Assembly (NCBI GenBank): GCA_029975525.1
Contig: JARKOX010000197.1
Coordinates: 1 to 35,528, forward strand
DNA length: 35,528 nt
DNA from: Prolixibacteraceae bacterium
Lineage (GTDB): Bacteria; Bacteroidota; Bacteroidia; Bacteroidales; Prolixibacteraceae
Reading direction: 5' to 3'
The position numbers and the translations under genes were made by a program. The notes beneath the pieces were generated by a model that saw only the letters and a program-made list of their open reading frames with translations, ran no database searches and was not told where the DNA came from. Positions 1-35,528 of the stretch are shown here, in pieces (the stretch's first letter is position 1; each line of letters begins with the position of its first letter).

Positions 1-382
1 CCGCATCGATCTGCTCCTGCGAAAGTTTTCCCTGTTCCACCATTTTCTGTTCGGTAAAGAGTCGGAGTTGTTCTTTCAGGCCCGGGTCGATAACTTCATA
101 CAGCAAAATGGTGTAGATCGCCATAATGATCGAGGCAAACAGGAAGGAGAGCAGCGCAATCACCAGTCCTTGCCCGTAAGTCATGCTTCCGCCCAGCGCT
201 TTGCGGTAGGCCAGCTGGATCAGCACCACCCCCACAATCATAACGCCGTAGCTGGCAAACTGAGCGCCTTTTGAAAAGGGATTGCCGGTTACGTAGAAAA
301 CGACCGATACTAAAATTGAAGCAATGGCAAAGTACAAACCGTACGTCATTGCCGATTTCCAAACAGAGACTTTTTGTTCCAT
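1..382 (-). CDS. DUF4199-family small membrane protein (C-terminus off window)
   Basis: The minus-strand reading frame begins at the ATG complementary to 380-382 (MEQKVSVWKSAMTYG...) and runs open off the left edge, giving 127 residues. At least three hydrophobic segments are visible: about residues 13-30, 44-59 and 72-95. Between them lies a basic, Gly-rich stretch (YRKALGGSMTYGQG), and after the last comes a charged amphipathic tail (LKEQLRLFTEQKMVEQGKLS). This arrangement is typical of DUF4199 proteins, which are common, uncharacterised inner-membrane proteins of Bacteroidota about 160-180 residues long. The function is unknown. A consensus -7 box lies 30 bp upstream. The gene diverges from the SRP RNA and tRNA genes. 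The family call rests on remembered sequence style; the membrane-protein call is more secure. Confidence 0.75.
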   Translation of the reverse strand, partial: MEQKVSVWKSAMTYGLYFAIASILVSVVFYVTGNPFSKGAQFASYGVMIVGVVLIQLAYRKALGGSMTYGQGLVIALLSFLFASIIMAIYTILLYEVIDPGLKEQLRLFTEQKMVEQGKLSQEQIDA

Positions 383-411
383 AATTTTTGATTTTTTAGG
401 AAAAGGTTCAA

Positions 412-419
412 CAAATATA
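412..419 (-). promoter_or_regulatory. Bacteroidota-type -7 promoter element for the DUF4199 gene
   Basis: Read on the minus strand this is TATATTTG, a perfect TAnnTTTG match, about 30 bp upstream of the ATG at 382. No convincing TTG -33 element is visible at the usual spacing. Confidence 0.5.
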
Positions 420-544
420 GGCTATTTTCGGAAACCCATTTGACCATAAATGAAAAAACGGGGCGCTTTGCACTCTCTTTGAAGCGCCAAGCAGCTGAAC
501 CGTTGTACCAAGAGAATAAAATAGCGCCGGAGTGTGCTTTTTTT

Positions 545-574
545 TTGGCAGGTTTCCAATTTTTTCTACTTTTG
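545..574 (+). promoter_or_regulatory. Promoter of the SRP RNA gene
   Basis: A -33 TTG (545-547) and a perfect -7 TACTTTTG (567-574) are separated by 19 bp. This matches the Bacteroidota primary-sigma consensus. The SRP RNA helix starts 5 nt after the -7 element. Confidence 0.8.
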
Positions 575-578
575 CGCC

Positions 579-676
579 GGGTAAGTCCTGTGCGACCAGC
601 TCCTGCCGAATCCCCCCAGGGTCGGAAGGCAGCAAGGGTAGGTGGTTGAGCGGTGCGACACAGGTAGCTTACCCAC
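579..676 (+). ncRNA. ffs: Signal recognition particle RNA, small bacterial (4.5S) type
   Basis: This RNA is the scaffold of the bacterial SRP; it binds Ffh and delivers nascent membrane and secreted proteins to the membrane. The termini GGGTAAG (579-585) and CTTACCC (668-674) pair, followed inward by CCTGTG (587-592) with CACAGG (659-664), giving one long hairpin. The apical region contains GGTCGGAAGGCAGCAAGGG, the conserved GGAA tetraloop and the asymmetric internal loop that binds the Ffh M domain. The length, about 98 nt, suits the Alu-less small form. A run of T follows at about 677-684 and can serve as terminator. The exact ends are estimated from the pairing. Confidence 0.92.
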
Positions 677-721
677 TTTTTTTTGAAAACAAAAGTTCTT
701 GGCGGAAATTTAAAAAAGGTA

Positions 722-752
722 TTGCAGAATCAAAAATTAATTTTTTACTTTG
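722..752 (+). promoter_or_regulatory. Probable promoter of the tRNA-Thr/tRNA-Tyr pair
   Basis: A TTG at 722-724 lies 20 bp upstream of TTACTTTG (745-752). This differs from TAnnTTTG at one position (T for A). It sits about 65 bp before tRNA-Thr and after the T-run that ends the SRP RNA. The two tRNAs are 6 bp apart and are probably co-transcribed from it. Confidence 0.5.
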
Positions 753-819
753 CGCCGCTGTTTTCAGGAAACAGACGTTCTTAAAAACACAGATTCAAAC
801 TGAAAAAATTGAACTAAAT

Positions 820-893
820 GCCGGATTAGCTCAGTTGGCCAGAGCACGTGATTTGTAATCTCGGGGTCGTCAGTTCGAATCTGACATCCGGCT
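820..893 (+). tRNA. tRNA-Thr(TGT)
   Basis: The acceptor stem GCCGGAT (820-826) pairs with ATCCGGC (886-892), and T893 is the discriminator. The D-stem GCTC/GAGC, the anticodon TGT at 854-856 in loop TTTGTAA, the variable loop GGGTC and the T-arm GTCAG-TTCGAAT-CTGAC are all present. CCA is not encoded. The anticodon stem CGTGA/TCTCG (847-851 with 859-863) has one unpaired T-T at its middle position; the remainder is canonical. Confidence 0.95.
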
Positions 894-899
894 CGTAAT

Positions 900-981
900 G
901 GGGAGATTCCAGAGCGGTCAAATGGGGCAGACTGTAAATCTGTTGGCAATGCCTTCGGAGGTTCGAATCCTCCTCTCCCCA
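900..981 (+). tRNA. tRNA-Tyr(GTA), class II with long variable arm
   Basis: The acceptor stem GGGGAGA (900-906) pairs with TCTCCCC (974-980), with discriminator A981. The anticodon GTA is at 934-936 in loop CTGTAAA, closed by CAGA/TCTG. A long variable arm (about 941-958, including GCCTTCGG) and a T-arm with GGTTCGAATCC follow. CCA is not encoded. The gene lies 6 bp after tRNA-Thr. Its segment from the variable arm onward, plus the terminator, is re-used in the tandem repeats immediately downstream. Confidence 0.96.
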
Positions 982-992
982 CCCATTTTTTG

Positions 993-1025
993 AAAAGGAG
1001 TTACTGTTTTGGTAGCTCCTTTTTT
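993..1025 (+). terminator. Rho-independent terminator of the tRNA-Tyr transcript
   Basis: GGAGTTAC (997-1004) pairs with GTAGCTCC (1012-1019, one G-T wobble). The stem is preceded by AAAA and followed by TTTTTT. The same structure recurs at 1141-1174 and 1287-1318. Confidence 0.85.
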
Positions 1026-1286
1026 CGTTTTGAAGATTTTGAAGGAAGCGGAGTTTTTCCAGGAGGCTGTTTTTTTGCCTTCGGCGGTTCTGCCCGCGGC
1101 ATTCCTGTGGAAGAATCCTCCTCTCCCCACCCATTTTTTGAAAAGGAGTTACTGTTTTGGTAGCTCCTTTTTTTGTTTTGAAGATTTTGAAGGAAGCGGA
1201 GTTTTTCCAGGAGACTGTTTATTGCCTTCGGCGGTTCTGCCCGCGGCATTCCTGTGGAAGAATCCTCCTCTCCCCACCCATTTTTG

Positions 1287-1318
1287 AAAAGGAGTTACTA
1301 TTTGGTAGCTCCTTTTTT
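1287..1318. terminator. Third terminator copy, bidirectional; probable 3' end of the PUL operon
   Basis: GGAGTTAC (1291-1298) and GTAGCTCC (1305-1312) pair around a short loop. TTTTTT follows on the plus strand, and AAAA precedes, which reads TTTT on the minus strand. The hairpin could therefore end both the tRNA read-through and the minus-strand PUL transcript, whose last stop codon is at 1508. The 170 bp between 1336 and 1507 show no gene or other clear signal. Confidence 0.55.
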
Positions 1319-1507
1319 CGTTTTGAAGATTTTGGTATCCCGGAGCATCCAGTCTTTAAGTTGTTTGTTGCTGCTCAGAGACCGCCGGAAACCCCAGCAG
1401 ACTCAGTCCCGGTAAAACAAGACTAAGGAGACAGCGATACCATTTTAGTTTCACAGCCTTCACAAACGGATTTTTATTGGTTTAGTTATTACCGGCGGCG
1501 CTTGATT

Positions 1508-3589
1508 TTATTCTTTCCAGATGCACCGGTAATTGAACCGCCGGTTGGGAGCGGTATCGCCATCGGTGCAAAGCGAGATCGGATCTTTGAGTTCAACCGG
1601 ATGATCGGTCCATTTGAAATCGAAAGTAATCTGGTCGCCGGTTAATCCCAGTATTTGCCGGGGAACCGTCAGTTCCAGTTTGTTTCCGGCAGTGTAATAT
1701 TTTAGCTCGGTCACTTCCACCCAGGGATTTTCCGGACGATGGGTGTCGTAACGCATCAGGGAGGTGGTCTGTCCGTCTTTAATCTTTTGATTGATCAAAT
1801 AATCATATCCATACCAGCCTGTCGCCGGATTTTTGTCGGCATCGATCAGCAACAGCATCCAGTTTTCGCCGGTTGAGGCCGAAAGATTCGCTGCTGTTAC
1901 GGCATAAAAACTGATATTCTTTTTATCAACGGCAACTTTCGAGGTGACGATATCGTTTCTTCCGGATTCGTTGACGTAGATTAATCCGCCATATCCTTTG
2001 GCATTTCGATGAAAGGTGTCGCCCCGGGTATCCCGGTATTCGGTCGCAACTGCCTGCCAGTCGGTGAAATTTCCGTCGATCCTGATTTTCTGATATCCCT
2101 TTAATTCCGGCATTGGCCTGACACCCTTGTATTTCCTGATATTCTGAGCCATTTGCATATAGTAGTTGTCGGTATAGCCGCCTTTCATGGGGTGGATGCC
2201 CCGGTTAAATTCGGCATTGTACTGGTCAACGAAGAAGAACGTATTGTCGCGCCCCAGCCAGGGAGTGGTGGGTTTGCCTTCGGGCTGATATTTCCCGGCC
2301 GTCCATTCATTCCAGTCGTTGATGTACAGAAACTCAGGATTAGCAGACAGTGCTTCATTCCATCTTTCCTGAAAATAAATGCCATATCCCTCCGGATTTT
2401 CAACAGTTTTCTCAAGCCAGGGTACATAAGCGGGGTCCGGCATATCGTATTCATTGAGTTTGGGTTGGCCTTTATTTCGCGACCACGATTTGCCGACTCC
2501 CATGTTTTCGCGGGTCATGGTCACCGGATGCTGGGCCGGAGTAACCGCAGCCTGTTCCCGTTTGCCCTGGTGTGTCGATAGTAATTCTTCAGGTTTCATC
2601 GCTTTCACTTTCGGATCGGCCATGCTGTAGCCGAAGCTCCAGTTGTCCTCGGTCCCGACAAAGCGTTTCCCGCCCCATTCGTAATACCCCCACCACATGG
2701 TGCGAAGGGTAAAGAAATTCTTTACTTCCGCCGTGTAATCTATATAAAATTCCTCTGCATAATCGGGATCGCCGTAATGCGGGTTTTTCGGATCGGTTTT
2801 GGCTGCCGGATCGGAATGCGGATTGGGATTTTTTACCCTCACACCATTTGCGTCGATTGAAGGATTGCCATTGTACAACAATAGCGGTTTTCCGTCCCAG
2901 TAAAACCAGAGATCTTTAAACTTTTCCTGCTTGTAAATGCGGTCATATAAATCCTGCACAACGGTAATCACCGGACCGTTGAAGGCCCAAAAGATAAATT
3001 GAGGAACTTTGTTTCCTTCGGCTTTCATCTTTTGCATGGTGCTGAAAGTGACCTCCCATTCGTCCCAATACCGAACGGCATTGGTGACATCCATCACCAG
3101 CACATCGACCCCGGCGTCGGCCAGCATCGACATGTCTTTCCGAATCACGTATTCATCCTGGCTAAGGAAGTAACCCATCTCGGGCTCTCCCCAGTGATAT
3201 GAGCTTTCGGTCCAGAGCGGATGCTTGGCGTCGAGACGGGCTTTGGGATCCGCATTCAGGATTTTGGTCACATCGGCCTGATACGGACTTTTGAAACCGG
3301 TATGATGGCCCTGGGTGTGCCAGGTAATGTAAAAAATGCCGGTTATCCGCCGCTGATCTGACTTTACTGGTCCAACTTCTCCAAAACCGGGCATTGAGCG
3401 CCCCAGCGCGTCGTTTGCCACCCAGGTATCCGGATAAATATCCCGATAATATGATTTCTCCGGAGAATTTAAAGGAACAGCACCGGAAGCACTTTTCTTG
3501 TCTTTCACAAAACCAGAAGTGGCCGCAAAAGTCAATAGCAACACAAAAGCAACCAGCCCGGTTGATTCAAAATTCAGTTTGTTGGTCAT
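1508..3589 (-). CDS. Secreted GH71/GH99-like glycoside hydrolase with C-terminal CBM9-like domain (copy A)
   Basis: The protein has 693 residues. An N-terminal hydrophobic signal (about 10-27) indicates export. Residues about 50-480 look like the TIM-barrel domain of the GH71/GH99-like superfamily. The stretches MLADAGVDVLVMDVTN (D167) and YINDWNEWTAG (E428) are the best candidate active-site regions. Residues about 500-690 resemble a CBM9/DOMON-type beta-sandwich (DGNFTDW, LLLIDADKNPATGWYGYDY, DGDTAPNRRFNY). It is last in the PUL transcript, after the GH106 gene and a 165-bp gap. It is clearly paralogous to the 604-aa product at 7025-8839 but carries extra sequence around residues 240-290 and 310-390. 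GH71 and GH99 members cleave alpha-1,3-glucan or alpha-mannans, but these sequences are distant, so the substrate cannot be assigned. Confidence 0.78.
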   Translation of the reverse strand: MTNKLNFESTGLVAFVLLLTFAATSGFVKDKKSASGAVPLNSPEKSYYRDIYPDTWVANDALGRSMPGFGEVGPVKSDQRRITGIFYITWHTQGHHTGFKSPYQADVTKILNADPKARLDAKHPLWTESSYHWGEPEMGYFLSQDEYVIRKDMSMLADAGVDVLVMDVTNAVRYWDEWEVTFSTMQKMKAEGNKVPQFIFWAFNGPVITVVQDLYDRIYKQEKFKDLWFYWDGKPLLLYNGNPSIDANGVRVKNPNPHSDPAAKTDPKNPHYGDPDYAEEFYIDYTAEVKNFFTLRTMWWGYYEWGGKRFVGTEDNWSFGYSMADPKVKAMKPEELLSTHQGKREQAAVTPAQHPVTMTRENMGVGKSWSRNKGQPKLNEYDMPDPAYVPWLEKTVENPEGYGIYFQERWNEALSANPEFLYINDWNEWTAGKYQPEGKPTTPWLGRDNTFFFVDQYNAEFNRGIHPMKGGYTDNYYMQMAQNIRKYKGVRPMPELKGYQKIRIDGNFTDWQAVATEYRDTRGDTFHRNAKGYGGLIYVNESGRNDIVTSKVAVDKKNISFYAVTAANLSASTGENWMLLLIDADKNPATGWYGYDYLINQKIKDGQTTSLMRYDTHRPENPWVEVTELKYYTAGNKLELTVPRQILGLTGDQITFDFKWTDHPVELKDPISLCTDGDTAPNRRFNYRCIWKE

Positions 3590-3754
3590 GTGTTAAAAGT
3601 TGTCGTTAAATCAGGTTAAAGAATTTGTGGCTTTCAAACTGTGCCCTAGCATCATGAAATGGTTTCGAATTCTCCGTGAAACGGATTCATCCGAATAAGC
3701 CTGACTCGTAAAAACCGCATCACGTTGAAAGTCATTAGAGCTTTTCATTTATTG
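3590..3754. other. Intergenic gap with a 12-bp palindrome
   Basis: This 165-bp gap separates GH106 from the last PUL gene. It contains the inverted repeat CGGATTCATCCG at 3682-3693, which has a 2-bp centre and so is more like a protein-binding site than a hairpin. No TAnnTTTG box or terminator is evident, so the downstream gene is probably read from the main transcript. Confidence 0.3.
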
Positions 3755-6700
3755 TTACTGCACTCCTGAAATCAAAACCGGGCCAAACAGTCCCGATGGT
3801 TGCAGCGGGCTGTCGGCTTTGTATGGATTAACCGGACACCATGTTTTTCGCTGTTCAGCCGGTAAATTCAGATCACCAATCAACCGGTTTACCCACGTGT
3901 TGACCACCTCGATTTGCAGGTCGTTTTCACCGGTTTTCACAAAAGAGGTGATGTCGAGTTGATAGGGAGCCGTCCACAAACCACCAACGTAGTTGCCGTT
4001 GACTGAAACTTTGGCCATGGCTGTGAATCCACCCAGGTCAATCATCACGCGCTGTCCCAGGGGGAGCACTGGCAGCGTAAATTTATTTGTATAAAACGCT
4101 GTTCCGGAATAATATTTAATCCGTTCGTCGGTCGAGGTAGTCCAGTCCTGAAGCGTCTCGAAGACGATCGGTTGTTCGGGGCCCCGCTGAGCCGCATCAA
4201 ACTGAACAGTCCACGGGCCTTTCACCTCGGCCAGAAGGTCGGGATTTGGATAATTGGCTTCCAGTTCCGTTGTTTTTGAGGGGCCGGCCTGGTGACGAAA
4301 AACAACGAATACGCTTTCGTAGGGAGCCAGTTTCAGCGGGACGGCGGTGGTGTTTTCTTTCTGTTCATAGGCGGGCAGCTGGCGTATCGATCCGGTGGTG
4401 GCTTCCCAAAGTTCGGGTTGCAGCCCTTTTACCCGGAACTCGGGAGTTACCAGCCGGGTTTCACCGGTCTGGTTGGTGATAAAGTAAAGCTCGCCGTTGG
4501 GCATCGTGCGGTGGCCGTAATGAATGGTACGGTCTTCGGGCAGTTTGCAGTCGGGCACACAGTTGATTTGTGAGAATGCTTCTTCCATCCTCATCCCGTT
4601 CAGGATCATCCCTTTCCCGAATTTGCGCGATTTGATGGTGGTGCCATCCACGTCACCCCACAACTCGGCGGCCAGCTGCTGCACCTGCTGATCGGCAGCC
4701 GGCTGATTCTGCAAACTGGGCGAACGTTGAGGGGCCGGTCCCATGATCACGGCGCCATCATTTACAAGCTGCTTAATTTTAGCCAGCAGTTCCGGACGCA
4801 TCGTTTCCAGTTTGGGAAGCACCATGATCCGGTATTGGGTTCCGTGCGGCAGGGTAATCAATCCATCCTTCACGGTCATGTATTTTTCGATCACTTCGGC
4901 ATTCATGTAATCGAACTGGTAGCCTACCGGAAGGGCCGGATCAACGATCCCGGTCATCTTCGGGGCATCTTCGCCGATAAAATAGGCCACATCGGCCACG
5001 TTTAAGCCTTGCTGAAGCATGTAGTTGGTCCGTTTCAGGTACGTGGTATACACGTCCATCTGCGTGAACCAGGTGTTTTTGCGGTTAAATTCGTTACCAA
5101 ACCAAGCGTTCACTCCCGGATTTTTATCTTCGTAGGGTTGAGAAATGTAAACATGTAAAAGCGTGTTGTTGATTCCTTCAGCAAAGAAACGGTCACCCCG
5201 CTGTTTGATCACGCCTGGGTAACGGGCAAACGGAGCACCGGCGCAGGTATTCGATTCGGCCGAGATCTTATTCTTTCCGTAGATATGGCCGCACGAAGTA
5301 GCCGCCCGGTTTTCGATATCGCCCAGCTCTCCTTCGCTCCAGAACTCCCCGCCAATCTCGTCTGATTGTCCGCCGTACATCAGAAACTCGCTCGGGAATC
5401 CCCAGTGCCCGTAACATTCGAGCCAGGTCCGCAGCCCGTGCCGATGACTGATGTCACGTAATCCGCCCACATAATCGTAGGCGACTTTGTCGGCCACCAT
5501 GCGGCGCATATCCCAGAGAAAACGATCTGATTCCAACTGGCTTCCCACCACATATCCCTGGTAAACCGGCAAAAATGGAAGGGCACTGTATCCAAAACGT
5601 TGCTCAAACTCTGCCAGAAAATCATCGGTAAAATTCTGCCCTCCGGTTTCATAGCTATCCTGAACGACCACTTTAAAGGTTTTCCGATCAGCTTCCGGAA
5701 TTCGTTTTAAAACTTCACCAATGTACCCCGTAAAATGTTTTTCCACGTGCGCTTTGCTCATTTTGTCCACCTCAAATCCAGTGGATTCGGGTGAGGCGGG
5801 ACCGTTCTTGGTCCCGGTGGGGGTCATCCCGGTACGCAGGACCATCCATTCGCCTTCGGGAACTTCCCAGGTCAGGGTCCCATCGGACGAAACATTCTTG
5901 GAAAGATCGATCACTTTTGTGCCGTCAATCACCATCGACAGGTCGGCAGGTTCGGGTTGTGGTGCCCATTGATACTCGTGCCAGTAAGGCAGGGGCGTCG
6001 GGTGCATTTTGGCCAGCGTTTTTTCGGCATAGCGCTCCACCCGGGGTGATGCAGACAGACGAACTTCCGCCAACCCGGTTCCTGTTTGGGCATTCTTCAC
6101 CATCAGCCGGAAGGAGGTTGCTGTGGTTTCCGGGAAAGAGATCACCACGGGGGCGTAGGGAACAAAACCTACGTTTAGCGCCGGGTTCGACCGGTTTATC
6201 TGGAATTCGGCAAGCGTGCGATACGTGCCGTCGGCATTTTTGACCTGTAGTACCGCCGGAGCGCCCAAGGGTTTTTCGGTCGTCTGCAACGTCAGACTCC
6301 TTGCGGTAAACGGCGCCTTTGCTTCCAGATCCAGGATAAACTCCGCTCCCCCGGGAAAGGAGATCCCGGTTTGCGCATTCCCGTCCAACACACTGGCCAA
6401 TCCGGCCAGCTGGGGCTGCGAAGATATTTTACTGTTGGTTTGATTCAGCATCTGTTGGTCTTCCCGGGGAACCGGCCAGGCAATCACTTTGACATCCTGA
6501 AAAAGTTCGGCGGGCTTCTCCAGTTTTTGAGTCAGCTGCTGCGGCCCTTTTACCCGGAGTTCGGAGGCGGTGAGGAAGCGCATCGCTTCGTTTCCGCTCA
6601 CCCACGGCCCCCCGGATTGGCTCCAGCCCGGCGAATTGAAAATGCCTATCTCGATGTTCAGCTCCGTGGCGGTCTTCAAGGCCGCGTGAAGGATTTCCCA

Positions 6701-6994
6701 CCATTCCGGACTCAACATCTTCACTTTCCCATACGGAACGTCGTCCAACCCGATATTTCCGATGAAGGCGCGGTTAATGCCGGCCTGCTTCATCGATTTA
6801 AGGTCGTTGATCACACCTTCTTTCGAGATATTGTCGGAAATCCAATACCAGTAAACACTGGTCTGAATCGAATCGGGAGGTGTCATGAAGCCGCTTTCCA
6901 GGGCCTGGTCCGAAACTTTTTCATTGTTCGGTACGCAGGCCATCAGCAGAGCTACCAAAAAAAGGCAGGTTGTCAGGTTGATTAAAAATTTCAT
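3755..6994 (-). CDS. GH106 alpha-L-rhamnosidase (lipoprotein)
   Basis: The 1079-residue product would remove terminal alpha-L-rhamnose from oligosaccharides, retaining GH106-type architecture. The signal MKFLINLTTCLFLVALLMAC ends in a lipobox Cys (C20), so it is lipid-anchored. GH106 hallmarks are the N-terminal VYWYWISDNISKEG (47-60), DLKSMKQAGI and FNSPGWSQSGGPW (119-131). Also seen are VVVQDSYETGG (E449), WLECYGHWGFPSEF (E526) and ISAESNTCAG (E580). E449 and E580 lie 131 residues apart, close to the spacing I recall for the catalytic pair of characterised BT0986, and I take them as catalytic. The C-terminal ~150 residues form a GH2-like sugar-binding beta-sandwich (GTAFYTNKF, VSVNGNYVGGLWTAPYQLDIT). 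It lies 30 bp after the second GH71/99-like gene. Its GC looks higher than that of the sigma/SusC end of the locus. Confidence 0.92.
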   Translation of the reverse strand: MKFLINLTTCLFLVALLMACVPNNEKVSDQALESGFMTPPDSIQTSVYWYWISDNISKEGVINDLKSMKQAGINRAFIGNIGLDDVPYGKVKMLSPEWWEILHAALKTATELNIEIGIFNSPGWSQSGGPWVSGNEAMRFLTASELRVKGPQQLTQKLEKPAELFQDVKVIAWPVPREDQQMLNQTNSKISSQPQLAGLASVLDGNAQTGISFPGGAEFILDLEAKAPFTARSLTLQTTEKPLGAPAVLQVKNADGTYRTLAEFQINRSNPALNVGFVPYAPVVISFPETTATSFRLMVKNAQTGTGLAEVRLSASPRVERYAEKTLAKMHPTPLPYWHEYQWAPQPEPADLSMVIDGTKVIDLSKNVSSDGTLTWEVPEGEWMVLRTGMTPTGTKNGPASPESTGFEVDKMSKAHVEKHFTGYIGEVLKRIPEADRKTFKVVVQDSYETGGQNFTDDFLAEFEQRFGYSALPFLPVYQGYVVGSQLESDRFLWDMRRMVADKVAYDYVGGLRDISHRHGLRTWLECYGHWGFPSEFLMYGGQSDEIGGEFWSEGELGDIENRAATSCGHIYGKNKISAESNTCAGAPFARYPGVIKQRGDRFFAEGINNTLLHVYISQPYEDKNPGVNAWFGNEFNRKNTWFTQMDVYTTYLKRTNYMLQQGLNVADVAYFIGEDAPKMTGIVDPALPVGYQFDYMNAEVIEKYMTVKDGLITLPHGTQYRIMVLPKLETMRPELLAKIKQLVNDGAVIMGPAPQRSPSLQNQPAADQQVQQLAAELWGDVDGTTIKSRKFGKGMILNGMRMEEAFSQINCVPDCKLPEDRTIHYGHRTMPNGELYFITNQTGETRLVTPEFRVKGLQPELWEATTGSIRQLPAYEQKENTTAVPLKLAPYESVFVVFRHQAGPSKTTELEANYPNPDLLAEVKGPWTVQFDAAQRGPEQPIVFETLQDWTTSTDERIKYYSGTAFYTNKFTLPVLPLGQRVMIDLGGFTAMAKVSVNGNYVGGLWTAPYQLDITSFVKTGENDLQIEVVNTWVNRLIGDLNLPAEQRKTWCPVNPYKADSPLQPSGLFGPVLISGVQ

Positions 6995-7024
6995 AATTGG
7001 CTGGTTTATTTGTTTATGTTTGTT

Positions 7025-8839
7025 TTAGTTGTTCTCGTTAAATACAAAATTGAAACGCCCTCCGGGAGCGGTATCTCCATTGATGTAAAAATCCATGATA
7101 TTACCATTTTCCTGCATATTGTCGTTCCATTTGAATTCGATATTTATCGCTTTCCTGTCCGATTGGAGTATCGTTCTGGGTATTTCCAAATCGAATTCAC
7201 AGGCATTGGTGGCCATCCTGATTCGGCCGGCAGGTTCCCATTCCCAGCGATTTCCGACATTCTTTTCGATCACAGTCTGACGTCCGTTGGGACTCGATCG
7301 ATTCACCACAAAATCGTACCCGTTCCATCCGGTCGACCGGTTTCGGTCCACATCGATGAAAAGCAACATCCAGTTGCGGTCGGTGGCCGGAGTCAGCGCT
7401 GAAGCCGTTTCGACATGGAAATAAACGAACTCATCATCGCGGGCGACTTTAGCGCCGACAATGTCGTTTCTTCCGGTTGAATTGCGGTAATACTGATCGT
7501 ATCGTCCACGGTGATTCCGATGCATCGTATTTCCCCGGTAATGCACAAAACTTGGTTGAACATTGTTCCAGTCTTCAGTTTTACCGATTCGGACAGTTTT
7601 CGGTGCCGAAACCTTCTCCGGTTCAGCCATTCCTTTAAATTTCCGAACCTGATCAATCAGTTGCAAATAATACACATTGCCCTTGTCGCCCCAGCCTTTA
7701 TTGGGCTCAATGTCGCGGCTGCGATCCCAGTCGAACTGATCGACAAACGAGAACGGCTTTCCGGTCCAACCATCTTTCGGGAGCCATTGCCCTGCAATAA
7801 ATTCATTCCAACCGGTAACAAAAACCAGCTCAGGATCAAGTTCGAATGCCCTCTCCCATTGTTCCTGAAAATTCCATCCGTAGAGATAACCGTCAATCCG
7901 TGGATCGAATCCGTTTCGTTGTGAAAAACTTCGGCTATACGACCCGGACAAATTGAATGCGCTACAATGCCCTTTGGTCTCCGGACTTGCATTCTGGGCA
8001 ATTCCCACGGTCACCTGTTCAAATTTTCCATCCGCACTTTTCACATAGCCGTGCTGAGGATAATTTTCGAGCCAACCCCACTGATCATTACGCTTTGGAC
8101 CATTCACGTAATCGGGTTGCCCCGGTCGGAAAGTAAAAAAATTAGCGATTTCACGATCTTCCCCGGAGTCAGTCAAATTGTCGGGATAACCCATGATGCA
8201 TGGTTTTCCTTTCCAGTAGAACCAAAGATTTTTGTACCGGCCGGGCTTGTATACATCGCGATACAACTGTCGTAAGGAAACCAGAGAATGCGGAGCCGGC
8301 CCGAAAGGAAGCATGTATGCAATTTTGGGGACATTCACTCCGTCGCTTTGTGCCTGGTTCCAGGTTTTCAAAAGCGCTTCGTACGATTCCTGCCAGGTGA
8401 GGCTTCCGTTGGTGCAATCGAAAAATACAGCATCAACTCCGGCGTCGGCCAGCATTTCAGCATGTTTTCGCAAAACCCACGGATCGGTGGTTTTGTAATA
8501 ACCCAGCAAAGGTTGTTCCCAGTAAAAAAAGCCAGGCTGTTTGGTTCCCCAGGCCGGATGGTGATAATCCTTCATTGCTTCAGGATATTTCCGGACTATT
8601 TCAGTAATATTTTTAACCTGGTAAGTGGTATCGTCGTTTCCTTGATGCCAGGTCCAGTAAAACATGGCCACAAACTTGTCTTTTCTCTTTTCGCCAGCCT
8701 CGCGGTATTCGCGCACCCGACGGCCAAGCGCATCGGTAGCCGCCCAATGATCGCTAACGACTGGCTGAGCATTTAACTGATAGAAACACCAATTGATCAG
8801 GAATACTCCAAGGATTATTGAATGCAAAACTCGATTCAT
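7025..8839 (-). CDS. Secreted GH71/GH99-like glycoside hydrolase with C-terminal CBM9-like domain (copy B)
   Basis: The 604-residue product has a cleavable signal (MNRVLHSIILGVFLINWCFYQLNAQ, cut near A24). The TIM-barrel-like domain is at about 30-400. Candidate catalytic regions are MLADAGVDAVFFDCTN (D141) and VTGWNEFIAGQW (E346), matching D167 and E428 of copy A. The C-terminal CBM9-like sandwich (about 410-600) shares NWMLLFIDVDRNRSTGWNGYDF and NGDTAPGGRFNF with the paralogue. It is about 90 residues shorter than copy A, which has longer loops. It sits between the DUF5722-like gene (54-bp gap) and GH106. Two divergent copies flanking GH106 suggest two related linkages in one glycan. The family assignment at superfamily level is good; no activity is assigned. 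Confidence 0.78.
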   Translation of the reverse strand: MNRVLHSIILGVFLINWCFYQLNAQPVVSDHWAATDALGRRVREYREAGEKRKDKFVAMFYWTWHQGNDDTTYQVKNITEIVRKYPEAMKDYHHPAWGTKQPGFFYWEQPLLGYYKTTDPWVLRKHAEMLADAGVDAVFFDCTNGSLTWQESYEALLKTWNQAQSDGVNVPKIAYMLPFGPAPHSLVSLRQLYRDVYKPGRYKNLWFYWKGKPCIMGYPDNLTDSGEDREIANFFTFRPGQPDYVNGPKRNDQWGWLENYPQHGYVKSADGKFEQVTVGIAQNASPETKGHCSAFNLSGSYSRSFSQRNGFDPRIDGYLYGWNFQEQWERAFELDPELVFVTGWNEFIAGQWLPKDGWTGKPFSFVDQFDWDRSRDIEPNKGWGDKGNVYYLQLIDQVRKFKGMAEPEKVSAPKTVRIGKTEDWNNVQPSFVHYRGNTMHRNHRGRYDQYYRNSTGRNDIVGAKVARDDEFVYFHVETASALTPATDRNWMLLFIDVDRNRSTGWNGYDFVVNRSSPNGRQTVIEKNVGNRWEWEPAGRIRMATNACEFDLEIPRTILQSDRKAINIEFKWNDNMQENGNIMDFYINGDTAPGGRFNFVFNENN

Positions 8840-8893
8840 CGGTTATAACATTTGTGATGAGCTAATTTCAACTTTAAATTTCACTCTTTTTTT

Positions 8894-11071
8894 TCATTCC
8901 TGCACCGAATGAATAATCTCATTCCAGTTATTGATTCCAATAACCGATTTATACGGATCGAAAATGCGGTCTTCCTGGTCGGTGTCGGCAGCCTGATAAA
9001 CAAACCAAACAGGTTTTCTTCCCCCCGGATCAGCCGAATCATCGGGGAAGCGGCGCAAACCTATTCGCAAACCATCTTCCATTCGGTTGTCGATCCAATT
9101 GTGCCATTGAAAAGCATCGATTCCATCCAGGGTCTTCAGTTTCTTCCAGGTGTAAGCAAATCCGGCCGCCTGTTCTTTCAAATCCTGATCGCTGTATGAC
9201 TTTGAATTGGTCCCGTTTTCCGACAGCCAAACCGTGCGTTTCTGGGTATTTTTATATCTATTTTCAGGCTTCTTGATCCACGCATCCAGTACTTCCAGAT
9301 TTTTAAAGGTGATCAATGGCGTATTCATCGAAAAAACGGCGCGCACATCGTTCCATGTTTTGGGTTCGAACAGATTTTCAGGATAAGGATGATATGCCAG
9401 CGCCCACTGAAAATCACCTTCAGCCTTGCAATAATCCTGAAGTGCTGAGAGCATATCTTTGGTAGAATAGTATTTCGATTCGACAGCCGAAGTCCAGGAA
9501 TGCGTAAACGAAGCGAAAACCTCACTGTTTGCATCGTACTTTCGGGCCAAATTATAGCAAAGCCTCATCGATTTGTAGTAAGTATCAAGATAAACCAGCA
9601 TTGGAGTATTTCCCATGTTGGTCCAGGTCAGCCCGGCGTCTACTTCGTTGTGCATAATCCAATGATGTATTCTTCCATAGCTGTTGTCGGCGCGGCAATA
9701 CCTGTTTGCAAGAAAATCGAGCGCGGCCGCGTAGCAATTGAAACTGGCAGCATTGGTCATGTTGGGCATGGTGTAAATACCCTCGGAAGTATAATCGGGG
9801 TGTTGCAGCAACTTTCCAATCTCCGGATCAGCGCACTGCGATGCCTTTTGCACCAGTATAATTGCAGCAACAACTATGTTTTTGGAGAATGCAGTCTGAA
9901 AAGTTTTATCGAGGGCGGCTACTTTCGCCTGATCGAAATAATAAGTTTTACCGCCGTAGGTATGTTCAATCGCGTTCGCTCTGGAATTGAGGTACATAAA
10001 ATCAGTAAAAGCAACATTCACCGTTGCACTGCTAATTTGCAGGTCGTCGAGGTCGGTTTGGAAACCACGACTGGCTCCGTAGCCGCCTAATCCTTTGCGT
10101 CCGGTAGGTTTTTGAGCGGGAAGATTCCGGGAAGCCGAGATCTCGTCGGCATAGCGAGCATGCGAAACAACCTCATCTGTTGTCGATCCGGCCTTGATAA
10201 TTAACCATTTTGACAAAGCCCGGTCGTATTTATACCCGTCGCGTGTAACAAAACGCTCGACGACTACTGAGAATGAAGGCGAGTTCAGTGAAGTAACATT
10301 CTGAAATTTTGCAGTTTGCGTTAACTGGTTGTATGGAGTTACTTCGGCAAGGCTGAAGCTTCCGTTTCCTGAATAATTCCCCTTGATGCCGATACTCGCT
10401 GCTTCTACCTTAACCTCGGTGATCTGAGAATTGTAACCAGTTGACAAATATTTTTTAAGACCTGTTTCCAATAATAAATCGGCAGCAATTTTGTCTTCCC
10501 TCGCTTTTGCCTGAGCAATTTCTTCAGCATTTCGGGCCCTCAATTGCATATTTCTGACTTTAACGGTTATGCCCGCCTCCGTTCCAAAATCGAGGCGCAT
10601 AAAATCTCCGGTCTTTCCCCAGCTATATTTCCGGATATACTCGCCGAGATCGATTGAATACACACTCCAACCTGTTGATGCCAAAACCGCAGAGCCTTTG
10701 CACGAACGATCTTCTGAAATTGGCGCACCTAAAAATACCTGAAGAAAACCGAGACTTTTTGTACTTTGATATTCAAACGAAAGCACGATATTTTCGGAAG
10801 AATTCAATTTATAAAGTGGTTCAATCAGGATGTAAGGATCGGTCCCATTGGTCGTCAGGACATACTCGTATGCACCCGATGATGTTACTGAAAGTTGGTT
10901 TGCCGACGATTGCTGAAACTTCAGATATGTTATTTTTTCGGCAGGAACAACTTCCGGAGTCATTGAATTATCCTTTTTACAGGAAAGCCCCGGCGATACA
11001 TTAATCAGCATGAGTGCCGCCACAAAAAGGGTATTTAGCCTGCTCATGCCGAATCTCAGTTCTCTGTTCAT
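8894..11071 (-). CDS. DUF5722-like putative glycoside hydrolase lipoprotein with N-terminal beta-sandwich
   Basis: The product has 725 residues. A lipoprotein signal ends at PGLSC (C31); M9 (position 11047) is an equally good start. Residues about 46-182 form a beta-rich domain (KITYLKFQQ..., VLSFEYQSTKS, GDFMRLDFGT, VKVRNMQLR) that resembles the domain inserted in SusD2. Residues about 200-720 look like DUF5722: KGLGGYGASRGF, then IHHWIMHNEVDAG with NE at 475-476, and TVWLSENGTNS with E618. An NE motif about 140 residues before a strand-end E is the usual acid-base/nucleophile arrangement of clan GH-A retaining hydrolases, so I infer a TIM-barrel glycosidase. The substrate is unknown; PUL context suggests a linkage in the same rhamnose-containing glycan. 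The DUF5722 label is recalled from family style. Confidence 0.72.
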   Translation of the reverse strand: MNRELRFGMSRLNTLFVAALMLINVSPGLSCKKDNSMTPEVVPAEKITYLKFQQSSANQLSVTSSGAYEYVLTTNGTDPYILIEPLYKLNSSENIVLSFEYQSTKSLGFLQVFLGAPISEDRSCKGSAVLASTGWSVYSIDLGEYIRKYSWGKTGDFMRLDFGTEAGITVKVRNMQLRARNAEEIAQAKAREDKIAADLLLETGLKKYLSTGYNSQITEVKVEAASIGIKGNYSGNGSFSLAEVTPYNQLTQTAKFQNVTSLNSPSFSVVVERFVTRDGYKYDRALSKWLIIKAGSTTDEVVSHARYADEISASRNLPAQKPTGRKGLGGYGASRGFQTDLDDLQISSATVNVAFTDFMYLNSRANAIEHTYGGKTYYFDQAKVAALDKTFQTAFSKNIVVAAIILVQKASQCADPEIGKLLQHPDYTSEGIYTMPNMTNAASFNCYAAALDFLANRYCRADNSYGRIHHWIMHNEVDAGLTWTNMGNTPMLVYLDTYYKSMRLCYNLARKYDANSEVFASFTHSWTSAVESKYYSTKDMLSALQDYCKAEGDFQWALAYHPYPENLFEPKTWNDVRAVFSMNTPLITFKNLEVLDAWIKKPENRYKNTQKRTVWLSENGTNSKSYSDQDLKEQAAGFAYTWKKLKTLDGIDAFQWHNWIDNRMEDGLRIGLRRFPDDSADPGGRKPVWFVYQAADTDQEDRIFDPYKSVIGINNWNEIIHSVQE

Positions 11072-11163
11072 GGTTTAGCTGGTTTAGGTGTTCTTCTAAT
11101 TTAGTGGTTCTTGATTATGAAGAAGTATTCTAACGATTGTGGTTTGCCCAGAAGAGCCCGTTT

Positions 11164-12156
11164 CTACGGATTAATCTGGCGGTTTAGTTCATATATCTTT
11201 TTCCTGATCTCGGTTAATGAACCAACAATTATAAAATACTCGTATTCGTAGACCGAATTTTTATACAGAATTTCTTTTTTGATCGGAGCAATGTAGGAGG
11301 TTGAACCATCCAGAGCTTCTTCATCGGGCACGCCGGACATTCCGGCCAGAAAATAATCGCATTTGGGATTGTAAACACCCATTCCCCAAAGTTTGTCGTC
11401 AACAAAAGCCATCCAATGTTCCGATACGTTTTGATAGGTTCCCCAGAAGCCACTCGAAAGGTTGACCACTTCCGGATTCGACATGGTTTCATTCGAAAAA
11501 GGGGAATTTCCCAGATAAGTATATAACTTCTTCAATGCCGATATTGGATAAACAGCAGGCAATTCCTGGTCGTTTAAAATGCTGTCACCATAGATTTTGT
11601 CGGTCCGGTGACAAGTCAGCCGGTTTTTTACTTTCAACACGTTTCCCTGCAGGGTAGTCCATTGTTCCATTTCGGCTTCAGCCGGACGGTTTTTCATATC
11701 CCACTGCATGGGAATACATTTTACATAGAGTTCATTTTCTCCTTTTTTGAAGTCCAGAATACGGGCGCGATTTCCAAAGGCATCGCCCACCTGGATCGGG
11801 TTCCAGCTCCAAGGTGACCACGAAGGCGATTGTCCTTCGTTTTGCCGGTTCACCCGTACTCCCGCATAATAAGATTGTTGTATGTACCGACCTTCGTCAT
11901 GAATATTAACGATATTTCGGTCAGATCCGGCTAATGACAGGTAGCAAATAGCTCCGCCGCGAGTCAAATCCAGTTTCAGGGTCAGAACACCGTTGCTGAT
12001 GGTTGGGGTACTACTTCCGACATGAACGGGCTCTGCCTCTTTTTTCTGGCATTGACCGAATGTGGTAAAGGAAAGACCCAGTAAAAGTATGGAGACCTTT
12101 CTCCGGCTCCTGGAGATTAAATCAGATTTGAAATTATTTATTGAAATCATGTACAT
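11164..12156 (-). CDS. Lipoprotein of unknown function in PUL, beta-rich
   Basis: The product has 330 residues. A basic N-terminus and hydrophobic stretch (SRRKVSILLLGLSFTTFGQC) end in a lipobox with C36. The mature part is rich in predicted strands and aromatic residues: GGAICYLSLAGSDRNIVN, RYIQQSYYAGVRVNR, SWSPWSWNPIQVGD, EHWMAFVDDKLWGMGVYN and VYEYEYFIIVG. The GGAI-YL...NIVN...GRYIQQSYY pattern is well formed and resembles conserved Bacteroidota exported proteins, perhaps with a galactose-mutarotase-like sandwich fold. I do not recognise a named family. Context, first gene after the SusCD block and before the DUF5722-like enzyme, suggests a glycan-binding or -cleaving role. The start is either M1 or M3; no ribosome-binding site decides it. 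Confidence 0.7.
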   Translation of the reverse strand: MYMISINNFKSDLISRSRRKVSILLLGLSFTTFGQCQKKEAEPVHVGSSTPTISNGVLTLKLDLTRGGAICYLSLAGSDRNIVNIHDEGRYIQQSYYAGVRVNRQNEGQSPSWSPWSWNPIQVGDAFGNRARILDFKKGENELYVKCIPMQWDMKNRPAEAEMEQWTTLQGNVLKVKNRLTCHRTDKIYGDSILNDQELPAVYPISALKKLYTYLGNSPFSNETMSNPEVVNLSSGFWGTYQNVSEHWMAFVDDKLWGMGVYNPKCDYFLAGMSGVPDEEALDGSTSYIAPIKKEILYKNSVYEYEYFIIVGSLTEIRKKIYELNRQINP

Positions 12157-12295
12157 CGGTTTTTGTGATCGTGAATGTTATTAAAAACGTTAATTGATTT
12201 TCTTTTAAAGAAACCACTTCTGTTTTCTGGATATTTGAGTCCGAAATTAAGGATTTGTGGTCAATGGAAAGTCCATCAATTTTTTCCTGCATATT

Positions 12296-12337
12296 AATTT
12301 GAGAAAAGACAGCCCTGAAGGCTGCTTCTCTCAAATT
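12296..12337. terminator. Strong intergenic hairpin after SusD2 (attenuator or mRNA-stability element)
   Basis: AATTTGAGA (12296-12304) pairs with TCTCAAATT (12329-12337), and CAGCC (12310-12314) pairs with GGCTG (12320-12324) across a CTGAA loop. Small internal mismatches lie between. The stem is about 55 bp downstream of the susD2 stop and within the 235-bp gap (12157-12391) before the 330-aa lipoprotein gene. No long U-tract follows, so partial termination or 3'-end protection of the susCD message is more likely than full termination. The rest of the gap holds nothing I can identify. Confidence 0.6.
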
Positions 12338-12391
12338 ACCTGAAATTAGATACCGTAGCTTATTATCTGTATCACGAATGGATACCAAGGT

Positions 12392-14674
12392 TTACCACCC
12401 CGGATTCTGCCAGCTGCTTCCGGTATACGTATTCATTTTTGATACTTCAACCTGATCGATCGGATACATCAGATATTTATCGGTATTGGTACCCCGATCT
12501 TTTAGTTTGATGCGGGTGTAGGTATAGCCGGCACCATTTTTTGTGATTTTCATACCGGTAACAAACCCATCGGTCTGATTAAGGATTTTCCAGCGGCGGA
12601 CATCAAAGAACCGATGTTCTTCGAAAGCCAGTTCTACCTGGCGCTCGTTGCGATAACGTACCTGGAACTGTTCTTTTGTCAAACCGGCAGGCAGGGGAGG
12701 CATATTAACCCGGGCACGAATGGCATTTACAGCGTCTCGGGCCGACATCGAGCTACCGCCTACTTTAGAAGTCACAGCAGCATCAGGTCCTGCCGATTGG
12801 TAAGCTGCTTCTGCAAAATTCAGGTACAGTTCGCCTAACCGGAAAATTTTCATCAGACCATCCTGATCCACATTCACTCCCGATTTATAATTGTTGAATT
12901 TACGCAGGTAATACCCGGTACGTGTATTCCTGGTTTCCGAAATACGATCGGATATTTCACAATTTCCGCCTACAAAAGTTTCAACCAGAGTCGGAGCTGC
13001 CGGCGGAGTGAACGATTCAATTCTGAAATTGCGGATGGTTATTTCATATCCGGTTCCATTGGTCACATCAAACCGCAGGAAGTGGTTCTCCGGCTTTGCA
13101 CCGCCATTGGCATTCACGCCAAAGCCCCATTGGCTAATCGCCGTGCTGAGATCGTATTCAAATCTTGTCCATTCCGAGGCTTGGTCAATCCGAATATTCT
13201 GACCGGTTTCTACTCCTCCCTGAGGGCCACCAGCCACACAGAAGAAAAACTCCGCATCGGAAATCGACTTATTGCTTTTGTATTCAAAGGTAATCAGTCG
13301 CTTCGACCCTGCGCTTAGTGGACGTGTCAGGGTCGTCGTATGGATCCAGGGATCACCACCGGTGGTTGTCAGGGTGACTTCTTCTCCGTTTGTGGTGGCC
13401 GTCACATTGTTCGTAACTGAAGTAAAACTCAGCGGGAATAAATCTTTATCCACTTTTCCTGTGCTCAGCGAGCGCGGTGATCCATTGTAATAGATCGAAG
13501 CATAGAATCGCGGATCACGCCCCACGTAAGGGTTAGAGGGATCGTAGCCCGAATTTGTATTCACAATCGGCTGTAAATGATTGGCATCAGCATACCCCAG
13601 GACAGGCATTTCGCCGGTAGCCTGCATTCCATAGGCATCAACCAGTTCCTGGGATGGTCCGGCTCCGGCCTTTTCCATTCCGACCGTAATAGGAGTTCCG
13701 GCCCATTTCCAGACATTGGTGCGCTGTGCTGTCGTTTCAAAGATGGTTTCCTTGTCAACCGACCGGCTGGGATCGGAACGATAAATGAAATAATAGGCAT
13801 ACGCATTCTGGGCGATGTCGGCTTCGGGAGTAATATCGAAAAGCTTAAAGCCGTGCAAAAGACATTGATCAAGTGCTTCCTTGGTGATCTCGGTTGCTTT
13901 TTGCCAGTTATACTTGCTGTTGCTGGTATTCCAAAGCGGACTGGCAGCATATAATGCTGCCTGCGATTTTACGGCATAGGCAAATGCCCGGGTAATATGT
14001 CCCCGTTCATTATCGCTGATGTTCCAGCGAAAACCGATCGTTGGAGTACTGCTTTCGGGCAGGGCCAATGCAGCATCACAGTCGGCCAGAATAAAATCGA
14101 CACATTCTTCAAAAGCGGCACGCTTATCTTTCGAAAAGTCGTGAGTTACACTGTATGGTTTTGAAATAATCGGAACTCCACCGAATCGCTTAATCAGTTG
14201 AAGATAATAGAATGCCCGTAAGGTAAGGACTTCTCCAATCCATCCGTTCTTCTCATCCTGATCGATACGTGCGGTAGCCACGGCAGGGTCATTGATACTT
14301 GCCAGGAACGTATTACATTTCCGTATTCCTTCGAAATAATACGACCACGGATCGATGCTGCCACCAGCCAGCGGATTGTTCGATGCAGAGGTGCGATTGT
14401 TATACCAGTCATTGATTAAGCCGCTGACTCCGTCGCTGGCATCGTGAGCCTCATCGCTGAATGATGCCAAGGGAGTATTCCCGTATGAAAAACCAACCTG
14501 TGGAATATAATCACGACAGCGGTCGAAATAATTTCGTGAAGTATTATATTCTTTGAATATGTCGTTCAGCGTCAATCGTCCGTCCGACGGAAGATCCAGG
14601 TCGGCACAGGAAGCCAGTCCCAAAAATACGGCGACAACCATTAATATTTTGAAAATATAGCTTTTCATGCTCAA
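12392..14674 (-). CDS. SusD/RagB-family glycan-binding lipoprotein with inserted beta-sandwich domain (SusD2)
   Basis: The product has 760 residues against about 500-620 for most SusD proteins. The lipobox LASC gives C23. SusD features are the N-terminal TPR-like region with WIGEVLTLRAFYYLQLIKRFGGVP (144-168), ALYAASPLWN, RDPRFYASIYYNG (387-399), and the C-terminal RLGELYLNFAEAAY, RNERQVELAFEEHRFFDVRRWK and SSWQNPGW. Residues about 411-557 are an extra module between RDPRFYAS and TRTGYYLRKF, which are normally close together. Its pattern (DPWIHTTTL, ITFEYKSNKS, HFLRFDV, YEITIRNFRIESF) resembles residues 46-182 of the DUF5722-like lipoprotein of the same operon. It would cap the SusC2 transporter on the cell surface. 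The gene begins 5 bp after the susC2 stop codon. Confidence 0.93.
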   Translation of the reverse strand: MSMKSYIFKILMVVAVFLGLASCADLDLPSDGRLTLNDIFKEYNTSRNYFDRCRDYIPQVGFSYGNTPLASFSDEAHDASDGVSGLINDWYNNRTSASNNPLAGGSIDPWSYYFEGIRKCNTFLASINDPAVATARIDQDEKNGWIGEVLTLRAFYYLQLIKRFGGVPIISKPYSVTHDFSKDKRAAFEECVDFILADCDAALALPESSTPTIGFRWNISDNERGHITRAFAYAVKSQAALYAASPLWNTSNSKYNWQKATEITKEALDQCLLHGFKLFDITPEADIAQNAYAYYFIYRSDPSRSVDKETIFETTAQRTNVWKWAGTPITVGMEKAGAGPSQELVDAYGMQATGEMPVLGYADANHLQPIVNTNSGYDPSNPYVGRDPRFYASIYYNGSPRSLSTGKVDKDLFPLSFTSVTNNVTATTNGEEVTLTTTGGDPWIHTTTLTRPLSAGSKRLITFEYKSNKSISDAEFFFCVAGGPQGGVETGQNIRIDQASEWTRFEYDLSTAISQWGFGVNANGGAKPENHFLRFDVTNGTGYEITIRNFRIESFTPPAAPTLVETFVGGNCEISDRISETRNTRTGYYLRKFNNYKSGVNVDQDGLMKIFRLGELYLNFAEAAYQSAGPDAAVTSKVGGSSMSARDAVNAIRARVNMPPLPAGLTKEQFQVRYRNERQVELAFEEHRFFDVRRWKILNQTDGFVTGMKITKNGAGYTYTRIKLKDRGTNTDKYLMYPIDQVEVSKMNTYTGSSWQNPGW

Positions 14675-14679
14675 GAAAT

Positions 14680-17600
14680 TTAAAAGTTAAAATTAAGACC
14701 AAGGTTGTAGACACGATAAGGCTGGAAAGTATTCATTCTGCCTATTTCAGGATCGATATATTTCGATCGCATCTGGTCGATCGTGAACAGGTTCTGGATA
14801 TTGCATGCGATCCGGATTCCTTCCGAATGTATTTTTCGGGTTAAATTTTCGGGTAAATTGTAGGCAATCTCCAGATTCCGTAAACGTAAATAGGAACGAT
14901 CCATTAGGAAGAAATCGTTGTTTACATGATTGGTTGACGGAGAAAGCGACAAGGCCGGGAATGTAATTTTTTCACCGGCTGCATACCGTTCGGGAGTCCA
15001 GGCATTCAGATGAATATCGTTAAACTGTCCCTGGCTTCCATATTCGTAAGCCCCGACGCCGCTCAAAAACGAAGAAGTGTGTTTCACGCTGTGAAGCAAG
15101 AAAGAGAGCTCCCAGCGTTTCCAGGTTAAACCAGCGTTCAGACTGTATTCCTGTTCCGGGAAATAGGCATATCCCATCGGTGCTTGGTCTTTCGCGTCGA
15201 TTATGTGGTCGTTATTCAGGTCCTGATATTTGAAATCGCCAACACGCGGGGTGCCAAACGAGTAAGTAAGACCTGAGCTAGCCAGTTCGTCAGCCGAATT
15301 GAACATCCCATTGCCATTGCTATAGTCGACCCGGTATCCCCAACGTTGACCCACCGGATATCCTTCTGTTCGGTACGGATAAGCATATTCATCCGAAAAA
15401 GGCGATTCATTAATACTAATGACCTTGTTCTTAGCCTGCGTAAAGCTAAATTCAGCAAAAGCCGCAAAGTCTTTAGAAAAATGCTTGTTGAAGGCTAATG
15501 AAAGTTCCAATCCTTTGTTTTCCATCTCCCCATTATTCAACTTAGGGTAATAACCAAGAGGAATACCTTGATATTCCGGAATTTTATACGAGCTGTTCAC
15601 AAGCATATTATTCACCCGATGAGCGAAATAGTCGACCCCGAGGGTAAACATATCCAGGACTCCCAAGTCTAAACCAAGATTCATCTTTTTGATTTTTTCG
15701 GCAGCTAACTCGGGGTTGCCACGTTCGAGTTCAGTCCCGTTCGAACGGATGTTATCCAGGTAAAGGAAACGGGCGCTACCCATCTGGTCGTTGGCCGTAA
15801 TCCCATAGGAAGCCCTTAGTTTTAACAGGCTGATAAAATCAATCTTGAAAAAATCTTCTTTCGAGACCATCCAGCCTGCAGAGATAGCCGGTGTGGCAAT
15901 AAACCGGTGATCCGGGTGAAACTGTTCCGAACCGGAATAGCCAAGGTCTCCCTTCAGGAAGTAACGGTCCTTGTAGCCGTACAACACACTCACACCAAGA
16001 TTCTGGCGTTTGTAGGGCAAAATTGCATTGCTGCTGCCGGTATTTTCTTTTTCCTGTAAAAGGTAATAGGTGTGTGCCGAGGCATCAATCCAGTGATCGC
16101 CAAATCTCCGGTTGTATTCCATGTTGGCAAATAAGTCGAGATAGTAGAAAAAGACTGAGCCCTTGCTATAAGCCAAAGGGGTATTCTCCCAGTTTTTGTA
16201 TTTGGTAAAGTTATCCAGTAAATTATAATCGGATCCTCGAACCACCCGCTGAAAATTCTGAAGCGTGTTGGTTTGATTTCGGACATAGGTCTGGTAAGCC
16301 ATCGCTCCGTTGAGCGATAATCCCTTGGTCAGAAAACTCATGTCAAGGGTTAGCCCGGCCTGTGCAATCACATTGGTTTCGATGATCTGTGAATAGCCTG
16401 AGCGGTTCAGCAAGCCGTACACCGGATTATCTACCCCGTCGATGGTTACCACCTGATTACTCATGTCCGGATTATCTTCGATAATCGGAGATAATGGTCC
16501 ATACATGGTGGGAGGCAGGTTGAATATCTGGCTGTAAATATCCCAGTTCATTCTGGAGCCAGCCTGCATTTCGCGTTTAACACTACCTGCCAGGCGCATA
16601 AACCCCGACACATAATCGTTAAATTTTACATCCATATTGGAGCGGATGTTCACAATGTTCACATGAGGATTGGGGGTATATTTCCGACCTTGCTCATCCG
16701 CGATTTTCATGGGTTCCCCCTGGTTGATAAAATTCAGCTGCGAGAAATATTTGAACTTTTCGGTTCCCCCTGTGACATTAACACCAACCCGTTGTCGCAT
16801 GACAATATCCTTGACGAACATATCGTACCAGTTATTATTTGGATAACCGGAGTTGTCTCCTGCCCTGAAATGATCAATTTCTTCCTGGCTGAATTGGGAA
16901 TAAGGTCCATGCCCGTCGCGCTCACCGGCTTCGTTCCGTAATTCTGCATAGCGTGCTGAATTAATAAATGTCGGGCTTTTGATCATCTGCTGAAACGATT
17001 GATCGGCATAAGCTTCAACCTTTTTCTTCCCGTTAATGCCGCGTTTGGTGGTGATCACCAATGCGCCGTTAGCTCCCTGGATTCCATAAACTGCTGTTGC
17101 CGAAGCATCCTTCAGCACCGATATACTTTCAATTTCCTTCGGTGAAATAAATTCAAAGTATTGTGTAGGGCAAACCACTCCGTCGATGATGACCAGCGGT
17201 TGTGTGCCATTCACGGTTGAAATACCACGAATGGCCTTATTCGTATTCTGATAACCGAAGAAAGTCAGTTCGGAAAGTGCCGATACCGTGCTTAAACCCG
17301 GTAATCGTCCGGCTAGGGTTTCCGAAAGGATATTTTTAGGACTTTTATCCAAAACTGATCCGCTGACCGAGGAAACAGAACCGGTCAAGGATTCCCGGCT
17401 ATAAGAGTCGTATCCCATGTTCACAAAGCCCCCCATGTTGTGCACATCGAATTTCAGGATTATTTTTCCCTGGTTGTTTAACTGATCGGCAGGAATCCGT
17501 TGATTTTGGAACCCTGCAGCCGAAACCGTCACAAAGGAGCTTCCATCATTTACGGTCAGGTTATAAGTCCCGTCTTTGGGTGTGACAAACTGATTCTTAC

Positions 17601-17733
17601 CGAATTCCGATACCAGTAAGGCGCCGGCAACAGGTTGCCCGTATTCGTTAACAACAAGGTTCTTCTCAAAATCCTGTGCATAAAGGTTCAGGCACAGGAG
17701 CAATGAGAGTATGTTGATCAATATGTATTTCAT
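14680..17733 (-). CDS. SusC/RagA-family TonB-dependent outer-membrane transporter without STN domain (SusC2)
   Basis: The frame is open from 17751 (1023 residues), but M7 at 17733 gives a normal signal peptide (MKYILINILSLLLCLNLYAQ), so I use that start (1017 residues). A degenerate carboxypeptidase-regulatory-like domain (VVNEYGQPVAGALLV...GTYNLTV) is followed by the plug (LAGRLPGLS, IRGISTVNGTQPLVIIDGVV, ESISVLKDASATAVYGIQGANGALVITTKRG) and a long beta-barrel. The barrel includes DLGYSGSEQF, ASYGITANDQMG and the C-terminal YRVYNLGLNFNF, which ends in Phe as outer-membrane proteins do. It imports large oligosaccharides with SusD2. It lacks the STN domain and so cannot signal to FecR in the usual way. 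The susD1 stop lies just upstream at 17769. Confidence 0.95.
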   Translation of the reverse strand: MKYILINILSLLLCLNLYAQDFEKNLVVNEYGQPVAGALLVSEFGKNQFVTPKDGTYNLTVNDGSSFVTVSAAGFQNQRIPADQLNNQGKIILKFDVHNMGGFVNMGYDSYSRESLTGSVSSVSGSVLDKSPKNILSETLAGRLPGLSTVSALSELTFFGYQNTNKAIRGISTVNGTQPLVIIDGVVCPTQYFEFISPKEIESISVLKDASATAVYGIQGANGALVITTKRGINGKKKVEAYADQSFQQMIKSPTFINSARYAELRNEAGERDGHGPYSQFSQEEIDHFRAGDNSGYPNNNWYDMFVKDIVMRQRVGVNVTGGTEKFKYFSQLNFINQGEPMKIADEQGRKYTPNPHVNIVNIRSNMDVKFNDYVSGFMRLAGSVKREMQAGSRMNWDIYSQIFNLPPTMYGPLSPIIEDNPDMSNQVVTIDGVDNPVYGLLNRSGYSQIIETNVIAQAGLTLDMSFLTKGLSLNGAMAYQTYVRNQTNTLQNFQRVVRGSDYNLLDNFTKYKNWENTPLAYSKGSVFFYYLDLFANMEYNRRFGDHWIDASAHTYYLLQEKENTGSSNAILPYKRQNLGVSVLYGYKDRYFLKGDLGYSGSEQFHPDHRFIATPAISAGWMVSKEDFFKIDFISLLKLRASYGITANDQMGSARFLYLDNIRSNGTELERGNPELAAEKIKKMNLGLDLGVLDMFTLGVDYFAHRVNNMLVNSSYKIPEYQGIPLGYYPKLNNGEMENKGLELSLAFNKHFSKDFAAFAEFSFTQAKNKVISINESPFSDEYAYPYRTEGYPVGQRWGYRVDYSNGNGMFNSADELASSGLTYSFGTPRVGDFKYQDLNNDHIIDAKDQAPMGYAYFPEQEYSLNAGLTWKRWELSFLLHSVKHTSSFLSGVGAYEYGSQGQFNDIHLNAWTPERYAAGEKITFPALSLSPSTNHVNNDFFLMDRSYLRLRNLEIAYNLPENLTRKIHSEGIRIACNIQNLFTIDQMRSKYIDPEIGRMNTFQPYRVYNLGLNFNF

Positions 17734-17768
17734 ATGCTTATGGATAATCATAATTCTAAATTTTTAAT

Positions 17769-19586
17769 TTACCATCCCTGATTTTGCCATTTCTGACCGG
17801 TAACCGATTCAAGCAGCGAGGCTTCAGTAAGCGGGAGCGGGAGCAGCAGATCTTTGTTTTGCCATCCACCACGTGCGCTTCCCGAAATATTTCGGCGAGT
17901 ATACGAGAAGCTACCGTCGGCATTTTTGGTAACCACCATAGCGGTTAACCATTTGCAGGTTTCGCTCAGGTCTCCGTCTGGTTTCTGCCAGCGGCGAAGA
18001 TCGAAGTAGCGGTTTTCTTCCCAGGCCAGTTCCACACGGCGTTCGTTGCGAATGCGAAGGATAAGCTCTTCCTTCGATAAGGTTGCCGGAAGAGCCGGCA
18101 TCCCCGATCGGGCACGCACTTCATTGGCAGCAGCCCTGGCCTCTTCGGCATGGCCTGCTTCGGCAGCCGTTTCGGCCAGATTTAGCAAGGTTTCGGCTAA
18201 CCGGTAGAATCTCCAGTTGGCATTGTTTATCTGATTGGTTCCGCAAGCTCCGGGGGTAACCATTTTGCAATGATAATAACCGGTGCGTGACGCGCTACGG
18301 TTGGTGACATCGAAACTGGGAGCATGTGCTCCGCCTGTGTAGGTTTGAACAGTCACATCCTTGTTGTCCCACAGGATATGGCTTCCGTTACGCAAAACGG
18401 TTTGGTCTAAACGCGGATCGCGATTAGCATAAGGATCATTGGGGTTATACAAAGTATTTGCTTTGTTGTAGTTTGGAACAAGATGTTTCTCGTCCAGATA
18501 GGGTTTGGTCAGATCGAGCACCGGTTGACCATTAATGGTCTCAAAGGCATCCACCAATTCCTGGGTCGGACACGTGCCGCACTTGTAAGTATTGGCCATA
18601 TTGCTGCCAATGTACCCGATGTGCCAGACGAAAACACTGCCTGAACGGGTCTGAAAGATGGTTTCTTTATCCCGGGGTGATCCGGAATAATCGGCATTCT
18701 GGGTAACCAACTGACGGAAAGCTGCTGCCGGGCCATTTCCGTAAATATTGGGTTGGGTGCAGGTTGTAAATAGCTGATAGCCATTTAATTTTAACTGTTG
18801 GACTGCTTCTTTGGTGACTTGATAGGCTTCCTCCCAGTAATTTTTACCTTCGTTGTGTAGCGGACTGGCGGCAAACAAAATTGCTTCGGATTTGAGAGCA
18901 CAGGCCAGGGCTTTGGTAACACGTCCTCCGTTTGTTTCCGTATCAATCCTCCAGGGTAAATTCGGCTCAGCCAGAGCGAGATTACAATCGGAGATAATCA
19001 GCTTTGCCGCATCGTAAACCGATTGTCGGGTCATTTTGGAAAAGTCAGTATCAAAAGGAACTGTTTGATCCAGAACTGGAAGTTTTCCGAACCATTTAAC
19101 CAGTTCCATGTAAAAAAATGCCCGTAACAAGTGAGCTTCGGCTCTAAATCTTCCGCGATCTGTTTCATTGTTTACAGCAGCTTTATCGATTAATTCCAGA
19201 AATTGTGAACACAAGCGTATTTGTTGCCAGTAACGGTTCCAATAAGCATTGTTGTTCGCCCCGTGTCCATCAGGAAAATCTCGCATAGGATGGTTATTAG
19301 CCGAAGTATTATCTTTGTAGTACTGATCGACCAATTGCCCCGCACCATCTTCCGACGACCATCCATCGTCACTGCAGGAGACCACTGCCGGATCAAAAAA
19401 GAAATAGACATAACCTTTTCTTGGAATATTGGCATACAAAGTATTCACCATCGCTTCAACCTTGTCTGGATCGGCCAATACCTCGTTCATTTGCATATTA
19501 CCGTCGGGAGCTTTGTCCAGAACATCGGTACAACTGTTGAATTGAAAAAAGACAAACAACAGGAATAGAGATATAATATGTTTCAT
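17769..19586 (-). CDS. SusD/RagB-family surface glycan-binding lipoprotein (SusD1)
   Basis: The product has 605 residues, a normal SusD length. The signal MKHIISLFLLFVFFQFNSC has its lipobox Cys at C19. SusD motifs are FRAEAHLLRAFFYMELVKWFGKLP, ILFAASPLHNEG, RDPRLDQTVLRNG, RLAETLLNLAETAAEAG, IRNERRVELAWEENRYFDLRRW and the terminal WQNQGW. There is no large insertion at the point where SusD2 carries its extra domain. The family binds glycan over the pore of its SusC partner in a pedal-bin arrangement. The partner is SusC1, whose stop codon lies 20 bp upstream. Confidence 0.95.
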   Translation of the reverse strand: MKHIISLFLLFVFFQFNSCTDVLDKAPDGNMQMNEVLADPDKVEAMVNTLYANIPRKGYVYFFFDPAVVSCSDDGWSSEDGAGQLVDQYYKDNTSANNHPMRDFPDGHGANNNAYWNRYWQQIRLCSQFLELIDKAAVNNETDRGRFRAEAHLLRAFFYMELVKWFGKLPVLDQTVPFDTDFSKMTRQSVYDAAKLIISDCNLALAEPNLPWRIDTETNGGRVTKALACALKSEAILFAASPLHNEGKNYWEEAYQVTKEAVQQLKLNGYQLFTTCTQPNIYGNGPAAAFRQLVTQNADYSGSPRDKETIFQTRSGSVFVWHIGYIGSNMANTYKCGTCPTQELVDAFETINGQPVLDLTKPYLDEKHLVPNYNKANTLYNPNDPYANRDPRLDQTVLRNGSHILWDNKDVTVQTYTGGAHAPSFDVTNRSASRTGYYHCKMVTPGACGTNQINNANWRFYRLAETLLNLAETAAEAGHAEEARAAANEVRARSGMPALPATLSKEELILRIRNERRVELAWEENRYFDLRRWQKPDGDLSETCKWLTAMVVTKNADGSFSYTRRNISGSARGGWQNKDLLLPLPLTEASLLESVTGQKWQNQGW

Positions 19587-19606
19587 TTTATATTCAGATT
19601 TAACGT

Positions 19607-22600
19607 TTAGAAAGTCATGTTAACCCCTACCGTGATCATTTTAGTTAATGGATATACAAGGGTTGTATTTTGCTCCGGGTCAACAGTGTTAACGGGTAAT
19701 TTATCCCAGGTAAACAAGTTATTCCCGTTTGTATAGATCCGTACATTTTCTATTCCAACCGGGTTTAGGATTTTTTTAGGCATGTTGTACCCAATTTCCA
19801 CATTCTTTAAGCGCAGGAACGAACGGTCCATGATGAAAAAACTGTTCGATTTTTGACTCACACCTTCAGACATCCCAAGAGCTGGGTACAGAATTTCTTC
19901 GTTGTTGGCATAACGTTCGGGGGTCCAGGCTTTGAAATGCCATTTGCTAAAAAATCCGACCAAACCGAATTCAGTAACTCCCCACCCGTTGTGGGTGACA
20001 CTACTCTGGGCTATACCCGAGAACACAAATGCCATATCGAAATTCTTGTATTTCATTGTTCCTGACAATCCGTAGGAAATGCGGGGAACGGTTGGATTGC
20101 CAATCGGAACCATGTCGCGGTTATTGATTTTTCCGTCCTGGGTAACGTCGACATACTTGAAATCGCCAAGACGAGGCTTTCCTCCAACTTCGTAAAGTGG
20201 CAGATTAGCCAGTTCCTCCGGCGTATTGATGTATCCGTTGCCATTGCTATAATCAATGAGGTATCCGAACCGCTGACCAATACTAAACCCGGTACTTCGG
20301 TATGGATAGGCATAATCTTCTCCGTATTTGACTTCGTCGCTGAACTTTACGATGTTTTTGTTGTAAGTAAAATTTCCTTTGACACTAAACGATAATTCTG
20401 GATTGATGACTTTTAGATAGGCCAACTCGGTTTCCAATCCTTTGTTATCAACAATTCCGATGTTTACTTTTGGAATATTGCTGATGGGCACTCCCTGAAG
20501 TACCGGAATGGTGCTTCTGCTGATGAGAATTTTATCGCGGTGTTCCTGAAAGGCATCCACGGTAAGCGACAGGTTATTCACGATTTTAAGGTCAAATCCG
20601 ACGTTCTTCTTTTCGGCTTTTTCCCATTGCAAACCTTCGTTTCCCATTCTACCCTGATTTACACTCTGCCCCAGGCCAAGACCCGGGAATTCGCCGCCGC
20701 CCATGGTTATGAAACTTTGATAAAGGAATCTGCTGTTGCCTAATTTATCGTTCCCGGTAATCCCGTAGGAAGCCCTAAACTTTAAATGAGTAATCACCGG
20801 GTTTCCTTTTAGGAATCCTTCGTTACTTGCCACCCATCCCAATGAAAAAGCGGGGAACGAACCGAAGCGGTTTTTAGGAGCAAATTGTTCCGAACCGTTG
20901 TATCCAAAGTTAAATTCACCTAAATAGCGGTTATCGTAGTCGTAGGTTAAACGTCCCACATATCCAATCACATTATAAGGCAGGTCGGCACTCCAACCTT
21001 CCCAGTTATCGCGTTGATGCAGGAACATCCCGCTCACATTGTGAAGGCCGAAACTTCGTGCGTAATTCAACGATACCTGATAATTCATGAAATAATAGGT
21101 GTTCATGTTTTTAGACAGTCGGATAGATTTATCCTGATTATCACGGATCGGAGAATATCCTGACTTTTGGGTGGCGTTCCGGGCTACATAAAAAGCATAA
21201 GTATTTAGTGACCTGACTCCCTGGCGGGTGGTAGCTGCATGGCTGTCGAATGCAATCATCCCTTTGGCGCTCAGTCCTTTTGTTATGAAACCTAATCCCC
21301 AGTCGAGAGCTAACGATGAATTCAGAACCGTTGAATATTCCTGACGATAGCCGCGCCGATTAATTTCCCCGTAAGTATTCCGGTCTTGTCCCGATTGGGC
21401 AATAATTTCATTTTCGGGGACACCATATCCGGCCACGGTTACAGGACCCGGATCTGTAGGTGGTGTTCCCCAGGTGTAAGCCATCATATTTTGAACCATA
21501 CCGTTCACATCGCCACCAAATAAGTCGACGGTCTGCGGAGAATTCATTTGTTGCAGATAGGTGGCAATATTCAAAGAAGCCTTCAGGTTTTGTGCAATTT
21601 TATAGTCGATATTGCCTCTGAAATTGTATCTGTCCATGCTATAACTTGGATCATAACCCAGGAAGCTTTTCGGTTCGGTTTTAAAATTTCCGCCCTGTCC
21701 AATATAACCCGCATTGAGGAAGTAGTTAAAGTCTTTTCCGCCACCGTTGAAGTTGGCATTTACACGGGTTTGGGGTGCCCAGTCTCTGAAATAATCGTGA
21801 TAAACATCGCGGTCAGGATAAAATACCGGATCTTCACCACTTTTATACTTGTCAATCATATACTGGGTAAAAGGCATTTCATTTTCGGTCGCATTGGGAT
21901 TTCCGTTGAGAAAAGCCTGATTTCTTAATTCTGCAAATTCCCAGGAATGGATCCGGTCATTATGGACCAGGAATTGCTGAAAACTTTTATCGACGGTAAC
22001 GCTTAGTTCTGATTTTCCTTCCTCGCCGCGGCGTGTGGTAATAAGAATTACGCCGTTTGCCCCGCGCACCCCAAATACGGCGGTGGCCGAAGCATCTTTG
22101 AGGATAGAGATTGAAGCAATTTCGTTAGGATCGAGTTTGTCGATGTTGCTTCTGGGAATCCCATCAATCAGGATCAACGGGGAAGCGTCGTTAAGTGTGC
22201 TGACTCCGCGAAGGTAGAGGTTTACCACATCGTTACCTGGTTGTCCGGACGATTGCATAACGGTGAGACCGGGTAATTGTCCTGCCAGCGCCACAGAAAG
22301 GTTTGGAGCAGAACTTCGTTTCAGATCTTTTGTCATCACGCTCGAAATTGCAGCAGTAACCGACTCTTTCTTTTGAATGCCATAACCTACAGCTACTACT
22401 TCTTCCAAGCCAACCGTTTCTTCTTCCATAATCACCGTAAAGTCGGCCTTATTCCCAATCTGGATTTCCTGGGTTTTCATTCCTACGAAAGAGAATACCA
22501 GTACTTTAGCTTCGCCGGTGTAGATCAGGCGGAAATTCCCGCTGGCATCTGTGATTACACCGAAAGTTGTTCCTTTTATTATCACTGAAGTCCCTGGAAC

Positions 22601-23050
22601 TGGCATGTTTTGTTTGTCCAGAACTTTTCCTGTGATCTCTTTTTTTTGCTCTGCAGGTATGGTTGCCTGAATGACTTCAGTCTCTGGATTTTTCTTGCCA
22701 ATCACAATTTGCCTATCAAAAACAGCAAAGGTATTTCCGGTGGTCTCCAGAACTTTTTCGAGAATTTTTTCAACTGTGAGATTTTCTGCTTTGATGCTGA
22801 TTCTTCGATTTAAATCCAGGGCATCGTCGTAGAAAACAAAAATGAATTCACTTTGCTTTTCAATTTCCTTAATTAACTGTTTGATAGTGGTATTCTGCAA
22901 GTTAAGAGTCAGCTTGGTATTCTGAGAATAACTAACACTGGCACTTACCGTCGCAGTTGTGATGAGCAGAAAAAACAGACATATTTTCATCGTCAGCCAT
23001 AATCTTTCAAAGTGCCGAAATCTCGGCACCCGAAACTTGTTTTTTTTCAT
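19607..23050 (-). CDS. SusC/RagA-family TonB-dependent transporter with N-terminal STN signalling domain (SusC1)
   Basis: The product has 1147 residues. After a basic N-terminus and a hydrophobic signal (about 22-43) comes an STN domain at about 44-118 (LTLNLQNTTIKQLIKEIEKQ, RISIKAENLTVEKILEKVL). A CarboxypepD_reg-like domain follows at about 139-222 (ITGKVLDKQNMPVPGTSVIIKGT). Next come a TonB-box-like segment (EEVVAVGYGIQKKESVT), the plug (LAGQLPGLTV, LRGVSTLNDASPLILIDGIPR, ISILKDASATAVFGVRGANGVILITTRRG) and the barrel ending in TVGVNMTF. STN domains contact the periplasmic part of FecR-type anti-sigma factors, and fecR lies directly upstream, so this transporter is the probable inducer sensor. 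A 173-bp gap holding a hairpin separates it from fecR. Confidence 0.96.
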   Translation of the reverse strand: MKKNKFRVPRFRHFERLWLTMKICLFFLLITTATVSASVSYSQNTKLTLNLQNTTIKQLIKEIEKQSEFIFVFYDDALDLNRRISIKAENLTVEKILEKVLETTGNTFAVFDRQIVIGKKNPETEVIQATIPAEQKKEITGKVLDKQNMPVPGTSVIIKGTTFGVITDASGNFRLIYTGEAKVLVFSFVGMKTQEIQIGNKADFTVIMEEETVGLEEVVAVGYGIQKKESVTAAISSVMTKDLKRSSAPNLSVALAGQLPGLTVMQSSGQPGNDVVNLYLRGVSTLNDASPLILIDGIPRSNIDKLDPNEIASISILKDASATAVFGVRGANGVILITTRRGEEGKSELSVTVDKSFQQFLVHNDRIHSWEFAELRNQAFLNGNPNATENEMPFTQYMIDKYKSGEDPVFYPDRDVYHDYFRDWAPQTRVNANFNGGGKDFNYFLNAGYIGQGGNFKTEPKSFLGYDPSYSMDRYNFRGNIDYKIAQNLKASLNIATYLQQMNSPQTVDLFGGDVNGMVQNMMAYTWGTPPTDPGPVTVAGYGVPENEIIAQSGQDRNTYGEINRRGYRQEYSTVLNSSLALDWGLGFITKGLSAKGMIAFDSHAATTRQGVRSLNTYAFYVARNATQKSGYSPIRDNQDKSIRLSKNMNTYYFMNYQVSLNYARSFGLHNVSGMFLHQRDNWEGWSADLPYNVIGYVGRLTYDYDNRYLGEFNFGYNGSEQFAPKNRFGSFPAFSLGWVASNEGFLKGNPVITHLKFRASYGITGNDKLGNSRFLYQSFITMGGGEFPGLGLGQSVNQGRMGNEGLQWEKAEKKNVGFDLKIVNNLSLTVDAFQEHRDKILISRSTIPVLQGVPISNIPKVNIGIVDNKGLETELAYLKVINPELSFSVKGNFTYNKNIVKFSDEVKYGEDYAYPYRSTGFSIGQRFGYLIDYSNGNGYINTPEELANLPLYEVGGKPRLGDFKYVDVTQDGKINNRDMVPIGNPTVPRISYGLSGTMKYKNFDMAFVFSGIAQSSVTHNGWGVTEFGLVGFFSKWHFKAWTPERYANNEEILYPALGMSEGVSQKSNSFFIMDRSFLRLKNVEIGYNMPKKILNPVGIENVRIYTNGNNLFTWDKLPVNTVDPEQNTTLVYPLTKMITVGVNMTF

Positions 23051-23110
23051 AAATTTGGTTCGTTTTTAATTTGCAATTAATTAATTTACAGCACTTGCGA
23101 TTAAAACGCC

Positions 23111-23139
23111 GGACGGGTCATGTGCCCTATGACCTGTCC
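23111..23139. terminator. Hairpin between fecR and susC1
   Basis: GGACGGGTCAT (23111-23121) pairs with ATGACCTGTCC (23129-23139), an 11-bp stem with one G-T wobble and a 7-nt loop. AAAA precedes it at 23103-23106 and TTTTTT follows at 23140-23145 on the plus strand. It looks like a terminator on the plus strand. On the minus strand, the direction of the operon, the stem is followed by GGCGTTTTAA, so it would act as a weaker attenuator between the regulators and susC1. Confidence 0.6.
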
Positions 23140-23223
23140 TTTTTTGTTTTAATCAGATCATTCGTTAGGTTTTGTTCGGTTTTTTATAGGCATTTTCTTT
23201 TGACGTTAATACTATTAGTTTTC

Positions 23224-24417
23224 TTATCTCTGTTGGGTTATCACGATTGTATCCTCTTGCATTTCACAAGTAATTGGCGCGGTCGAACTAATAGCATGGA
23301 ATATCTCCACACATTCGTTTTTCAGATCAAGTTTTCCTGTTAAACTCATTTTTTTGGATTCCTCATCTTTGAATTGAATTTTTACGTTGTAATACCTGGA
23401 TAGCTTTGTCGCAATAGATTCCAGCGATTCCTTTTCGCAATACATCCATCCATCTTTCCAGGATATGTAGGGAAGTACATCTGTATCATCAAGCGAAGCA
23501 GCGTGTGAGTTTTTCTCATACACAAGTCGCTGATTCGGCTTTATGACCATTGTTTTTGAGTCGACCGTTGCCTGTATTCCACCTTCAACCAATACTACCG
23601 AAGCCGAAAGATCTTCAGGATAGGCTGAAACATTGAATTTTGTTCCGAGAACCTCGATCTGCAATTTGTCGGTTACCACTTTAAAGGGTTTGGAGGGATC
23701 GTGTGCAACTTCCAGATAGGCTTCACCCTCAATAAATATTTCACGCCCTTTTTTAGTGAATACGACCGGGAAGATCGCCCGACTTCCGGAATTCAGGTAG
23801 AGTTTAGTCCCGTCAGCCAAAGTCAGGTTGGTTCGCTTTCCAAAAGGAACGACTAATTGGTTCAACCGCTCTTTTGCTGTATTGTTTTCTGCTATTTTTT
23901 TTGTCAGCCGCCGATCGGCATTTACGATAATATCTCCAGAGCTTTCGTACTTGATTTCCACATCGGTGGACTTTAGAATTTCTTCCGTCTGATCAGAGAA
24001 GATCAGTTTAACATCATTTCCCGAACTCTCTGCTTTGGCAATGGATTGGTAATCGAAAGCTACCGGTACTTTTTTTTCCACCAGGAAGTACATGACTCCT
24101 GAAATACCCAGCGCCAAAAGGAAACTTGCAGCGGTCATCCAGCCGGCCATGCGAAATATCCGTTTTTTCCGGCCATAGGTATTGGCTTCAATGCGGCTCC
24201 AAAGATGAGCTGCAGATTCTTTGGTCAGCTCTTTTTCTTTTGGGATCAGATTTTTAATCATCCTAACCGCTTCCTCCAGCTCTTTTCTACGCTGTGGATT
24301 TTCGGTAATATACTTTTGCCAGTACCGATCCAATTCCGGCGTGGGGCTGATCACCCAGTCTTGAAATTCCGGATTATGTAGTAAGGAATTGGTTTCCTGG
24401 TCGAATTCTTGATTCAT
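23224..24417 (-). CDS. FecR-family anti-sigma factor
   Basis: The frame is open from 24465 (413 residues), but M17 at 24417 (MNQEFDQETNSLL) matches a typical FecR start and shortens it to 397. The cytoplasmic N-terminal part (FQDWVISPTPELDRYWQKYI...RKELEEAVRMIKNL) is of the type that holds the sigma factor. One transmembrane helix follows (WMTAASFLLALGISGVMYFLV). The periplasmic FecR domain contains FGKRTNLTLADGTKLYLNSG, IFIEGEAYLEVAHDPSKPF and VLGTKFNVSAYPED. The C-terminal DUF4974-type domain (SLESIATKLSRYYNVKIQF) is itself STN-like and is expected to meet the STN domain of SusC1. It is encoded between the sigma factor and susC1, the classic Bacteroidota trans-envelope signalling order. Confidence 0.95.
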   Translation of the reverse strand: MNQEFDQETNSLLHNPEFQDWVISPTPELDRYWQKYITENPQRRKELEEAVRMIKNLIPKEKELTKESAAHLWSRIEANTYGRKKRIFRMAGWMTAASFLLALGISGVMYFLVEKKVPVAFDYQSIAKAESSGNDVKLIFSDQTEEILKSTDVEIKYESSGDIIVNADRRLTKKIAENNTAKERLNQLVVPFGKRTNLTLADGTKLYLNSGSRAIFPVVFTKKGREIFIEGEAYLEVAHDPSKPFKVVTDKLQIEVLGTKFNVSAYPEDLSASVVLVEGGIQATVDSKTMVIKPNQRLVYEKNSHAASLDDTDVLPYISWKDGWMYCEKESLESIATKLSRYYNVKIQFKDEESKKMSLTGKLDLKNECVEIFHAISSTAPITCEMQEDTIVITQQR

Positions 24418-24480
24418 GCCAACGTATTTAATAGAATAAGCAGAAAAGTGCTCGTTTGTACTCACTAAATTTTATTTTTT

Positions 24481-25146
24481 TTAAGGAAAGCAACGAAACT
24501 CTGAGACCTGACCTCCCGAATGGCTTCCGGAAAATCGGAGGTGTTTTTTATGAAGAAAGAATAACAGGTATAACGCTTTCTTTGGACAACTCTCCCGAAG
24601 GCTTTCAATTCCGCGAAAAACCAGGTTTCTGGCTGATTGATAATTTATTTGCAGTATCTCGCTTAGCTCTTCGTAACTTAATCCTTTGACAAACCGAAGG
24701 TAGATGGCCTCCTTTTGTCGGCTGCTAAGTTTACGCATGGCCTCTTCCAGCCAATTTAGCTTTAAAGTTTGCAATTCAGCTTCTGCATCAGTTTCGGCTG
24801 CTGATGATAGATAATAGGAAAATGATGGACCTTCTTCGTCGAGCGATACAAATTTTCCCTTTTCGCTCAAAATTTTGAAGAGCTTGCGCCGGAGGGATAC
24901 AAACAGATAAAGTTTAATGTTGTTAGTGGCTTTCAGAGTTGCCCGGTACTTGTACAAGTCGATAAACACATCGTGAATGCAATCGTGAATCAATTCTTCG
25001 TTTCTTGTAAAATGAGTTCCAAACTTGAATAACGACTGAATATGATCATCATAAATAATACGGAAAGCCTGACTATTGCCTGAAAGGAACTCATTCCAAA
25101 GTTGAGAATCAGATTTTTCTTGAATTGCCTTCCTCATATTTCCCAT
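24481..25146 (-). CDS. ECF sigma factor, FecI/RpoE-like, of the PUL
   Basis: The product has 221 residues; M4 (25137) is an alternative start. Region 2 is at about residues 25-90 (FRIIYDDHIQSLFKFGTHF, LIHDCIHDVFIDLYKYR). Region 4 is at about 135-185 (LPP-like LSSRQKEAIYLRFVKGLSYEELSEILQINYQSARNLVFRGIESLRE), a helix-turn-helix that reads the -35 element. The C-terminal tail after about 190 is basic and longer than minimal. It would direct RNA polymerase to the PUL when released by the FecR protein encoded downstream. I found no clear autoregulatory promoter; a loose TTATTTTG (minus, 25182-25189) lies about 36 bp upstream without a matching -33 TTG. Confidence 0.95.
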   Translation of the reverse strand: MGNMRKAIQEKSDSQLWNEFLSGNSQAFRIIYDDHIQSLFKFGTHFTRNEELIHDCIHDVFIDLYKYRATLKATNNIKLYLFVSLRRKLFKILSEKGKFVSLDEEGPSFSYYLSSAAETDAEAELQTLKLNWLEEAMRKLSSRQKEAIYLRFVKGLSYEELSEILQINYQSARNLVFRGIESLRESCPKKALYLLFFLHKKHLRFSGSHSGGQVSEFRCFP

Positions 25147-25370
25147 AGCAATTGTTTCATTTCAAATCATATTCTCTAATCCAAAATAAGAAGTATACTA
25201 GTCTAATCTGATTTATATTCGTAGTTTTTAAATGTAAAAATACTTTATTAAGTATAATAAATCAATGGGCAAAATGTTTCTGGATTTACACAAAATGGCA
25301 CAGTGAAAGTTTGCTCCCCAAGCGATTAATAAATTGTTGTTTAGCCTGACATAGTAAAGAGGAGAATGTC

Positions 25371-25460
25371 ATGTCAAGCAATTCAATGTCAGATGAAGTT
25401 TTAATTTTCATAACAGATCAAACATTTTTTTCAGTTTCCTATTTGATCCGTTTCCATTAG
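25371..25460 (+). CDS. Possible 29-residue small ORF with strong ribosome-binding site
   Basis: ATG at 25371 follows AAAGAGGAG (25356-25364) at a 6-nt spacing, unusually good for this genome and identical to the sequence before rpsS. The peptide begins MSSNSMSDEVLIFITDQTFF and ends in His before TAG. The AGGAG lies in the loop of a hairpin, TGACAT (25347-25352) with ATGTCA (25366-25371), whose 3' arm ends on the A of the ATG. The peptide has no Gly-Gly leader and resembles nothing I know. It may be chance. Confidence 0.2.
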   Translation: MSSNSMSDEVLIFITDQTFFSVSYLIRFH

Positions 25461-25469
25461 GTTATTCTT

Positions 25470-25551
25470 GACTTCGGCAGTTCTGCCAGCAGCATTACTG
25501 TGGAAGAATTCTCCTCGCTCTACCCATTTTTTGGAAAGAAGTTACTTGTTT
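25470..25551. repeat. Diverged distal copy of the tRNA-Tyr 3'-half repeat
   Basis: This segment aligns almost without gaps with 1077-1158. Shared blocks are CTTCGG, GTTCTGCC, CTGTGGAAGAAT, CTCCTC, ACCCATTTTTTG and GAAGTTACT versus GGAGTTACT. By eye about 85% of positions are identical. It contains the same insertion in the tRNA T-loop as the array copies, so it derives from an array unit and not directly from the tRNA. The terminator arm is degraded, and the spacer portion of the unit is absent. Together with the array at 965-1335 it brackets the whole PUL in the same orientation. Confidence 0.85.
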
Positions 25552-25593
25552 TTCTGCTGAATATGGTTGACAGGTGAGGTGGGAGTTTAACGA

Positions 25594-25618
25594 TCCGGCT
25601 TTCGGGATTTAAGCCGGA
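25594..25618. repeat. Inverted repeat upstream of the ABC exporter gene
   Basis: TCCGGCTT (25594-25601) and AAGCCGGA (25611-25618) form a perfect 8-bp stem with a 9-nt loop. No U-tract follows on either strand, so it is more likely an mRNA or DNA structural element than a terminator. Its role is unknown. Confidence 0.45.
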
Positions 25619-25779
25619 CAACTTCTTTGGAATAGCTCTTATGAACACCCATCTGAAAACCCCGGGATTGGTTTGTGAATAAAAACAGCAGATTATGAGC
25701 CAGTTTCATGGTGTCTGTTGTTCTGTCCCGGTGGACTCGGGTTGCTAAAATCACTATCTTTCCCGCAATTTTTGGCGTA

Positions 25780-27987
25780 ATGGCTCAGTTTCCGAATTAC
25801 ATACAACCCGATGCCATGGATTGCGGACCAACCTGTCTGCGGATTGTGGCGAAATATTTTGGGAAACATTATAACCTGAATACTTTGCGGGAGATGACTT
25901 TTCAGACCCGCGAAGGGGTGTCGTTGCTGACGCTGAGCGACGCTGCCGAAAAAATCGGGTTTCGCACCCAGGGGGCCCGTCTCACCCTCGCCCAGCTGGA
26001 GCAGGTCCCGTTGCCGGCTGTTCTTCACTGGGATCAGAACCATTTTGTGGTTCTTTATAAAATCAAAAAGAAGAAGAAAGGGGCAGAAGGGGAGACCTGG
26101 TTGGTTTCCGATCCCGGGGTTGGGCTGGTCGAATATTCCCGTGCCGAATTTCAGAAACACTGGGCAACTACCGTGAGTCATGGCGAACCGGCCGGAATTG
26201 CCCTTCTGCTTGAACCCACCCCCGAATTTTACCGGGAGGAGGGCGAAGTAACCAACCGCGCCGGATTGGGCTTTTTGTTCCGCTACCTTCGTCCTTACCG
26301 GAAGCTGATTACTCAGCTGATGCTGGGATTTTTTACCGGCAGTTTGCTTAGTTTGTTGCTGCCGTTCCTCACCCAGTCGATCGTTGACGTGGGGATCACC
26401 ACCAACAACCTGAGTTTTATTGTGCTGGTGCTGGTGGCGCAGTTGGTGCTTACGATAAGTCAAACGGCCGTCGGGTTTATCCGCAGCTGGATCATGCTCC
26501 ATGTGAGTGCCCGCGTGAGTATTGCCCTGATCTCCGACTTTCTGATCAAGCTGATGAAGTTGCCGGTGCGCTTTTTTGATACCAAAATGATTGGCGACCT
26601 GCGGCAGCGGATCGATGACAACCAGCGCATCCAGTCTTTCCTCACCTCCAACCTCGTCAATATGTCGTTTGGCGTGTTCATCTTCATTATTTACAGTTTC
26701 GTACTGGCTTATTACGACTGGGGGATCCTGGCGGTATTTTATGCCGGCAGCACGTTGTATGTCGGCTGGATTCTGCTATTTCTGAAGAAAAGGAAAGAAC
26801 TCGATTACAAACGTTTTACCGTTGCTGCTGCCAACCAGGGGAATGTTTACCAGCTGATCACCGGGATGCAGGAAATCAAGCTCAATAACTGTGAAAAGCA
26901 GAAACGTTGGGAGTGGGAACAGATTCAGGCCCGGTTGTTCCGCGTCAATGTAAAAGGATTGTTGCTGAGTCAGAATCAGCAGGCCGGTTCGGTATTTATC
27001 AACCAGGTAAAAAATATCCTGATTATTTTTATCGCAGCCAGGGCGGTGCTGAACGGAACCATGACCCTGGGGGAACTGGTGGCGGTACAATTTATTATTG
27101 GCCAGTTGAACGGGCCGATTCAGGAATTTATCTCCTTTATCGCTGCCGCCCAGGATGCCCGCATCAGTCTGGAACGGCTGGGGGAGATTCACGCCAAAGA
27201 AGAGGAAGAAGCCGCCGGCCTGGTGAAAAACCGGGAGTTGCCTGCCAAACGTGAGCTGGAGATTGAAAACGTATCGTTTCATTATGAAGGGCCCAAGTCG
27301 CCGCGGGTACTGGCCGATGTCTCCCTGGTGATCCCCGAAAATAAGGTGACCGCCATTGTGGGGCCGAGCGGAAGCGGGAAAACCACGCTCATTAAGCTGC
27401 TGCTGGGATTTTATCCTCCTTCGGAAGGGAAAATCAGGCTGGGCGAAATTGAGCTGGACCAGTTCAGCATGGAGATGTGGCGCGGACAGTGTGGGGTGGT
27501 GATGCAGGACGGGTTTATCTTTTCCGATACCATCGCCAATAATATTGCGGTTGGCGAGGATTTTCCCGATAAACAACGGCTGCTGCAGGCCGTCACCATT
27601 GCCAATATCCGCGAAACCATCGAAAGTTTGCCGTTGCGCTACAATACCAAAATCGGGCAGGAGGGCGTGGGGCTCAGCCAGGGACAGAAACAGCGAATCC
27701 TGATCGCCCGGGCAGTTTACAAGAATCCGGCTTTCCTCTTTTTCGACGAAGCTACCAATGCCCTGGATGCCAACAATGAAAAGGTGATCCTGGAAAATCT
27801 CGGCGATTTTTACCGGGGAAAAACAGTGGTGGTGGTGGCCCACCGGTTGAGCACCGTCCGCCAGGCCGACCAGATAGTGGTACTCGAAAAGGGGGCAGTC
27901 GTGGAAACTGGTACCCACGAAGAGTTGACAGCCCGGCAGGGAGCTTATTTCCATCTGGTGAAAAACCAGCTGGAGCTGGGTGGATAA
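25780..27987 (+). CDS. Peptidase C39-containing ABC transporter (bacteriocin/peptide exporter type)
   Basis: The frame opens at 25708 but the conserved start is MAQFPNYIQPDAMDCGPTCL, so I place it at 25780 (735 residues). The N-terminal C39 protease has Cys15 in DCGPTC, His88 in HWDQNHFVVLY and Asp111 in VSDPGVG, so it should be catalytically active and cut leaders after a double-glycine-type motif. A six-helix transmembrane domain follows (GLGFLFRYLRPYRKLITQLML onward). The ATPase domain has Walker A GPSGSGKTT, Q-loop GVVMQDGFIFSD, signature LSQGQKQR, Walker B AFLFFDEATNALD and switch His VVVAHRLS. With the HlyD-type protein encoded next it forms an envelope-spanning exporter. No substrate peptide gene is recognisable nearby. 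The gene is visibly GC-richer than the sigma/fecR genes. Confidence 0.95.
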   Translation: MAQFPNYIQPDAMDCGPTCLRIVAKYFGKHYNLNTLREMTFQTREGVSLLTLSDAAEKIGFRTQGARLTLAQLEQVPLPAVLHWDQNHFVVLYKIKKKKKGAEGETWLVSDPGVGLVEYSRAEFQKHWATTVSHGEPAGIALLLEPTPEFYREEGEVTNRAGLGFLFRYLRPYRKLITQLMLGFFTGSLLSLLLPFLTQSIVDVGITTNNLSFIVLVLVAQLVLTISQTAVGFIRSWIMLHVSARVSIALISDFLIKLMKLPVRFFDTKMIGDLRQRIDDNQRIQSFLTSNLVNMSFGVFIFIIYSFVLAYYDWGILAVFYAGSTLYVGWILLFLKKRKELDYKRFTVAAANQGNVYQLITGMQEIKLNNCEKQKRWEWEQIQARLFRVNVKGLLLSQNQQAGSVFINQVKNILIIFIAARAVLNGTMTLGELVAVQFIIGQLNGPIQEFISFIAAAQDARISLERLGEIHAKEEEEAAGLVKNRELPAKRELEIENVSFHYEGPKSPRVLADVSLVIPENKVTAIVGPSGSGKTTLIKLLLGFYPPSEGKIRLGEIELDQFSMEMWRGQCGVVMQDGFIFSDTIANNIAVGEDFPDKQRLLQAVTIANIRETIESLPLRYNTKIGQEGVGLSQGQKQRILIARAVYKNPAFLFFDEATNALDANNEKVILENLGDFYRGKTVVVVAHRLSTVRQADQIVVLEKGAVVETGTHEELTARQGAYFHLVKNQLELGG

Positions 27988-28007
27988 TCCGGATTCTGGA
28001 ACAAAGA

Positions 28008-29369
28008 ATGTTTGTGAAAAAGTGGCTTAATGTATCGAATCAAGATCAGATGAGTGATGAAAACAACATAGAACTCCGCAGCGAAGAGGTGCAGGAAATT
28101 CTTGGAGCGCCGCCACGTTGGATTATCCGCTGGGGAATCACCATTGTATTAATAGTAGTAATGGTTTTACTGATTGGGAGCTATTTTTACAAATATCCCG
28201 ATTTGATCAAGGCCCGGATTACGGTTTTGTCTGAAAACCCGCCGGTATCGGTTGTTGCCAAAGCCACCGGCAAGCTCGACCACCTGTTTGTTACCGATCA
28301 GCAGACGGTTGCCGCCGGACAACTGCTGGGAGTCATTGAAAATCCGGCCCGTTACGAAGATGTTTACTCGCTCTGGAAACAGCTGGATTCGGTCGGGCAC
28401 TACTTTAACTCCCCGGCACAGTTTGTCGCTTTTCGTTTCAGCCAGGATTACCAGCTGGGACAGATACATCCGTACTATGCTTCATTTGCCAGTCAAACCG
28501 AGACGTACATCACATTTCTGAAATACAACACCTACGAGCAGCGGGTGCAGTCGTTGCGCAAGCAGGTTGCCGACCAGCAGCGCTATTTATACCAGCAGAC
28601 CAACCAGGCCCGCATCCTCGACGACAAACTTCAGCTGAGCCGTCGCCAGCTGGCGCGCGATTCGGGTCTTTTCCGTAAAAAAGCCATTTCGGAAATTGAC
28701 CTGGAAAAATCGAATGCTGAATTTTTAGGACATGAACTGAACCACCGCACGGCCATTGCCAACCTGTCGAACACGCAGATGCAGATTAACCAGCTGCAGC
28801 AGCAGGTCAGCGAGCAGCAGGTGCAACGTGCCGAACAGGAAAACAAATTGCTTTCGGCGCTGAAGGAGAAATACGAAAATTTGGTTAATCAGCTCTCGGC
28901 GTGGGAGCAAACTTTCGTCCTGAAAACCCCGATTGCCGGAAAGGTAACCTTTACCAACATCTGGAGCGCCAACCAGTATGTGACTGCCGGCGATGCCGTT
29001 TTTTCCGTGGTCCCCGATGCGGAACAGCGGATTATCGGGCGGATTGTGATGCCGCTCGCCGGAAGCGGGAAAGTTGAAACCGGCCAGCGGGTCAACATCA
29101 AGCTGGACAACTATCCGCACCTTGAATACGGAATGCTCGAAGGGCGCATCGTCTCCATGTCGCTGGTGCCGGTCACCTCGGCCGAGGGCAGGTACTACAC
29201 CGCCGAAGTGGATTTACAAAACGGACTTACCACCAATTACCATATTAATCTGGCCTTTAGCCAGGAGATGCAGGGAAGTGCTGAAATTATCACCAAAGAC
29301 CGCCGGTTGATCGAACGTTTGGTGGAACCGCTCGTGTCGGTTTTTCGCGAAAGATTGTTACCCCATTGA
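28008..29369 (+). CDS. HlyD-family membrane fusion (periplasmic adaptor) protein
   Basis: The product has 453 residues. An alternative start is M15 at 28050. A short cytoplasmic N-terminus (ELRSEEVQEILGAPPRWIIRWG) leads to one transmembrane helix (ITIVLIVVMVLLIGSYFY). A biotinyl-lipoyl-like half follows (VVAKATGKLDHLFVTDQQTVAAGQLLGVIEN). A long Gln-rich coiled coil at about 160-295 (QRVQSLRKQVADQQRYLYQQ, NQLQQQVSEQQVQRAEQE) forms the periplasmic hairpin. The second lipoyl half (FVLKTPIAGKVTFTN) and a beta-barrel domain (GQRVNIKLDNYPHLEYGMLEG) complete it. It is encoded 20 bp after the exporter gene and is surely its partner. The third component, a TolC-like outer-membrane factor, is not in the window. 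Confidence 0.93.
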   Translation: MFVKKWLNVSNQDQMSDENNIELRSEEVQEILGAPPRWIIRWGITIVLIVVMVLLIGSYFYKYPDLIKARITVLSENPPVSVVAKATGKLDHLFVTDQQTVAAGQLLGVIENPARYEDVYSLWKQLDSVGHYFNSPAQFVAFRFSQDYQLGQIHPYYASFASQTETYITFLKYNTYEQRVQSLRKQVADQQRYLYQQTNQARILDDKLQLSRRQLARDSGLFRKKAISEIDLEKSNAEFLGHELNHRTAIANLSNTQMQINQLQQQVSEQQVQRAEQENKLLSALKEKYENLVNQLSAWEQTFVLKTPIAGKVTFTNIWSANQYVTAGDAVFSVVPDAEQRIIGRIVMPLAGSGKVETGQRVNIKLDNYPHLEYGMLEGRIVSMSLVPVTSAEGRYYTAEVDLQNGLTTNYHINLAFSQEMQGSAEIITKDRRLIERLVEPLVSVFRERLLPH

Positions 29370-29377
29370 TATTTCTT

Positions 29378-29417
29378 CAGGTTAACCTGCTGATTTTTTG
29401 TTTTTTTCTGAAAAAAA
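29378..29417 (+). terminator. Possible terminator region after the exporter operon
   Basis: The palindrome CAGGTTAACCTG (29378-29389) is followed by two T-runs (29394-29399, 29401-29407). The second T-run can also pair with AAAAAAA at about 29411-29417. Termination would be only moderately efficient; no GC-rich stem is seen. Confidence 0.4.
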
Positions 29418-29420
29418 GAT

Positions 29421-29449
29421 TTGTCCTTTTCTGAAAAATCGTACTTTTG
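29421..29449 (+). promoter_or_regulatory. Upstream promoter of the rpsL (str-S10) operon
   Basis: TTG (29421-29423), an 18-bp spacer and a perfect -7 TACTTTTG (29442-29449). It is the first of two consensus promoters placed in tandem. Confidence 0.75.
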
Positions 29450-29494
29450 CGTGCCGTTTTTTAGGGCCAGAAATGATTTTGGCGCTGGAAACCA

Positions 29495-29523
29495 TTGTAT
29501 TTCAAGAAAAATACATACTTTTG
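29495..29523 (+). promoter_or_regulatory. Downstream promoter of the rpsL (str-S10) operon
   Basis: TTG (29495-29497), an 18-bp spacer and a perfect -7 TACTTTTG (29516-29523), leaving a leader of about 40 nt before the rpsL ATG. It has the same -7 sequence as the SRP RNA promoter. Confidence 0.8.
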
Positions 29524-29570
29524 CAGTCCATTTTTGGAATGATTATTAACGAAGTTAAAAACAGGTATTT

Positions 29571-29978
29571 ATGCCAACGATCCAACAATTAGTTAGAAAA
29601 GGAAGACAAAGTAAAGCCGATTCGAGTAAATCTCCGGCTTTAGATTCATGTCCGCAGCGTCGTGGGGTGTGTGTGCGTGTTTACACTACTACGCCGAAAA
29701 AACCGAATTCGGCCATGCGTAAGGTGGCCAGGGTGCGGTTGACCAACGGCAAAGAGGTGAATGCATACATTCCGGGCGAAGGACACAATCTTCAGGAACA
29801 CTCCATCGTACTGGTACGCGGCGGTAGGGTAAAAGACCTTCCCGGTGTTCGTTACCACCTGGTTAGGGGTACATTAGACACTGCCGGCGTGGAAGGACGT
29901 ACGCAGAGACGTTCGAAATACGGTACCAAAAGACCGAAACCCGGTGCAGTTGCTAAAACAGCTGGTAAGAAAAAGTAA
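29571..29978 (+). CDS. rpsL: Ribosomal protein S12
   Basis: The 135-residue protein sits at the decoding centre of the 30S subunit. The start [13 protein letters not shown], the loop [22 protein letters not shown] and [21 protein letters not shown] are diagnostic. The lysines at the classic streptomycin-resistance sites are wild type (the KK of TPKKPNS and the K of RVKDLP), so no rpsL resistance allele is seen. It is first in the operon, behind two consensus promoters, and followed by a 130-bp gap before rpsG. Confidence 0.99.
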
Positions 29979-30108
29979 TTAATTCGTTCATTTAAGTTAT
30001 TTGCTTAGTGGTTTGGTTGAGTAAGCAGCTTCTCTAACCGTCTTCCGGAGACGCGCTGAAGACACCGCCTGTGGGCAGCCAATTTAAATAACACTAAAAA
30101 ACAGACAG

Positions 30109-30585
30109 ATGAGAAAAACAAAACCCAAAAAAAGACATTTGTTACCCGATCCGAAGTTTAATGACTTACTGGTTACCCGGTTTGTTAATGACTTGATGAG
30201 AGACGGGAAAAAATCAGTCGCTTACTCAATCTTTTACGACACCCTCGACCTGGTTGGAAAGCGAATGAAAAACAACGAACTGCAACCTCTTGCAGTGTGG
30301 AAAAAAGCCCTCGAAAACGTCACCCCGCAGGTTGAGGTAAAAAGCCGCCGCGTAGGTGGTGCCAACTTCCAGGTGCCGATGGAAATCCGCAACGAACGGA
30401 AAGTAGCGATCAGTATCAAAAACCTGATCCTCTATGCGTCCAAACGTTCCGGAAAATCGATGGCCGACAAGCTGGCTTCCGAAATTGTCGCAGCTTACAA
30501 CGAAGAGGGCGGTGCTTTCAAAAAGAAAGAAGATACGCACCGTATGGCCGAAGCCAACCGTGCTTTTGCACATTTCAGGTTTTAA
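30109..30585 (+). CDS. rpsG: Ribosomal protein S7
   Basis: The 158-residue protein is the primary 16S 3'-domain binder of the 30S subunit. Diagnostic segments are [64 protein letters not shown] and the terminal [12 protein letters not shown]. The 130-bp gap before it contains TGCTTA/TAAGCA inverted arms (about 30000-30025), a possible site for S7 feedback control or simply a spacer. Confidence 0.99.
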
Positions 30586-30637
30586 CAGCCAGGTAGTTTA
30601 GTTTTAGTTACAGGATTAGAAAAAATGGTTTAATAAA

Positions 30638-32755
30638 ATGGCTAAGCAAGATCTGAAATATACAAGAAATATTGGCATCATGGCGCACATCGATGCCGGT
30701 AAAACAACCACTTCTGAACGTATCCTCTACTATACCGGTTTAACGCATCGCCTCGGTGAAGTACACAACGGTGCTGCCACAATGGACTGGATGGAACAGG
30801 AACAGGAGCGCGGAATCACCATTACATCGGCAGCAACCACCACCTTCTGGCGATACCAGGACCAGGAACATAAAATCAATGTCATTGATACTCCTGGGCA
30901 CGTTGACTTTACCGTGGAAGTTGAAAGATCGCTCCGGGTTCTGGATGGAGCCGTTGCTTTATTTTGCGCCGTTGGAGGCGTCGAAGCACAGTCGGAAACC
31001 GTTTGGCGTCAAGCCGAAAAATATGGCGTTCCGCGTATTGCTTTCGTGAATAAAATGGACCGGCAGGGCGCTGACTTTTTCCGCGTTTACAATGACATCC
31101 GCGAAAAACTGAAAGCCCGTCCCGTGCCGATCACCATTCCGATTGGCGCCGAAGCTGCTTTTGAAGGCGTAATCGACCTGATTGAGATGAAGGCCGTTCG
31201 CTGGCATGGCGAAGATGGCGACTTCGGAATGAAATATTCGCTCGAAGAGATTCCGGCCGACCTGATGGAACAGGCCGAAGAGTGGCGGACCAATCTCGTT
31301 GAATCTGCCGCTGAAAATGATGACGCGCTGCTCGAACGTTATTTCGACGATCCGGATTCGATCACGGTTGAAGAGATGAAAGCCGTGATCCGCAAGGCTA
31401 CCATCCAGGGGAATATCATCCCGATGATGTGTGGCTCGGCCTTCCGTAATAAAGGGATTCAGCGCCTGTTGGACGCGATTTGCGCCTTCATGCCCAGCCC
31501 ACTCGATATCGAAGCTGTCTCGGGAAGTGTTCCGGGAGACAAAGATTCGAAACTCGAAAGAAAGCCCGATGTGAATGAGCCTCTGGCTGCACTTGCTTTC
31601 AAAATAGCCACCGACCCGTTTGTCGGAAGATTGTGCTACATCAGGGTATATTCCGGAAAAATTGAAGCCGGACAGCAGGTGCTCAATACCCGCACCGGTA
31701 AAAAAGAGCGTATCTCACGTCTCTACCAGATGCACTCCAACAAACAAAATCCCAAAGAGGTAATTGAAGCCGGAGATATTTGTGCCGCCGTAGGTTTCAA
31801 AGATATCCGAACCGGAGATACCCTCTGTGCGATCGACAGCCCCATCGAACTGGAAAGTATGGTGTTCCCCGAACCCGTTATCGGGATTGCCGTGGAACCC
31901 AAATCGCAGAACGATCTCGACAAACTGGCGAACGGGCTGTCAAAACTTGCCGACGAAGATCCCACCTTCCGGGTGTCAACTGATCCCGACTCGGGGCAGA
32001 CCATCATCCGTGGAATGGGCGAATTGCACCTCGAAATCATCATCGACCGTCTGAGACGCGAATTTAAAGTGGAATGCAACCAGGGAGCACCCCAGGTGGC
32101 CTACAAAGAAGCGCTTACCCAGCCGGTTGAACTGCGCGAGGTATTCAAGAAACAGACTGGTGGCCGAGGTAAATTTGCCGATATCAGCGTCCGGGTTGAA
32201 CCGGTTGAAAAAGGTGTTACCGGCCTCACGTTTGTCGATATGGTGAAGGGTGGTAACATCCCCAGAGAGTATATTCCTTCGGTGGAAAAAGGGTTTAAAG
32301 AAGCGCTTTCCAATGGTCCGCTGGCCGGTTATCCGATCGACGGGCTGAAAGTTACCCTGCTCGATGGGTCGTACCACAACGTTGACTCTGACCAGCTTTC
32401 GTTTGAAATTTGTGCCAAGCAGGCCTTCCGGACAGCTGCTCCCAAAGCAGGTCCCAAACTGCTGGAGCCGATTATGAAGCTGGAGATCGTTACTCCCGAC
32501 GAGTATATGGGCGACATCATTGGTGACCTCAACCGCCGCCGCGGCCATGTTGAAAGCATGGAGTCCAAGTCGGGGGCCAGGGTGATCAACGCCAAAGTGC
32601 CGCTTTCTGAACAATTCGGGTATGTAACCGTACTGAGGACCCTCTCGTCGGGACGGGCCACTTCTTCCATGGAATTCAGCCATTACGAGGAAGTACCGCG
32701 CAACCTGGCCGAGAAAGTACTGACCGAAGTAAAAGGAAGAACAGACTTATTGTAA
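30638..32755 (+). CDS. fusA: Translation elongation factor G
   Basis: The 705-residue GTPase drives translocation of tRNA and mRNA on the ribosome. G-motifs are [15 protein letters not shown] (G1), RGITITSA (G2), DTPGHVDF (G3) and [10 protein letters not shown] (G4). The G', II, III, IV and V domains follow at normal length, with [14 protein letters not shown] and [15 protein letters not shown] near the C-terminus. No tuf gene follows; rpsJ begins 21 bp after the stop, so the str and S10 clusters are joined. Confidence 0.99.
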
Positions 32756-32776
32756 TACAATTAACTAATTCTCATT

Positions 32777-33082
32777 ATGAGTCAAAAAATCAGGATTAAA
32801 CTGAAATCGTACGATCACAATCTTGTGGACAATTCTGCTGAAAAGATCGTGAAGACGGTTAAATCTACCGGCGCTGTGGTTAGCGGTCCTATTCCGCTGC
32901 CCACCCATCGCAGGGTCTTTACCGTTTTGCGCTCGACCTTTGTCAATAAAAAATCAAGGGAACAGTTTCAGTTGTCTTCTTACAAAAGGTTGATCGACAT
33001 TTACAGTTCAACGGCAAAAACCATCGACGCATTAATGAAACTGGAACTTCCCAGCGGCGTTGAGGTTGAAATTAAAGTGTGA
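32777..33082 (+). CDS. rpsJ: Ribosomal protein S10
   Basis: The 101-residue 30S protein (also NusE in antitermination complexes) starts [20 protein letters not shown]. It contains [20 protein letters not shown] and [16 protein letters not shown], and ends in a strand SGVEVEIKV. It lies 21 bp after fusA and 24 bp before rplC. Confidence 0.99.
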
Positions 33083-33106
33083 TAAATAATAAAAAGTAGT
33101 CGAAAA

Positions 33107-33736
33107 ATGGCTGGAATTATTGGAAGAAAAATCGGAATGACATCCGTATTCAGTGTTGAGGGGAAAAATATCCCATGCACTGTGATTGAAGCCGGTCCCT
33201 GTGTGGTTACACAGGTGAAAACCGTTGAAAAAGACGGCTATCGTGCGCTTCAACTGGGCTTTAAAGAAAAAAGGGCCAAGAGTGCCACCAAAGCTGAGTT
33301 TGGGCACTTCAGAAAAGCCGGAACAACGCCAAAGTGCGAAGTGAAGGAGTTTAAGGACACTTTCGAGCAGAAGTATGACTTGGGAGATGTGATCAATGTA
33401 GGGATCTTCAGTGAAAACGAGTATGTTGACGTGGTTGGACTTTCCAAAGGGAAAGGGTTCCAGGGCGTTGTCAAACGGCACAACTTTGGTGGCGTTGGCG
33501 AAAGCACCCACGGTCAGCACAACCGCCTCCGGGCACCGGGTTCACTGGGTGCATCTTCTTTCCCGTCGCGGGTATTCAAAGGCATTCGCATGGCCGGCCG
33601 CATGGGCGGGGATATGATAACAATCGAAAACCTGTTGGTTTTGAAAGTTATCCCTGAGAAAAATTTGATTGTACTGAAAGGCTCTGTCCCCGGTGCAAAA
33701 GGTTCATACATAGCATTACGGAAGCAATGGAATTAA
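33107..33736 (+). CDS. rplC: Ribosomal protein L3
   Basis: The 209-residue 50S protein reaches the peptidyl-transferase region. [71 protein letters not shown] and [16 protein letters not shown] are typical of L3. Its last codons overlap the start of rplD by 10 bp, which suggests translational coupling. Confidence 0.99.
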
Positions 33737-34356
33737 ACGTATTAAATATCAAAGGAAGTGAAACCGGAAGGAAGGTTACCTTAAACGACCAGATTTTCGG
33801 TATTGAGCCCAACGACCATGCCATCTATCTCGATGTAAAACAATATTTGGCAAATCAGCGTCAGGGAACGCATAAAAGCAAAGAACGCAGCGAAGTGGCC
33901 GGAAGTACCAAGAAGATCAAACGGCAAAAAGGTACCGGAGGCGCCCGCGCTGGAGCAATCACTTCACCGTTGTTTGTTGGTGGAGGTAGAATTTTCGGTC
34001 CCCGTCCGCGGAATTACGGTTTCAAACTGAACAAAAAAATCAAAATGCTGGCACGGAAATCTGCTCTTGCCTACAAAGTCAAAGAACAGAACATCGTGGT
34101 GCTTGAAGATTTCAGTTTCGATGTACCCAAAACGCGCGAAATGGTTGCGATCAGTAACAATCTGAAAATCTCGGATAAAAAGTCACTGTTCGTTTTACCA
34201 GCCGAAAATAAAAACATATATTTGTCCTCCAGAAATTTACAGGATGTTTCGGTTGTAACTGCTTCTGAATTAACAACTTATCAGATACTGAACGCCAAAA
34301 CGATTGTTATCCTGGAAGGTTCAGTTGAGAAAATCGAAGAAGTATTCAAGCTTTAA
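33727..34356 (+). CDS. rplD: Ribosomal protein L4
   Basis: The 209-residue 50S protein lines the exit tunnel. [33 protein letters not shown] and [17 protein letters not shown] are the family's tunnel-loop and core motifs. The ATG lies 10 bp inside the end of rplC. Confidence 0.99.
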
Positions 34357-34367
34357 GACCAGTACAG

Positions 34368-34658
34368 ATGGACATTTTAGTAAAACCTATAGTTACCGAA
34401 AAGATGACGGCACAGGGCGAACGGTTCAACCGTTACGGCTTTGTCGTTAATCGCAGGGCAACCAAAGATCAGATTAAAAGGGCTGTTGAAAGCCTTTATA
34501 GTGTGCAGGTTGACTCTGTCAATACCATGATTTACGGTGGGAAGAAAAAAGTGAGGTACACCAAATCCGGCGTGATCAGCGGGAAAACCAGTGCCTACAA
34601 AAAAGCTGTCGTAACTTTGGTGCAAGGAGAAAGTATTGATTTTTACAGTAATATTTAA
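34368..34658 (+). CDS. rplW: Ribosomal protein L23
   Basis: The 96-residue 50S protein sits at the tunnel exit and contacts SRP and trigger factor. ILVKPIVTEKMTAQGERFNRYGFVVNRRATKDQIKRAVE and TMIYGGKKKVRY are characteristic. It lies 11 bp after rplD. Confidence 0.98.
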   Translation: MDILVKPIVTEKMTAQGERFNRYGFVVNRRATKDQIKRAVESLYSVQVDSVNTMIYGGKKKVRYTKSGVISGKTSAYKKAVVTLVQGESIDFYSNI

Positions 34659-34667
34659 TTAATAAAA

Positions 34668-35492
34668 ATGGCAGTAAGAAAACTTAAACCAGTAACACCG
34701 GGTCAAAGGCACAAGATTATTGGCGCCTTTGAAAGCATTACTGCAACTACGCCTGAGAAATCATTGTTGGAGCCCCTGCGGAAATCTGGTGGTCGCAACA
34801 ACCAGGGTCGCATGACAATGAGGTATATAGGTGGGGGACATAAGCGGAAATACCGTATCATTGATTTCAAAAGAAACAAAGACGGCGTTCCCGCAGTTGT
34901 CGAATCCATTCAGTACGATCCGAACCGTACGTCACGCATTGCGCTTCTGGTGTATGAAGACAATGAGAAACGTTACATTTTGGCCCCCAGCGGGTTGCAG
35001 GTTGGCCAAAAAGTGATGAGCGGAAGCGGTATCGAACCCGAAATCGGAAACACCCTCCCTTTGGCTGAAATACCTCTGGGTACCCTTGTCCACAACATTG
35101 AACTTCAGCCCGGACAAGGCGGCATCATGGCACGTAGTGCAGGAACTTATGCTCAGTTGACCTCTCGTGAAGGCCGGTACGCAACCTTAAAATTGCCTTC
35201 CGGCGAAATTCGTATGGTACTTACCACCTGCCGAGCTACGGTAGGTACAGTTGGAAACACCGAGCACAACCTCGAAAAATCGGGTAAAGCCGGCCGCAAC
35301 CGTTGGTTGGGACGCCGTCCGAGAGTGCGTGGGGTAGCGATGAACCCGGTAGATCACCCGATGGGTGGTGGCGAAGGCCGCGCCTCCGGAGGACATCCGC
35401 GTTCACGTAAAGGCTTGCTTGCAAAAGGGTACAAAACCCGTACTCCGAAAAAAGCATCCAACAAGTACATTGTAGAACGAAGGAAGAAATAA
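34668..35492 (+). CDS. rplB: Ribosomal protein L2
   Basis: The 274-residue 50S core protein contains [40 protein letters not shown] and [30 protein letters not shown]. The last contains the conserved His-rich loop near the peptidyl-transferase centre. It lies 9 bp after rplW. Confidence 0.99.
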
Positions 35493-35509
35493 TTTAAAGA
35501 GGAGAAAAC

Positions 35510-35528
35510 ATGAGTCGTTCATTAAAAA
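35510..35528 (+). CDS. rpsS: Ribosomal protein S19, first six codons (runs off window)
   Basis: ATG at 35510 follows AAAGAGGAG with good spacing, and the codons read MSRSLK, the usual S19 start. Its position after rplB is the conserved S10-operon order. Only the beginning is visible. Confidence 0.9.

Follow-up and report, generated by a model that had tools for sequence, protein, structure and literature searches.

SusD lids close over SusC and bind sugar, and the surface lipoproteins at the SusE position are thought to have a glycan-binding domain at the C-terminus. As far as the accessible parts of the reports go, the closest described systems with a nested binding module are PUL surface enzymes. 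A CBM58 interrupts the fold of the outer-membrane amylase SusG (PMC7848910), and two CBM4 modules likewise interrupt that of the GH10 xylanase Pm25 (PMC11267923). CBM112, a beta-sandwich found in Bacteroides GH26 mannanases, is described in the portion of its source seen here as binding beta-mannan (PMC13357471).

The locus described here differs in its host protein: the putative binding module is nested in a SusD lid, and a homologue forms the N-terminal domain of an enzyme-like lipoprotein encoded in the same PUL.

The locus and its genes

The window, i.e. the whole 35,528-nt stretch of DNA analysed, contains a PUL in which two susCD pairs stand in tandem, together with downstream genes, all on the minus strand (Table 1). 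Upstream of the susCD pairs lie a FecR gene and, from reading of the sequence, a probable sigma factor gene. The reading frame of SusD2 opens with a TTG, and the ATG at 14668 (residue 3) is the likelier start. SusD2 matched the Pfam families SusD_RagB (PF07980, E=5.4e-40, 138.3 bits against a cut-off of 23.1, in two stretches, the best at 575-760) and SusD-like_3 (PF14322, E=1.2e-14, 55.4 bits against a cut-off of 27, residues 84-213). The SusC-type TonB-dependent receptor SusC2 (Plug) adjoins it, as expected of a SusD/RagB member, and its nearest solved structure by sequence is 3qnk (BF3747). Lipobox-like motifs read from the sequence, LASC in SusD2 and GLSC in the DUF5722 protein, are consistent with the lipid anchors which the earlier note on this DNA had predicted for both proteins.

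Table 1 Features of the PUL in the window
Feature	Position	Strand	Remark
SusD2, SusD/RagB-family lipoprotein, lid of SusC2	12392..14674	-	760 aa from TTG
SusD2 core before insert, residues 1-410	13445..14674	-	Alignment to SusD1
Insert of SusD2 (module A), residues 411-557	13004..13444	-	Predicted CBM-like beta-sandwich; insertion relative to SusD1
SusD2 core after insert, residues 558-760	12395..13003	-	SusD_RagB 575-760
SusC2, TonB-dependent partner of SusD2	14680..17751	-	Pfam Plug E=4.7e-13
SusD1, insert-free paralogue, 605 codons	17769..19586	-	Pfam SusD_RagB E=1.6e-50
SusC1	19607..23050	-	TIGR04056 E=6.5e-255
330-aa putative lipoprotein between SusD2 and DUF5722 gene	11164..12156	-	No family match
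DUF5722 enzyme-like lipoprotein, 725 aa	8894..11071	-	Pfam DUF5722 E=2e-128, residues 319-719
Module A as N-terminal domain of DUF5722 protein, residues 46-182	10526..10936	-	BLASTP to SusD2 insert
DUF5722 protein middle domain, residues 183-315	10127..10525	-	Without Pfam match
GH99-like protein	7025..8839	-	Uninterrupted in window; relatives in four other loci with nested module B
GH106 alpha-L-rhamnosidase-family protein	3755..6994	-	Pfam E=1.3e-224
Second GH99-like protein	1508..3589	-	Weak Pfam GH99 E=0.012, below cut-off

The 330-aa lipoprotein has relatives that are 69-71 % identical, encoded downstream of SusD2 in the related loci L030 and L031 (loci are numbered with an L, genomes with a G). 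The two GH99-like paralogues (1508-3589 and 7025-8839) have at best a Pfam match below the cut-off, and by eye their C-terminal third resembles a separate binding-type domain. Divergent from the PUL, on the plus strand, are genes for a Peptidase C39-type ABC exporter (25708-27987) and, after it, an HlyD-type adaptor-like protein recognized from its sequence (28008-29369); a gene for an elongation factor G-type protein (30638-32755, plus strand) lies close to the exporter genes.

The DUF5722 (PF18989) profile scored 429.1 bits against a cut-off of 30.5. The protein was modelled with a pLDDT of 87.1 over its whole length, and its main domain was predicted to be a clan GH-A-type barrel (GH39 5jvk, Z 23.8 in VIA); the VIA list for this model was filled by barrel matches. 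Residues N475-E476 and E618, invariant in 14 DUF5722 sequences, are likely candidates for the acid/base and the nucleophile. No papers on DUF5722 were found in the open-licence literature, and the domain (window 8915-10117, minus strand) may, judging from the model, represent an undescribed glycoside hydrolase family.

The insert in SusD2 and its homologue in the enzyme

Most of the length difference between SusD2 (760 codons) and SusD1 (605 codons) is due to one insertion at about residues 411-557. The earlier note had proposed that these residues break into a stretch which runs on without a gap in SusD1, and the alignment confirmed it; the solved SusDs 3qnk and 5ck1 also aligned unbroken across the insertion point with an insert-free orthologue (L076). 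Neither the insert nor the N-terminal domain of the DUF5722 protein matched a Pfam family at E up to 10. The resemblance claimed between the insert and residues 46-182 of the enzyme was well above background: BLASTP gave E=4e-10 with 25 % identity over 137 columns, and the Smith-Waterman score was 119, compared to a mean of 28.3 (sd 4.6) for shuffled sequences, none of 2000 scoring as high. With the full-length proteins as BLASTP input the single strong match was the insert to residues 55-179 of the DUF5722 protein, and when the whole genome was searched with the insert, the one place found apart from its own was the enzyme domain (E=1.3e-6). The four motif pairs quoted in the earlier note aligned as it had described. 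As judged from these sequence comparisons, the SusD2 insert and the DUF5722 N-terminal domain are homologous, and we refer to both as module A.

AlphaFold2 models were built from alignments of proteins of the window and related loci (36 sequences for SusD2 and 14 for the enzyme), and the two window copies of module A were compared by strand order and sequence. Both segments were predicted with the same strand order and one short helix each. The block-mean pLDDT of module A was 63-94 in SusD2 and 84-93 over residues 51-180 of the enzyme. The SusD2 model as a whole was weak (mean pLDDT 67.4, pTM 0.58), with pLDDT <50 at model residues 379-403 and 560-604, flanking the insert. In a Foldseek search with this model SusDs came on top and CBM29 entries made up 11 of the 50 matches listed; the best of these, 1gwl (rank 38, E=5.8e-5, TM by target 0.60), superposed loosely (rmsd 5.2) and thus indicates the fold class only. 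With VIA, CBM30 2c24 was placed on model residues 408-555, i.e. 410-557 of the reading frame (Z 11.0, rmsd 3.0, 139 residues aligned). The models and the CBM29 and CBM30 matches thus support the shared carbohydrate-binding-type beta-sandwich that had been presumed, and glycan binding by module A would be in keeping with this fold class.

At the sequence level, a comparison of module A with a CBM29 profile gave an hhalign probability of 55.8 over 24 columns, apparently off the structural register. In a PDB profile search with module A the best chain was unrelated (E=0.31) and CBM30 was absent; no relatives of module A or of module B, described below, were found in the PDB by sequence. A Pfam scan of 63 copies of module A gave stray weak matches only, the best being CBM_4_9 (0.0097) in one copy. 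A correspondence of R534-x-D536 with R112-x-D114 of CBM29-2 had been guessed by eye and was discarded, since the motif was paired with a different region by hhalign, HMMER and MAFFT.

Occurrence and history of module A

A match to the SusD2 insert at E<=0.001 was found in 17 of 140 genomes of the family. When 5048 open reading frames from the window and from loci L030-L126 were searched with a module-A profile, 70 domain rows resulted, and seven of these were dropped before the module tree was calculated: L030 twice, L031 and L035, which duplicate other loci, and three weak L121 rows. The remaining 63 copies consisted of 27 in SusD proteins, 24 at DUF5722 N-termini, 7 at the C-terminus of lipoprotein-like proteins, 2 in NAGPA-type proteins and 3 in tandem. 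The tandem copies belong to a 1317-aa protein with Listeria-Bacteroides repeats and a Por secretion tail (L042:9382-13332, plus strand). In L039 (10603-15472, minus strand) two NAGPA-type proteins have module A after Big_2 repeats, in front of the NAGPA domain or perhaps within it.

The seven lipoprotein-like proteins are encoded near susCD (L038, L040, L041, L056, L060, L095 and L106), and their N-termini are BACON, BT_3987_N (which we take to be DUF1735), DUF4959 or DUF4998. Placement at the C-terminus after Ig-like, DUF1735 or BACON N-termini, as in surface glycan-binding proteins (SGBPs), was seen in these seven relatives and not in the window copies. DUF1735 and BACON have been proposed as spacers for carbohydrate-related C-termini, according to the available text of one report (PMC11216935). 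Insert-bearing loci L056, L059, L060, L064 and L066 have an SGBP-like gene beside susD2, and the idea that the insert stands in for a missing SGBP was therefore abandoned. In many insert-free loci the gene beside susD2 encodes, by eye, a GH99-like N-terminus.

Several positions are common to the lid and enzyme copies: D441-P442/D78-P79, Y465/Y101, W502/W135 and R534-x-D536/R159-x-D161 are conserved in 92-100 % of the 27 SusD and 24 enzyme copies. Others are class-typical. E475, C479, G482 and T490 are found more often in the copies of SusD proteins and SGBPs than in those of the enzymes; at position 475/111, E475 occurs in 52 % of the SusD copies compared to Q111 in 92 % of the enzyme copies, and at position 506/139, E506 occurs in 78 % of the former and S139 in 83 % of the latter. 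Because of these differences, the ligand of the two classes need not be the same.

The module tree placed 23 of the 24 enzyme copies together with two tandem copies on one side of a split (support 86/99, unstarred), opposite the copies of SusD, SGBP and NAGPA-type proteins and a single long enzyme row; a clade of all 24 enzyme domains was not rejected (p=0.43). The SGBP copies of L038, L056 and L060, which are SusE-position lipoproteins, joined the group of SusD inserts to which the window copy belongs (99/96), and this group without the SGBP copies was likewise not rejected (p=0.11). The earlier note had read the shared module as domain exchange inside one PUL. The sharing itself is borne out, whereas a sister relation of the two window copies was rejected: forcing it made the tree 113 log units worse (AU test, p-AU 2.6e-7). 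One might suspect that susD2 and the DUF5722 gene of this PUL exchanged the module recently, as the genes are 1.3 kb apart with module A in common, and SusD inserts of L032, L035 and L036 are nearer to the window enzyme domain (33-40 %) than to the window SusD2 insert (31 %). The rejected sister relation and the grouping of nearly all enzyme domains make such an event extremely improbable. As the window copies are not sisters and SusD and enzyme copies group separately, the sharing between enzyme and SusD is old, with the nearer traffic running between SusD2 and SGBPs.

Tested on the 27 SusD rows by themselves, a single origin of the SusD inserts was rejected (p=0.0013); with the addition of the three SGBP copies that fall among them, which would then descend from the same origin, it was not (p=0.19). 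Independent insertions of module A, which had also been considered, are therefore not claimed, and gains of the module are indistinguishable from losses.

The insertion loop in the SusD2 family

The insertion loop lies between YYNG and VETFVGG and is short in insert-free relatives. A contig scan with eight SusD2 orthologues, seven of them with module A, gave at least 77 loci. Six of 82 SusD candidates (L104, L113, L122, L123, L124 and L126) were broken or without the flanking motif and were dropped before the core tree was calculated. The spacing from DPRF to T-x-TGYY, taken from two counts with slightly different starting points, was about 37-56 residues when the loop was empty and about 176-207 when it was occupied. 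Among the 76 usable proteins the loop was empty in 45, held module A in 27 and held the unrelated module B in 4; these are counts among the matches listed for module-A-biased queries and not natural frequencies. The SusD2 C-terminal core was found at E<=1e-45 in one of 395 genomes of a class sample, the window's own, among the matches listed, for which up to eight candidates per genome were scored. The core before the insert is 79-80 % identical in L003 and L004.

A quick tree of the SusD2 core, with the insert columns excluded, required a minimum of 15 state changes, compared to a mean of 25.9 for shuffled states, none of 200 shuffles being as low. If only the starred branches are counted, 8 (empty), 7 (A) and 3 (B) are still required. 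One group with a support of 98 spans all three states, L036 having module A, L075 an empty loop and L045 and L102 module B, and its cores of different state are 84.6-89.5 % identical globally and 86-92 % locally. At the DNA level, L036 and L075 are 87.9 % identical in one flank (1162 nt) and 85.4 % in the other (581 nt), between which there are 476 nt in L036 and 38 nt in L075. A single metagenome-assembled genome, G025 (83 % complete, 6 % contamination), contains both L036 and L140, and L075 equals L140 in the core; L036 and L140 could represent two paralogues or two mixed strains. Taken together, the loop of SusD2 appears to behave as a cassette site, which is empty or filled with module A or with the unrelated module B.

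Module B

A module-B profile found four SusD2 proteins, GH99-like proteins in L032, L045, L082 and L102, and in addition seven proteins with a length of about 490 aa, among them a cut one (354 aa). Three of the latter were scanned and showed weak GH130 similarity, below the cut-off. In all four GH99-like proteins module B was nested inside the GH99-like domain, whose flanks corresponded to residues 1/4-223/239 before and 222/227-598/603 after the module in comparison with the window relative. A family search gave two further SusD2 proteins with module B (L134 and L137).

Between SusD and GH99 copies, module B showed 48-62 % identity overall; when the two copies of one locus were compared, the value was 56-58 % in L045, L082 and L102 alike. 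In a tree, the SusD and GH99 copies were separated together from the 490-aa proteins by a starred branch (98/98); the SusD copies as one clade were borderline (p=0.064). A GH99-like protein with module B occurred in three of the four loci with module B in SusD2, the fourth (L071) being a 5-kb contig. Sharing between lid and enzyme inside one locus is clearer for module B than for module A. Since module B is common to SusD2 and the GH99-like protein, both lid inserts also occur on enzyme-like proteins.

It might be argued that module A is a structural decoration without a ligand of its own, i.e. a tolerated insertion, given how many relatives (45 of 76) do without any insert. We regard this as very unlikely: D441, P442, Y465, W502, R534 and D536 are conserved in 96-100 % of the 27 SusD inserts, and the loop is filled by either of two modules that are unrelated but similar in size, both of them found on enzyme-like proteins as well.

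The two modules were also combined within loci. In L032, SusD2 has module A and the GH99-like protein has module B, and in L045 and L102, SusD2 with module B lies beside a DUF5722 protein with module A. The DUF5722 gene was found in five of seven family genomes having SusD2 with module A and in all four having SusD2 with module B, so the lid module and the DUF5722 domain are not matched one-to-one; as the gene was not found in the other two of the seven, the pair of lid and enzyme is not obligatory. These combinations bear on the possibility that module A is a protein-docking domain which joins the lid, the enzyme and the SusE-position lipoprotein in one outer-membrane complex. Its recurrence in proteins expected together at the surface would fit such a role, and the accessible part of the CBM112 paper proposes a role for an internal CBM in placing the enzyme within the utilisome (PMC13357471). 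Docking seems unlikely nevertheless, since the fold matches of module A are CBMs, two of seven genomes with module A in the lid gave no DUF5722 gene, and in L045 and L102 the enzyme's module A accompanies a lid with module B.

Discussion

The cassette site, together with both cassettes being common to enzyme-like proteins, is a stronger result than the exchange within one PUL from which the analysis started. The explanation we consider probable is that modules A and B are exchangeable glycan-binding plug-ins, used on the importer lid and on the enzymes that feed the importer. SusD2 would then be a SusC lid with a plug-in site, in which the opened loop houses the independently folded, CBM-like module A. 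The module would add a second glycan-binding surface to the lid and keep a polysaccharide chain near the mouth of the importer, and the module A of the enzyme would keep the same or a related chain near the cutting site, after which the products could be handed over at the membrane. The modules of SGBPs and enzymes in such loci may together keep one polysaccharide chain at the surface. While the homology, the insertion, the fold class, the recurrence and the alternation of states were computed, the glycan binding, the ligand and the hand-over are what we infer from them.

A cassette site would enable the lid to gain, lose or change a recognition unit with the SusC-capping core unchanged. There is perhaps an even chance that the SusD2 lid is, more generally, a recognition chassis, whose loop slot exchanges unrelated putative glycan-binding modules from a pool common to enzymes and SGBPs in loci of this type. 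If so, the substrate range of an importer could shift by a swap of the lid cassette, with the SusC contact untouched. The close relatives with an empty, A or B loop provide a ready natural experiment on the part of the lid in the choice of what is imported, and a swap of the loop only would separate the effect of the lid, which is otherwise confounded by a change of the whole SusCD pair.

Of the solved structures, 3qnk (BF3747) has the SusD core fold next to SusC as in SusD2, and the nested domain is absent at the loop. CBM29 of Piromyces equi (1gwk/1gwl) and CBM30 (2c24) have the fold predicted for module A, and the sequence relation to CBM29 is unconvincing. Among described modules, CBM112, compared here with module A by description only, is likewise found nested within a surface protein of a PUL, and it recurs C-terminally in putative SGBPs encoded downstream of susD; in the available text its hosts are GH26, CE7 and GH5 proteins, SGBPs and proteins of no known function, and SusD is not named there (PMC13357471). 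In a Maribacter GH16, as with module A, a nested domain is common to an enzyme and a surface glycan-binding protein, the insert being related to SGBP-B of Bacteroides fluxus (29 % over 290 aa); the host, as far as that source is accessible, is not a SusD (PMC11345257). CBM58 in SusG and the CBM4 modules in Pm25 interrupt the fold of their host as module A does in SusD2, but the hosts are enzymes, and the parts of these reports at hand do not describe an alternation of unrelated modules at one site (PMC7848910, PMC11267923). No description of a SusD lid with a nested binding module was found in the accessible text of the open-licence literature. Binding modules nested in PUL surface enzymes are thus known already, and what appears to be new in this locus is their nesting in a SusD lid.
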